From: Pogonophryne albipinna
Lineage: Eukaryota > Chordata > Actinopteri > Perciformes > Artedidraconidae
DNA: 64,000 bases
Direction: 5' to 3'
Assembly: GCA_028583405.1 (NCBI GenBank)
Contig: CM053253.1
Coordinates: 15,635,112-15,699,111, forward strand
How positions within the stretch are numbered: the first letter of the stretch is position 1; each line of letters begins with the position of its first letter. Below are positions 1 through 64,000 of the stretch, piece by piece. Below the pieces are notes generated by a model. The model ran no database searches and had not been told where the DNA came from. It was given only the letters and a program-made list of their open reading frames with translations. Position numbers and translations under genes: made by a program.

Positions 1-1060
1 ATTCTCCAATGTAACGGAAAAAAAGAATAATAATACAAATAATAATAATAATAAAATGTGTCCACTGATCTGTGTTGTAAATGTGATTTATGTATGATTC
101 CAATCGCTTTTTATAGTAAAAATCGGCTAATTTGCCGAGCTCCGCTACAACTACGGGGAGCGATGAGATTGAGAAGTGAGGCAGGGACGAGCTCTGCCTC
201 ACAGAAGCCCACAGTAACTTGCTGGAGCACGGGCACTAATTTAGCGCGGGCACTTATTTTGTGAGCGCGCTCAAGCCAGTTACTGTGTGGTGAGGTGAGG
301 CACAAATGAGCTCTGCCTCACCTCAGAATGCGTCACCCCACAGAAACTGTCTGGAAAGCGGGCCCTAAGCGCATGCCTGCACCATCTCACTGTATGTCAC
401 CAATGTAATGTTTGTAGATCCCTTTATTACATTTATCCTCGCCATCCATAGTCTCTAAATAACTTATTTCACGTATATATGATATTTAAGCTCGCTGGTC
501 TCATCATACAACGGCAATGAAAAAGCACCAGGGGAGGCAGCCACAACCTCTGCCGCACTGAAGGGGGCGCAAGTGAGCCCACAGGTTCTTGTTGCTACTG
601 TTATTCTACGCAGGGAGACGCGAACAACAAACTAGGCTTTTGAAACTAGAGGAAGATAAGGAGGACCATTTGGCCTTTGGTGTTACACATTTTTTCAGGG
701 CGCAAAGGCCACATGCCAGGGCACAAAGGCCATTGAGGGAAACATTTGGATTTGGAGCTTGCAAATAAATAACTTCACTTTTTTATAAGAAAAACACACG
801 AATGACATGGAAAACAAATCACTTTTTTAATATCAATAATATCAAACATGATATCATCATATAGGCCTATGCCTCCTTAGTATTACCGTATATAAAATGA
901 AATACTTTACTTTGAATAATTAGTGTTTGGTATGTTTTCCATATACTACTTCTCCCATTCACAAATCAAATCAAAAAATCTAAAATTCTATTAATATGTA
1001 ACAAATATATTCCATTTCAGAGCAGAAGAAACAGCCTTCAAGAGTCAAACTCTGCACATA
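1..1060. other. intergenic, no gene seen
   Basis: I see no coding region that I can support here. Around 170-350 the phrase GAGCTCTGCCTCAC occurs twice (near 187 and 309), suggesting an old internal duplication. The rest is AT-rich sequence with no recognisable transposon end. Confidence 0.4.
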
Positions 1061-1084
1061 CATCATTCAGCAGTGCACAGTGAA

Positions 1085-1270
<186 letters not shown>

Positions 1271-1272
1271 GC

Positions 1273-1768
1273 TACGAGAGTCTCTTTAATCAACTCCTCA
1301 CAGCTCTGGTCAGAAACTGGACAAAAGTTAAACATGTACAAACCACAGACTGTCATGGCGAATACAATCGCTGCTTTAATTCTGTCTTTAGGACGTTGTT
1401 GTGAGTTTGGACGGAGCAGCTACAGGTTAGTTTAGCCTGATTGATCCATTCAGAAAACACGCATTTTAAAAGGTTTCTCGCTTGCCGTCTTATCTGCAGA
1501 CTTGTCAAAGCATTAATTCATGTTTTTTACTAACCGGTATCAGTATTTAGTTACTTCGGCATCATTTTGAAACGTGTATTACAATAAATCACGATAAAAT
1601 ATGTTCATTTTGTCGCAGTTGGTTTCCATCACAGTATTTACATGGAAATAAGCCCCGCCCCCTCTCCAGCGCGTTCTGTTTGAATGACAGGAGTAAACAC
1701 AGCTGACAGCCGCGGTGAAACTCCAGAGCGATGAGAATATTCGCATTACTTCCGTTGTGAACGCAGCA
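1273..1768 (-). mobile_element. truncated Harbinger-like MITE, inverted relative of 38872-39707
   Basis: Read on the minus strand, this segment follows the element at 38872-39707: the TGCTGCGTTCACA terminus (ending at 1768), the TTTCACCGCGGCTG stretch, and the block around the phrase for AAACTGGACAAAAGTTAAAC. The terminus is followed by TAA, as expected for a 3-bp TWA target. The other end is lost at the microsatellite near 1270. Confidence 0.6.
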
Positions 1769-1771
1769 TAA

Positions 1772-2213
1772 TGCAGTTCAGAAAACACTGTTCTGTCGCT
1801 TTTAAAGCAACTTCGAGATTTTAACAGTATCAGGGGCACACAGGCCATGGTGGCCGTAGGACGTACAATTATTTGTGGGGCATAACGGCCAGACCGAGGG
1901 GCTACGACGGCCATGGCCGCCGTGAAAATCCTACCCTGCCCACATGACAGCTCATTGTTACTTTGTAATTCTACTCCACTACAATTCAGAGGTTAACTTG
2001 GTATTTTTACTCCACTACACTTATTTGAGTTACTTTGCAGATTCTGATTAATGATGTGAAATATAAACAACCCTTAAATCAGACTTTAGTTACACCTGAG
2101 TAAAATTCAGGTAAGGTGATTGTCAAGTGCCAACAATCAGGAGAGATATTTGATAGTTGGTGCTTGAGAAGACTAAACATGTATCTGCAATTGACATGAA
2201 TGGAAACGAGTAA
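1772..2213. other. unassigned sequence with GGCCATGG-rich block
   Basis: From about 1831 to 1925 there is a GC-rich block with repeated GGCC and CCATGG motifs (ACACAGGCCATGGTGGCC near 1838, ACGGCCATGGCCGCCG near 1907). The remainder is AT-rich. I recognise no gene. Confidence 0.35.
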
Positions 2214-2420
2214 TAAAGTATATTCATTACTCGTTATTCTCTACTAATAGTTAATTAAAGACTGTATATAATGGCTATTTTGCACATCCCTTTCAAGATT
2301 TCAAGATTTTCTAAGGTTTATTGACATATCACATACACAACTACGGTGTAGTTATGCAATGAATGAAAAACTTGGGTCACAGGTTCCTCAACAGTGCATT
2401 AAAAGACATCTATCAATATG
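2214..2420. repeat. dispersed repeat, direct copy at 9890-10110
   Basis: This segment, beginning AAGTATATTCATTACTCG, is repeated in the same orientation at 9893-10110 with a few substitutions. Its inner part, read on the minus strand, ends in repeated TCTTGAAA units as LINE tails do, so an old LINE 3' end is likely. Confidence 0.6.
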
Positions 2421-3128
2421 TGTGTATACCTCCACCATTAAACTGTCATATTCTGCACATTTCTTATACTATCTACATACATAAGAGTATAATTCATATG
2501 TATAATATCAGTTAAAATAAGTGCTTCAACATAGTTAACATAGCAGGAAAGCAATATATTAGACGTTAAGTACTTTGTCAGGCTTAATATTTATCTGTAG
2601 ATAGATACCCCCAAAGTTTTTTTCTTATTTAAAAGAAGACCTTAATCTGTTATTTAATGTTTAAATAAAGGTTAATTCGTTTTTCTGTTTTGCACCTCCT
2701 CCTATTAATATCTTTGTGCATCCTGCACTAAACTGTTTTATTGTAGAGATCACTTATAGTATCTTCTTGATTTTTTATATTCTATATTTCTATCACAGAC
2801 CTTCTACTTTCCCCCTATGAAAGTATGTACTCTTAATATTTTTTTAATCAAATATAACACATAAAAACAACAATTCAATAACGTGCTTTAACCACTAGGC
2901 GGTGCACACAAGGTACACACAGCCATAATAGCTTTGTATTATTAGTGTAGGACACTTATGTATGTACTTATGTATGTACAACATCTGAAGATGTGTAGTT
3001 TTATTCATGCTTTCACATAATTTTACAGCATATTGCTATACTATTTCAGACTCAGTATTTACATTCTTACATTCAAAATTCAATTCAAATCAGTAATATC
3101 TTTAAAAACTTAGTCCTTTTATATCAGG
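2421..3128. other. AT-rich flank, partly inverted copy of 9820-9890
   Basis: The phrase ACGTGCTTTAACCACTAGG at about 2881 recurs inverted near 9836, and the last bases, TTTATATCAG, match the inverse of 9811-9822. These are the outer part of the inverted-repeat arm that continues after the foldback insertion. No gene is seen. Confidence 0.45.
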
Positions 3129-3197
3129 TACGGAGCCCTGGAGGGTTCATAGAGAAAAATAAATAAAACGTGGCCACGTTTTACTTTCTCGTGCGCA

Positions 3198-3322
3198 CGC
3201 TTTAGTAACTCGTGCGTGCGCACCAGTTACTAAAGCGTGCGCACGAGTTACTAAAGCGTGCGCACAAGTTAATAAAGCGTGCGCACGAGTTACTAAAGCG
3301 TGCGCACGAGTTAATAAAGCAT
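3198..3322 (+). repeat. 21-bp tandem array (left arm)
   Basis: About five to six units of the form GTGCGCACGAGTTACTAAAGC, each containing the self-complementary core GTGCGCAC. Orientation is opposite to the array at 4340-4520. Confidence 0.85.
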
Positions 3323-3329
3323 GGCCTCG

Positions 3330-3508
<179 letters not shown>

Positions 3509-3934
3509 CATTTGTTTATGATAGTATCGTTCGTTCCGGTGCACTCCGGCAGGACTATAGCACATCAAGATTAAGATTAAACGAATTTCTTTCACTTGGG
3601 AATACACATATAACTATGGAGAACCAGATTTGTGTAAATTACTGTTCGTGGTAATTTTAAAACAAATGCCGGTGGTGTCGGACACACACAAACACACCGG
3701 ACACGCACACACATCATGCGCCCCGGTGACAGGACATCTCCTTCATAAAACGAGGGGGAATACTCTGGTAGTTCGATGTGTGTTGAGGTGTGTGTGGTTA
3801 AACGTAGCAGCCTCGATCTCTATTCAGCGGTTCTAATGAAGGGAAACGCAGTGAAGTAAACAGTAAAAGGCACAGCTCTTTGCAGCTGGTGCTGCTCTTC
3901 TCAGATTCTGCTGGGTTACACGTTACTGCCTCCA

Positions 3935-4110
3935 GTGCCCTGTACGACGAAGCCAGTTCAACAGACCCTGGATATGTTTGATTTACCCGGCTTAACTAAC
4001 CCTAACAAACGCGATGTCGCTAAGCGGTCCTACGAAGCTGGTTATCAACTCAGCAAATCAACCAGGGTTTCTCTGTCCGGCTGAGAGCGCGTTCACGTGA
4101 AAGGGACGGG
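3935..4110. repeat. dispersed repeat, inverted copy at 33665-33845
   Basis: Phrases such as GAGCGCGTTCACG, GCTAAGCGGTCCTACGA and CCTGGATATGTTTGA recur in inverted form at 33665-33845, inside another transposon. The two elements share an internal module. Confidence 0.65.
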
Positions 4111-4339
4111 GTTACCAACATTTGACCAATCACAAACATGGAGACGCGTGCTGACAGCGCAGCGTCATACTTCATGAATGAATAGTGTAAATAGCAAATC
4201 CTGCTTCGTAGTACAGGCCACTGGTGCCGCAGAGATTTCATAAAGTGAAGGAGGTTTTCCTTCTATAAAACAGCTGTGGGCAGCAGATACTGTGAGTCAT
4301 GGACAGGAATCCCTCAATTTAAATAAAACGAGGCCACGC

Positions 4340-4520
4340 GTTAGTAACTCGTGCGCACGCTTTAGTAACTCGTGCGCATGCTTTAATAACTCGTGCGCAC
4401 GCTTTAGTAACTCGTGCGCACGCTTTAGTAACTCGTGCGCACGCTTTAGTAACTCGTGCGCACGCTTTAGTAACTCGTGCGCACGCTTTAGTAACACGTG
4501 CGCACGAGTTACCAAAGCGT
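4340..4520 (-). repeat. 21-bp tandem array (right arm)
   Basis: About eight units of CTTTAGTAACTCGTGCGCACG, inverted relative to the array at 3198-3322. Because 21 is a multiple of three, both strands stay open across it and give repetitive frames; these are not genes. Confidence 0.9.
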
Positions 4521-4578
4521 GCGCAACGTGGCCACGTTTTATTTATTTTTCTCTCAATGAACCCTCCAGGGCTCCGTA

Positions 4579-5670
4579 GCTGTGCACCGTTATGGTGTAA
4601 ATATAACCCATCTATGAATTAGATCAAATGTAAAAGTCAGCCGAATTAGTATTGATACTGCAAGGAGACGTATTGTGTGAAGAGAAATTGAAGATGTTGT
4701 TTAATTGTTGATATATTTATGATCCACGTCAAGTATTCAGTTTCGGCTGCATTTCTTCAGTTTTTCCAAAGGTCTTCTCATCAGGGCTCTATAAATAAAG
4801 AACTACGGCAGATCTGTAATATGTAATGCAGCCGAACCGTGTATTACAATGCCGTTATGTGATGACTTTTAAAGAGAAAAGCAAGAGCACTCGGAATTAA
4901 GTATTATTTATTCTTTTTAAATGTTTTCCGGATTTCATATAATATACACACCAAATCCCAGCATGCATTGCGGCTAAAAACATCCAATCAGCGAGTTTAA
5001 ACCATAGCTGAGGATCTTGGGTAATCGCTCGAAATGCCTACGTCAGTTTCCGGTTATTTTTATTTTGAAATTCTGTTCCTGACGGACGCCAAAAAAGCCT
5101 GAGATTATGGAATTAAACCAATAAATAAAAGCAAGGATAATTGTGTGTTATTGGTGAGTAAATAACAGTGTGTTATTTTGAAAAGAATAACAAATTAGAA
5201 GGAAAAAAAGATTTAAAAAATACAGATTTCAGTATCCTGAGGCTCTGAGCCCCATTTATTTTCCTCACAGACGGCAACACTAAAGGTCTAAAATAAAGAC
5301 CTAAATGAATATTTGGGATGTTCTTGCCTTTAGATTCTCCCAATAAGTCCAAGTACAGAGGGTGACTTTGCTGTGAAAAAACACATTTTCACCAAAAAAA
5401 CGTTAGCAACCATGAATGTGTACACATTCATTTAGTAATCTTCGTCATAACTAGCAAACTAAACATCATGTACATGTACTGCACACATAATCAGAAATAA
5501 AAACTCATATTACTCGCATAAAATGACATTAAAACGCATTTTAATGGCCAAATGAACCTTAAAATAGGCATTTTCCACCGAGAATAACACGAAGGTCGGC
5601 CATTGTTGTTGATCACGTGGTCTGGGAGCTGTTGCAGCGTCCATAGCAACCACCTTAGCAACCATGAATG
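4579..5670 (+). repeat. left arm of a large imperfect inverted repeat
   Basis: Sequence from 4579 onward (AGCTGTGCACCGTTATGGTG, then the AGCCGAATTAGTATTGATAC region, then 5410-5660 around TTTTAATGGCC and CACGTGG) is found inverted at 9880-9020. The arms differ by many substitutions and indels, so the structure is old. The two blocks keep their order, so a mirrored element or an old inverted duplication is likely. Confidence 0.65.
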
Positions 5671-5778
5671 TGTACACATTCATGAAGTAATCTTCGTCAT
5701 AACTAGCAAACTAAACATTATGTACATCTACTGCACAAATAATCAGAAATAACAACTCATATTAATCGCATAAAATGA
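5406..5778 (+). repeat. duplicated block of about 120 bp
   Basis: The block at 5406-5525, starting AGCAACCATGAATGTGTACA, is repeated at 5660-5778 with few changes. Both copies end in CATAAAATGAC. The 130 bp in between resemble the inverted arm at 9020-9260. Confidence 0.85.
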
Positions 5779-5945
5779 CGGGACGCCCTGCCCGTAGAAG
5801 CCTGACGGTCAAGGGATCCGCTGTCCGCAATGAAGGTCTATGGGACGCCCTGCCCGTAGAAGCCTGACGGTCAAGGGGTACCCTGTACGTAATATAGCGA
5901 CGGGGAGGGGCCCTGACCGTCCGTCAATATGTGACGGGATGGGAG
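5779..5945 (+). repeat. GC-rich 61-bp-spaced tandem duplication
   Basis: GACGCCCTGCCCGTAGAAGC followed by CTGACGGTCAAGGG occurs at about 5783 and again at about 5843. A further GACGGGGAGGGGCCCTGACC stretch follows. I cannot assign a function. Confidence 0.7.
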
Positions 5946-5954
5946 TGAGAACGT

Positions 5955-6031
5955 GTTGGTGTGCAACCCAGTCTCATGATTTTTAATCTATTGATTCGTG
6001 TTCACCAACACGATTCTCCCCTTTTTTTCGT
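5955..6031 (+). repeat. outer repeat terminus with hairpin, matches inverted 11335-11420
   Basis: The stretch with CCCAGTCTCATG, TTTTTAATCTATTGATTCG and the hairpin CGTGTTCACCAACACG (5998-6013) recurs inverted at 11337-11415, where the hairpin is present twice. It continues after two insertions at 7267 and 8603. Confidence 0.7.
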
Positions 6032-6039
6032 GTTGCACG

Positions 6040-7258
6040 CATAGACTGTATATATAAATGGACGTAGTGTCCGTGACGTCAACCATAGGATTCTGCAGAG
6101 TTGCCGTGAAGCCCTTAGTAGGCGGAGTCGGCCACTAACGGCTCGACTGTGACGTCGGAGTCTAATCCCGCCTGCTCCAAATAAGGGCAAAGAGGCGGAG
6201 CCGAGGCGGGACCTGCTGCCTCTGAACTGGAAGTAAACAGAGCTAGCTCAGGCTAAGAAGCTAAGCTAACATGAAATACATGCATACCAAGTTACTGCTA
6301 ACAGTGTAGTTCCCCTATATAAACGTTACATTCATAATCAAACGAGACAATCTGCAAGAGAATTAGCTATATTTTGTTATTCTTAATGCTTGTCATTCAC
6401 ACGTTAAGAAAAGACGGACTCCACTGCCCGGACCTAACGGAGCCGCAGTGGGCTAGCTCCGGGACGCCGGCTGGAGCTAGCCCCCTGCGGCTCCGTTAGC
6501 TCCGGCGGCCACCACTGGGATAATTGGGTCCCCTATTAACATTTGCTCCCGTTTAGCATTATGGGCGTCATAGCCATAGACTATAAAAGTCTTACCCAAG
6601 GCTGAATCATAAACTAAAATGTATATGTATGCACAAAGGGTTACGTCCTTAGCTGGCTAATAAGTAACAAGCTAAGCTACCAAGCACACAAACACCTGCG
6701 AACGGGGTTAACATGTATAATATTATCATTTTAGACTTCTTGGAAGTTCTGTGAGTACATTCAAGCGCACAGCACAACATTTTAATTGTCTGGTATTTGT
6801 AACAATATTCCCTAAAAGGCACAATCACCACGAACACGGCTAAAGCTAAAGGGTCAAGTACAGTACTATGACTAACTAATGTTGTAGCCTCTATGGTTGT
6901 AGCAGAGTGGACAAGTTGCTGTTAGCTGACAGTGAGGCATGTACGTGTCCATCAAAATGACCACGCCCTAATTTATGCAAAAACTTTAAGACCTAATATA
7001 AATAAAAGGGTCGTGTTAGAAAACAATTCACTCACAGATCCATAATCATGAAGGTGGAATCTAACTATATCGATAATAAAAATGTATGGAGCCAGGGGTA
7101 GAAACATGTTTTTTTCTGCTGTAAAGTTGGGCATTTTAACATGGGGGTCTATGGAAATTGCTCCTTTCTGCAGCCATCGCCTATCGGCCAATATATGAAC
7201 TGCAGTGTGTGGCACTTCCGTATTGGCGTCCCGGCTAGTCCCCAGAGTTTGCCGCTTG
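6040..7258. mobile_element. 1.2-kb insertion with 8-bp target duplication GTTGCACG
   Basis: GTTGCACG flanks the segment at 6032-6039 and 7259-7266. The related inverted copy near 11310 has the uninterrupted join, confirming an insertion. It starts CATAGACTGTATATATAAAT. Near 6432-6500 there is a strong inverted repeat (GGAGCCGCAGTGGGCTAGCT against its complement). I see no terminal inverted repeat and no intact gene. The 8-bp duplication is compatible with a hAT-type origin, but the family is unassigned. Confidence 0.7.
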
Positions 7259-7305
7259 GTTGCACGGCACGATTTTAAAAGCAATGTATTTATACTGGTA
7301 ATGAC

Positions 7306-8594
7306 CAGAGGTGTGGACTCGAGTCACATGACTTGGACTCGAGTCAGACTCGAGTCACCAATTTGATGACTTGAGACTCGACTTGACAAAATCACAAAAC
7401 ACTTGCGACTCGACTTGGACTTGAACACCAATGACTCGGGACTTGACTTGGACTCGAGCCTTCTGACTTGAGGTGACTTGATAATTTAATTCAGGGGTCT
7501 CCAACACGCCGATCGCGAGATGCCGCTAGAAGAGCAGACTCCCGTCGGGGAGAGCAGAATCTCCAGCCGCTCCTACTCTTGCTGACTCTGAGAATCCTTG
7601 CAGGCAGGGGCGGGACTTTATTTAGCTGGGCCACCATGCGGCCAATCATATGCGAGGACACACTAGGATCATACCATTATGTGAAAGAAGGGTGGGGGGC
7701 ACAGCAGGTGTAGTGGTACAGGCCAGCTGCACAGAGCGACGGGGAGACAGATTTAAATGCAAGCGCGTCGGAAAAAGTCAAGAAATGAGCGAAAACCCCA
7801 AAAAGAAGCAGCATCTGGCTGCTTTTCAATGATATTGGAGAAAGCAAAGCTGAGTGCAGGATTTGTAAAATGAAAATAACCTTCAGAGAAGGTTTTTGGT
7901 AACCACTCAGGATTTATTGTCAGAGGTGGGAGAAGTTCAGATCTTGTACTTGAGTAAAAGTACCAGAGTGTAGGAATACTCGGTTACAATAAAAAGTCCT
8001 GCATTCAAAATGTTACAATTAAAAGTACAAAAGTATTAGCATCAAAATATAGTTAAAGTACCACCTGCAGAGGGATCTAGATGCAGGTGTTCTTTTCCAC
8101 ATAAAGACCGCCTCGCTGCAGATTATCCCTTGCATAAAGATAGATTGTGGGTCCCTTATAACATGTTGTACACAGTGGAAATAAACATTCTGGTTACCTC
8201 AACATCAGGGATCTTATCCATTAAACTCCTTCTGAATCAAACCGTCATGGTAGCCTTACCTTACTGATCCCTCTTAAAGTAGAAAAAAAACATGTTACTT
8301 TACCAGCAGAGAGAAAATTGATTATTAAATTATTAATGTGACTAATAAAGAGCAGTTTGATTATTAAGTATTATTCTGTTGATCGATGTCATTACATTTG
8401 GTGAAAAGCACATAATGACTTGTTTATGACCCGTTTTGTCAAAGTTTAGGACTTGGACTTGACTTGAACTTGCCCAACCTGACTTGAGACTTGACTTGGA
8501 CTTGAGCGCAAAGACTTGAGACTTGACTCGGACTTGAGCGCAAAGACTTGAGACTTGACTCGGACTTGCAAAACAATGACTTGGTCCCACTCTG
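7306..8594. mobile_element. hAT non-autonomous element (TSD GTAATGAC)
   Basis: The 8-bp duplication GTAATGAC lies at 7298-7305 and 8595-8602. The ends are CAGAGGTGTGGACTCGAGTC and GACTTGGTCCCACTCTG, typical hAT termini (CAGAGGTG). The subterminal parts are dense in the repeated words GACTTG and CGAGTC on both sides, probable transposase-binding repeats. A second hAT-like end, CAGAGGTGGGAGAAGTTC, starts at 7921, so a further fragment is nested inside. Confidence 0.9.
7785..7902 (+). pseudogene. remnant of BED zinc finger of a hAT transposase
   Basis: Two neighbouring frames give SENPKKKQHLAAF and then ESKAECRICKMKITF, the latter with a C-x2-C pair as in the BED finger at the N-terminus of hAT transposases. 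A frameshift near 7830 separates them, and no catalytic domain follows. It lies inside the hAT element at 7306-8594 and is presumably its degenerate transposase start. Confidence 0.45.
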
Positions 8595-8602
8595 GTAATG
8601 AC

Positions 8603-8950
8603 GCTCATGGAATTACGGCATTCGTTTGTGTCGGCTGCCCTTAAAGGCAATGTGAGCGTCCATTCTCATTGGATAACGGAGAATTGTACACCCGGAAGTA
8701 AGTATTCCCCTTACTGTCGATTGATTTTACAGTGATATCTGCACTACTCATCGACTAAAAAACACCAGATTATCCTTGTTAATTACACAACATTGATTGG
8801 TTTAAATTGTGTGCAATGCTTTTGTATTTTCCCCCTTCGATTCGGAGAAACAAATATTTTTTCGGAGTAAAGGATGGCAGAAGACACTACACTACCCAGA
8901 ATCCCCAGCTATCGTTTGGACTACACCATGTGCTCTGTTTGACAAACCCC
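8603..8950 (+). repeat. arm of inverted repeat, partner 10925-11290
   Basis: About 350 bp (from CGCTCATGG through AATGTGAGCGTCCATTCTCA, TCGGAGAAACAAATATTTTT and ACACTACCCAGAATCCCCAG) recur inverted at 11290-10925 with high similarity. The two copies diverge after GACAAACCCCG. Similarity is much higher than for the other arms, so these are relatively young copies of one repeat family. Confidence 0.85.
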
Positions 8951-9019
8951 GTTTTTTTTCACCATTCATTCCAATGGCTGGCGTCTATGTCATGTGATCT
9001 TCAAATTTCTCCCTGCAGA

Positions 9020-9880
9020 AAAAAAAAACATGGCCGAACTTTGTTTTATTCTCTGTGGAAAATGCCTATTTTAAAGTTAGTTTGGCCATTAAAATGCGTT
9101 TTGATGTCATTTGATGCGAGAAATATGAGTTGTTATTTCAGATTATGTGTGCAGTGGATGTACATGATCTTTAGTTTGCTAGTTATTACGAAGATTACTT
9201 CAGGAAATTGCGTCCATAGAACGTTTTCATTGTTACCAAGGTGGTTGCTAGGGACGCTGCTATCGATATTATTTCTGTTATGTTGTGTAACTGTTTAATG
9301 GTGTTATCTTTATTGCTACTCCCTTCCCCGTCAATGTATAGTGTTGGTCCACAGCGCAAACATATTAGTTTAACAAAATCCGCATCTAAAGATAGCCTAC
9401 GTTATTTCCCCCTGTGCAATTCCAGTCTCACATCTCCAGCACATTGTCATTAACAAATACCGGAAACAGACCGAAAACATTTAAAAAAAATAAAATAATA
9501 CTTTATTCCGAGTGTGCTTGCTTTTCTCTTTGAAAGTCATCACATAACGGCATTGTAATACACGGTTCGGCTGCATTAAATATTACATATCTGCCGTAGT
9601 TCTGTATTTATAGAGCCCTGATGAGAAAACTTATAGACAAACATGAGGAACTGAATACGTGACGTGGATCATAAATATATCAGCCATTAAACAACATCTT
9701 ACATTTCTTTTCACACAATACGTCTCCTTGCAGTATCAACACTAATTCGGCTGACTTTTATATTTGATCCAACTGGTAGATAGGCTGTATTTACACCATA
9801 AAGGTGCACAGCTGATATAAAGGGACACCTAGTGGTTAAAGCATGTTATTGCATTTCATTATTTTTATTATTAGATATTA
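9020..9880 (-). repeat. right arm of the large imperfect inverted repeat
   Basis: Read on the minus strand this segment follows 4579-5670. It includes the uninterrupted version of the foldback target site around 9810. A poly-A stretch near 9480 falls where the left arm has a different sequence. Confidence 0.6.
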
Positions 9881-9892
9881 ATAGGATCCCTA

Positions 9893-10390
9893 TAAAGTAT
9901 ATTCATTACTCGTCATTCTCTACTAATAGTTAATTAAAGACTGTATATAATGACTATTTTGCACATCCCTTTCAAGATTTCAAGATTTTCTAAGGTTTAT
10001 TGACATATCATATAGGCCTACACAACTATGGTGTAATTATGCATTGAATGAAAAACTTGGGTCGCAGGTTCCTCAATAGTGCATTAAAGACATCTATCAA
10101 TATTTGTGCATACCTCCAGCAATGTTAACTATGTTGAAGCACTTATTTTAACTGATATTATACATAATGTATTATACTCTTATAAAATGTATGTAGATAT
10201 TTCATCTCCGGCCTTGTCAGGTATTGAACAATCAATAAATAAAGAACACAGAATTGTTAAATATAAAACACAGAATTTGTGTGATTATACTAAATGATTT
10301 ACAAATAAACACCACTGCATACAACTGTTACATATGCTGATGTAACGCAAATGTTCCAACTTGGGATCAATAAAGTATATCTTATCTTAA
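9893..10390. repeat. dispersed repeat with LINE-like tail
   Basis: The first 220 bp match 2214-2420 in direct orientation. The end (GGGATCAATAAAGTATATCT near 10364) resembles the microsatellite-like 3' tails of fish LINEs. No reading frame for a reverse transcriptase is visible. Confidence 0.45.
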
Positions 10391-10639
10391 GCTGATCGAT
10401 GGCTCCTGCCATATTTGCAAAATTTGCCTCTGAACGTTGACTAGTGCATGTTTCAGGCTTATCAATTAATGTAATGTAATGTTATCAATTAACAACAGGG
10501 GTCACAAACATAAGACCAGCTGTTAAATAAAGCTCTTCTGACCTTAGCTGGCATGTGTATATATATTAATGCTGCCCATTATGGGCACAAGCAATTTTCA
10601 CCCATTTATTAATTATATGTTTTAAATTTGAGTGTTTCC
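10391..10639. other. unassigned AT-rich gap
   Basis: No gene or repeat recognised. Confidence 0.3.
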
Positions 10640-11420
10640 TATCCCCTAAACCTCCAGGGATGTACACAGTTTAATACTGGCAACTTCTTATTATGGGAAA
10701 TACGAAAACGTCTTTTAAAACTACAACTCCCAGTAGAGACGTGCCATAGATAGAGAACATGTTGCGAAACAGAATAGCCAGCATGTGTAGTTCTGGGGAC
10801 GCGGGGGACCCATTCAAATCCAGTTTTGGACAGTCTGCCGTGGTTCCATCCCATTTCAAGTGCTGTTCGAGGCTCAGCGTAACCCTCGGAGCACACTCTC
10901 CAATCACAGAGCTTGAGGACTATCACGGGGTTTGTCAAACAGAGCACATGGTGTTGTCCAAACGATAGCTGGGGATTCTGGGTAGTGTAGTGTCTTCTGC
11001 TATCCTTTACTCCGAAAAAATATTTGTTTCTCCGAATCGAAGGGGAAAAATACAAAAGCATTGCACACAATTTAAACCAATCAATGTTGTGTAATTAACA
11101 AGTATAATCCGGTGTTTTTTAGTCGATGAGTAGTGCAGATATCACTGTAAAATCAATCGACAGTAAGGGGAATACTTACTTCCGGGTGTACAATTCTCCG
11201 TTATCCAATGAGAATGGACGCTCACATTGCCTTTAAGGGCAGCCGACACAAACGAATGCCGTGCTTCCATGAGCGTCATTACCAGTAGAAATACATTGCT
11301 TTTAAAATCGTGCTGTGCAACACGAAAAAAGGGGAAAATCGTGTTGGTGAACACGAATCAATAGATTAAAAATCGTGTTGGTGAACACGAAATGCCATGA
11401 GACTGGGTTGGTGTGTGTGT
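10640..11420 (-). repeat. second copy (inverted) of the 5955-8950 repeat family
   Basis: On the minus strand this copy reads from the CCCAGTCTCATG terminus through the hairpins at 11373-11388 and 11337-11352 and on to GACAAACCCCG without the two insertions present in the first copy. It therefore supplies the empty-site reference for both. It continues to about 10640 into sequence not seen in the first copy. Confidence 0.75.
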
Positions 11421-11655
11421 GTGTGTGTGTAAAGGAGCTCAGATGAGAGGGCTCTGATTACAGTACACTGTAGGAAACAGTTCTGAACTGTTTCCGCCAG
11501 TTCTTTAAGTTCGTCGTTCGTGAACAGCTTCTCTTTAGCTTTCGGCGACTCAAACAAACGAATCGTTTTGTGGGAGGAATCAGTTCATCTCGTTCACTTC
11601 AAAGATTCGTTCAAAAAGAACGAATCGTTCGCGAACGACCCATCACTAATTTCAG
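11421..11655. mobile_element. terminus of a TE with AACGAATCGTTCGCGAACGA end
   Basis: The stretch near 11590-11650 ends in GAACGAATCGTTCGCGAACG followed by ACCCATCACTA, a terminal-repeat style seen in fish DNA transposons. The matching opposite end is not evident, so only one end is supported. Confidence 0.4.
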
Positions 11656-12129
11656 GTGTCAACGCACAAGCAGCAGCAGGGCTTCGTTCCAGCTGAGGGC
11701 TTCGTTCCAGCTCCAGGCATTATTCATCAGCTCCGCAGTCTTGCGGATTAAGCTACAGGCGGCGTTCCCGAGTCGGCAAGCGGGTCCAGCCGGCCGCCCC
11801 GCAAACCCGGAAGGAAAAGACAAGGAAATCGGGCTCCATGGAAGTTCCTCCGGCTTGGGAATGGCTACTTCACGCAAACAATTGACGCACGCCTTCAGTC
11901 TCTCGAGAAGGCATCACTGGCATCAGGGCCGCCAAATGCGGAACGGGTCCTCATCGCATGCGGAGTTTTACCCATTCTGGCTTCAACCACAACCCCTCCT
12001 GCAGGCAGGCAGGGCTTAAGCTATATCCCATTGAAGCTACTTCCTCCTGCGCTCACTTTAAACAGGCGTCAGGGTAGCGCTGGCAAAAGGCAGTTACTTG
12101 CAACAAATTCACGAGATGTTTCGTTATAT
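11656..12129. other. unassigned GC-rich sequence
   Basis: A short direct repeat GGGCTTCGTTCCAGCT occurs at about 11679 and 11697. No protein family is recognised in either strand. Confidence 0.3.
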
Positions 12130-12408
12130 TGTTATGACATTGGGTCATGCAGAGTGAGATCGCTACCCCTTTAAGAGAGGGGTGTGGCGCGTGCACGTGT
12201 GCGTTGGTGTGGTAGAGCGAGCAAGCGGGATACATGCTTTCTAGAAGTAAATGAGGCAGCAGAAGGAAGGTCCGTGATCTTGCGAATCTATCTTCCGAAA
12301 CAGAAGAGCTAAATAAATGCAACGACCTCCCAAGAAGAGCTCGCCTCTCTTCAGTCTTTCCGATAAATGGGTTATTGAACCCGAAGCGTTGCTTCTGCCT
12401 GGGAGACG
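12130..12408 (+). mobile_element. possible degenerate LTR fragment
   Basis: A CCCCTTTAAGAGAGGGG promoter-like segment (about 12166) is followed by an AATAAA signal near 12311 and a terminal GACGACAG. This resembles the general layout of fish retroelement LTRs, but there is no partner LTR, primer site or target duplication. Weak call. Confidence 0.22.
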
Positions 12409-14017
12409 ACAGAAGAGGCTTCTCAATTCTTAAATTTCCCCTCCTCGACTCCCCTCCTCGAGACTTAGTCACGCCCACAGGAGATGCGAGCGGAGGACCG
12501 AGGAGGGGAACCGAGGAGAGAGGAGGGGAAGCAGCAGACGTTTAAAGAAATGAGAACTCCTCTCCTCTGAGCAGTCATATTAAAGCGACGTCTGTTCATT
12601 ATTACGTGGCAACAGCTGCATCAGCTGTCGAGTGTTTTGTCATAGCGCTGTATTTTATAATCTCTGTTACATCAGCTGAACATTGTTCCCCCACATATTT
12701 ACTTTGAATTCATTGAGAGTGCGGTATAATCAGACAATAACAGGCTACAGATGCGGACACACACACACAAATATATTTATATAAATATATACAATTTAAA
12801 GTATGAGAGTACTCTCATAATAACTTAACACAATCAGAGACTGGATATATCCCCCCCCCCCCCACCCCTCTCTCTGGTCACTGAAATGGGGAATTGAAAT
12901 TACGGGCCACAAGTTTTATTTACAAGTATTAAAAGTAAGCAGAGGACACCAAACCAACTGAGACCCGTCTGTCCGCCGCATCTACGCACTGTACAACACA
13001 CACCTACATACTGTACCACATACACACTGCCTACCACACACACTTACAGCTCCTAAAGCATAATCAGGCTACAGCCGTTGTGTATTTTATTATGTGAAGC
13101 ACTAAATGGTCTTAGAAAAATATCGACTCTTTGTTTGTAGATATCTACTAAACTACAGCAAATAAAGAGAGTAATGTAGGCCTGTTATACTGAGTGATAT
13201 ATATTGTACACTGCTCTGCTTTCTGCACTGACCTCACAGCTGTTCTCACTGTAAACATCGCGACGCGATGAAAGCAGTTTCTAAAATAATATCCAGAGGA
13301 TGCATGCAGAGCTGTCATTGGCTGAGATAAGTCCGGCCGTGTGTCACCAAGCCCCCAGGAAGTGCGCCGGACTCACATGAAAATATTCGTGCTGGCCAAA
13401 CGGCGGTACTACACTTCCGTTTGGTTGCCAGGCCCGGAAACACTTTTTCCCATTGACTTACATGGGGAAAGAATGGTCTGTAAATCGTTGGATAATTTTT
13501 TTTAAACTAAATAAACTACCCAGTATGAACACTTGTATAGCCCTTATTAAAAACATTCGTTCCTCAAGTTGTAATAATGTGCTAATAACGTTATTCTGAG
13601 AGTTATTTCCCTCTGCATTATGAACGCGCATCTAACCCACGGGACCGCGCCACCCGGCACGTTCATGTTACGTGTCCCGACCAATCAGAGCACACTGTGC
13701 TCACAGGGAGGGTGGGGGCTGGAGCTATTGGAGCTACAACGAGCCGTTAAAGGCAGAGAGTGAAATTCAGTGAATACACGTAGTTTACAGAGATGCTGTT
13801 TGAGAAACCAATGTGAGTTGCGTTTATCTTTACCCATGGATGCACAATAAGAACGGAACCATATCGTCTTACTGCCATCCTACGGAGCTGTAATAATGGA
13901 TATATTGCACATGTTTGCTGTAATTCATTATCATACTACATGGGCTGTATGATTAAATCTTGTACCGTAAATGTTGTATTAAATAAAGTTAATATTACTT
14001 ATTATTATAAGTATATA

Positions 14018-14066
14018 TAGGCCTATATATATATAGGCCTATATATATATATATATATATATATAC
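14018..14066. repeat. (AT)n with AGGCCT interruptions
   Basis: Low-complexity TATATA tract interrupted by AGGCCT palindromes. Confidence 0.9.
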
Positions 14067-14504
14067 AGTGCAATCATTCTTTCATGCTAAATGAAGCTCT
14101 GTTGCTTGGATATCACTAGATCCTGTTACAGCGTAATATAAGTACATAACATTGATGTGTACATTAGCATAAATACTAGCTAGCCGCTAGCTGCTAACTG
14201 CCGCCTCGTTAATATCAAATCCATCATAATAACAAATGATTACCATGCTGTCATGAACGCGCGGTGCTGTTACGTGTACGCAAATTGACGTGCTTGATGT
14301 GAACGAGCATTTTGGTTAAAGTTGCGCATGCGCTATGAGCGCACATACGGGTACTTCTCACGCATGCCGGGTAATCTGTGATGTTTCACTCTCTCAAAAG
14401 TTGGGCCATTTTATCATCATGCGCTAATGAGCAACTCTCATAGGAATGAATGAGGCCCCGCCTCCCACGCTGTATCCAGTTCTTATTATACATCCATGTG
14501 TGTC

Positions 14505-14992
14505 ACGCCTCCACCGTTCCCGGAAATGCATCCGCGGAGGAGCCGTGGAGGAACCATCAGTGTATCCTCGGTTATAGCTCCTCCAGAGAGCCTCCTCGAC
14601 GCTCGATGCTCGGTGTGCATTTAGAGAAATGAGATGTCCTTCAAAATGGCGCGCTGAAATTCATTTCCGGGTCACTACCGGAGGACCGCGGAGTCGAGGA
14701 GTCGAGGAGGGGAAATTTGAGTATTGAGAAGCCTCTATTGGCTGAGATAAGTCCGGCCGTGCGTCACCCCTCCACCGTTCCCGGAAATGCATCCGCGGAG
14801 GAGCCGTGGAGGAACCATCAGTGTATCCTCGGTTATAGCTCCTCCAGAGAGCCTCCTCGACGCTCGGTCCTCGGTGTGCATTTAGAGAAATTAGATGTCC
14901 TTCAAAATGGCGCGCTGAAATTCATTTCCGGGTCACTACCGGAGGACCGAGGAGTCGAGGAGGGGAAATTTGAGTATTGAGAAGCCTCTAGT
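14505..14992 (+). repeat. tandem duplication of about 240 bp
   Basis: Two copies (14505-14737 and 14757-14992) share CCGTTCCCGGAAATGCATCC through TTGAGTATTGAGAAGCCTCT with only a few differences. Confidence 0.9.
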
Positions 14993-15704
14993 GAGTCATC
15001 CCCCCCCCCGTTTCCTCGACTACGGTCTGGGAGCCGACAGGAAGTTTAACACTATGCATTGCTACCTTTAGTTCAGGATTAAGGTGAGTTCCAGGCAGTG
15101 TTGGGCGTAACGTGCTACAGTATGGAGTTTCAGTAACGTATTTCTTTGCGTACGAAGATCGTAATGCATTGCTAATGCAGTTCGGGTATTACTACCCATT
15201 ACAATGCTCAGTAACTAACGCAGTTTCAAGCTTCATCACAGTGTTACCTGAAATGAATGGTGTTTCGTAGGCTTCTTTTCCTCAATGACCAAGTCGCTGC
15301 ACATTCCTGTTTATGACACGACCAGATACTAAATAAATTAGGAATTCACTCCCAATATTAATTGAACGATTTATTGACTTAATGATCGTTTTTCTTTTTC
15401 TCCACTAGAATATTCCGTTTTTCGGTGCACCAACGGCTGGATCTGCGACAACAACTATTTTCGGCAGTACTGTCCAAATCCGTTCACAGTCTCTGATCCA
15501 CTAAATCCTTACACATTACAGAGGTGAATTAGGTTCAAAGGTGTAATATCGCGTCTGAGTTTGTTTACGTCGCCGTTTTTCTCCCCTACCGCTGTCAAAC
15601 AACATCATGGAGGATTGTGTCGGGTAGTTTTCAATCATACGAAGCTGACTGTATGCTCATGACAAATGTCTTTCAAATGTCAGAAGCTGCTCAAACGCAT
15701 GGGG
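14993..15704. other. unassigned, possible TE end near 15100
   Basis: The phrase AGTGTTGGGCGTAACG near 15096 resembles an end motif of fish DNA transposons. Nothing else is assignable. Confidence 0.3.
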
Positions 15705-15835
15705 TGACAAGCTATGAGGCGAACCTTTAAACGATCACTCCGTGAAAAAACTTTCTTACAGACTGAGCAGATGTGTGGTTTCTCTCCTGTGTGGACTCTC
15801 ATGTGTTCCTTTGAAGCCAGATTCAATCAGAACTA
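15705..15835 (-). pseudogene. C2H2 zinc-finger gene fragment
   Basis: On the minus strand the sequence encodes a histidine pair end, the HTGEKP linker ([14 protein letters not shown]) and a C-x2-C finger start with the family's F and L positions ([13 protein letters not shown]). Only about one and a half fingers are present, the finger's last histidines are altered, and stop codons lie on both sides. It is most likely a piece of a fish C2H2 zinc-finger gene carried or broken by rearrangement. Confidence 0.6.
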
Positions 15836-16369
15836 CTTCTTCAACCTATACTTTTCTAGAATGCCGTGTTTTCGGTTATCACGTGGTTCAGCGGCATAAA
15901 CGCCGCTGCAGTGCATTGTGCACCGGAGCTATTCCACTGTTAACTCACATGCAGCAGTCGTCGTTAAGCATTCACTGTCCGACTGTCATATAAGCAGCTA
16001 TAAATATTTGCCATCTGTTAGCGATGTGTTTCAGTATGAATTTACGCCGTCGGCATCACAACAACGTCATTAAGGTTCTCTGGCATCCTACAGGTGATCA
16101 GTCATCTTGACCACTATCATTGCGGCATTAAACCGTTTCCTACACAATAACAGATTCTTAGTGCTGCCCGACTGTATACATATTTCAAGGTGCGGTCGGG
16201 TCAGTGACGTGACGCCTAGATATCTGTTTCCACAAGCAGTTAATTTTATATTGTTGTATAAAAATGGTTAAATATTGTATGAAAGCATTAATCTCACATC
16301 ACTTTCTTGACCACTATTCGTAAATAGTGTAAATAATACTAAATTGGGTGATTTTTCTAGTATTAAAGT

Positions 16370-17000
16370 GGTAAGATGTCATTCGGTAAAACGGTTCTCA
16401 CTTAAAGTTAATGAAGATAATTGTTTGTAAAATGATGAAAATAATTAAAAATCATGAACTATTCTATGCGGCATATTTTTTCAAGTCTCTTGATAAACAT
16501 TTTAAAGTTTTGATAAGATGCACCTTTAAAAACATAAAGAAATATCTAAAAAACGTTGTTCCGCAAAGAAACATTTTCCTGAATGTCATTCGGTAAAACA
16601 AAGATCAGAGGCCATTTTGAACTATAGTCACATGACTTTAGTCAGGCCACATGTGATGACATCACTCAGAGGACCCCCGAAGACCGCCCAAGTTGAAGGT
16701 AAGTTTACATTTTGCTCCTAAGTTTGAGATAATTACACCTTTCCATGTGTGGTACCATGTGTTACAGATTAGAGTGTCATTCGGTGAAACGTCAAAAAAG
16801 TGTTTATAACGTTTTTAATTTTAAAAACATTAAGTTATAGGTGAAATTTGAAGTTAACAAATTGAGGTCAAGGTCATTGTTGCTAATAGGCGACCAAGTA
16901 ACTGCCTGTTAGGAATGAATTTCTATGAAATTTGTCATTCAGCAAAACAGAATTTGTCATTCAGTAAAACCGTTTGTCTGGATGACATCTCTTATCCCGA
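16370..17000 (+). repeat. cluster of GTCATTCGGTAAAAC-like motifs (left side)
   Basis: The motif or a close variant occurs near 16378, 16585, 16773, 16937 and 16957, and the inverted form CCGAATGAC near 16998. Spacing is irregular. The cluster precedes exon 1 of the gene at 17135 and is mirrored after its 3' end, like subterminal transposase-binding repeats. Confidence 0.6.
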
Positions 17001-17713
17001 ATGACACAGTGGATTTAACTGATTTCTTTCTTTCTTTATTGATTGTTTTAACATGCTATTGAGTTTGTATAACTGCATTTATTTAATTTTTAATTTAAAT
17101 GTTTTATTATTATTCAAATAAAACATTTTAACAGATGCCTGTGTCCAACAAGGAGAGGGGTGCACGCTTCCGTGCAAGGATAAGGACAGATCCTGCTGCT
17201 AGGGAGGAGAGACTAGCAAAGAGAAGGGACAGGTATAACTGTGAAGGTGTATGAGAGCAGTAATGGCAGTAAACAGTGTAGGATGCATTGTCTATAACTA
17301 ATTCAGAATTTATTCTTCACTGTCGGGTCACTCATTACTGGATCAGTGAGCTGCATGAGATACTGACAGGCTGTCAGGAGAGAGAGAGGGAGAGAGAGCG
17401 CTTCTGCTAATTGCTCCCGTGTTCTCCCGTGTTATTATTATATTTAGCCTATATATACAGTCTATGGTTATTATTATTAACCTAAACTAATTATAAATAA
17501 TATATTTATTCTTCACTGTCGGGTCACTCATTACTGGATCAGTGAGCTGCATGATGATGAGATACTGACGGGCTGTCAGGAGAGAGAGAGGGGGAGAGAG
17601 GAAAAGAGAGCGCGTCCGCTCATTTCTCCTGTGTTATTATTATATTTATATATACAGTCTATCGTTAATATTCAAAGTTAATGTAAACTTGAATAATGTA
17701 CTTCATTTGAATG

Positions 17714-18772
17714 TAGGGCTGCAACAAACGACTAATTTGATAATCGATTAATCTATCGATTAATGAAACGATTAATCGACTATTCGGACTATTACTGTAT
17801 GCCTTGCACAATTTCTCAAACGCTCTTATTTAGCCATCAACTTTTAGATTTAGCTTGAGGTTGTTTTAGGCATGTGGAAACTAACAATGAAGACAATAAA
17901 GATGAATACTTGATTCAAAAATACATATATTATTAAATTAACTAAACACATTTTGAACAAAATTAACATAGCTTTTAATTTAAATTAAATAAATAATATT
18001 TCACATCAAAAGAAACAAGTGTTTTAACAAATCATATTAAATAATCTGATGACAGAACTGTAAACAGAATAGCTGAAACTTTAACAAAATAAAGAGTAAC
18101 TCAGTTACCTCTAATCATTAACCCATGTTTGTATCATTGAGTTAACTCCATGTGTTGCTGCTAGCATACATAATACCTGACGTGGAAACGTTACTCGTGG
18201 ATGGGGCTACAGAGCTACTAGAAAGACAGTCGAACCCGGTGCATTCCCCCGTCTGAATGTGGTGCACTTTTGCTAAATGTTTAGACAAATTGCTCGTGTT
18301 ACCGACCTTACATGCTAAACTCTTGTTATTGCACTTTTAGCAACGAGCATTCTCCACATCGAGACGGGTAAAGTTTAACCACACCTCGGAGCGCGTTCTC
18401 TCCGCCATCTCCGCAGTGTGTTGCTGCATGTAGCAGCCGCGTGTGTGTAAACTGCCCCGCCTCCTCGCACACAGACGGGGGAGAGAGACCTCGTCTGATC
18501 GAAAATACATCATAGACGCATTTGTTTGTCTTTTTGCATATTAGAAACGAGTTGGCGACACTAAGACTGCGATATAATGTTTTTGTAGCAATAATACATG
18601 ACATATTTTTTAAATGTCTCCAGTATACCGATAAAAAGACCAATAACGATGGAGCTTAACGGCGCGTAAAACACATGTGATGACGTCACCAACGAATCGA
18701 CGACTGAATTAGTTGGCAACTAATTTGGTAATCGATTTTAATCGATTAAGTCGATTAGTTGTTACACCCCTA
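17714..18772. mobile_element. hAT-type MITE (TSD TTTGAATG)
   Basis: The exact 8-bp duplication TTTGAATG lies at 17706-17713 and 18773-18780. Termini are TAGGGCTGCAACAAACGACT and the inverted GTTGTTACACCCCTA, with repeated ATCGATTAATC words inside each end. A sister copy is at 58915-59943. No transposase frame is present. It sits in the intron of the 17135-19554 gene. Confidence 0.92.
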
Positions 18773-19109
18773 TTTGAATGTAATAATTATGTTGGTTGTT
18801 GTTTGTGGAAGCGCCAGTGAATGAGCCCCATTAACTGAGTTTTAAACATCACTTTAAATGGAAGATCCCATAGGCCCCGCCCACTCGATCGGATCGGCCG
18901 ATACTGATTCTGCCGATCTGCCCCAACATTGGCGATCGGAGCATCACTATCTATAAGCCTGAATTTGTTTTCCATATCTACAGTACAGTACCACTACAAA
19001 GTGCATTTGGCAGTTAACTTGGCTTAAATCTTCATTAAAAAGAATAAACAAATGAATATCTAATAAATAAATACATGACTAAATAAATTAATTCATAAAT
19101 ACTTTGTAG

Positions 19110-19240
19110 GTATAAACAGAGGACGCAAGCTGGACAGCATGACCATCCGTCCGTCATATAACTGACAGCATCTGCTGCTGAAAAGAAGAGGGAACAGTGG
19201 AGGCTCAATCAGAGGCGACGTAGGGAAAGAAAGAGGCAGG
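19110..19240 (+). other. exon 2 start with frameshift
   Basis: From the AG at 19109 the frame continues from exon 1 but meets TAA at about 19159. The neighbouring frame opens at 19162 and continues to 19554. A small deletion or insertion near 19155-19162 explains the break. Confidence 0.4.
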
Positions 19241-19716
19241 TGGAAGCTGTGATGAACCTCACACCTCTGTCTGAGGACTCTTTTGATGAGCCTCCACAAG
19301 TTGCCCAACCTGAACCATCTCAGCCATCCTCACTTCCAAGGCCATCTGTTTCTGGTCAGCCATCCTCACCTTGGGAGGGACCACTCTCATCCTCAACATC
19401 TGATAAGGCTTCACGTGGAAGCAAGAAAAAAAACTGTGAAAACCGTACACTGAAACTGAGGGAGGAAATAGAAGAGTTAAGAAAGCAACTTTTAAGAGAA
19501 AATGTGAAGTACATCTCAAGCCTATGCCACCAATTCCGACTCTCTCCGACATGACGAACGGGCAGTATGGGGACATCTGATACATGTTATGAGACTGAGT
19601 CTGTTTTTTGATGTCAATAAATGTAAAGTTCAATTATAAAGTCTTTGGTATCCTTTTTTAAATGTAGGACTACATCCAGTTATTCGATCTATGTGCAATG
19701 GCATATTGCAGTTGCA

Positions 19717-20085
19717 GTATGTCATTCAGTACAACGAAAGACGTCATACAGTAAAACAATGAATTTTACAACAAATATATAAAATAGTGTGTTACTTGAC
19801 ATATGCAATGAATGAAGGGAATTTAATTATAATAAGAGGTTTCATATGATTTGAAAGCATTTTTACCTGGACTGGAATAATGTAGGAAAGAAATGTTGAC
19901 GGATGAAAAGCTATTGCCTTAAAAGACAAAATATTTAATATTTGTAGTTTTGGTGTGAAAATGTTATACCTGGATATAGATTCCTTATAGATCAATAATT
20001 ACATTTTTCACTATCTGTGACTCATTGTCATTGATTTTAATATCATATGGAAAATAGCCTTGTTTTGCCGAATGACATTTTCAAG
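19717..20085. repeat. GTCATTCGGTAAAAC-like motifs (right side)
   Basis: Variants appear near 19721 and 19744, and inverted (GCCGAATGACATTTTC) near 20068, just before the LINE insertion. Together with the left cluster they frame the two-exon gene. Confidence 0.5.
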
Positions 20086-20488
20086 GGGTGTAGCCTATTC
20101 AATTCAATTCAAAACCTTTATTTATCCAGGTAAAATCCCATTGAGATCAATGATCTCTTTTTCAAGGGAGACCTGCAGCAGTAGGTTCCACAAGAAGACA
20201 TAAAAACATAAACAACAGAACAACAAAAGGACATCATACAGCAAAATGTACAGGGATTACAATTTACATATTTAACCACATGTACAGGTACCAACAGCAT
20301 CTGATTTTGTAGCATCCAACCGAGCTTTAAAAACATGTAGTGGTACTAGCTTGGTAATTTTCCATTCTTTTTGCAGACTGTTCCATGTTAGTGGAGCTGC
20401 ACATCTAAAAGCTTTCTTCCCTAAGACAGTCCTAGCACTTGGCACATTTAATAAAACCACAGCATGCGATCTCAGGCAATAAGTACTT

Positions 20489-20920
20489 TTAATTCGCAGA
20501 GAGATCAGGGAGCAGATATAATAAATGTAGTTTATCCAACATGGCTTTGTAAATGAAAAAGTACCAGTGACTGAGCCTCCGTACAGTAAGTGATGGCATA
20601 ACCGCCTTGGTATACAGGGTACAGTGATGCGTAAGTGCTTTACAATTTGTCAAAAATCTCAGTGCACTGTGATACGCAGCATCTAACTTGCTCAGGTAAT
20701 TGGCAGGTGCATTCATATATAACAAATCACCATAGTCCAGCACAGGTAAAAAGGTCACAGTGACTAGCCTTTTCCTGGCCTCAAGCGAGAAACAGGACTT
20801 ATTTCTGTAAAAGAAACCTAGCCTAACCCTCAGCTTTTTAAGCAGGTTATTTACATGAAATTTAAAAGTGAGACAATCATCAAGCCAGATACAGGTATTT
20901 ATAACAGGCAACCACTTCAA
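20489..20920 (-). pseudogene. LINE ORF2 C-terminal region, frameshifted
   Basis: This frame continues the reverse transcriptase ORF after a frameshift near 20900. It has the conserved LINE pattern WLDDCLTFKFHVNNLLKKL, then FLPVLDYGDLLY and AAYHSALRFLT. A further in-family piece with AFRCAAPLTWNSL is found at about 20330-20440 in yet another frame. Confidence 0.8.
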
Positions 20921-23123
20921 GTTGTATTCCTTGCGTAGTTACAATATCCAAAGCAGTCTCCGGTGTATTTTTAGCTTTAGCTTTAGAAAAGAGCATTACC
21001 TTGGTTTTATCCACATTTAAAAGAAGCTTAAGCTCAGAGAGCTGAGCCTGAATAATGTTAAAAACAGCCTGTAATTTAACAACAGCCTCGTTAATCGAGG
21101 GACCTGCACAGTACATAACGGTATCGTCCGCATAAAAATGTAAGGTTGCTCCTTCGACATTTTCACCTAAACTATTAATATAGATAGAGAATAATAGCGG
21201 ACCTAAAACTGAACCTTGTGGTACACCATTAGTGATGTTTAACCACTCAGAAGACAGCCCATCAAACTGAACACATTGGGACCTTTCAGAGAGGTAGTTT
21301 ACAAACCACCCCACTGCATGGCTGGATATGCCAATACTGACCAGCCTCTGCTTCAAAAAGCGATGATCGACGGTATCAAAAGCTTTGGATAGGTCAACAA
21401 ATAGAGCTGCACAACTCTGCTTATTATCTAAAATAATCGTAATATCATTTACCACTTTCATTGTGGCAGTGATGGTGCTATGTTGCTTTCTGAAGCCTGA
21501 CTGATGTTTAGACAGGATGTCATTTGTACATAAAAACTCCTTTACTTGTTCACTCACTAGGCGTACAAGAACCTTAGCCAGAACTGACAATTTAGAGATG
21601 GGTCTATAATTGTTTAATAAGGTGGCCTCCCCTCCTTTTAGTAGTGGCAGGACATACGCTGACTTCCATACTTTTGGGATTTTGTTCGTGCTGAGAGAGA
21701 GGTTAAAAAGAGTAGTAAGAGGTGGAGCAATACAATCTGCAGCTATCTTTAAAAAGAAAGGTTCTACGTTGTCCGGACCAGCCGGCTTTTTAGGATCTAG
21801 CTTGGTTAAGACTTCACGAACAACATCAACAGTAAAAGGAGTAAAACTGAAAGGGTTTTCCAGACCACATTGTTCTGAGTCACCGACTGTGGTGTTCACA
21901 GAAGCAGAATTAGAAACAGAATGAAACAGAGAGCCACAGGACACAAAATGCTCATTAAAACAATTTAACATGGTAGCCCTATCCGATATAGTGCCAGATG
22001 CTGTGGTAAGGCACGAAGGTAGCTCATTACGGATATCACCGGTGGATATCGATTTTATGGCTTTCCAGAATTTTCTAGGGTTGTTCAGGTTCTTTGTGGT
22101 AACTGACAGATAATACTTAGATTTAGCACTTTTGACATGAGAAGTGAAGCTATTTCTTAGCTGCCTAAAATGCAGCCATTCTACCTCTGAGCCTGATTTC
22201 CTAGCCTTTGCCCAGGCCTTGTTTCTCTCATGTAGGAGACTAGATAATTCAGCAGAAAACCAAGGATTGTCCCGTCCCTTCACTCTAAATGTACGCAGGG
22301 GTGCATGTCCATCTATAATTTCCATAAAACCAAGATAAAAATAAGACCATGCAGTCTCAACATCAGCACACAAATCGATTTTTCCCCAATCAAACCCAAA
22401 CAGATCATGTACAAAACCCTGCTCCACAAAATGTTTTATGCCTCTCTTGATGATAATACGAGGTTTAACCTTTTTGACTTTTGTGTCCCTAATTGTGGCT
22501 ACAACACAGTGGTCACTCAGATCATTCGCAAATACTCCCACAGATGAGTATTTATGGGGAACATTAGTTAAAATGAGATCAATTAGGGAGGATTTATTTG
22601 GGGAATTAATATTAGGGCGAGTAGGACTGTCAACAATCTGAGTAACATTTAAAGAGATACAAAGGTTTTTAAAATCCTCTGACACTGTAGTTAACCAGTC
22701 CCAGTTAAAATCTCCAAGTAGCACTATTTCCTTGTAGTCTAGTTGCGATAAAAGATTTGCTAGCGAAGACAAGGAGTCTTTGACAGCTGAGGGGGGTCTG
22801 TAACAGCCCACTACCATGACCTGTTGACCCTTTGCCACTTCTATATTTAAGGCTAAAAATTCAAATTGCTTACTGATAGATTTGGAAACTAATGTGGATA
22901 CACTGAACTTATTCTTAACATAAATGGCAACGCCACCACCTTTATTAGGCCGGTCGGTACGATACACATTATAACCATTTAAGGCAATGTCAGAGGCCAC
23001 AATAGATTTATTTAGCCATGTCTCTGATAAAACAATGACGTCAGCGTCAGTCGAGTTCGCCCAAATATGGACACAATCTAGTTTACCCAACAGACTGCGC
23101 ACATTCAAGTGGATGAAACCCAA
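20880..23123 (-). CDS. LINE ORF2: AP-type endonuclease and reverse transcriptase
   Basis: 747 residues. The N-terminal endonuclease/exonuclease-like domain has HLNVRS (5-10), SETW (33-36), GDFNWDW (137-143) and LSDHCVV (202-208), the catalytic set of AP-endonuclease-type LINEs. The reverse transcriptase follows, with KPAGPDN (446-452), LLNNYRPIS (502-510), ALFVDLSKAFDTVDH (573-587), GVPQGSVLGPLLFSIY (633-648) and the catalytic FYADD (663-667). Its product would nick target DNA and copy LINE RNA there. The frame ends prematurely by frameshift near 20900, before the usual C-terminus. The true start is upstream, in the frame carrying the NPGP motif. Group CR1/L2/Rex1 is inferred from motifs. Confidence 0.92.
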   Translation of the reverse strand: MGFIHLNVRSLLGKLDCVHIWANSTDADVIVLSETWLNKSIVASDIALNGYNVYRTDRPNKGGGVAIYVKNKFSVSTLVSKSISKQFEFLALNIEVAKGQQVMVVGCYRPPSAVKDSLSSLANLLSQLDYKEIVLLGDFNWDWLTTVSEDFKNLCISLNVTQIVDSPTRPNINSPNKSSLIDLILTNVPHKYSSVGVFANDLSDHCVVATIRDTKVKKVKPRIIIKRGIKHFVEQGFVHDLFGFDWGKIDLCADVETAWSYFYLGFMEIIDGHAPLRTFRVKGRDNPWFSAELSSLLHERNKAWAKARKSGSEVEWLHFRQLRNSFTSHVKSAKSKYYLSVTTKNLNNPRKFWKAIKSISTGDIRNELPSCLTTASGTISDRATMLNCFNEHFVSCGSLFHSVSNSASVNTTVGDSEQCGLENPFSFTPFTVDVVREVLTKLDPKKPAGPDNVEPFFLKIAADCIAPPLTTLFNLSLSTNKIPKVWKSAYVLPLLKGGEATLLNNYRPISKLSVLAKVLVRLVSEQVKEFLCTNDILSKHQSGFRKQHSTITATMKVVNDITIILDNKQSCAALFVDLSKAFDTVDHRFLKQRLVSIGISSHAVGWFVNYLSERSQCVQFDGLSSEWLNITNGVPQGSVLGPLLFSIYINSLGENVEGATLHFYADDTVMYCAGPSINEAVVKLQAVFNIIQAQLSELKLLLNVDKTKVMLFSKAKAKNTPETALDIVTTQGIQLEVVACYKYLYLA

Positions 23124-23932
23124 CCCAGATCTATAGCTTTAAAATCAGCAGGAGTAGCGATCTGACTACTACTACTGGGCGGACCAGGGTTAGGTTGTAC
23201 ATTTCCTGACAGTAATAACAACAAAAAAACCAGGCATCTTTTCCTCTTAAGCGATACACATACATTGTCATCTACTTTAGAATCACCGGAAAAGTCTGCG
23301 AGAGTGTGATTAGAGCTTAAGAAGCAGTCCTGAAGAACAATCATCGCAGGAAAACAAAAAAGACAAACATATTTTGTCGAGCAGATTGAATGTGACAAGG
23401 CAACCGGTAATTGTTTGTGTAACACATCCAAACCTTTGCAGGGGATGCCCACTGCGGGTGGCAGAACAGACCTGAATCCAGTAGACTCCTCAGAATGACT
23501 AGAGATCTTCTCATAGTCCAAAATAGTTAACAGGCACAGCAGAATCCCGATATGGGCCATTTCCCCAGACCAGCACACAGAATCCGCGATGTTCCTGGAG
23601 CAAAGGACAGACGAAAGCAGCAGCGTGGTATCCCCGGGGTGAAAGCAGGCCTCTGCAACAGCAGAACCAGGACAGGTGGAAAGCAGGCCCCAGCCGTGGT
23701 AAAATCCACCTCCGCACAGCAGCACACGCCCGGTGGAAGCAGGCCAAGCCCGAAGCGTGGATCCACTCCGTCTCTCCGCGACGACTCCGGGGTAAAAACC
23801 TCTCCAGTGCAGCCGTACTCTACAGGTGGGAGCAGGCCTCCGTAGATCGCAGATCGCAGGCAGCAACAGGTGGAGCCGCTCCGTCTCTTCGCGACGAGCA
23901 GGCCTCCGTAGATCGCAGATCGCAGGCAGCAT
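23105..23932 (-). pseudogene. LINE 5' ORF segment ending in an NPGP (2A-like) motif
   Basis: This frame precedes the endonuclease ORF and overlaps its start, with a one-base frame difference near 23115. Its C-terminal part has a hydrophobic leucine run followed by SGNVQPNPGP, then about 25 residues to the endonuclease. Many CR1/L2-type ORF2s carry this motif at the start. It resembles the 2A consensus ending NPGP, but the acidic residues before it differ. Whether it promotes ribosomal skipping is unknown. The first 120 residues are GC-rich 5' region translation and may not be coding. Confidence 0.5.
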
Positions 23933-23950
23933 CAGGTGGAGCTGCTCCGT
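23829..23950 (-). repeat. LINE 5' tandem repeat, two units
   Basis: GCAGGCCTCCGTAGATCGCA plus GATCGCAGGCAGCA(A/T)CAGGTGGAGC repeats twice with a 66-bp period. Its place at the 5' end of the LINE suggests promoter monomers, an inference only. Confidence 0.75.
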
Positions 23951-24268
23951 GATACAGTAAGGTCAATGATGTCAGTAGCTGTCAAACTGACTGAATACAA
24001 TGAAATGCATAAAAATGCCTTATAGTGTTACCTTTTTCAGTGGGCACATGCAAAAATGAAAAATACATATTTTTTGAGTGGTGTACATTTGAAAAACTGA
24101 GTGACCACCTAAATAAAAATGATTAAACTACATAAAATAGTTATGATTTTACTTAAAATAAAATTAGCTGTATACAGTAATAGTCATAGTATATATTTGT
24201 ATTAGTCAGGTGGCTTGAATTTATTTTCCAAATAAATAAAATCCGAGTCATCTAGACAACTTTCTAGA

Positions 24269-24530
24269 ATGGCGCAAAAAAGGATTTTGGATTTTTTTCT
24301 CCAACAAACAACCCAATAAAAAGAGTGGACCACCAGCTACTCCTCAGCCCACCACCTCTACAACTAGAGTAATATGACACAGAAGAGACTGACACATCTG
24401 ACTTTGATGCATGTCCACAGTAACATTTTGGACAATGTGGATGTATCTGCTCTAATGAGGGTCTTCATTAGTGCCACCCCAGGCTACATTTGGAGTTTTG
24501 TGAAGCCCCAACACAAGGTAAAACGATATT
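24269..24530 (+). pseudogene. possible first exon of a TTF-type (hAT-like) transposase
   Basis: ATG at about 24269 gives MAQKRILDFFLQQTTQ, resembling the KRxLDxFF start of TTF-type/hAT-like transposases. Stops and a frame change follow, then an acidic patch (YDTEETDTSDFDACP). A donor-like AAGGTAAAA lies near 24516. No further exon is recognised. Confidence 0.25.
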
Positions 24531-24639
24531 TTTCCTTTAATGCTGCTGCCGCTGTGCAGTGTTTTGCCTTGTCAATCAGTTAAAATTGAATGCATAGTTT
24601 TATTAATATTGTAAATAATATTTTCGGACTATTTGTAAT

Positions 24640-25570
24640 GTTATGTAGGTTTGTAAGACCCATAGTTGGCATGTGGGCATGTGCAGCTGTTGCTAAGTGA
24701 TGTAGGTCTATAATCAGGGCTGCACATAACTGGTGCGCATCTCTTTTTATCACTCCATAAATCAGAAAATACTGTCAACAGCCCTAAAATATCAATTTTC
24801 GCCATGTTTCCAGGTATAAAATCTTATATAATTCAGGCTATGAATGACATATGAACAAACCCTTCTGTAAAAGCCTTCATAATATTGATAGGAATATAAC
24901 TGGAAGGTTTGGTGTATCTACGTGCTACTGAAGTTGAAATTTCGAACTCAGAGTAGGAGAAAAAACTCATTTTGAGAAAACGACCTTTAAAGATTGCAGT
25001 GAGGCGCTAGCTAAACCCTCCTGTTCTTTGGATGACAGCTTGCGCATCGACGCACTCCGTGAAGGTATTTCATGTTCGGGGTGATTTGTTTTTTGTATAA
25101 TCTTGCTTCGTGCAAGTGACAATTGTTGTCGTCTTCTCTGTGAACGTTTTTTTCGCCGTTCTTTTGCCATTTTGAGATTTCAATTTCTAGCGGAAAGCTA
25201 ACTAGGAAGTGTTTTAGCACACCACGTGACGCTTCTGAACGAATCACGTTGTCAGAAAATGACACCAGCCAATGAGATTTCGTTTATTGGTTTAAGACCC
25301 TTTTGTACTTTCACGATTGGTTGCTGATACAAAGGATATGACCATATTTGGATCTGATGAGATTGTGCAGGAGAGACGGAGCTTTCCAACGATATCTCTG
25401 TTGACATGGTGCACACAGCGGTCGCGGTACTTTATGTTACGTTAGAATGCTAACTTTTGGTGAATTTAGGAGAAATATACAGACGCAAATAGACAAACTA
25501 TAGTAAAATAAACACTTAAATGTGTATTTTGTACGTTTTCCTTCCAAAAGCCTGAAAAAAAACATGTTAT
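24640..25570. other. unassigned; small basic ORF on minus strand
   Basis: From 25170 to 24970 on the minus strand a 67-residue frame starts MAKERRKKRSQRRRQQLSLA, strongly basic, with an ATG context ending in AAAATGG. It could be the first exon of a transposon gene, but no second exon or terminal repeat is visible. Nothing else is recognised. Confidence 0.25.
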
Positions 25571-26673
25571 GGAATCAAAATAGCACAACATCTCAAAATT
25601 GACCAGTGCATGAAAAACGATGTTTTTGCCTGCGGTGTCTCGCCTTTAACAAACAATTTATGCGGCTCGTATCGCTGACAGCCGGGCCCGGCCCGGCACC
25701 GCCTTTTTTCTTTTTTTTTTAAGCGGCCTCCTCCCCACTTTTGGCAGCACCCCCTGAGCAAAATGACTTCCCGCGGCTATGATAGCCACCACGAGTGTCT
25801 AGACCCCAGGGGGGTTCATCAGAGCGGTTCTTTCCCTCCTGAATGATCATCCTGCAAACCCGGGGCCTAATCGCCAAAACATCATTACAGTTACTTGTTG
25901 TAATACGTCAATCACTATTCCCGCATATCATGTGTCCCGATAATAAACATGTACACATACATAACTGCTTTGTATCAGAGATGAGTAATAAAGCTATTGT
26001 TCAATTAGACTGAAGACTCTCTGCCCTCTGTGTTATAACATAAATAAAAAGTCATAGTAGAGTATATCGAAACAATACATGCACTGGATGGAAAATATAA
26101 AAATATTAATAGGATGAAATTTCAGATTTCAGAACGTCATGGAAAATGTAAAAAACAAAATAAAGAAAAGGTTCCAAAAAAATCAACGTTTTCTAGGATT
26201 CAGCATTAATCATTCTCCTTCTACAACACCGGGCTACAATTTTGACATTATATTTTGGACATCAACTAAGCATTGATCATCAACAGAGTCCAACACCCTC
26301 CCCCCCCATTCAAGTCCTTCACTCTGTCCTGCAGTCCCCCTGGCCAGTGCAATACCTTGATCGGTGATGCCATGATGGAGTCTGCTTTCTGTTAAGAGGT
26401 GGCCTTGCCTGAAGTCTTTTTTCATCCATCATTTATTTTTTATTTGACCAGACATCAGCCACAATTAGCCTGGTTATAAGAATAGCCTTCGGCCCTGGCT
26501 AGGTTAGGGAGGAGGGCGATAATTGGAGCTATGGTCACCCAGGTAAAGAAATCCTGAAAATATCAAGATAAAATAGTAAAATTAAATGAATTAGAAGACA
26601 TTTTACAATATAGCATGTTTATTTTCACAAAATCTTAGTGTAGTATGTCATACAAAATGCTAAAACATACTGT
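25571..26673. other. no gene seen
   Basis: GC-rich patch near 25680-25760 and AT-rich remainder. No protein family or clear repeat boundary found. Confidence 0.3.
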
Positions 26674-26678
26674 ATATG

Positions 26679-27125
26679 TGTAACGGAGGTGATCTCTGGG
26701 CCCATAGATCTCGGCCTCCGTTACGGGTAATATAGCACTAAAAACATTGCACAGGAAGCATGGGAATATATGTAATTTATGTAACTAGTTTGTCTGTCTC
26801 TGTTTCCTGGTTTCATGTTAAAAGTGTTCCCCTTCCCCCATGTCTGTGGCTCTTGATTGTGTGCACCTGGTGCCCCCCCCCACCCACCTGTGTCGAATTG
26901 CTGATTAGTGTGTGTATTTAGGGTCTGTTGCCCGGTCTGTTTTGAGGCTGGTAGTGTGTGTGAGATCCTGGTGGCTGCAGGCTGTGCCCACGTGAACAGC
27001 AGCAGCAGGATTGAGGCTGTGTGTATTGTGTTCATGCTGTAATAAATGCCCACACCAGGTTATATTTGGGACGTGCTGCCTCTGCCTCCTTGCTTGGTCT
27101 GGGCCGCTCAATTGTCAGCTTCACA
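26679..27125. mobile_element. solo LTR (TSD ATATG)
   Basis: A 447-bp segment begins TGTAACGG and ends CTTCACA, flanked by the exact 5-bp duplication ATATG (26674-26678 and 27126-27130). The start forms a hairpin, GTAACGGAGG against CCTCCGTTAC (about 26680-26704). A polyadenylation signal AATAAA lies near 27042. No internal retroelement sequence is present, so this is the product of LTR-LTR recombination. Family unassigned. Confidence 0.85.
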
Positions 27126-27130
27126 ATATG

Positions 27131-27714
27131 TATCAGTACAATAGGTCATGTTTCTTAAGACATAGTATCTTATACCATTAAAAACAAATCTAAGTTAATT
27201 ATGTCATTAAAAATGTAAAACCCATCATAGTACGCATAACAGAGTAAGAACATGACATATTGTATACAAAAACACAGAACTAATGGCGAAACAGAACATA
27301 CATTTCAGTCAGACAACTCACTTGTTTATTAGAAGCAGCATATAGTTGAGTTTGGTGTCTAGGCTCGGGCCTCATCACTCCACAGATATACATAGCACGA
27401 TGAGTGATGATTAAATAACTAACCCACCGAGCCTACAGGTGGAAGCTGGGGTGGTGGTGGGGCAGGCAAGCAGCAGCGACGTAGAGTAGCTGCAGCAAAG
27501 CAGCAGCAAGCAATGCATAGAGAGATATCTGGCAGGTTAAATAGAGCGGCATATTAAGGAGACTCTGTTTGGTTGGTTGTAGAGTGGCAAGGGGCGTTAT
27601 GTATGAATGCAGCATAAGTGCTCGAGTTGACTGCCTGAACTAGCTCGCAGGCTTCTCCCCATTTACGTGATCTGCAAAATCGAAATGAGAGAGGAAAAGA
27701 GGATAGAAATAAAA
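27131..27714. other. no gene seen
   Basis: AT-rich sequence; CAGCAGCAA-type short repeats near 27470-27510. No feature recognised. Confidence 0.3.
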
Positions 27715-29095
27715 TCAAAAATGTATTGTAGCCCCAAATCACAAGAAATGCCTCAAAGGGCTGTACAAAGCAAACAAAAGCAAAAACAAAATAAAAACAT
27801 CATAGCATAAAAATCATTATACAACAACATAAGTATTGCCATGTGATAAACGCATGTGACTGAAGTGAAGCTAATGTAGATGGAAACTAGGTGATGGAAA
27901 TTAGTTGACAAGGAAGACAGATGCGAAGAGGTGGGTTTTGAGTTTGCTTTTAAAGGAGTCAACGGAAATAGCTTTGCGGATCTGAAATGAAAGACGATTC
28001 CAAAGGACAGGTGCTCGAAATGAAAAGTCTCTGCCACCTATGGATGATTTGTGAATTCTGGTGATGGAAAGGAGACTGGCATTATGTGATCGTGGGATGT
28101 AGATATTCGCGTGGTAATTAATGATGATAGATAGGGAGGTGCTTGTCCATGTAAGATTTTAAAGGTTACAGTAAAATCTTGAAGTCTGATCTTATGTGAA
28201 TCGGAAGCCAATGAAATAAGAACAGGGGTGATATGATCAAATATTATGGTTCTGGTTAATAACCTGGCAGCTTTGTTTTGAACCAGTTGTAGTTTGGCGG
28301 TAGTTGATTTTGGTAGCCCGGAGAAAATTGAATTGCAGAGTAGTCCAATCGAGATGAAACAAAAGTATGGACTAAAGTTTCAGCATCGGCTAGGGAAAAT
28401 CTTGGAAATGTTCCGAAGGTGGAAAAAAGCTATTTTTGTGATGTCATTAATGTGATTTTTAAACACCAGATCTGGATCGAATATAACTCCAAGATTTTTG
28501 GTGAACGGACTTTGGTGGATGGTTGAACCAGCTATGTTTAGGCTGCGGTCGCAGAATTTGTCCCTGATATGTTGTGGACCAAGAAGTCACATTCAATTTT
28601 TTCTGTGTTTAATTGGAGGAAGTTTGATGAAATCCATAGTTTGATTTATTTTATGCAATTTTCGAGTTGTGTCAGTTGATGAGAGTTGTCTGGCTTAATG
28701 GAAATGTAGAGCTGAGTGTCATCTGCGTAAAAATGGGAACCTAATTGATATTTATTCTTAATAAACCGAGAGGAAGCATGTAGATGGAAAAAGGGATGGG
28801 GCCAAGCACAGAGCCTTGGGGGACACCATAGTTATCAGAGTTATTTCTTATCTGCAATAGTGGTGGGCTGAGAATCGGGAGAAGGTTCTTTATGTACTTC
28901 GAGGGAATAGGATCGAGTAGAGGTTGTGCATTTTGGGGAGAGTACCAGTTCAGAGAGAGTTTCATGGGTAATTGTCTCGAAGTGGGTGAGAATGCATGGC
29001 GGAGGCAGGTCATACGAGTTTTCTATGTCCTGGGTGGGAGAAGATGGAGTGGAGGATATTTTATTTCTGATATCCACAATTTTAGCTGTGAAGAA
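27715..29095 (-). mobile_element. L2-type LINE 3' fragment, degenerate
   Basis: On the minus strand the frame at 29013-28741 contains the reverse transcriptase block GVPQGSVLGPIPFSIYMLPL, typical of L2-like LINEs. Later pieces appear in shifting frames, including a C-terminal APVLWN-like region near 28010. The 3' end is near 27720 (GTATTGTAGCCCCAAATC on the plus strand). Many stops and shifts show it is dead. Confidence 0.75.
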
Positions 29096-29097
29096 CT

Positions 29098-29590
29098 CTA
29101 TCCAATCTAATCCAATCCAACTTTATTTATAAAGCACTTTAAAACCTCCAGACCAAAGTGCTGTGCAGAGAGATATATACAATATAAAAGCACACAGCTC
29201 AGCTCTCAAAACATAAAAATAAGTATAAAATCACATAAAATATACGAACACAAAACAAACCAGAATAAACGTAACAATTACAAAATAAAAATAAAAACAG
29301 CCATATAGTAAAAGCAATAGACCACTGAAAGCAAATAAAAGCAACAATCTACTTGTTTACGAATGCTCAGGAGAGGTGGATTTCAAGACGGGATTTAAAA
29401 ACAGACAGTGTGGGAGCCTGTCTGATTAGTAAGGGCAGGTCGTTCCACAGTTTAGGGGCGGCAGCAGAGAAAGCACGGTCCCCTCTGAGCTTTGACTTTG
29501 TTTTTGGCACCCTGATCAGCCCTGATCAGCTGACCTGAGAGTGCGAGTCGGCGTGTAGCTGTGTAACAGCTCAGAGAGGTAGGACTATGA
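29098..29590 (-). mobile_element. LINE 3' end with (TTGGA)n tail
   Basis: The minus strand ends in GCTTTATAAATAAAGTTGGA followed by TTGGAT repeats at 29117-29098, a LINE tail. Upstream, GGAACGACCTGCCC-type coding remnants of the LINE C-terminal region are visible around 29440. It directly abuts the L2-type fragment, suggesting insertion into or beside it. Confidence 0.65.
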
Positions 29591-29599
29591 AGTCCAGTG

Positions 29600-30525
29600 T
29601 AGTTGACGGTTTACAGGTTAGTTGGGCAACCGTATTAAAGCATGTTTGACCTAATTAACGTTTTATATGACCCTCATATGAATTACTGTTACATACTGCA
29701 ATACTTTTCTATTTTGTTTCATGAAATCACAAAAACTGATGACCACATGCCTTTCCTGCAGGCATTCTGCACCTCAACCATACAAACTCCTGAGAAAAGA
29801 AAGGAAAACCCTTTACAATTACCAATGCATCATCCAACTCTCTGTTCACTGTGATTATCAAGCTGAAAAATCCAGTGGAGAATTGAAAAACATATATAAA
29901 CTTAACTACAACTACAAAGCAAGCACATAGATTCACAGTGCGGCGAGGCGATCTGCAAATATTCAATAGTGTTTTTCTGTGTTTCTCTTTTCTCTTTTTT
30001 GAGTCATGGTTTGACTGCGCACCTCTGTATGCTCACCTGAAAAGTAAACAAAGAAACGGAATAAGCTCTCCTTTCCAGTTCTTTTTCATCCATTTTCTCA
30101 CCTGTTTATATGATTTATTTATTCTCTTTGTCGTATGTCTTTGTTTTACTTGCTAATCCCAAAGGCTCTGTTTTATGGCTTCGTTCTTTTGAAGATTCAA
30201 AACAAGTTTTTTGTCTCAAATTTAATGTGAGAATGTGAGGAGTTTAAATATTGTGAGAACTGCTAAAGTAATGGGATGTTGAAAGCAGAGCACACATTTC
30301 AAAACATTAGATTAAGTGTTAAACATGTTACTATAATAAATAAATCAGTCTAATAATAAGGTATAAAACGTCACCTTAGTTAGTTTAGTTCAAAGCACAC
30401 ATTAAGATAAGCATTGTAACTGACTGTCTATGCCTGTGACAGAATAGGCATGCTTACAATAATGTTTGGGTGTGTATGCTTGTATGTTTGAGGAATATAT
30501 CAACATATACAAATATCCCAATGTG
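29600..30525. other. AT-rich, no gene seen
   Basis: No frame with recognisable protein similarity and no repeat boundary before the GATAT target of the retrotransposon. Confidence 0.35.
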
Positions 30526-30530
30526 GATAT

Positions 30531-30720
30531 TGTTGTGTATTAGTAAAAATACATTAATGAAGCAAGGGACAGAGGATACGGGTACTAAGCTCTTTACTGT
30601 TGTTCATGCTTCTTTTCCGCCACAGCATCAACTCCCGGGCATACACTTATTATCTCCACATTGTAGGTTACTCTGGTTACACGGCGCCCCCTATTGGCAG
30701 GAGTATATCAGAACACAACA
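30531..30720 (-). repeat. 3' LTR of the Gypsy element
   Basis: 190 bp, minus-strand ends TGTTGTGTTC and AATACACAACA. Differs from the 5' LTR at only a handful of positions. Confidence 0.95.
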
Positions 30721-30734
30721 TTTCCCCCCTTCTT
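30721..30734 (-). other. polypurine tract
   Basis: Minus-strand purine run AAGAAGGGGGGAAA directly before the 3' LTR, the expected primer site for plus-strand DNA synthesis. Confidence 0.85.
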
Positions 30735-30771
30735 AAAATCGTTATTCTCCACTTGAACAGTATGCATAACA

Positions 30772-32388
30772 TTAGCATTTTAAACAGACACTTCTGTAGT
30801 AACCATCTGTAATAATAATAACTTCACATATCACAATATGCAGAACATTTTCAAACATTAATTCAACCACAGTTGAAGTGACATAGTCCTCAATCCAAGC
30901 AGGCTGCTTTCTGATTCGCTGGTTCCTGCTCTGAGCACCATGCACTGTAGCTGGCTCAGCAGGCCTCACTTCTTCTGATGGAGAAGTGAATGTTTCTGGA
31001 AGCACCGACAGGTGTGAAGCATCCCAGGTTTTTCCATTATCAAGCGTGTAACTGTGAGGTCCTTTCTGCTGGGTCACTTTGAACTTTGGCTTTCCCTTTT
31101 TGACATGCAGCGGGTTTCTCACACGCACCAGGCTTCCCGGATGTATTTTGGGAATCTTGGCATTTCTTTTGGCGTCAGTGTATGTTTTCATGTGCCACTG
31201 TTTCTTTTCCACTCTGTCTCTCAGTTCCTGATCCTGAGTATCAGTAAGCTGTGGCAGGATTGAGAGTTTGGTTCGCATTTTTCTTCCATACATGAGCTGG
31301 AAAGGAGATGTCCCTGTAGTGGAGTGAGGTGTAGCTCTGTAGACCTGAAGAAACTCAGCAATGTGAGCTTTCCACGGAGCGTTCTCTCTCTGTGCAGTGA
31401 GAATGCTTTCCTTCAGCACTCTATTTAGCCTCTCCACCGCTCCATTTCCTTCTGGATGGTAGATTGTAGTCCTGATGTGTTGGATGTCTCTTTCTTCTAG
31501 GAAAAAGGCGAGTTCTGAAGATGTGAATTGTGGACCGTTATCTGTCACCACAGAGACTGGGTTCCCTTTTTGGCTGAACACTGATCTCATGAAGGTGATC
31601 ACTGTTGCAGTAGTGCATCTTGGGACAAAACACACTTCTGGCCATTTTGAATAGTAGTCAGTCATAGTAATAGCAAACTTACAGTCCACCGGACCAGTCT
31701 CAAAGGGGCCCACGATGTCGAGTGCAAGCTTTTGCCATGGCCCCTGAGGCAGAGGGACTGGTGTCATAGGTGCAGGGTTAGTTTTAGCTGTCTTATCATT
31801 CATCTGGCAGGACACACAGGCGGCGATAACCGATTGTACCAGTGCATCCATTTTAGGCCACCAATACAAGTCTCTGAGTCTCTGTTTTGTGCGTACAATG
31901 CCTTGGTGGCTCTCGTGTGCTAAGGACACCATGTGTGAGTGTAGCTTTACTGGAACAACTAACCTGTGACTCCCTCTCAGAATGAGTTGTTCATGTACAG
32001 AAAGTTCATTTCTCACCTGGTAGTACGGCAACATGTTAGCAGGCAGGCCTTTGGATGAAGCTGGCCACCCATCTGTCATGTAGTTGCGTAGCTGGCGTAA
32101 CTCTGGACAGGAAGTGCAGGCATCTGTGAAGTCAGACGAGGGAACAGCAGTCAGCAGGGCAGAGACAGCAGCAACAGTCTCTGGTTCCGTGTCTGAGGTG
32201 CAGTCCTGTCCGTGTGGCAGTGGCAGGCGGGAAAGGCAATCTGCTGCATGGTTCTGAGCACCGGGTCTGTAGACAATATCATAGTTGAAGCGGAGTAGCC
32301 TGGCAGACCAGCGTGCTACTCTCATTCCAGCTCTTCCCATGCCTTTTGTAGCCAAGAGTGTGGTCAAAGCTTGGTGATCAGTCCTTAA
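30772..32388 (-). pseudogene. Gypsy pol, RNase H end and integrase (after insertion)
   Basis: The frame resumes immediately after the TTAA element. It completes RNase H (TDHQAL, then RPGAQNHAADCLSRL) and encodes integrase: an HHCC zinc domain (AHESH and CVSC), the catalytic DDE residues in LDIVGPF, VVTDNGPQF and EGNGAVERLNR, then a C-terminal region. The integrase itself has no internal stop. Its role is to insert the retrotransposon DNA into the genome. Separated from the upstream half by 2.1 kb of foreign sequence, it cannot be made as part of the normal polyprotein. Confidence 0.9.
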
Positions 32389-34467
32389 AGAGCCTGTGAC
32401 AGCATCCCAACAACTGTTGTGCAATGAAATATTGGGCTACTAGTCATCTCGAACCGTCAGTTTAAAAAAGAAGATGCGATACCGTTCCGATAAATATCAA
32501 TAATTTCGAACATCGCGGGGAAATTCCTTCGAGTCATTTTGAAGTTTTGGGGGAAGCCGGAAGTGACGTCAATGCGGGAACGCTTCACTGTGCGGTGAGA
32601 GAGCGAAACACGGACAAAGTGTGTTGTCATGCGTAGAAATGGTGAATTACTGAGTTTAGGCACGTTAATAACGTTTTAATGAAGTTGACTACAGTATATT
32701 CATATTTGTCAGTGCTTTCATGTCAATTTGGCGAACATAAACATAAATGATCGTGGTGAAGATGATGACTAAATTAGGATTACAAAAAAGTGAGAGCTGC
32801 TGAATTTCCTCCCGTAGGATGTGATATAAAAACAAATCGATTATTTTTGTAGTTGTAAACTCAAGTGGATTAAACTACATTTATTAGTGCTTTCATGTCA
32901 ATTCGGCGAACATATGATACATTAAATGATCGTGAGAATGATGATTAAAAATCGTTTGTTTGAGCCGGTCTGCATTTCCTGATGAGAAAACAAACCGATG
33001 CTTTTTGTAGTTGTAGTACACCAACATGGATTAAATGTGTGTTTTTATTTACCACAATGTTGGGGAAATTAATGGATAAAATGCACGGATTATTATTATT
33101 ATTCCCACTCCGATCGGGACACTAGGTCCACCGTTTCCCCGCAGCGAGGCTCCCCCGTTGACAGTTTACGTGGGCTGGGTGCAGTGGCGGACTGGCCATC
33201 GGGACGAATCCCGATGGGCCGGTACCGAAGTGGGCCGGTCGGATAAGTCACTAGTACATCCCCATAGGCGGCGCGTGAGGCTCAGGTTTGGGAAGGCTAA
33301 ATAACTTCTTTTACCTGACGCTGCCCGCCTCCGGCGTCTATAGAAAAGAGATCAACTCAGTGTGCGGAGTTTAAATCTCTCAAGTTATATTACAGGATAA
33401 AGGAAATGCAGTTTAAACTGCCGTATGCAGAGAAGACGCCGACGTGTCGCACTTATCATTCATATTACATCATCAATCAGATCATCGATCATATAATATC
33501 ATAATATATCATATATTTCCTTATCCGAGTCAGCTTCTCCAGCCGTATCTGGCCGTGCAACACTCACAGTGTCACATACTGTATGCAGAAGTATTATTTT
33601 AAGCAACACATTATGTTGACGAAACACTCAAGTCAAATGTAATTAAAGTCAGATCCACTCGTGTCTTAGACGTGAACGCGCTCTCAGCTGGTGAGAGAAA
33701 CCCTGGCTTGATTTACCGAGTTAATAACCAGCGTCGTAGGACCGCTTAGCGAGATCTCGTTTGTTAGTTTGTTGTTGTTAGTTTTTTTGTTACTCAAACA
33801 TATCCAGGGTATGTTGAACTGGCTTCGTAGTACAGGGCACAGGTGGCTAGCAGCGCTAATGTCAAAGACACAGACATTATACATTATATTTGTATTTTAC
33901 CAGGATGCAGTGACACAAATATTTGGGAAGGCTTAGCCTTCCCCAGCCTACAGCACCCGCCGCCCCCGACATCCCCCACTCCCCCCGTTGACAATTTACT
34001 AGCGGTACCGAAGTGGGCCGGTCGAGTCCCGGGATGATTTTTAGTCCCAGTCCACCACTGGTTACATGACCGTATGATCGCCCATATTGACGCACCTAAT
34101 TCCTAAACTTCTAACAGATACAACATAAACCGATCCTTCAGCCTCATATGAGCTCTCAGACACGTTCAAAATTAAACTGTCATCGCTGTCTGAGCTTGCT
34201 GCTGTGTGCGCCATCGTGCGTTTACATGCAGATGCTGGGATCCTGAACGGTGCAGCTGAAGCGCTGTGCCCGCAATGACGTCACCCATAATTTGGCGGGA
34301 CTTGAAGAATCCCCGAGAAAATCCAGAAAATGGTCAACATTGAAGGGCAGATTAATGGTTATCAAAGTACAAATATCCAAAATCAGTTCAGTAACGGTTT
34401 TCAAGGGGACAATATTTACTCAAATTGATGGGTTTGGATGATGGGGGAAACTCGTGTCACAGGCTCT
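32389..34467. mobile_element. TTAA-target DNA element nested in Gypsy RNase H
   Basis: TTAA flanks the 2079-bp element at 32385-32388 and 34468-34471. The ends are inverted repeats with AGAGCCTGTGACA. Removing the element and one TTAA restores the retrotransposon's reading frame, so the boundaries are exact. TTAA targets occur in Kolobok and piggyBac; the termini differ from the Kolobok family at 41508-49200. No transposase frame is seen. It carries a second nested element (33182-34060). Confidence 0.88.
33182..34060. mobile_element. second-level nested element (CAGTGGCGGACTGG ends)
   Basis: CAGTGGCGGACTGG at 33182 is matched by the near-complement CCAGTCCACCACTG ending at 34060. A 22-bp direct repeat (CGGTACCGAAGTGGGCCGGT and two more bases) at about 33222-33243 and 34004-34025 flanks its middle, indicating yet another insertion or duplication inside. 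I could not find an 8-bp target duplication outside the ends. Confidence 0.5.
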
Positions 34468-36601
34468 TTAAGGTGAACTTTGTTCCCCACAAGTAGGTTC
34501 TCCAACGCTCTGCAGCCCACACACAGGCCAAAGCTTCTTTTTCTACCACAGAGTACTTTCTCTCTGCAGCACTAAGAGAGCGGGAAGCAAATGCCACTGT
34601 TCTTTCAGTGTTGTCAGGATGTATCTGTGTCAGCACCCCACCTATGCCATAGTCTGAGGCATCTGTAGACACTATGGTGGGCAGTGACGGGTCAAAAAGA
34701 GCAAGTGATGAACTGTCTGTGATGAGTAGTTTAACCTGCTGAAAACTACTCTGTGCCTCATCAGTCCATGTGAATGTAGCTCTGCGTAGCACATCTCTCA
34801 TTGGTTCCACCACAGTTGCATAGTTCTGTATGAACTTGGAGTACCACGATGTTAGGCCAAGAAAAGACCTAAGAGTCACTGGATCACTGGCTGATGGAGC
34901 ATCCCGAATAGCAGCAATGTGGTCATCGTTTGGCAGCAGACCTTCCTTGCTTATGCTGTGTCCTAGATACGTTAGTTTGTCCTGGTAGAATTTGCATTTA
35001 TCTGTGTTGAGACTTAGTCCAGCTTCCTGCAGTCGGTACAGTACTGCTTTCAGGCGGGTTTCATGCTCAGCACGGCATGAGGAGTAAACGATGATATCAT
35101 CCAGATATGCCTGCACTCCAGGTAAATCTTTCAGCACCATGGACATCATCTTCTGAAACGCTGAGGGTGCTGATGCTAGCCCATAGCAAACTCGCTTGTA
35201 CCTGAAGAGTCCCTCGTGAGTAATGAAAGCAGTCAGATCTCTGCTGTCCTCATGCAGTGGAAGCTGGTAGTATGCATTAGCCAGGTCGAGGGTTGAGAAT
35301 ATGGTAGCTCCTCTGAGTTCTGAGAAGAGCTCCTCCATGTGTGGAATGGGGTAGCAATCCATTATGACAGCCTTGTTAGGCTCCCTGAGGTCTGTACACA
35401 TCCTTATTTTAGATGAGTTCTTTCGTTGAATCACAACAATCGGTGATACCCAGGGAGAGACATCTATTTTTTCAATGATGTCAGCATGAAGAAGGCGCTT
35501 TAACTCTGCAGAAACAGCATCTCTGACTGAGAACGGAAGCCTTCTCAATTTCTGCTGCACAGGCTTCACATCATCTTTCACTTTTACTTTGTGTACAACG
35601 TTCCTAACACAGCCCATAGGTAAATCTGTATTAACAGGTGCAGATGAAATAGGTGTCGGTGTAGTAGGAGTTGCAGGTGGGATTGTTATCTCTCTGACTG
35701 ACTGCTCTGACTTCAGTACCACTCTGTTTCTCATGATGACCATTTCCAGTGCCTCAAACAGGTCCAGGCCCAGCAGTATTGAACCTGACTTCACAATGAA
35801 AAGGGTAGCTGAGGCAGTATTTCCGTCATGGAATGCACGTAAATGCAGTTTCCCTAGTACTGGGATTCTCTGTCTTGAGTATGTGACTATAGGAACCTTT
35901 GTAGGTTTCAGTGGTATGTGACTGAAGTAGGTCTCGTACACATGAGCAGGCAGCAGTGACACTGAAGAACCAGTATCTACCATCATCTCAAATGACTGGT
36001 TAGCAGGAGAAAGTCCCAAATCTACAGTGCACATTATTTTCTTCTCTTTTGGGGCAGTATTATTCAGCAATAAAACAGTCAGTTCTGGAATAACGACCTC
36101 CCTCACTTCACGTTTTTGTTCTGAACGACACACTTTGGCAAAATGCCCAGTTTTTCCACAGGATTTGCATATTTTGTTTGTAGCAGGGCATTGTGTGGAA
36201 TTGGCCATATGTTTATCTGAATCACATCTGTAACATCTTCGTGCTTGCTCAGACTTTCTCTCACCTTTCCTTTGTTTACTTGCAGCGGGAAGTTTTTGTT
36301 CCCATTTTGGCGCCCTGATCTCTCTCACAGGCACTTCACTGTTGGAGAACTCGGCCACGTTGCGCACCGCCGTTTCCACCTGATTTGCAATCTGAATGGC
36401 TTTATCCAGTGTCAGTTTGTCTTCTAGCAGCAAGCGTTCACGTATGCGTCCACTGTAGGCTTTTTCCACAATCTGATCACGCAGCATATCCTGTCCTGCA
36501 TTTCCAAATTCACACAAAACGATAATTTCACGTAGCGCAGAGACGTACTGTGCAATTGTTTCATCATGTCTCTGGGCTCGTTGGCGGAACTTGTGTCGCA
36601 A
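34457..36601 (-). pseudogene. Gypsy gag-pol, capsid end to RNase H (interrupted)
   Basis: A 714-residue open frame. It holds the end of the gag capsid region, two zinc knuckles (CYRC at 123-126 and CKSCGKTGHFAKVC at 145-158), aspartic protease with the intact DTGSS active site (209-213), and reverse transcriptase with CTDLREPNK (402-410), TLDLANAYYQ (437-446) and catalytic YLDD (499-502). RNase H begins with VSTDASDYGIGG. The frame is broken in RNase H by the TTAA element, and its start is joined to the upstream gag frame by a shift near 36590. Confidence 0.93.
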
Positions 36602-36890
36602 TTACGTTTACCTTCGGCACGAAATGCGCCCGTAGTGCAGTCACGGCATGGTTGTATGTAGTTCCCGTTTCAGTCAATGTGTAGAAAATCCTCTGTGCTT
36701 CGGTTCTGACGCTGTGTAGCAGCGTAGCACGTATACGGGTATCAAGCCACTTGGCTCCTTCCACGTCGATCACTAGCAGGTAGTTTTCGAATTTTTTTAG
36801 CCATGTTCCAAATGGCATAGTAGGTTCTCCCGGACACTGAAGAAAGGTGGGAGGTAAAGGAGTAGAAGCCACGGCCATCCTCATCGCCAA
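36564..36890 (-). pseudogene. Gypsy gag N-terminal part
   Basis: The frame begins just inside the 5' LTR; an ATG lies a few bases after the LTR end. It encodes a capsid-like segment (PTMPFGTWLKKFENYLLV and AKWLDTRIRATLLHSV). It ends by a frameshift near 36590, after which the neighbouring frame continues the capsid. The leader between LTR and ATG is extremely short, and the putative primer site (TTGGCGATGAGG on the minus strand) overlaps the gag start. Confidence 0.8.
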
Positions 36891-36892
36891 TT

Positions 36893-37082
36893 TGTTGTGT
36901 ATTAGTAAAAAGACATTAATGAAGCAAGTGACAGAGGATACGGGTACTAAGCTCTTTACTGTTGTTCATGCTTCTTTTCCGCCACAGCATCAACTCCCGG
37001 GCATACACTTATTATCTCCACATTGTAGGTTACTCTGGTTACACGGCACCCCCTATTGGCAGGAGTATATCAGAACACAACA
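36893..37082 (-). repeat. 5' LTR of the Gypsy element
   Basis: 190 bp, near-identical to 30531-30720. Flanked outward by GATAT. Confidence 0.95.
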
Positions 37083-37150
37083 GATATATATTTAAGGTAG
37101 ATATTGGAGTCTAACATTACAACTCAAACAAAACAAAAAACAGAACTTAA

Positions 37151-37527
37151 AGGTCGGTAAGAATGGAGAAACCAGCTCGAGTGCGCTATAATTTGAAAGT
37201 GTGTAGCCGAAAAAAATGCCCCTTCCTTCAGACTTTCTTACAGAGCCCCTCCTCCAACACACCCGAACGCGCACATGACTAATGAGGGCACGAGATAAGT
37301 TTGTGCACGAGATGGAAGGCTGACAGGCAGGTAGGCCATCCAGTTATTTTAGCCGGGCCGGCTAAAATAATTGGTCGTGCTTTTTACAGCGCCACGGCTT
37401 CCACAGATGACGTTTTTTTATGTATTTATTGTTAAACCATTTAATGTATTCATTGCTATCGGGATGTTAAGAGCATTCCATGGAATATAACAAAAGGTGT
37501 TTCTGAAGTGAATTACCTACCCCACCT
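37151..37527. mobile_element. Kolobok non-autonomous derivative (TSD TTAA)
   Basis: TTAA lies at 37147-37150 and 37528-37531. The ends resemble those of the complete element at 41508-49200 (GAAACCAGCTCGAG on the left, CCTACCCCACCT on the right), and the middle joins sequences matching both subterminal regions. It keeps the conserved palindromic core AGCCGGGCCGGCT (27-bp palindrome at 344-370 of kb 37). Diverged, so older than the other copies. Confidence 0.88.
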
Positions 37528-37531
37528 TTAA

Positions 37532-38730
37532 TAAGCATCAAGGTCGTAACATATTGTAATCAGACTTCATTTCGATTGACTTTATTAATTGTCTATGATC
37601 CGTGAAGATAACTGAATGAAGTGGGAACGATTCTATGAACTGTGTAAGCATTAATTTTGGAGTCTTTCAATGCAAAACAAGTTTTGTCTAATTCAGCATT
37701 TGAAGTTGGCTAGATGTCCATTAACTGCCTCCATTGAAATAAAAAATCCAGGGTAATACAGTTCAAACCTTTGTCTGTGTAAATAGGAATCAAGTAGTCA
37801 AAGCGGGTCAAACGAGCCTTCAGAGCTGTGTAATTTAGTGGGAATGGTGACACAGCATTTCAACTATCTGTTATGCTACGCACAAAATTCTTTATTATTC
37901 TGCCGGGTTAGTTTGTGCCACTTCTCCCGCATTGAACATCGCAGAAACTCCGTTCAAACATCAAAACGTTCAGCTCGGTCTGGTATCGATGGCTATTACT
38001 TTTATAACTTTCATAATTCCAGAGATACATCCCATAATTCATCAACTTTTTAACATGGAAGTCAATGGAGAAATCTTCAGACTCCAACAATCTTCATGCA
38101 ACTTCAACTGCTAACTGCTCCTTCTTCAACTGCTAACTGCTCCTTCATACTTTCACTCAGAAACCTCATTCCAACTTTAAAATGTTACAAATCTTTCTGA
38201 TATTATTCGTGTAACACAACTTTTAAATCTGATTCGTATTTTTAGAGATATTAAACATTGATCAGACCTTGGTAAAGAGGCCTTCTTCAGATTTTAGAGT
38301 GCGTGATGTCACAGCTAGAGTGGAGGACAGATTTAATTTTGCCTTCATATTTTCTTTTAAACCTGCCATAATTCCCAAACCCTACATTCCTGAGACATAC
38401 TTTTTCATGACAAACGTAGGAAAACATCTCGTAGCTTGAAAGATTAAAAATGTTTTAGCAAAATAATTAAACAAAATGCCTCTTGAGGGCATGAAGTGAC
38501 AAAAACGTTCAACATGTCTCCATTAAACTCCATTGTAAGTTCAGCCTCACCTTTCCCCACCACAGCAGCCGCACACCTTTTGTTAATCTGCCAAAAAGGC
38601 CACATTATTAACCCGAAAGTGCACAAAAAGTACACTGCAGATGCTCAAGTTCCTTGACATGCTTCACGCTTTGAAATTTCACCGATATCTGTTACGGTTC
38701 TTCAACAAAACGTTCACATGTAACAGGTTT
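37532..38730. other. no gene seen
   Basis: The phrase CAACTGCTAACTGCTCCTTC is tandemly duplicated near 38105-38145. The remainder has no recognisable frame or terminus. Confidence 0.35.
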
Positions 38731-38732
38731 AT

Positions 38733-39960
38733 CTCTCATTCAGAACAATGAAAATGCTCTCCTCTCACTGATCACCATGGAAACCTTTGATCTCTGGACA
38801 CGTCGTTAGCTCAAATATAAACACCTGTGTCATGGAACACGATGATGTCATAACTCCAATTGACATAATTATGCTGCGTTCACACCGGACGCGATGCGAA
38901 TATTCGCTTCGCTCTAATTGCTCCTATCGCATCGCTCTAGTCTAATGGTGCGTTCACACCGGACGCGATGCGAATATTCGCTTCGCTCTAATCGCTCGAG
39001 TTTCACCGCGGCTGCCAGCTGTGTTTACTCGCATCATTCAAACAAGACGCGCTGGCTCGGGAGCTACAACTACAACAAAATGAACATATTTTACCGTGAT
39101 TAAATTGTAATACACGTCTCTAAATGATGCCGAAGTAACAACATACTGCTACCGGTTAGAAAAAACCATGAATTAATGCTTGACAAGTCTGCAGACAAGA
39201 CCGCAGGCGAAAAACCTTTTAAAATGCTTGTTTTCTGAATGGAGATTGGGTCGACCAGGCTAAGCTAACGTTGTATATGCTCATTCCACACTCATAACAA
39301 CGGCCTACAGACATAAATAAACCAGCGACTGTATTCGCCATGACACAGACAGTCTGTGGTTTGTACTTGTTTAACTTTTGTCCAGTTTCTGAACAGATAT
39401 GAGCTGTGATCTCTGTGTGCTAACAGCTAACGGCTGATGTTTTCTGGTTGAACGTCAGTGACGGCAGGCTGAGATCCTCACCGCTGATTGGCTTCCGCGA
39501 GAACGCGTCACGTGAATTTGACGCTCGAGTTGAAAAAATGTAACTCACGCGTTTGACGCGGCACCGTTCAATCGCGTGATTCGCACCGCGTCCACCGCTT
39601 CATGCTCGCCGTCGGAGCGAATTTGCGTCTGTCCGCATCTCTGCATTGACTTTACATGTAATCGCGCCACCCCTAAACATCGCATCGCGTCCGGTGTGAA
39701 CGCAGCATTAGAGCAGCAGACTAATGACGTGGTCACTGGAGTTTAACAGACTGTCTCAGCCTATTCTTTTCCGTCTGATGGAGACTTCATACTGACTTCA
39801 ACATGTTCCGCATATTTTAGACATTATTGGTGACTTATGCTTTTAGTTCTAAAGTTTTCAGTTCAAATATTCTGCTGCTTTTTCATGCATTTAGACTTTT
39901 ATTTTCTTGTTCTTATTTCACATTCAAGTCCCCTCTATTCATGAACCCTTAAGCCCTGAG
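38733..39960. repeat. dispersed repeat, split by a MITE; relative at 49258-50020
   Basis: The block ATCACCATGGAAACCTTTGA through AACTCCAATTGACAT (38733-38868) matches 49260-49357, and TTCTGCTGC...CACATTCAAG (39868-39930) matches about 49938-50000. The MITE at 38872-39707 interrupts it here and is absent from the other copy. Confidence 0.65.
38872..39707. mobile_element. Harbinger-like MITE (TSD TTA)
   Basis: An 836-bp element with ends TGCTGCGTTCACACCGGACG and its reverse complement, flanked by TTA at 38869-38871 and 39708-39710. The 3-bp TWA target is typical of PIF/Harbinger. The first 75 bp, including GTTCACACCGGACGCGATGC, are duplicated at about 38949-38990, giving a doubled left terminus. 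No transposase is present. A truncated inverted relative lies at 1273-1768. Confidence 0.85.
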
Positions 39961-41503
39961 CCTGTTTTTCAGGTCTCAGGCTTGAAAATGACATTCCCAG
40001 AACAAATGACCATATCATCCCTTCTAAAAGGGTTAAATTAATAATCTTTTTTCTCAAAGTAATGATAAACCTGTGAGTTGGATGTAGAAAAGTCAGAATC
40101 AATATAGATGTTTTTTTATTTTAAAGAAAATTCAGATTGAACATAGTAAAAAACTGTAAATTATAGTGTCCGTCCAAAAATTCTTTTTTACTTATAGTGA
40201 AAACTACCCTTGGATGATGGTAAGGTAGACTAAAAGCTTTAGGAATCCAAAGTACAACATATAATAAGTACCCTGTATCAAGATTGATGCAAAACAAGTG
40301 ACATTTGACCTTTTTAGAGAGGTTTAGCAAAAAGAAACTCCACCTCTGAGGTGATTTGGGTGGAAATGGCCGTTTTTACCGTTTCTCTGGAACCCATTGG
40401 TCGATTTTGGTGATTGACATCTCTTTTTTACCGTTAGAGCCAATAGAATCGAAGGAGAAATTCCCCATACACACACATGGTATAAAAAAAAAGGTAGGGG
40501 CTTTGCGCATGCAGGTTTGCATCAGAGTGAACCTATCTCTCGCTCTGACATCTGGAAACGGAAAAGCAGGTTTATTGCTTATGGATTATCAGAAATCATT
40601 TCAAAGGGACACAGACACATTGGATTAACCTATGGATTAACTTCAGCAGCGTTTTGATCGTTTTAATGCCATTGAAGACCACTTTTGACCAGACAATGAC
40701 CAAGGTAGGCCATGTTGCCGGTTTTAGCTACCTAGCGCCACATGTTTTGATGTCTGTTCTTGTTAATAGCTTCGCAAGTTCTTATCATGGAGTGATGATG
40801 TATGTATGTATGTATGTACCCATCGATTCTGTGTCATCTCACGATGCAAATCGATGGGTTGGGCGTGCAGCTACGATAAGTAATAAGGGTGTTATGAGTG
40901 AGTTTCTGTGCAACACCCTGTTAGCATTTTTCGCCCGTGGCTAATTCATAGGCTCAGTGCTAGCTTTGTGTTTTAAAAAACAAAAACAAAAAAGATCAGT
41001 TAGCTGAGTTTCTTCCCGTTACACGGATATAAAACATTCATAGTTTATTGAATATTAAGATGCCCTCAGACGCTGTTTCCTGCAGATGACGCATTCCCCC
41101 CCCGGTATCGGGGGTGCGGTGTAGAAGAGGTTAAAGTACTCAGCCACACCATTTATATACCAGGTGTGACTGTTGCTATGTGAGTTAATCTTTCAAATAC
41201 AAGGTTGCTTGTTTGATTCAAGCTCTTGTAGTCAATATGTCAAGGTATTTATCCCTAACATTTTATTAGCTAACTAATGACACACACTCAGAGGATCTTT
41301 ATAAACGTTATTAGCACATCTTTAAACATGACTCTTATAAATCACTTTTAAAACCAGCGATGCATTACAGTGTCAGCTTTTCTAAAATAGAAACTTCAAT
41401 GTTCACATCTTTCTAAATGATTCTACTTTTCAATGACCTACAAATAATCCTAATAATAATAATCCCATTTTCAATCTTCCAACTGTTAATATGTGTTGGT
41501 CAA
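39961..41503. other. no gene seen
   Basis: A TATG microsatellite lies at about 40798-40817. Around 40820-40862 the phrases CCCATCGATT and AATCGATGGG form a short inverted repeat. No protein family is recognised. Confidence 0.35.
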
Positions 41504-41507
41504 TTAA

Positions 41508-41542
41508 AGGAGGGGTAGGCAAGTTTGAGAAACCGGCTCGAG
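41508..41542 (+). repeat. left terminal inverted repeat
   Basis: 35 bp, identical to the reverse complement of 49166-49200; ends with GAAACCGGCTCGAG. Confidence 0.95.
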
Positions 41543-41670
41543 ATACACTTTTTGTTATATTCCATGGAATGCTCTTAACATCCCGATAGCAATGCATATC
41601 TTAAGTGCTTTGACAAAAAATCCATAAAAAAATTTCATCTGTGGAAGCCGTAATACTGTAAAAAGTACGA

Positions 41671-41705
41671 CCAATCCGTTTAGCCGGGCCGGCTAAACGG
41701 ATTGG
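41671..41705. repeat. perfect 35-bp palindrome, subterminal
   Basis: Two 17-base arms (CCAATCCGTTTAGCCGG and its complement) around a single G. Extended to 61 bp in the derivative at 55951-56011 and kept as 27 bp at 37344-37370. Its conservation suggests a function in transposition or expression; inferred. Confidence 0.95.
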
Positions 41706-41841
41706 ATTGCCGCCCTGTCTGTCAGCCTTCCATCTCGTGCACGCACAAATGTATCTCGTGCCCTCATTGGGCGTGACGTCATTGGGCGTGCATTGCAGCA
41801 GTACTTCAATGACTCACCAGCAACAGGCGGCCACTTTCACC

Positions 41842-44800
41842 ATGGCAGAGTTACGTTCAACATCGTCTACTGGTCGCAAAAGAAAAAATGTAACGGAGCA
41901 AAATAAGAACAAAAAGAAAGTGGAAACTAGGAGAAGTCAAACCAGAGTCAATATCGGAGTTGCTTTTCAACGATGGCGACAACTGATGGAACACACCGAG
42001 TTGAAATCTGATGCCATGGTCGCTCTTTTTCTCTTGGACAGGTAATTATCTGTTTTGTATGGTTTACAATTCCCCTGAACTATATAGCCAACCTAAGTTT
42101 TAGCAGCTCATTTGTAAAACACTTTAAATTGCCGACGAGTATGAATTGTGCTATTTTAAAATACACTTAGCTTGCCTCGCCTTGCTTCACGCATAGACAT
42201 AGAACGTTTGTTTGTTATACATAAAAAAGTAAGTGAACATGTAAGTAGCAGCCAGTAGTGTGTGAATGTATATGACGAAATGCTCGTCTTTATCAGTTTT
42301 GAACAGGACGTGTGGTAATGTATGTTTTCTGTGCCTTTTTGTAGTTACGAGAAAAATGTATCAAGTTCCAACACATGTTCACAGCTCCACATCATGGCAT
42401 TGCTCATGCACCTGGGGTGAACAAGTAAAATCAAGGTGTGAGCAATGGGAATGGAGGTAGGCCATTAAGAACCATCTCAGGCAAAGGGTCAGAGAAACTA
42501 ATTATCATAGAGAACAATAGAAAGTCTGCAGACCTGATTGCATTAGAAGCCTAGTTCATAGGTGTCAAAGTAAATATGGCTACATTTGGAGATGCTTGTG
42601 GCTCAGGCCTACACAATGAACCCGAAGTATGTTCAACATGCTTTGTCACTGCTCTTCAACCATGTGAAACATACATTTTTTATTAAACTAACCAAAGACT
42701 GGTATTCTATCTATTTAGCAACCGTCCTATGTTGTGTCCTTTAGAGAATGAAGAACCATTTTATGTCCAGTAAACAGATTCAAATGCAATTATGTAATTA
42801 TTGTCAATTTTACATTTTTGCAGAGATGAACAGTTCTCAGTAGAAAGTATAGAGGAGTTGGACAACAGTGCTCAGGAGACTGCTCTTCGCAAATTGGATG
42901 CAAGGTATGGTAATTGTAGTGAGAGATGGTGTTATATTAAATTAAATATTTCCCAGGCACACATTTTAAATAAAGTCTTGGTCCATGCTTTACTTTAGTG
43001 AGCTGTGGTCATGTGACATCCTGACAATTGTATTTCTTTTTGTCTGTTTAGTATGTCCTCACAAGACCTACACATTGGCCTCATCAATGCTGATGAATTC
43101 AACGACATTCAAAACTCGATGTAAGTTATGCTTCATATGGGCTGTGCCCACTAACAGCTCAGCTACTGCCAGTTCCCCTGCTGCACTTCAGCCCAATGTT
43201 GTAACTTATTGTCTAGATAAATATCTGAAATTATTATTTCCCCCCAGTATTGACTGGGAAGATGACTCATGGTGTCCTGACAAGGACACAGAGTCTGTGT
43301 CATCATTAGAGGAAGATGAAACCAGGGAAGTGGACTCGAACTCTGCTAACAGTGAGGATGAAGATTACGTGCCTCGTATTTGTGTGCGGTAGGTTCAACA
43401 CCGTTTGGCACAGCTTATAGTCAATTATTTTCTGTTTTTTTTTCCATTTTTCATAGCTATTTTTTTTTTTTAACAGGACTGGAGGTTCTATAACGACACA
43501 GATTAACTTGAATGCACTGCCGGCTATTAGCATGGAGGACTCTGTGTACGACAGTATAGATGACACCCAAGATCCTACAACTACAACAGATACATTTCCA
43601 GAGAAGGCTAATGTCCAGGTTGAGGATGACATAATCGGCCATCCTGCATCCATTGTGTATCATGACAGTGTCCACCAACTGGCCAAATATCTGGTTCTGC
43701 CTGTGAACATGTGCACCGCTAAGGACCCAACAACCAATTTCGAGTGCCGTGCTCCTGGGCCATTCGAAATCAGTGTCAAGTCCAGGGGCACAGCAGCAAT
43801 CGTTGAATGGGTGTGTATTTGTTTGGCATCATTTGGCATTACAAGTTTTGGACTGATTGCTGCATACGTGTCATACAAGCAGTAGTAATTGTTGTTTAAA
43901 GTACTGTGCTGTCTTCTCCACCTATGTCTTTTTTTAGATGTGTCTTCATGGTCACACTGTATGGAAATGGTGTTCCCAGCCCACTTTAAAGTATGGGATG
44001 CTGGTTGGGGACTTCATGTTGGCCAGTAACATACTGCTCTCTGGCAACAACTATGCCAAGATTTCACTACTATTCCGGTTCATGAACATGGGGATGGTGG
44101 ATAGGTCCTCCTTCTTCAAAATCCAGGACTACTACTGTGTGGACAGTATAAAGGACTTCTGGAACGAGAAGAGGGCCAAACTCATCACCCAGCTTCACCC
44201 TAAAGGGCCTGTTGTGATCTTGGGTAAGTTGGAGACACACACTAGCACAAACTATACACCATGGTATATAACTGTATTTGTTCCCCAGAAGCAGTATTAG
44301 CAGGGCAGATGCAAAAATAATTTAAAATAAAGTTCAGTAAAGAACTCAAAAGTAATTGTGTGAAAGTAGAAATATAATGCAATCAAATGTGCCCAAAATG
44401 TCAGTCCAGTATTTATTTTATTGGGGTTGAGCATAATTTCTACTCTTCATGTTGAGTGTGAGCCTATACCAGGCAACTTTTGCTTTTGAAAAGATGTGAA
44501 TCAATATTTTCAATGTTGTTGTTTTTGTGTGAGATACAAAACGCTAGGCTGACCTAAGGTTGCTCAGTGTTTCATGCATTTTGAGCATCATGCAATTGAA
44601 TGTTTATCGCAATATGGAACTATGTAGTTATCCTTTTTTGTTCTCATTTCGATTCAAAGGAGATGCTCGGATGGACAGTCCTGGATTCTGTGCGCAATAC
44701 TGCACATACACTGCCATGGACAATGACTCCAAAAACATAATCTGCATGATCAACCTTGACAAGCGTGAAACACAGAGAAATTCTGTTATAATGGAGAAGG

Positions 44801-47204
44801 AGGGCTTCATGCGTGCCATTAATACACTTCGTGAAGAGCTGCATGTGACAGAAATTTGCACAGATGCTCATACGCAGATATCAGCCCTCTTCAGTAAGTG
44901 GATAAAATGTAGTTTTCTTCAGGGGTTTGTTGCAGCAAGTCCCAGACTACATTCATCACTGCATTACTATGACTGGACATAGTCAAATATGCTAGGTTAT
45001 TACATAGCATATTTGTTTCATGACTTGTTTTTGTCCTTCAGGCAAAGGGGACTTGAAAGATAGCGGAATCCACCACTCTCTGGACATCTGGCATGGGTCC
45101 AAAAACTTGGGCAAAAAAGTTCTGACCGTAAGTCCATGATCTCTCAAAATAAAGATAGATAAATAAATAGATATGCTGTACTTCATTGAAATCATCTACA
45201 TCAACCCTGTTTTAATAAACCCAGTTTACGTCCCATAACAAACATTTTGTTCAATGTCCAGGCAGGGCAGCAAAAGGGGTGCTCCATACTACAGATGTGG
45301 AACAAGGACATCTGCAACCACTTCTGGTACTGCTGTAAAACTGCCGACCATTATGAAGACTTCTTTGTAAGTATTACAAAACAAATATCATCAAATGAAA
45401 TAATTTATAATAATGTAATACAATTTAAAAAGCTCAGAAATCAACATGCAATCAGTGCCTGATGCCATTTCCTCATCCATAACTATCATTTTCAGAGTAA
45501 TGTAATTGCTGATATACAGGGCATTTAGTTTACACCATTATGTCAAACGCTGCATTTATGTAAAGGTGACTGAGATTTAGCAGACGCTTTTAGCCAGACA
45601 CAGACTCGGAACATTCAGGAATCAAACCCGTAAACATACCAAGCGGTGACACTAACTGTTGATCTACTCATGCCTCCGCCTTATGGGAGTTGTTGTACCA
45701 AATGGTAACATGTATATATACTAATACTTTGGACAAAACATCAGAATAAAAGTGCTCGCTAGACCTTGGTCAACAGGTCGGATTCTTTTTCTGACTGTTC
45801 ACCTGTGGTTTGTGCAAACTGGGCTTGCTCGCTTGCTGACCTCAGAATTCACAACACATTTCTATCTGTTTTTTCTCAGGACATGTGGACTGGACTCCTG
45901 CACCACGTCACAGGAGAACATTCATGGGCCCTTGGAGCCTGTCACCATGGCCCCTTGTTGGAGAGCAGAGAGAAGGAGTGGATCCAGCAGGGCTCCGTGG
46001 CACACCAGAGTCTTACTGATATCATTCTCAATGCACGTTGGCTTAAAAACGTCCACAAATATCTGCGTTTCAGGTATACCAGCCAAGGTCTATGTTCAAG
46101 TGACTGTTTTCCCATACGTCAATACTTCTGTGTTATTCTGAATTTGGTGCTTTTATGCATCAAATTGTATAACCAGAAAAAAAATAATGTATATTGTTTT
46201 CACTGTGCTCTCAGATCAACTGCAGACCTGGAGTCCTTCAATAATCACATTCTCATGTATGCAAGCAAGCGCTTCAGCTTCTCTCCAACGGTATATGCAG
46301 CTCGGACACTGCTGGCTGGCCTGGACTACAATCACCACATCCACAGACCAGCAAAGAGAAAAAAAGATGGCTCTATTCAGTATGTTGTAATAATATTACT
46401 CCTATGCATTTTAGTCTATTACCTTATAGGTGCTTAGTCAAGGCTGATCCAATGCTATGAAAAATAAGCATTGTGGAAGTACAAACTACTGTGCCATGTA
46501 CGGTCATATGAACATTTCACTAATGTGTAACTTTTCTTTTATGGCAGATACAGGAAGTTGTACAACAAAAGGTCCAGGGCGTGGAGGTTGCACACATTGA
46601 AAGTAGAGAAGGATTACAGCTACATCCCCGACCTCCAGAGCGCTATCCTGCGGCGAAGATTGTCTGCAACCAAGGGGATGCCAAGGATCAGAGCCAAGAG
46701 GCCAGACGATCCCCGTCAACATGGGGTTCTGTCAGGTGCCCCTGCACCAACCACCCAGGAGCTGTTGCAGAAGCAAGTCAGCAGAGGACTAGGTGAGTTG
46801 TCTTACGATAATGTAGATTGATCATCAAGCGGTAACATTCTAGCAAAAGCTAGTTTAAAAAAAAGTGTCGACATTTATGCCAGGTTCCACAAAACATCAT
46901 CAGTTTCTAAACCTCAGAGCTACTAATTATGATCTACAAGAGTTATCTCAACAAAGTAATGGCTCAACCATATGCAAGTGTGTCCTTAGTCCACTAAAGA
47001 GTCTAGTCGTTTTGCTTTTCAAATCATCTTTGGACCCACAATAGGTATGACATTGAAAAGTGTTTTTCACTACATGAAATGCTGCCAAACTTGCAGTGTT
47101 GTCTGTCTTTGGCAGTAATGCGGGTGTTGTTGATATGCTGTAATTACTGTCATATATGTAATTGTGATATTTATTTTAAAGGACAATCACTGCCCAAGGA
47201 ATAG
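41842..47204 (+). CDS. Kolobok-type transposase, 13 exons, 720 aa
   Basis: Exons: 41842-42041, 42824-42904, 43052-43120, 43248-43388, 43477-43810, 43938-44223, 44660-44893, 45042-45127, 45262-45366, 45880-46073, 46215-46379, 46548-46792, 47182-47204. All introns are GT/AG and the coding sum is 2163 bases without a stop. The start is ACCATGG. The N-terminus is basic, then an acidic stretch (about residues 115-160). The core has GDARMDSPGF (371-380), TDAHTQISALF (438-448), HSLDIWHGSKNLGKK (460-474), then NHFWYCC, HGPL and DLESFNNH (581-588), matching the Kolobok transposase pattern. Candidate catalytic residues are D372, D439 or D463, and E583 (inferred). No THAP domain is seen. It would excise and insert the element at TTAA. 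Confidence 0.88.
45565..45690. repeat. dispersed repeat fragment in transposase intron 9
   Basis: The phrase ATTTAGCAGACGCTTTTAGC through CAAACCCGTAAAC resembles a repeat common in fish genomes; a shorter relative (ATTTAGCAGACGCTGTCTAG) is near 48693. Old fragments only. Confidence 0.5.
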
Positions 47205-47388
47205 AGGATTGGCCCAGCACCAATATGCAACGTGCACATCCTGTCCTGTAATCAACAGCCTGGAAACCTCTGCCGACACACCATTTCTTCCTTTGTGTAC
47301 ATATGATGTTTATAGTTGTTATATAATGTATATATCTTGTAGATTATAATATTCATGCAATATTGAATATTTGATGGTGTTCCAATAT

Positions 47389-47394
47389 AATAAA
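47389..47394 (+). terminator. polyadenylation signal of the transposase gene
   Basis: AATAAA 185 bases after the stop codon. Confidence 0.65.
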
Positions 47395-47498
47395 CAGGTT
47401 TCATAACACATTTGGTTGTCGTCGTTCGTACATAAATAATAAATGTAATCGCTTCATTGTTTATGCTAAAAGGAAAAGGCATTAATCATTTTAAAGAT

Positions 47499-47504
47499 TT
47501 TATT
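47499..47504 (-). terminator. polyadenylation signal of the ballast-domain gene
   Basis: AATAAA on the minus strand, 83 bases after the stop codon at 47587. The two genes end about 100 bases apart, so their transcripts converge. Confidence 0.6.
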
Positions 47505-47586
47505 TAAACAAGTTTGACGAAAGTGCAGAACATAAATAGTGAATTATTTTTAAAGAAATATTGTGATTGCACTTATGACTGTGAGC

Positions 47587-49036
47587 TTATACCCTACTGG
47601 GGATGAAGCCTTTGTACTGTCCATGTGAATCTGGGTACCGGTCTCGTATCTTCCAGACACAGCAACTGGGTATAATCACTCTGTGACCCTGTCCCAAGGC
47701 TCCATATTGCCACACAACAAATTGTCTGTATGCTGCATAGCGGAACTGTTTGTTGCTCTCCCCTGTGTCTTGAACATCAGCCACTGCCCGGATATCGTTC
47801 CAGATCCGTCTTGCAAGGCGCAGGACCCCCTCCTGCAAAATATACACTTCCATGTGTGGAAGGCTGGAAACACAGGAGTCATGAGGTTGCCCACAGCACT
47901 TCCTTTCCACATCTGTGGACATTTCTCTGCAGTTATGGCAGAAACACCAACTGGGTTGACCTTCAACAGGAGGGCCAGGTGGAGGCGCATCTGATGTGAA
48001 GCGGAGGAGGTCAAACATCAGACTTGGGTCCCGTGTCAGGCAGAGCTCCAGCAGTTGATGGGATTGCTGTAAGGACAGTCCTTGAATTCTCGCCTATAAA
48101 GCAATAGATCACAAAGTAATATCTTTATTGAACAGAGCTTTATTGTCCACAAAGAGGTCTTGTGTGTCCACAGAGAAGCCACTGACTAAGACAAGAGTTA
48201 TTGGTGGTGTTGAGGTAAAAAAATAAATAATGTAAATATATGCTTCTATACATACTGTTGTACACCAGCTACACACACCTGTTCCTCTGCAATCCTTTGA
48301 GCTTGCAGATCCTCAACTCTTTGAAGGTCCTCTTGACCAAGACTCGTCTTAGTCTGACCTCCCCGTCCTCTTCCTCTTCCTCTGCCTCTGCCTCTTCCTC
48401 GCCCCCTCGTTGCTCTCGCACGTCCTCCTCTGGTTCTTCCCCGGGCCACTCTGCTTTGACCAGATGTGCTGGGTTCTGGAGTGTACTCAGTGTCAGAGGA
48501 AACCATGCTCTCATCCTGGATGCTCTCATCCTGGAAGCTCTAACAAGCGAAACAAGAGATTATAATATTATAATTATGAATTATTATAATATTATAATAA
48601 TTATTATGAATGAATTATAATATGAAATCCACGTTCTTCAATGTGTCACCGATGATAACAGAAACAAACGGCAGGTAGCATTTACATGTACTCATTTAGC
48701 AGACGCTGTCTAGCGTAGCTAGGTAATTAGGTACTGTATTTAGTTCGTCAACAAACATAATAGATGAATACGCTAAATATTTCAAATAAACATTAAAAAC
48801 CAACTTGGGCTGTGTAGTATTGCTAACCTAGATGTGTTTAGCTTTGCCTGATATGTAACGTTACTGCAGCCTGCTCTCGCCAGCTAGCCAGAAATAATTT
48901 ACTTATTTTTAATACATTTTCCCAAAACAAACATGCTAGCTTAAAAAATATAAGCACTGACAATAACTTTGTTCCTTTTTTACGTTCATTATTATGATAA
49001 TCTTAGGTGTTGTTTTCTTACATCTGATTGAGCCAT
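47587..49036 (-). CDS. RG-rich protein with P2X7-type ballast domain, 3 exons, 260 aa
   Basis: Exons on the minus strand: 49036-49022 (five codons from ATG), 48539-48279 and 48093-47587; GT/AG introns and a 783-base sum without a stop. Residues 6-36 are acidic and Ser/Thr-rich. Residues 37-66 are RG-rich, with an uninterrupted RGRGRG run at 50-65. A helical linker follows to about 135. The C-terminus matches the cytoplasmic ballast domain of P2X7: WCFCHNC (141-147), CCG (158-160), RYAAYRQFVVWQYG (210-223) and PSCCVWKIRDRYPDSHGQY (234-252). In P2X7 this domain binds zinc through cysteines and a guanine nucleotide. There is no channel segment here. The role in the transposon is unknown; nucleic-acid binding through RG repeats is an inference. 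Confidence 0.88.
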
Positions 49037-49165
49037 GTTTTCCCAAGATGCTCAAGTCTGCTGACGTCATGTGCGCGTTCATGTGTGTTGGAGGAGGTGC
49101 TCTGTAAGGAAGTCTGAAGGAAGGGGCGGATTCTTTTCGGCTGTGTACTTTCAAATGTTAGTGCA

Positions 49166-49200
49166 CTCGAGCCGGTTTCTCAAACTTGCCTACCCCTCCT
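49166..49200 (-). repeat. right terminal inverted repeat
   Basis: 35 bp, reverse complement of 41508-41542, followed by TTAA. Confidence 0.95.
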
Positions 49201-49257
49201 TTAACAAACCTGTTACAAATGTGTTGTTCAACAAATTTTAGCCTTTGCCACATTTAT

Positions 49258-50020
49258 TTGATCACCATGGAAACCTTTGAACTCTGGACACGTCGTTAGC
49301 TCAAATATAAACACCGGTGTCATGGAACACTATGATGTCATAACTCCAATTGACATGCTCAGAGCAGCAGACTTCAGATAATGGTTAATGGTCCTGCCCT
49401 CAACAGCTCTACGTCAATTATGAGGTGTCATCATATGCCGTTTCCATGGAAACGCATCCCTCGCCATAAAACACGATGTTGTCGTAACGCCTATGAAAAG
49501 GGTCAAAACAGCACCACACTTCAGATAATGGTTAACGGTCCAACCCTCAACAGCTCTACGTCAATTATGGGGTTTCATCATCTGCCGTTTCCATGGAAAC
49601 GCATCCCTCGCCATAAAAGACGATGTCGCTATAACTCCTATGAAAATGTTCAAAAAGTGCTCAAACTTCACATGTGTGCTAACAGTCCAGCCGTGAAGAC
49701 AACTACTGGACAGTTTTGAGATTTCTTCAAATGCCGTTGCCATGGCAACACAATGCTCGCCATGAAACACGATTTTCTCATATCTTTAGTGAAAATGCTC
49801 CAAATGGCCCAAAACTTCACAGGTTTGGTAACGATGCAGCCATCAACGCATCTAAGCGTATTATGGGATGTCATCAAATGCGTTGGCATGGCGACAGATC
49901 ATTCACCATCAAGTTAGTTCAAAGGTTTGCAGTTCAAATATTCTGCTGCTTTTCCAAGCCTTTTTACTTTATTTTCTTCTCTCATCACACATTCAAGCCC
50001 CCAGTGTTCATGTATCATTT
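49258..50020. repeat. dispersed repeat with four diverged tandem units of about 130-150 bp
   Basis: Units begin near 49375, 49525, 49665 and 49800. Each has CACTTCAGATAATGG or a variant, then ATCATCTGCCG, CCATGGAAACG or CCATGGCAAC, and ATAAAACACGATG. The first two are most alike. The flanks resemble 38733-38868 and 39868-39930. Confidence 0.75.
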
Positions 50021-50029
50021 CAATCTAAG

Positions 50030-51240
50030 TTCTTCACTTTCTTCTTACACATTACATTTCAGCATAGCAGTTTAGCGTCAGCTTTTCAGCATAAAGCATT
50101 CCCACCAGCAATTTTTTCAGGAAGTGTTAAATGCTTTTCTAACATTAAAAGCTTCTATTGAAGCTTTGCACAAAGCTTCAGATGTCTTGGTGCATGCCTC
50201 TCTTTGTGTGCTAAGTGAGAAAGCAAAGAGATGTTTGGTTGCAGTTAAAATGATTCCAAAAATAAGGATTGAAGCAGAACATTTCGTTTTTTGGAATTGA
50301 TTACAAGTTTGGAAGGTAGACAATTGCATGCAATGTTTTTAAGTCATTAATATATAAAACATTATGAATGAAGCTTCTGAGCTTTAAACTATTTAAAGTT
50401 TAAACATAGCTCTCAAAAACAGCGGGAGATGTAGAGAGAAAGAGGGAATGGGAGAGAGGGTAAATTGAATCCGGCACAAGCTAACATCCTGAAGGAGCAC
50501 TGACGGAAAGGTTATTTGGTGTTCAGGTCAAATTGCAACAATGTCTCTCCAGAATAGTAGACACCAGCTATCATATCAGTCAAATGACAGTGATGAACAC
50601 AGGGGCAGCACTGGAGTACTCGCATATTCGACGGTGTGTGTCTGAGTGAACCCTGAGCTGAACTCACAATGTTCACAGACAGATGCAGCAGTTATATATC
50701 AGTAGTAGTACAAATGCGGTTTCAATCACATTAGTATGCATACAAAGTGACAGATGGGCCCGGCCCCAATTATGCAAATGAGCTAAGTCCCGCCTCCCAT
50801 TTGTTCGAGGTGTGATATCCCAAGTAGGTGTGATATCCGTCGATAGGAGGGGGTGATGTGTAATCACCCGTAGGTGTGAAATGCCCCCACTGTAGCAGCG
50901 CCTTATGGTGTCTAATCAAAAAAGGTTGTGTATGTGTACGTGTATGTGTGTGTGTGTGACTGTCTTCCCCTAACCCCTGCTGTGGACCGGGGCTACATCA
51001 AATCTTATTTTAGCCCCTAAAGAAAAGCCCCCCATAAACATAATAATTAAAAAATAGTATTGATGTATGTTACCACTTTCCTTCTTCATCAGACAGCCCT
51101 TTCTAACGGGAATCTAAGCTAAAATCTTCTATCGTTTCAAGGCCTCCTTCCTTCTGTGGTGATGCATGTATAGACGGCGTGTGTGATATGTCTACCTGGG
51201 TTTATAAGGAGATCTCATTTCTACAGCAAGAGAAAGGTGA
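50030..51240. other. no gene seen; GTGTGATATCC repeats
   Basis: The phrase TAGGTGTGATATCC and variants recur at 50808-50875. A TATAA-like box (TTATAAGGAG) occurs near 51201 ahead of a possible first exon at 51241. Nothing else recognised. Confidence 0.35.
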
Positions 51241-52117
<877 letters not shown>

Positions 52118-52139
52118 TGATGCTAACCCCCAACATAAC

Positions 52140-54014
52140 TAAGGAATTTGTTTTCTTTTTAATGGCCTAGGCAGATTTTGGCTTTTTTCTCTTGCCAAGA
52201 TACTTTTAGACACACTTTGAGGTATGCAAAACCTCAAAACTAGAAAATGAAGTACATTGTCTGATTAGATTTTTTCTTAAAGACGGTTTCTCTAAAAGGT
52301 AAGTGGATCTGAAGAATGGAGAAACGTATGGACTCCACAGTGCGCGGTAGAGAGATTCAGAGGGGGGTGGGTTTGACAGATCAGACAGCTGTGACATTCA
52401 ACAACATTGATACATTCGAAGAGAGTTTAAAATGCAAGATTGTGGTATTTTACAGAGGCGATGAAGATCGTGCTCACTGTAAATTCCAGACAGACGGTCC
52501 CAAACGAGACAAAACTGTTTTTTGTTCCTCTTCAAAAACCATTACTATGGGATTAAAAACTTGAAGGGGTTTTTAGGCTCTCCATATGTCTGCGAACATT
52601 GTTACACAGGCTACAGCGCTCATTGGAATCATTCCTGTAGTGGTCATTGTTATGTCTGTCTTGACCCCTCATGTACTCTAGAAGAGTTTAAACCCCTCCT
52701 TTGTAAAGACTGTAACATGTCACTCTCGACATAAAAAACAGACACAGAGATCACCAGACATTGCCAGTAACTGCGATGACCCCCTGATCTTGTATTTTTA
52801 ATGTTTAATTACTTCACACAACTTTAAAAGCCCCTATGAAGTTGTTGTTAACCAAGGATGTTCTTCTTGAAATTGTATGACTTGTGAACTGGATGTTCTC
52901 TTAAGTTGTATGGCTTGTGAACTAATGTTTTAATTATTTTATTAACTACAAGGAAGTCTCTTTGAAGAGGGTATTAATAGTTTAAAGATCTTAATGCCCC
53001 CTTGATCATGTCTTTTTTTTTAAAAGAATGTTTCTCTAAAAGGCAAGTTTGTGATTTTAACACTTTTTACTGACACTCGGCAGATTTGTGTGTAATTCTC
53101 TCACAAAGGAACAGTAAGTCTCTTACTTTTTGGATAGAGTTTTTATGTATGACAACTTTACAACTAGTAGAAAGTTAAGTACTTTTTCTGAACAGATTTT
53201 CTTTAAGACTGTGACTCTTAACACACCATCCCCACGAGAGCCAGACATACTCATCCCCTTTTCAACGCCCCCCTGCAGCAGCTCAGGTGTGAAACCCCCA
53301 TACAGAATCTCAGTCACTGTGTAAAACTTACTTATTTTCTTAAAGACTGTGACTCTAAAAGGCAAATTTGTGATTTTAACACTTATTTACTGACACTAGG
53401 CAGATTGTGGCTTTTTTTTCTCTGTTCTCGTGTTACTAAGATACTTTTAGACACACTTTGATGTATGCAACATTTAACAACTGGTAGAATATGAAGTACT
53501 TTGTAAGGAATTCGGTTTCTTTTTAATGGCCTCGGCAGATTTTGGCTTTTTTCTCTTGCCAAGATACTTTTAGACACACTTTGAGGTATGCAAAACCTTA
53601 AAACTAGAAAATGAAGTACATTGTCTGATTAGATGTTTTCTTAAAGACTGTTTCTCTAAAAGGCAAGTTTGTGATTTTAACACTTTTTACTGACACTCGG
53701 CAGATTTGAGTGTAATTCTCTCACAAAAGAACTGTAAGATACACTTTTTATGTATGCAAAACCTTAAACATTTTTGAAAATAAAATACTTTGTCTGAATA
53801 CATTTTCTTTAAAGGCACTTTTTGATTTTAACGCTATTTCAGTGGAACGATCAAGTTTTTGTTAACATCAATGCTTTTTTCTCTTTTCTTGTGTTACCAA
53901 GATACTTTTAGATACAGTTTGGTGTCTGAAAACTTTACAACTGGTAGAATGTCAGTCACTGTGTAACACTTCTATTTTCTTAAAGACTGTGACTCTAAAA
54001 GGCAAGTTTGTGAT
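52140..54014. repeat. irregular repeat array around CTCTAAAAGGCAAGTTTGTG
   Basis: The phrases TTCTTAAAGACTGT, CTCTAAAAGGCAAGTTTGTG, TTTTAACACTTTTTACTGAC and CACTCGGCAGATTT, with TTGCCAAGATACTTTTAGAC, recur with variations near 52150-52300, 53010-53090, 53335-53410, 53520-53710 and 53985-54014. The last 480 bp are repeated at 61140-61615 on the far side of the Gmr1-like retrotransposon. The array surrounds the polymerase fragment at 52316-52731. Confidence 0.8.
52316..52731 (+). pseudogene. N-terminal fragment of a protein-primed-type B DNA polymerase (Polinton/adintovirus-like)
   Basis: A frame with DTFEESLKCKIVVFYRG and GPKRDKTVF shifts frame near 52520 and continues with FKNHYYGIKNLKGFLG, then a cysteine-rich zinc pattern YVCEHCYTGY, HSCSGHCYVC and CKDC. 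This layout precedes the exonuclease and polymerase domains in Polinton/Maverick-type polymerases and related fish viruses; assignment is from pattern memory. The catalytic domains are absent, a stop follows at 52731, and repeat array sequence replaces the rest. It is a broken remnant. Confidence 0.5.
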
Positions 54015-54304
54015 TGTGATGCCCCTGTGGGTTCATCAGTGGAGAGGGTGTGGCTGTCCTGTCTTTGCTGCATTGATCGCACTGATTGCAGTAACTCAGG
54101 GCACCTGGGTCTGGTGCTCTGCAGCTATTTTAAAGCCTCTCTGCTCCTGTCTGGTCTCTCTCTGCTTTTTCCTGCAGGCACCCGGCTCTGATGAGTATAA
54201 ACCATGAGTTGACTTGAACAGTGTTGTGCAAATAAACACCTTTACCTACCCGTTGACATGTTGTGTCTCCTTTTTGTTGTGGCCTTTTGAGCCAGGTCGC
54301 AACA
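54015..54304 (+). repeat. 5' LTR of the Gmr1-like retrotransposon
   Basis: Starts TGTGATGCCCCTG and ends GGTCGCAACA, about 290 bp, with AATAAA near 54229. It is followed after two bases by a primer-binding site. No matching 3' LTR is present in the window. Confidence 0.7.
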
Positions 54305-54306
54305 AA

Positions 54307-54319
54307 TGGGGGCTCGTCC
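54307..54319 (+). other. primer-binding site
   Basis: TGGGGGCTCGTCC starts two bases after the LTR. This matches the 3' end complement of a proline tRNA, the primer used by many vertebrate retroelements. Confidence 0.7.
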
Positions 54320-55237
54320 AACGGGTTATTTGTTTAAAAAGTTTGTGTAGTGCTCAGAGCACATGGTGTCATTGAGCAGCTGATTCATTGTTGTGGTCCA
54401 GCTGTGTGCTGGCTTGTCGCTGCTATTTGGGGGACACATCATGTCTTTTGGGTTTCAGGAAGCTGTAGTGTTTGACATGTCGTCAGGTTTTGTGTGCCAA
54501 TCAGAAGGTAAGATGTTGCTGTTTGTTACGCTTTTGTAAAAGAGATTTTCCCCGCTAGGCTTAAGTGGCATTTCCCCTTGGGTTGCGTCTGTTTTTTTTT
54601 TTTTTTCATAGTGTTGTGGCGACGTGGTTAGTGTCAGCTGTTTTCGGACAGCTTTCTCGGGGGCACGTCCGCGTGAGTTCTTGGTGTTACCTGCGTGCAG
54701 GTCGCTCCATAACTCCGCCGGGTTCCAGTGCGTAATTACCCACCGCAAGCCACATGAAGACTAGGTGAGATTAGGAAGATTATGTTTAGGAAGTTGGGGG
54801 GAAATTCTCTGTTGGGTTAATCTTATGCCCATGCGTGTTGGCAGTTTAATACTTTGCTTTCTGATTGGCTATTATGACTTCTTTGTCAGCGTTTGTGGAT
54901 GCGCCCTCAGTGTCTTTCTTAGATGATTGCCAGAAGGCGCAGTTGGTCGAAATAGCAGAGCACTATGACATTGCTGTTGTGGGGAGCAAGCGGAAACATG
55001 ACATTAAAGGTGGGGTAGGTAAGTTTCAGAAACCGGCTCGAGTGCACTAAAATTTGAAAGTACACAGCCGAAAAGAATCCGCCCCTTCCTTCAGACTTCC
55101 TTACAGAGCACCTCCTCCAACACACATGAACGCGCACATGACTTAGGTTGGCTATATAGTTCAGGGGAATTGTAAACCATACAAAACCTGTCCAAGAGAA
55201 AAAGAGCGACCACGGCGTCAGATTTCAACTCGGTGTG

Positions 55238-55671
55238 TATGGGGGTTATTCCCTATCTTTATTCAAGAGCGTGGTATTTACATTTGAGAGCATACTTTAT
55301 TGATTTCCTTCACTCAAACCCTGTCATCGCACCAAAGACAAACCAAAGAGTAACCGCCCTTACGGGACGCTGTAATAAGTAAAACAAACGCACCCGCAAG
55401 GACACCTGGCCTCCTATTGGTTGAGGGATTTTGACAGGATTGTTGCACAAAAGTTTCGAGCGCGCAGAGAATAAATCTGAGAGCAGAACAAATCTGTAAA
55501 CAGCAATATATCTGAGTGCAAGCGTACAATTTGAGCAGAAGCAGAGCAAATCTAAGTGCAAGCAGGCACTATTTGAGTGCGAGGACAGGGTTTGAGGGAA
55601 ATAAATACATAAAGTATGCTCTCAAATTGAAATACCACGCTCTTGAATAAAGATAGGGAATAACCCCCATA
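55238..55671. mobile_element. 434-bp MITE with long TIRs, TSD GGTGTG
   Basis: Starts TATGGGGGTTATTCCCTATC; the last 90 bp are the near-complement. Flanked by the exact 6-bp repeat GGTGTG at 55232-55237 and 55672-55677. The complete Kolobok copy near 41993-42002 shows the uninterrupted site, confirming boundaries. Superfamily unassigned. Confidence 0.9.
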
Positions 55672-55840
55672 GGTGTGTTGCATCAGTTGTCGCCATCGTT
55701 GAAAAGCAACTCCGATATTGACTCTGGTTTGAATTCTCCTAGTTTCCACTTTGTTTTTGTTCCTAATTTGCTCAGTTACATTATTTCTTTTGCCACCAGT
55801 AGACGATGTTGAACCTAACTCTGCCATGGTGAAAGTGGCC
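55560..55840 (-). pseudogene. orphan transposase exon 1 copy
   Basis: On the minus strand AELGSTSSTGGKRNN through VNIGVAFQRWRQLM matches exon 1 of the transposase at 41842-42041. The MITE cuts it before its donor site, and no other exon is left. Non-functional. Confidence 0.85.
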
Positions 55841-55950
55841 GCCTGTTGCTGGCGAGTCATTGAAGTACTGCTGCAATGCACGCCCAATGACTGCACGCCC
55901 AATGAGGGCACGAGATACATTTGTGCGTGCACGAGATGGAAGGCTGACAG

Positions 55951-56011
55951 ACAGGACGGCAATCCAATCCGTTTAGCCGGGCCGGCTAAACGGATTGGAT
56001 TGCCGTCCTGT
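55951..56011. repeat. perfect 61-bp palindrome
   Basis: Two 30-base arms (outer part ACAGGACGGCAATCCAATCC) around one G. Longer than the 35-bp version in the complete element, whose left arm has lost about 11 bases. Confidence 0.95.
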
Positions 56012-57173
56012 CGTACTTTTTACAGTATTACGGCTTCCACAGATGAATTTTTTTTTTATGGATTTTTTGTCAAAGCACTTAAGATATGCATTGCTATCGG
56101 GATGTTAAGAGCATTCCATGGAATATAACAAAAAGTGTATCTCGAGCCGGTTTCTCAAACTTACCTACCCCCCCTTTAAAACTGTCATTGTGTCATCTTT
56201 GTTTGAGCAGGGGGTGTTGCAGAAGAGTGAGTCTGGTGCGGCAGGGTTCGTGCCGGTAGTGGTTCAGACAGCTGGTTTGACGTTCGAGCAGCAAAAGGAG
56301 CTTTTGGCCATGCAGTTTGATCAGGAGAGATTGCAGTTGGAGTTGAAGTTGGAGCAGGAGAAGTTGGAGTTGAGGGGTCAGCAGCAGGAGGTAGAGAAGC
56401 GTTTAGAGGTGGAGAAGGTGCTGGAGGTGGAAAAGATGAAATGTGAGGTGGAACATGCTAGATTACGGCAGATGGGAGAGGGCAAGTTTTCTCCAGGGGA
56501 GGATGGTGGTGATAGGTCGGCATCAGGCAGTGGCGATATCATTTCTTACTTGCGATTAGTGCCAAAATTCAATGAGCGTGACCCGGACATTTTTTTCACT
56601 CTATTTGAACGCATAGCAGAGGCAAGAAACTGGTCAGATTCGGACAGAGTGCTGTTACTTCAGTGTGTACTCACTGGGCGAGCACAGGAAGCTTATTCAG
56701 CTGTTTGTGGCGAAAATGCTTTGGACTATGATAGAGTAAAATCAGCGGTGTTGAAGTCTTACGAACTGGTTCCTGAAGCGCATCGTCAAAGGTTCAGAAG
56801 TTGGGTCAAGGGAGATAAGCAGACACATGTGGAGTTTATCCGTGATTTAACTTCTCATTTTCAGCGGTGGTGCGCGCCAGCAAAGGTTGCAAGTTTTGAC
56901 TGTCTTTGTGAGCTCATTGTCTTGGAACAATTTAAAGACATTCTCCCTCAGCGTGTGGCCACTTATGTGAATGAACAGAAACCTTCCACCGCGTTTAGAG
57001 CTGCTGAATTAGCGGACGATTTTGTGTTGACACATAAGGGCAGTTTTACTGAGAAGTATTCTAGGGGTGATTGGAAACGTGGAGAAGACAATGGCTATGC
57101 CCGCGGTGGTGCAAAGTTTTCACCAGGCTCCTCCCGTAGATTTGTAGGTACAGGGTGACCCGAGGGGGCCAAA

Positions 57174-57797
57174 GTGGACCTATGTCATTATCGCAGAGGA
57201 GGGGGTCATTGGAAGGAGCAGTGTCCGTTGCTGGAAACTAAGGGGAAGCCTCGTTTGTCACCACATGCTCCAGCCATGTGGTGTTCTGCCGTGTTGGATA
57301 AAAAACCGTTGGGTGTAGGCTCGGGCATGGTGCCTGATAAGAAGCCGGTTTGTGCCGACCCGGATGCGGGTTCTGGTTTTGAGCCGTTCATCACTGAAGC
57401 TGTTGTATCAGTAGTCGGTAGTGACAAATATGTACCGATTAAGGTGTTGCGTGATACAGCGGCTAGATACTCATTCATTGTTGAGTCAGTGTTGCCTTTT
57501 TCGTCAGAGACAGAAACGGGGGATTTTTTGCTGATGAGGGGCATGGAGATGGGCTTGATCCCTGTGCCACGGCATACAATAGTGCTGGATTGCGAGCTGG
57601 TGCGGGGAGTTGTGTCTATCGGCGTGCGTCCCGCGTTGCCACTTGATGGGATACATATGATTTTGGCAACGATCTCGCTGGTAGTGCTGTGTGGGCTGGT
57701 GTGCCACCGCCTGTGGTGGTTTCCATGCCGGTGGCATCTGGGGAGCCAGATGAGAGTGGTTTGCAGTTTCCAAGTGTGTTTCCAGTTTGTGCTGTGA
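57174..57797 (+). pseudogene. Gmr1-like zinc knuckle and protease, mutated
   Basis: The frame starts with a knuckle-like DLCHYRRGGGHWKEQC in which the expected second cysteine is arginine (CGC for TGC). Protease follows, with VLRDTAARYSFI where the active-site DTG is DTA. A frameshift near 57665, after DGIHMIL, leaves the following pol sequence to the next frame. All three changes argue that the copy has long been dead. Confidence 0.7.
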
Positions 57798-58204
57798 CAC
57801 GTGCACAGAGCCGTAAAATGTCTGCTGACCCACATGTTTCGGAGTGTAGCAAAAGTAATGTGGTACATGTGGTCTCACTGCCTGATCTCCCTTCGTCGGT
57901 GTCAAAGGAGGACTGGGTCAGGAGTCAGAAGGACGATTCATCTCTTTCTGCTCTGTGGACTGAGTTGTTGCCGGCAGAGAAGGTCAGAGACATAGCCCAG
58001 GGTTACTTTGTTCAGGGGGACTTGCTGGTGCGTAAGTGGGTGCCCTGTGTTGGTGATGCTGTGGGGGAGGCAATTTTTCAGGTGGTGGTGCCGAGTAGCT
58101 TTCGTGATGTGATATTGCAAACTGCGCATGATAGTGGTGGACATTTGGGGATAAAAAAAACCTATGACCGTGTCCTACGCTATTTTTTTTCTGGCCTCGG
58201 TTAA
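57689..58204 (+). pseudogene. Gmr1-like integrase N-terminal region
   Basis: After a linker (DLPSSVSKEDWVRSQKDD) comes the start of the integrase zinc domain, TAHDSGGHLGIKKTYDRVLR. The frame breaks in a run of eight T near 58182-58189; the next frame supplies the CHICQ half of the HHCC motif. Confidence 0.8.
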
Positions 58205-58914
58205 AGCGCGATGTTGCAAGTTATATTAAAGCATGCCACATATGTCAGTTCACTGGTAAACCAAGTCAGGTGGTGAAGCCTGCACCCCTCAGTCCCATTC
58301 CAGCCCTTGGTCAACCTTTTGAGCATTTGATCATAGATTGTGTGGGGCCGTTGCCTCCATCTAAGTCCGGTTGTGCGTACATGCTTACTATAATGTGCCA
58401 GACTACAAGGTATCCTGCAGCGTTTCCCTTGCGCTCCATTTCAGTGAAGCCAGTAGTTAGGGCTTTAACCCAGTTCATCTCCACATTTGGGATCCCACGT
58501 GTGATTCAAAGCGACCAGGGTACCAACTTTACTTCCCATATGTTCAAACAGATCCTACAGCAGCTGGGGGTCAGGCATAACCGTGCGTCGGCTTACCATG
58601 CCCAAAGCCAGGGGGCGCTAGAGCGGTTTAATCAAACATTGAAGTCCATGCTGCGTGCTTATTGTATGGGGAAGGACTGGGAGGAGGGACTTCCATGGCT
58701 CATGTTGGCGTCCAGGGAAGTCGTTCAGGAAAGTACAGGGTTCAGCCCTAATGATTTGGTCTTTGGGCATAAGGTGCGTGGTGTGTTATCTGTTCTCCAG
58801 GATGGTTTGGTTGAGGGTGAGCCACCTAAAAATTTAGTGGACTATGTACAGGGCTTTCGTCATCGCCTGTATGTAGCGGTGGAAATGGCAAGGAAAAATT
58901 TAGCTGGTGCTCAG
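58205..58914 (+). pseudogene. Gmr1-like integrase catalytic core
   Basis: Open from the CHIC pair (about 58237) through the core. The DDE residues are in IIDCVGPL (D near 58336), IQSDQGTNFTS and SQGALERFNQ. The core ends at LAGAQ, where the hAT element has inserted (target GTGCTCAG at 58907-58914). Coding resumes at 59952. Confidence 0.88.
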
Positions 58915-59943
58915 TAGGGCTGCAACAAACGACTAATTTGATAATCGATTAATCTATCGATTAATGAAACGATTAATCGATTATTCGGATCGTTAAGGTT
59001 TTAACTGTACTACTACTTATATCGATACTGCTTATCGATCCGGTCCTTTTAACGATAGTATTAACGGTTCTTTTGACAAGAAATAAGGTAAATTAACTAA
59101 ACAAATTGTGAACAAAACTAACATTGCATTTTATTTTAATTAAATAAATAATATTTCACATCAAAAGAAACAATGTTTTAACAAATCATATTAAATAATC
59201 TGATGACAGAACTGTAAACAGAATGGCTGAAACTTTAACAAAATAAATAACTCAGTTACCTCTAATCATCAACCTATGTTTTTATAACTGAGTTAACTCC
59301 GTGTGCTGCTGCTAGCATACATAACACCTGACGTGGAAACGTTACTCGTGGATGGGGCTGCAGAGCTACTAGAAAGACAGTGGAACCCGGTGCATTCCTC
59401 CGTCTGGATGTGGAGCACTTTTGCTAAATGTTTAGACAAATTTGCTCGTGTTACCGCCCTTACATGCTAAACTCTTATTGCACTTTTGGTAACGAGCATT
59501 GTCCACATCGAGACGGCTAAAGTTTAACCACACCTCGGAGCGCGTTCTCTCCGCCATCTCCTCCGTGTCTGTGTTGCTGCATGTAGCAGAGCGTGTGTGT
59601 GTAAACTGCCCCGCCCCCTCGCAAGCAGGCGGGGGAGAGATCTCTCGTCTGAATTGGGAAGATCGAAAATACATTATACTGTAGACGCATTTTGTAGTCA
59701 TATTGCATATTATAAACGGAGTTGGCGACACTAAGACTGCGATATAATGTTTATGTAGCAATAATACATATGACATATGTTTTAAATGTCTCCTGTACCG
59801 ATAAAAAAGAGCGATAACGTTGGAGCTTAACGGGGTGTAGAACACATGTGATGACGTCACTAACGAATCGACGACTGAATTAGTTGCCAACTAATTTGGT
59901 AATCGATTTTAATCGATTAAGTCGATTAGTTGTTGCACCCCTA
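58915..59943. mobile_element. hAT-type MITE in Gmr1 integrase (TSD GTGCTCAG)
   Basis: Exact 8-bp duplication GTGCTCAG at 58907-58914 and 59944-59951. Ends TAGGGCTGCAACAAACGACT and GTTGCACCCCTA. Sister of 17714-18772, sharing most of its interior. No transposase. Removing it with one duplication restores the integrase frame. Confidence 0.95.
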
Positions 59944-59951
59944 GTGCTCAG

Positions 59952-61130
59952 GCTAATATGAAGAGACTCTATGACCGTAAAGCAGAGTATCGTGAATTCA
60001 GCCCAGGGGATCAGGTGTTGGCTTTAATGCCACTGCAGGTCTCACCATTCAAAGCCAAGTTTGCCGGCCTGTACACTGTTGAGAGTAAAGTGTCAGATCA
60101 AAATTACTTGATTGCTACTCCAAATCGGAGGAAGTTGTCTCAACTGTGTCACGTCAACCTCCTGAAACCGTACTATATTCGTGATACCGTTGGGGATAGC
60201 TTCATGGCTAAAAAGTTGGGTGTGGGCCCCATAATGATGGTTGATTCTGTGCTTTCAGATCGAGGGTTGGCTGAGGAGTGTGATGTTAAGGCACCAGATG
60301 AACCTGTTATGTCTGGTAGGCTGAGGAATTCGGAGTCGTTATGCCAATTGGATCGCTTGTTGAGTCACTTACCGGCAGCACAGAGAGATGAATTGGCGGC
60401 TTTAATCGGGAAGTTTGTGGTACTGTTCGGCGATACGCCATCGCGCACAATTCTCGTGGAGCATGATATCGACGTGGGGGACAGTCCTCCAATTAAGCAG
60501 CGAATTTATCGTTGTCCTGCCGATAAGCGTAGGGTGCTGGAGACTGAGGTCCAGTACATGTTGGACAATCAGATTGCAGTACAGTCGTTCTCCAGTTGGG
60601 CGTCGCCTAGTCTGCTGGTTGGCCAATCAGATGGGTCTCCGCGGTTTTGTAACGACTATCGTAAGGTTAATAAGGTGACAAAAACAGATTCTTACCCGTT
60701 GCCACGGATGGAGGACTGTATTGACTTGGTGGGCTCTGCTAGATTCGTCAGTAAATTCGACTTGTTAAAGGGGTACTGGCAAGTTCCTTTGACAGCGCGT
60801 GCGCAAAAGATTTCAGCGTTTGTTACACCTTTCGGTCTGTATGAGTATACAGTGATGAGTTTTTGGCTTTGTAATGCGCCAGCGACATTTCAGCGCCTCA
60901 TGAACATGGTGGTAGCAGGCCTTGAGGGGGTTGCTGTTTATCTTGACGACGTAGTGGTGTTTAGTGACACATGGGATGACCACATCAAACGCATTGGTGC
61001 TCTGTTCTGTCGCCTGGCTGAGGCGCATCTCACTGTTAACCTGGCCAAGTGTGAGTTCGCTAGGGCGACAGTGACTATCGCGCCTTTTGTAAGCACTTCT
61101 CCACAGTGGTTGCGCGCCTGACTGATTTGC
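59952..61130 (+). pseudogene. Gmr1-like integrase C-terminus and reverse transcriptase, truncated
   Basis: Begins with the integrase tail (MKRLYDRKAEYREFSPGDQV and CHVNLLKPYY), then reverse transcriptase: IKQRIYRCPADKRR, CNDYRKVNKVT, FVSKFDLLKGYWQVPL, NAPATFQRLMN and catalytic YLDDVVVFSD. After KCEFARATV the frame jumps: a deletion brings in FCKHFSTVVARLTDLL, the connection region before RNase H, in a neighbouring frame. The copy ends there. The fused IN-RT order is as expected for Gmr1. Confidence 0.88.
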
Positions 61131-61131
61131 T

Positions 61132-61660
61132 TAACACTTTTTTTTTACTGACACTAGGCAGATTTTGGCTTTTTTTCTCTTGCCAAGATACTTTTAGACG
61201 CACTCTTGAGGTATGCAAAACCTTAAAACTAGAAAATGAAGTACATTGTCTGATTAGATTTTTCTTAAAGACTGTTTCTCTAAAAGGCAAGTTTGTGATT
61301 TTAACACTTTTTACTGACACTCGGCAGATTTGAGTGTAATTCTCTCACAAAATAACTGTAAGATACACTTTTTTTGAAAATAAAATACTTTGTCTGAATA
61401 CATTTTCTTTAATGGCACTTTTTGATTTTAACGCTATTTCAGTGGAGCGATCCAGTTTTGTTAACATCAATGCTTTTTTCTCTTTTCTTGTGTTACCAAG
61501 ATACTTTTAGATACAGTTTGGTGTCTGAAAACTTTACAACTGGTAGAATGTCAGTCACTGTGTAACACTTCTATTTTCTTAAAGACTGTGACTCTAAAAG
61601 GCAAGTTTGTGATTTTAACACTTTTTACTGACACTCGGCAGATTTGTGTGTAATTCCTGT
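61132..61660. repeat. repeat-array module, direct copy of 53530-54014
   Basis: Starting TTAACACTTTTTTTTTACTG, this module parallels 53530-54014 almost base for base and then continues one unit further (TTTTAACACTTTTTACTGAC at about 61612). It shows that the retrotransposon lies between two copies of the module. Confidence 0.85.
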
Positions 61661-61875
61661 TACTTATTCTTAAATTTTACCTCTTGCTGCTTGGTTGAAA
61701 ATGATGGATGAAAAATAACTTTTTAAAAAGAGTCAAACAGCGGGTGACATTATACTGGTGAAAAAAACTCTCAATTCTACAGATGACTCCCCCCACTCAA
61801 CGCAATAAGTCCCAACCCACTCAGCAAATCATCTAAAACGAAGGACCCCACTAAGACGACCGTTGAAAAGTAGCC

Positions 61876-62169
61876 ATGGATCTGAAAAAAACCAAGTCTG
61901 ATGTAGCCTACCCTTATTATCACCAGGATAACGGATATGGGCTTAATAACTGGATGTTACAAAGTAGGGGAGGGGATGTTCCTGAAGAAGAGCTCTCCTC
62001 TATATCATATCCATGTATGGTCTTTAGGACAAAAGAGGACTATGATATCATGACATATGAAGAATATCTTTCTTTAAAAGATGGTATTATAGATAACCTT
62101 TGTAGAAACAGTATATCTCATACCACTCGCCAAGATCGCAAACGACAATTAGCAGAAAAGAAAAAGTAA
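61876..62169 (+). CDS. hypothetical 97-aa protein
   Basis: ATG in a good context (GCCATGG) starts MDLKKTKSDVAYPYYHQDNG, with an acidic middle (GGDVPEEELSS), a tyrosine-rich stretch (KEDYDIMTYEEYLSL) and a basic C-terminus (TTRQDRKRQLAEKKK). I do not recognise the family. A lysine-rich, purine-rich stretch separates it from the next frame by about 110 bases. Codon use looks coding. It probably belongs to the same virus-like element as the surrounding repeat array; that is inference. Confidence 0.45.
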   Translation: MDLKKTKSDVAYPYYHQDNGYGLNNWMLQSRGGDVPEEELSSISYPCMVFRTKEDYDIMTYEEYLSLKDGIIDNLCRNSISHTTRQDRKRQLAEKKK

Positions 62170-62280
62170 AGAAAAACGAAGAAAAAGCTAAATGAAAAGG
62201 AGGAGAAAAATGAAAAACAAACGCAGAATGCAAATGAAAAGGGACAAAAGGACGGAAAACGAAAGACAAAAAGAAGGAAG

Positions 62281-62865
62281 GTGAAAAGGAACAAAGTGAA
62301 GAAATTTCAACTAACTATAGAGGATGGTGTTGTAGAGCCATTACCGGATCATAATAATCTTATAGATCATCTACCGCTAACCGACTGCTGCGAATGTGTT
62401 AAACAAATACCAAAAGCAATGGCAGAGCTTTGCTTCAATATAATGAGAGAAAAAGCACGATACTATGGAATTGCCCAAATTGGTGACAGTGCCAGAGCAT
62501 GTATTAAAAGACTGTTGGAGGATCTCTATTCTAGTATCGGTTGTCCTTACATCGAAGGATATGCCAAAACGTGTGACGAGATAGACAAAGCTTTTGAAAA
62601 CAATTATATGGTACCTGTCCTTACAGCTAAACAAATCCTACGCCAGGTATTCAACAGACCACAAGAAGCACAAGAAGCCCCAGAAAGGATTACATTCAGA
62701 GCTAATAATGGTGAAACCGAAGAAGAAGCAAAGCAGATTATAATCGTTGCGGGTGAAAGGATCGAGAATTTGCATGTGATGTTAATGTATTTATCTGATA
62801 TAAAAAAAATGCATTTGTTTACTTCCAAGAGACCCCTAAACATCTACTTGGGCAATGTGAATTGA
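62281..62865 (+). CDS. hypothetical 194-aa protein
   Basis: Starts MKRNKVKKFQLTIEDGVVEP; the frame is open upstream in a lysine-rich stretch, so the start could be earlier. It has LTDCCECVKQIPKAMAELC, a helical middle and an acidic GETEEEAKQIIIVAGERIEN segment. Sequence after its stop (62866-62950) looks like a further decayed part. No family recognised; soluble, without membrane segments or signal peptide. The unbroken length of 194 codons in AT-rich DNA supports a real or recently real gene. Confidence 0.45.
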   Translation: MKRNKVKKFQLTIEDGVVEPLPDHNNLIDHLPLTDCCECVKQIPKAMAELCFNIMREKARYYGIAQIGDSARACIKRLLEDLYSSIGCPYIEGYAKTCDEIDKAFENNYMVPVLTAKQILRQVFNRPQEAQEAPERITFRANNGETEEEAKQIIIVAGERIENLHVMLMYLSDIKKMHLFTSKRPLNIYLGNVN

Positions 62866-62949
62866 ACGATAAACCGATCACTGTAAATGAAACGCGGAGA
62901 GAAGCAGCAGTGCAAATCATTAAGTCTATTACCTTGTATGCACTACGAC

Positions 62950-63390
62950 ATTAACTTGGTAAAATGTAATATGTTTTTCTGAAAATGTGTTGAATGTTGT
63001 GTTTTCAATTAAACAACCATAACAAATGAAAATGTGTTTATTTTTGCTTTCATATATAGTAATAGTATTGTAAACGAAACATTTAAAGTGGTCCTGGAAT
63101 CTCCATTTTCCGAAACATTCTGTAACATTACCGAAGAAATGAAACAAACACCAAAAGTGTATGTATCATGTGCTCTCATCTCTGTTTTGTAGATGTAATG
63201 CATCTTTGTTTCAAAAACAGAATACACATGAATATTTTGACTGAAGTGAAAAAACTCCATGATATTTCCCATAATCTGGGGAATTCTAAGCTGGAGACGG
63301 TCCTGGGGATGTTACAATCAGTATAACTATTGATTTTGTGTGTGAAAAATTTAAAAAAATATTTTTTAAAAAAGGTTTTTTTACATTTAA
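62950..63390. other. AT-rich, no gene seen
   Basis: No frame or repeat recognised. Confidence 0.35.
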
Positions 63391-63490
63391 AAACTGTTGT
63401 CTTCATTATAGCAAGGGGAGCGTGTCTGATACACGTGTATTACAGTCGTTCACATGCACTGTTGTCTTCATTATAACAAGGGGAGGGTAA
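63391..63490 (+). repeat. direct duplication CTGTTGTCTTCATTATA
   Basis: CTGTTGTCTTCATTATAGCAAGGGGAG-like phrase (split here: CTGTTGTCTTCATTATA then CAAGGGGAG) occurs at about 63393 and 63459, 66 bases apart, just before the retroelement fragment. Confidence 0.85.
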
Positions 63491-63507
63491 CAGGGAAGAT
63501 GTATGAT

Positions 63508-63621
63508 ACAATCACAACCAGCGTCTCATGCGGTGGGCTCTGATCGTTCAGGACTACAACCTGCAAATCCAACATAAAAAGGGTTCAGAGAACGTGTTTG
63601 CAGATGCTCTGTCCAGACTGT
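63508..63621 (+). pseudogene. RNase H C-terminal fragment of a retroelement
   Basis: In frame: NHNQRLMRWALIVQDYNL, then HKKGSENVFADALSRL and a stop. This is the end of RNase H in Ty3/Gypsy pol. No integrase follows, so the element had RNase H last, as in Gmr1-type elements. Upstream sequence is unrelated (truncated). Confidence 0.8.
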
Positions 63622-63691
63622 AATGATGTGTTCTGTGTTTGTTGTGTCGTGGGGTGTTATGGTTCACAAAAACCCTGTGGGGTTTTGTCTT

Positions 63692-63702
63692 AAGGGAGGG
63701 GG
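63692..63702 (+). other. polypurine tract
   Basis: AAGGGAGGGGG immediately before the LTR start TGTTACAGCC. Confidence 0.85.
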
Positions 63703-64000
63703 TGTTACAGCCGCTGCTTTCCTGGTGCTAGTAATTCTGTTGTGCGTGTGTGTGTATGCAAATGAGCTGCACATCTTCCGGGGGAGGAGTACAAAGGCCG
63801 GGGACGGAGATCATTCGGCAGGCTCTGTGTTGTGAGACAGACGCCTCTATCCTCTTGTTGTGCTTACTCGTTATGCTTGATAATCCAGTGAATGTTCTGT
63901 GTTTTGTTATACTACTTAGCAGTGTGTTAAAGTAGTGTTCTGTGTTGTGTGGGTAAAGAAGACCAGGTTAGCTTAGCGGTTAGCGACTGTGAATTAGCAT
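63703..64000 (+). repeat. 3' LTR of a second Gmr1-type element, cut by window end
   Basis: Starts TGTTACAGCCGCTGC after the polypurine tract; 298 bases are inside the window. It does not resemble the LTR at 54015-54304, so it belongs to a different family. Confidence 0.75.

What the first reader, a model, noticed from the sequence alone, without database searches (positions are those of the whole stretch)
41508..49200. A Kolobok-type transposon carrying a P2X7 ballast-domain gene
Seen: perfect 35-bp terminal inverted repeats and TTAA duplications enclose a 13-exon transposase and, convergent to it, a separate 3-exon gene whose C-terminus matches the P2X7 cytoplasmic ballast domain. Known: in P2X7 this domain follows the channel and binds zinc and a guanine nucleotide, and ballast-like sequences outside P2X7 have been reported. 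Inference: the domain may have reached a P2X receptor from such an element or the reverse, or it may be a working part of the transposon. Both genes are open through all splices, so it may be active or recently active.
Basis: partly seen in the sequence, partly recalled or inferred. Interest (0 to 1): 0.92.

Follow-up and report, generated by a model that had tools for sequence, protein, structure and literature searches.

The report
Jumping gene carrying P2X7's tail domain
A fish genome holds dozens of near-identical copies of a jumping gene that encodes a likely transposase plus a second protein sharing the tail domain of the P2X7 cell-surface receptor; this kind of element, and its likely role as the source of that receptor domain, was already published in 2022, so this is a well-preserved new example and not a new kind.

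The parts
41504..41507 (.). TTAA target-site duplication, left
41508..41542 (+). left 35-bp terminal inverted repeat
   Evidence: 100% complementary
41671..41705 (.). subterminal palindrome (17-bp arms, 1-bp centre); role unknown
   Evidence: I9; also read in the derivative at 55964-55998
41842..42041 (+). transposase exon 1 (start codon)
42824..42904 (+). transposase exon 2
43052..43120 (+). transposase exon 3
43248..43388 (+). transposase exon 4
43477..43810 (+). transposase exon 5
   Evidence: genome copies
43938..44223 (+). transposase exon 6
44660..44893 (+). transposase exon 7 (likely catalytic D372 and D439)
45042..45127 (+). transposase exon 8 (DxxH, D463/H466)
45262..45366 (+). transposase exon 9 (H497, C501, C502)
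45880..46073 (+). transposase exon 10 (C533, H535)
46215..46379 (+). transposase exon 11 (likely catalytic E583)
46548..46792 (+). transposase exon 12
47182..47204 (+). transposase exon 13 (stop)
47587..48093 (-). KolX-like gene exon 3: ballast domain (stop included)
48279..48539 (-). KolX-like gene exon 2: acidic/Ser stretch and RG-rich tail
49022..49036 (-). KolX-like gene exon 1 (start codon)
49166..49200 (-). right 35-bp terminal inverted repeat
49201..49204 (.). TTAA target-site duplication, right
55008..56175 (.). 1,168-bp non-autonomous derivative of the family (TTAA on both sides), without either gene

Best explanation
The element at 41508-49200 is a two-gene DNA transposon, most likely of the known Kolobok Kol0 lineage, that occurs at dozens of places in this fish genome and encodes, beside a predicted DDE transposase, a KolX protein homologous to the P2X7 ballast domain. 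Shown: inverted ends, TTAA duplications, both open genes, near-identical copies at different sites. Inferred: the transposase cuts the element out at its inverted ends and pastes it into TTAA. Inferred: KolX is a small helper in which the zinc-cysteine ballast fold is a rigid protein-protein or DNA-docking module and the RG-rich tail binds nucleic acid, assisting end recognition, complex assembly or nuclear delivery of the transposase. Inferred and already published: an ancient KolX was fused to a P2X4-like gene to give the tail of P2X7.
Confidence: 0.82

Rival explanations
1. The ballast gene is a recent capture of a host gene (P2X7 or a nanor-like gene) by one transposon copy.
For: The domain is shared with the host's own P2X7, which among the 150 scored matches is the single strongest (C6:7670446-7670847, 198.8 bits).
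Against: 25 of 27 near-full-length exon-5 places have a convergent KolX match; the pair is likely linked in other species (Mugilogobius consecutive locus tags WMY93_012473/012474; Ptychodera and Dissostichus pairs on contigs of equal length); P2X7 is a separate, long-branched clade.
Confidence: 0.03
2. KolX is selfish cargo or a regulator (for instance a repressor of transposition or of host silencing) and not a transposition helper.
For: 10 of 17 complete copies lost transposase exons 2-5 and the start of exon 6, and 7 of those 10 keep an intact KolX; 23 of 48 KolX places have no exon 5 nearby. Zebrafish nanor was hypothesised to act in transcription regulation (PMC7016195 section 14).
Against: Young copies keep a gene without selection, so retention alone says little; no regulatory target is known.
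Confidence: 0.25
3. The element belongs to piggyBac, the other TTAA superfamily; [quoted passage not shown]
For: TTAA duplications.
Against: Termini are 5'-AG...CT-3' (RR/YY), the published distinction from piggyBac (PMC9587614 section 3); DxxH present; Mutator-like Pfam match (E up to 1, best 5e-7) in 13 of 38 homologues; all eight cysteine positions kept, whereas the piggyBac proteins are said to lack most of them.
Confidence: 0.02

Closest known systems
Kolobok DNA transposons, Kol0 lineage with KolX (Kojima & Bao 2022, Mob DNA 13:24, PMC9587614)
   Same: TTAA duplications, RR/YY ends, DDE transposase with DxxH, second gene KolX = ballast fold, proposed source of the P2X7 tail and Nanor
   Different: A fish family that I could not match to a named one (Repbase could not be searched): its exon map, transposase-deleted derivatives that keep KolX, RG-rich tail and copy census are not in the sections and passages I saw; the paper's supplements were not readable
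P2X7 receptor cytoplasmic ballast domain (PDB 6u9v and others)
   Same: Predicted fold and cysteine positions
   Different: No channel domain passes Pfam's cut-off; R574 and K583 of the rat guanine site are V and D; RG-rich tail added
NANOR and other standalone ballast/ZCD proteins (Rump et al. 2020, PMC7016195)
   Same: Short proteins with a C-terminal ballast domain
   Different: That paper's main text has no word beginning 'transpos' and reports fewer than 10 such genes per species (section 11); here I assign 48 places in one genome to one family
Harbinger transposons with a Myb-like second protein (recalled, no call)
   Same: Two-gene element with a small helper protein
   Different: Unrelated transposase and helper (recalled); comparison is of working principle only

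Membership tests
Kolobok superfamily | TTAA target-site duplication | tested here: met
   window and 16 of 16 complete copies
Kolobok superfamily | termini 5'-RR and YY-3' | tested here: met
   window AGGAGG...CCTCCT; 16 of 16 copies begin AG and end CT; definition from PMC9587614 section 3
Kolobok superfamily | DDE triad with C/DxxH between second D and E | tested here: met
   D372, D439, D463xxH466, E583 conserved in 37-39 of 39 sequences; catalytic role assigned by motif, not assayed
Kolobok superfamily | zinc finger between C/DxxH and last E | tested here: inconclusive
   H497 (37/39), C533 (38/39) and H535 (38/39) conserved, C501 (28/39) and C502 (30/39) less so; metal binding not tested
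Kolobok superfamily | RNase-H-like DDE fold | tested here: met
Kol0 lineage | second gene KolX with ballast fold | tested here: met
   Pfam P2RX7_C above cut-off, predicted fold
Kol0 lineage | transposase groups with Kol0 in a phylogeny | not tested
P2X7 receptor | P2X channel domain upstream of the ballast | tested here: not met
   only P2RX7_C passes its cut-off in the 260-aa protein
P2X7 ballast domain | zinc-coordinating cysteines | tested here: met
   8 of 8 rat positions examined are Cys in the window protein; zinc binding itself not tested
P2X7 ballast domain | guanine-nucleotide residues R546, H547, R574, R578, K583 (rat) | tested here: not met
   R546 and R578 kept; Y at H547, V at R574, D at K583 in the window protein; the fish P2X7 of this genome also lacks R574 and K583 (I and S)
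piggyBac | termini unlike the RR/YY of Kolobok | tested here: not met
   termini are RR/YY

The most novel reading that the evidence does not exclude
KolX is a self-favouring transposition factor: an RG-tailed, zinc-ballast nucleic-acid-binding protein that helps mainly the copy that makes it, so selection keeps it even in derivatives that have discarded the transposase; the P2X7 receptor's tail is then a domesticated nucleic-acid or transposase docking module, and this fish family, still near-identical across dozens of sites, would allow that to be tested directly.
Probability: 0.15. Interest if true: 0.75.

Novelty: new member of a known kind. Interest (0 to 1): 0.42.

Why it matters
The nucleotide and zinc sites of the P2X7 ballast domain are described as of unknown function (abstract start of PMC9859053 in the listing). 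A young transposon family with an intact gene for the same domain gives a second, simpler setting in which to ask what the domain does. It also warns annotators: standalone KolX-like genes are filed as 'P2X purinoceptor 7' in several public fish proteomes, which can mislead receptor studies.

Tried and rejected
Host-gene capture by a single copy: rejected, since the pair recurs across the genome. P2X7-to-transposon direction: disfavoured by distribution, not excluded by the trees. In the IQ-TREE run the root is by midpoint and the P2X7 branch is long; a FastTree run in the same call joined the four P2X7 to the L032-family KolX and P0051 among the non-fish KolX with weak support (0.755). piggyBac: rejected by termini and motifs. 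Guanine-nucleotide binding by KolX: not supported, two of the five rat residues are replaced in nearly all of the 33 non-P2X7 sequences (V in 32 and gap in 1 at R574; D 28, E 2, N 1, gap 2 at K583), in line with the published remark that only R546 and R578 are conserved in invertebrates, whose authors nevertheless think GDP binding possible (PMC7016195 section 11).

Rows left out of counts: one search gave 33 rows; 27 are near-full-length at 99-100%; I set aside two places at 88%, two pieces at one place on C8 (98-99%, partial, the nearest KolX about 12 kb away) and two pieces on C9 (87-93%). Of the 27, C11:26139884 and C3:33075373 have no KolX match within 6 kb. One search scored 150 of 375 candidates: 1 is P2X7, 48 I assigned to this family (46 by score, 2 fragments by position), 101 are shorter C-terminal matches. 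I looked at 3 of those 101 (L030, L031, L032). L032 has a convergent transposase 27% identical to the window's (E 1e-33) and ballast exons on the other strand; L031 has only a weak piece (E 3e-4); L030 gave no tblastn match to the transposase and its motifs were seen by eye. No TIRs were found in the three within the 6 kb fetched, beyond inverted repeats that I did not take for ends, so their type is unproven; the L032 piece scans below cut-off as Mutator/MULE, the L030 piece as nothing.

L014/L015, first taken for a 660-bp miniature element (note), is one foldback whose two flanks are inverted copies of each other (300 of 300 bases) and match the left flank of copy L016 over the last 60 bases: an inverted duplication or an assembly error. 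L009 (right part missing) and L018 (large insertion, runs off the stretch) were left out of the complete copies. The 20 fetched loci were the first 20 of the ranked left-end hits, so older or end-damaged copies are under-represented. Transposase scan against Pfam: nothing up to E 1. Selection test on the transposase: no signal. Dating in years was not attempted. The host species was not established; by identity the nearest hits are Dissostichus for KolX (96% over 64%) and Champsocephalus for the transposase (89% over 59%), while the transposase hit with the best score is a loach (69% over 98%), so a notothenioid fish is only suggested.

Full report
What is there. The window holds a 7,693-bp element at 41508-49200 with perfect 35-bp terminal inverted repeats and TTAA on both sides. 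On the plus strand 13 exons (41842-47204) with GT-AG introns encode an open 720-aa protein. Convergent to it, on the minus strand, three exons (49036-49022, 48539-48279, 48093-47587) encode an open 260-aa protein. The splices are predictions from sequence.

Known already. Kojima & Bao 2022 (PMC9587614; abstract, sections 3 and 10, and passages of sections 12 and 16) state that the Kol0 lineage of Kolobok encodes a transposase and KolX, that KolX resembles the P2X7 cytoplasmic ballast, and that P2X7 originated by fusion of a P2X4-like gene with KolX; Nanor is called a likely domesticated KolX. Rump et al. 2020 (PMC7016195; abstract, sections 11 and 14 and search passages) found standalone ballast proteins across animals without linking them to transposons. 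In the held library 'KolX' occurs in that one 2022 paper, and 'P2X7' with 'ballast domain' and 'transposon' also only there; 'Kolobok' with 'P2X7' occurs in one further paper, a review that I saw only in the listing. Two other papers with 'Kolobok' were seen as search passages only and do not bear on KolX (PMC10256766; PMC11075544). The finding is therefore a new member of a published kind.

Copies in the same genome. The window lies in G000 (1.07 Gb). The first 100 bp of the element gave 116 candidates, of which 40 were scored: 34 identical, 6 at 99%, the window included. Of the 20, 16 are complete with both ends, all 16 in TTAA duplications with different flanks; L009 is partial, L018 is broken by a large insertion, and L014/L015 are one foldback. 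Pairwise divergence among the 17 complete copies, the window included, is 0.05-1.36%, median 0.29%. By alignment to the window, the transposase reads open in 6 of 17 (window, L010, L011, L016, L017, L023); L020 has a frame and splice defect; the other 10 share a loss of about 1.73 kb that removes exons 2-5 and the start of exon 6. The junction has two clearly different forms, about nine bases apart on either side (6 copies; 4 copies, one of these with a single-base variant): either two events at nearly the same place or one event altered later; unexplained.

KolX in the copies. With 28 further short stretches, 48 loci were examined; 3 (L009, L014, L015) hold no KolX region. Of the 46 aligned sequences (45 loci plus window) 34 have an intact KolX with all splice sites, and 18 of the 34 encode one identical protein, from which the window's differs at residue 71. 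Of the 12 others, L018 runs off its stretch and L034, L056 and L060 match over part of the region only. Exon 5 of the transposase occurs near full length at 27 places with 99-100% identity, and 25 of them have a convergent KolX match within 6 kb, some of these matches being fragments; 23 of 48 KolX places have no exon 5 nearby. Seven of the ten deleted copies keep an intact KolX (L013, L024 and L028 do not).

Selection. Using noncoding changes of the same copies as a mutation spectrum, KolX shows 30 amino-acid-changing and 19 silent differences where 78% changing is expected (one-sided p 0.0065; 46 copies) and 7:7 in the 17 complete copies (p 0.027). The transposase shows 28:6 (p 0.89), and 8:3 in the 7 undeleted copies (p 0.49). 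Copies are related, the test was chosen after the fact, four comparisons were made, and the transposase does not follow, so this is a hint only.

Relatives and P2X7. The homologue searches gave 68 KolX-like proteins and 228 transposase-like proteins (120 listed), each from the roughly 8,000 best candidates. In Mugilogobius chulae a KolX and a transposase bear consecutive locus tags (P0014, P0119); in Ptychodera flava (P0036, P0182) and Dissostichus eleginoides (P0001, P0157) a pair lies on contigs of equal length, hence likely the same contig. The tree of 37 ballast sequences (31 of the 68 homologues, window, L032 family, 4 P2X7) puts the 4 P2X7 in one clade (100/99) on a long branch, outside the 11-row clade that holds this family (99/99); the root is by midpoint and deeper forks are mostly open, and FastTree placed P2X7 differently with weak support. 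The donor direction therefore rests on distribution and on the published argument. The host's own P2X7 ballast exon is at C6:7670446-7670847.

Mechanism. Shown: near-identical copies with both genes in TTAA duplications at many sites. Inferred: cut-and-paste by the DDE transposase; KolX as a zinc-stabilised helper with a nucleic-acid-binding RG tail. The alternative that KolX is a regulator or cargo stays open, because a derivative without it also sits in TTAA duplications (55008-56175) and because its retention in young copies needs no selection.

Noticed in passing
window 55008-56175: 1,168-bp non-autonomous derivative of the same family with TTAA on both sides: about 135 bp of the right end and about 500-590 bp of the left end, plus (by eye) a nested insertion at about 55249-55668 bounded by its own inverted repeat; by eye it sits in a retroelement-like coding region.
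   Followed up: partly
L012, L013, L019, L021, L022, L024-L028: Internal deletions of about 1.73 kb with two clearly different junctions only about nine bases apart; convergent deletions or a hot spot, unexplained.
   Followed up: partly
L030, L031, L032 and 98 further places: 101 shorter matches to the C-terminal part of the ballast domain; in L032 a distant convergent Kolobok-like transposase (27% identity) lies opposite a ballast gene whose domain is split by an intron.
   Followed up: partly
L014 (C23:618969-619628): Foldback of the family's left end whose flanks match the left flank of copy L016 over 60 bases, 400 kb away on the same contig: rearrangement or assembly error.
   Followed up: partly
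P0001, P0004, P0015, P0016, P0024, P0027 and others: Standalone KolX-like genes are named 'P2X purinoceptor 7' (or '-like') in public fish proteomes; a Dissostichus transposase-like protein is named fructose bisphosphatase (P0157).
   Followed up: no
P0075, P0092, P0094, P0113, P0116, P0117 and others: Transposase-like fish gene models that also carry C2H2 zinc-finger Pfam domains: fusion genes or annotation joins.
   Followed up: no
window 20880-23138 (-), 30772-36601 (-), 56109-61121 (+): Long open frames that look, by eye, like a LINE and two LTR-retroelement polyproteins: the window is a transposon-rich stretch.
   Followed up: no
window 41671-41705: Perfect palindrome with 17-bp arms inside the left end, also present in the derivative at 55964-55998; possibly a protein-binding or hairpin site.
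   Followed up: no
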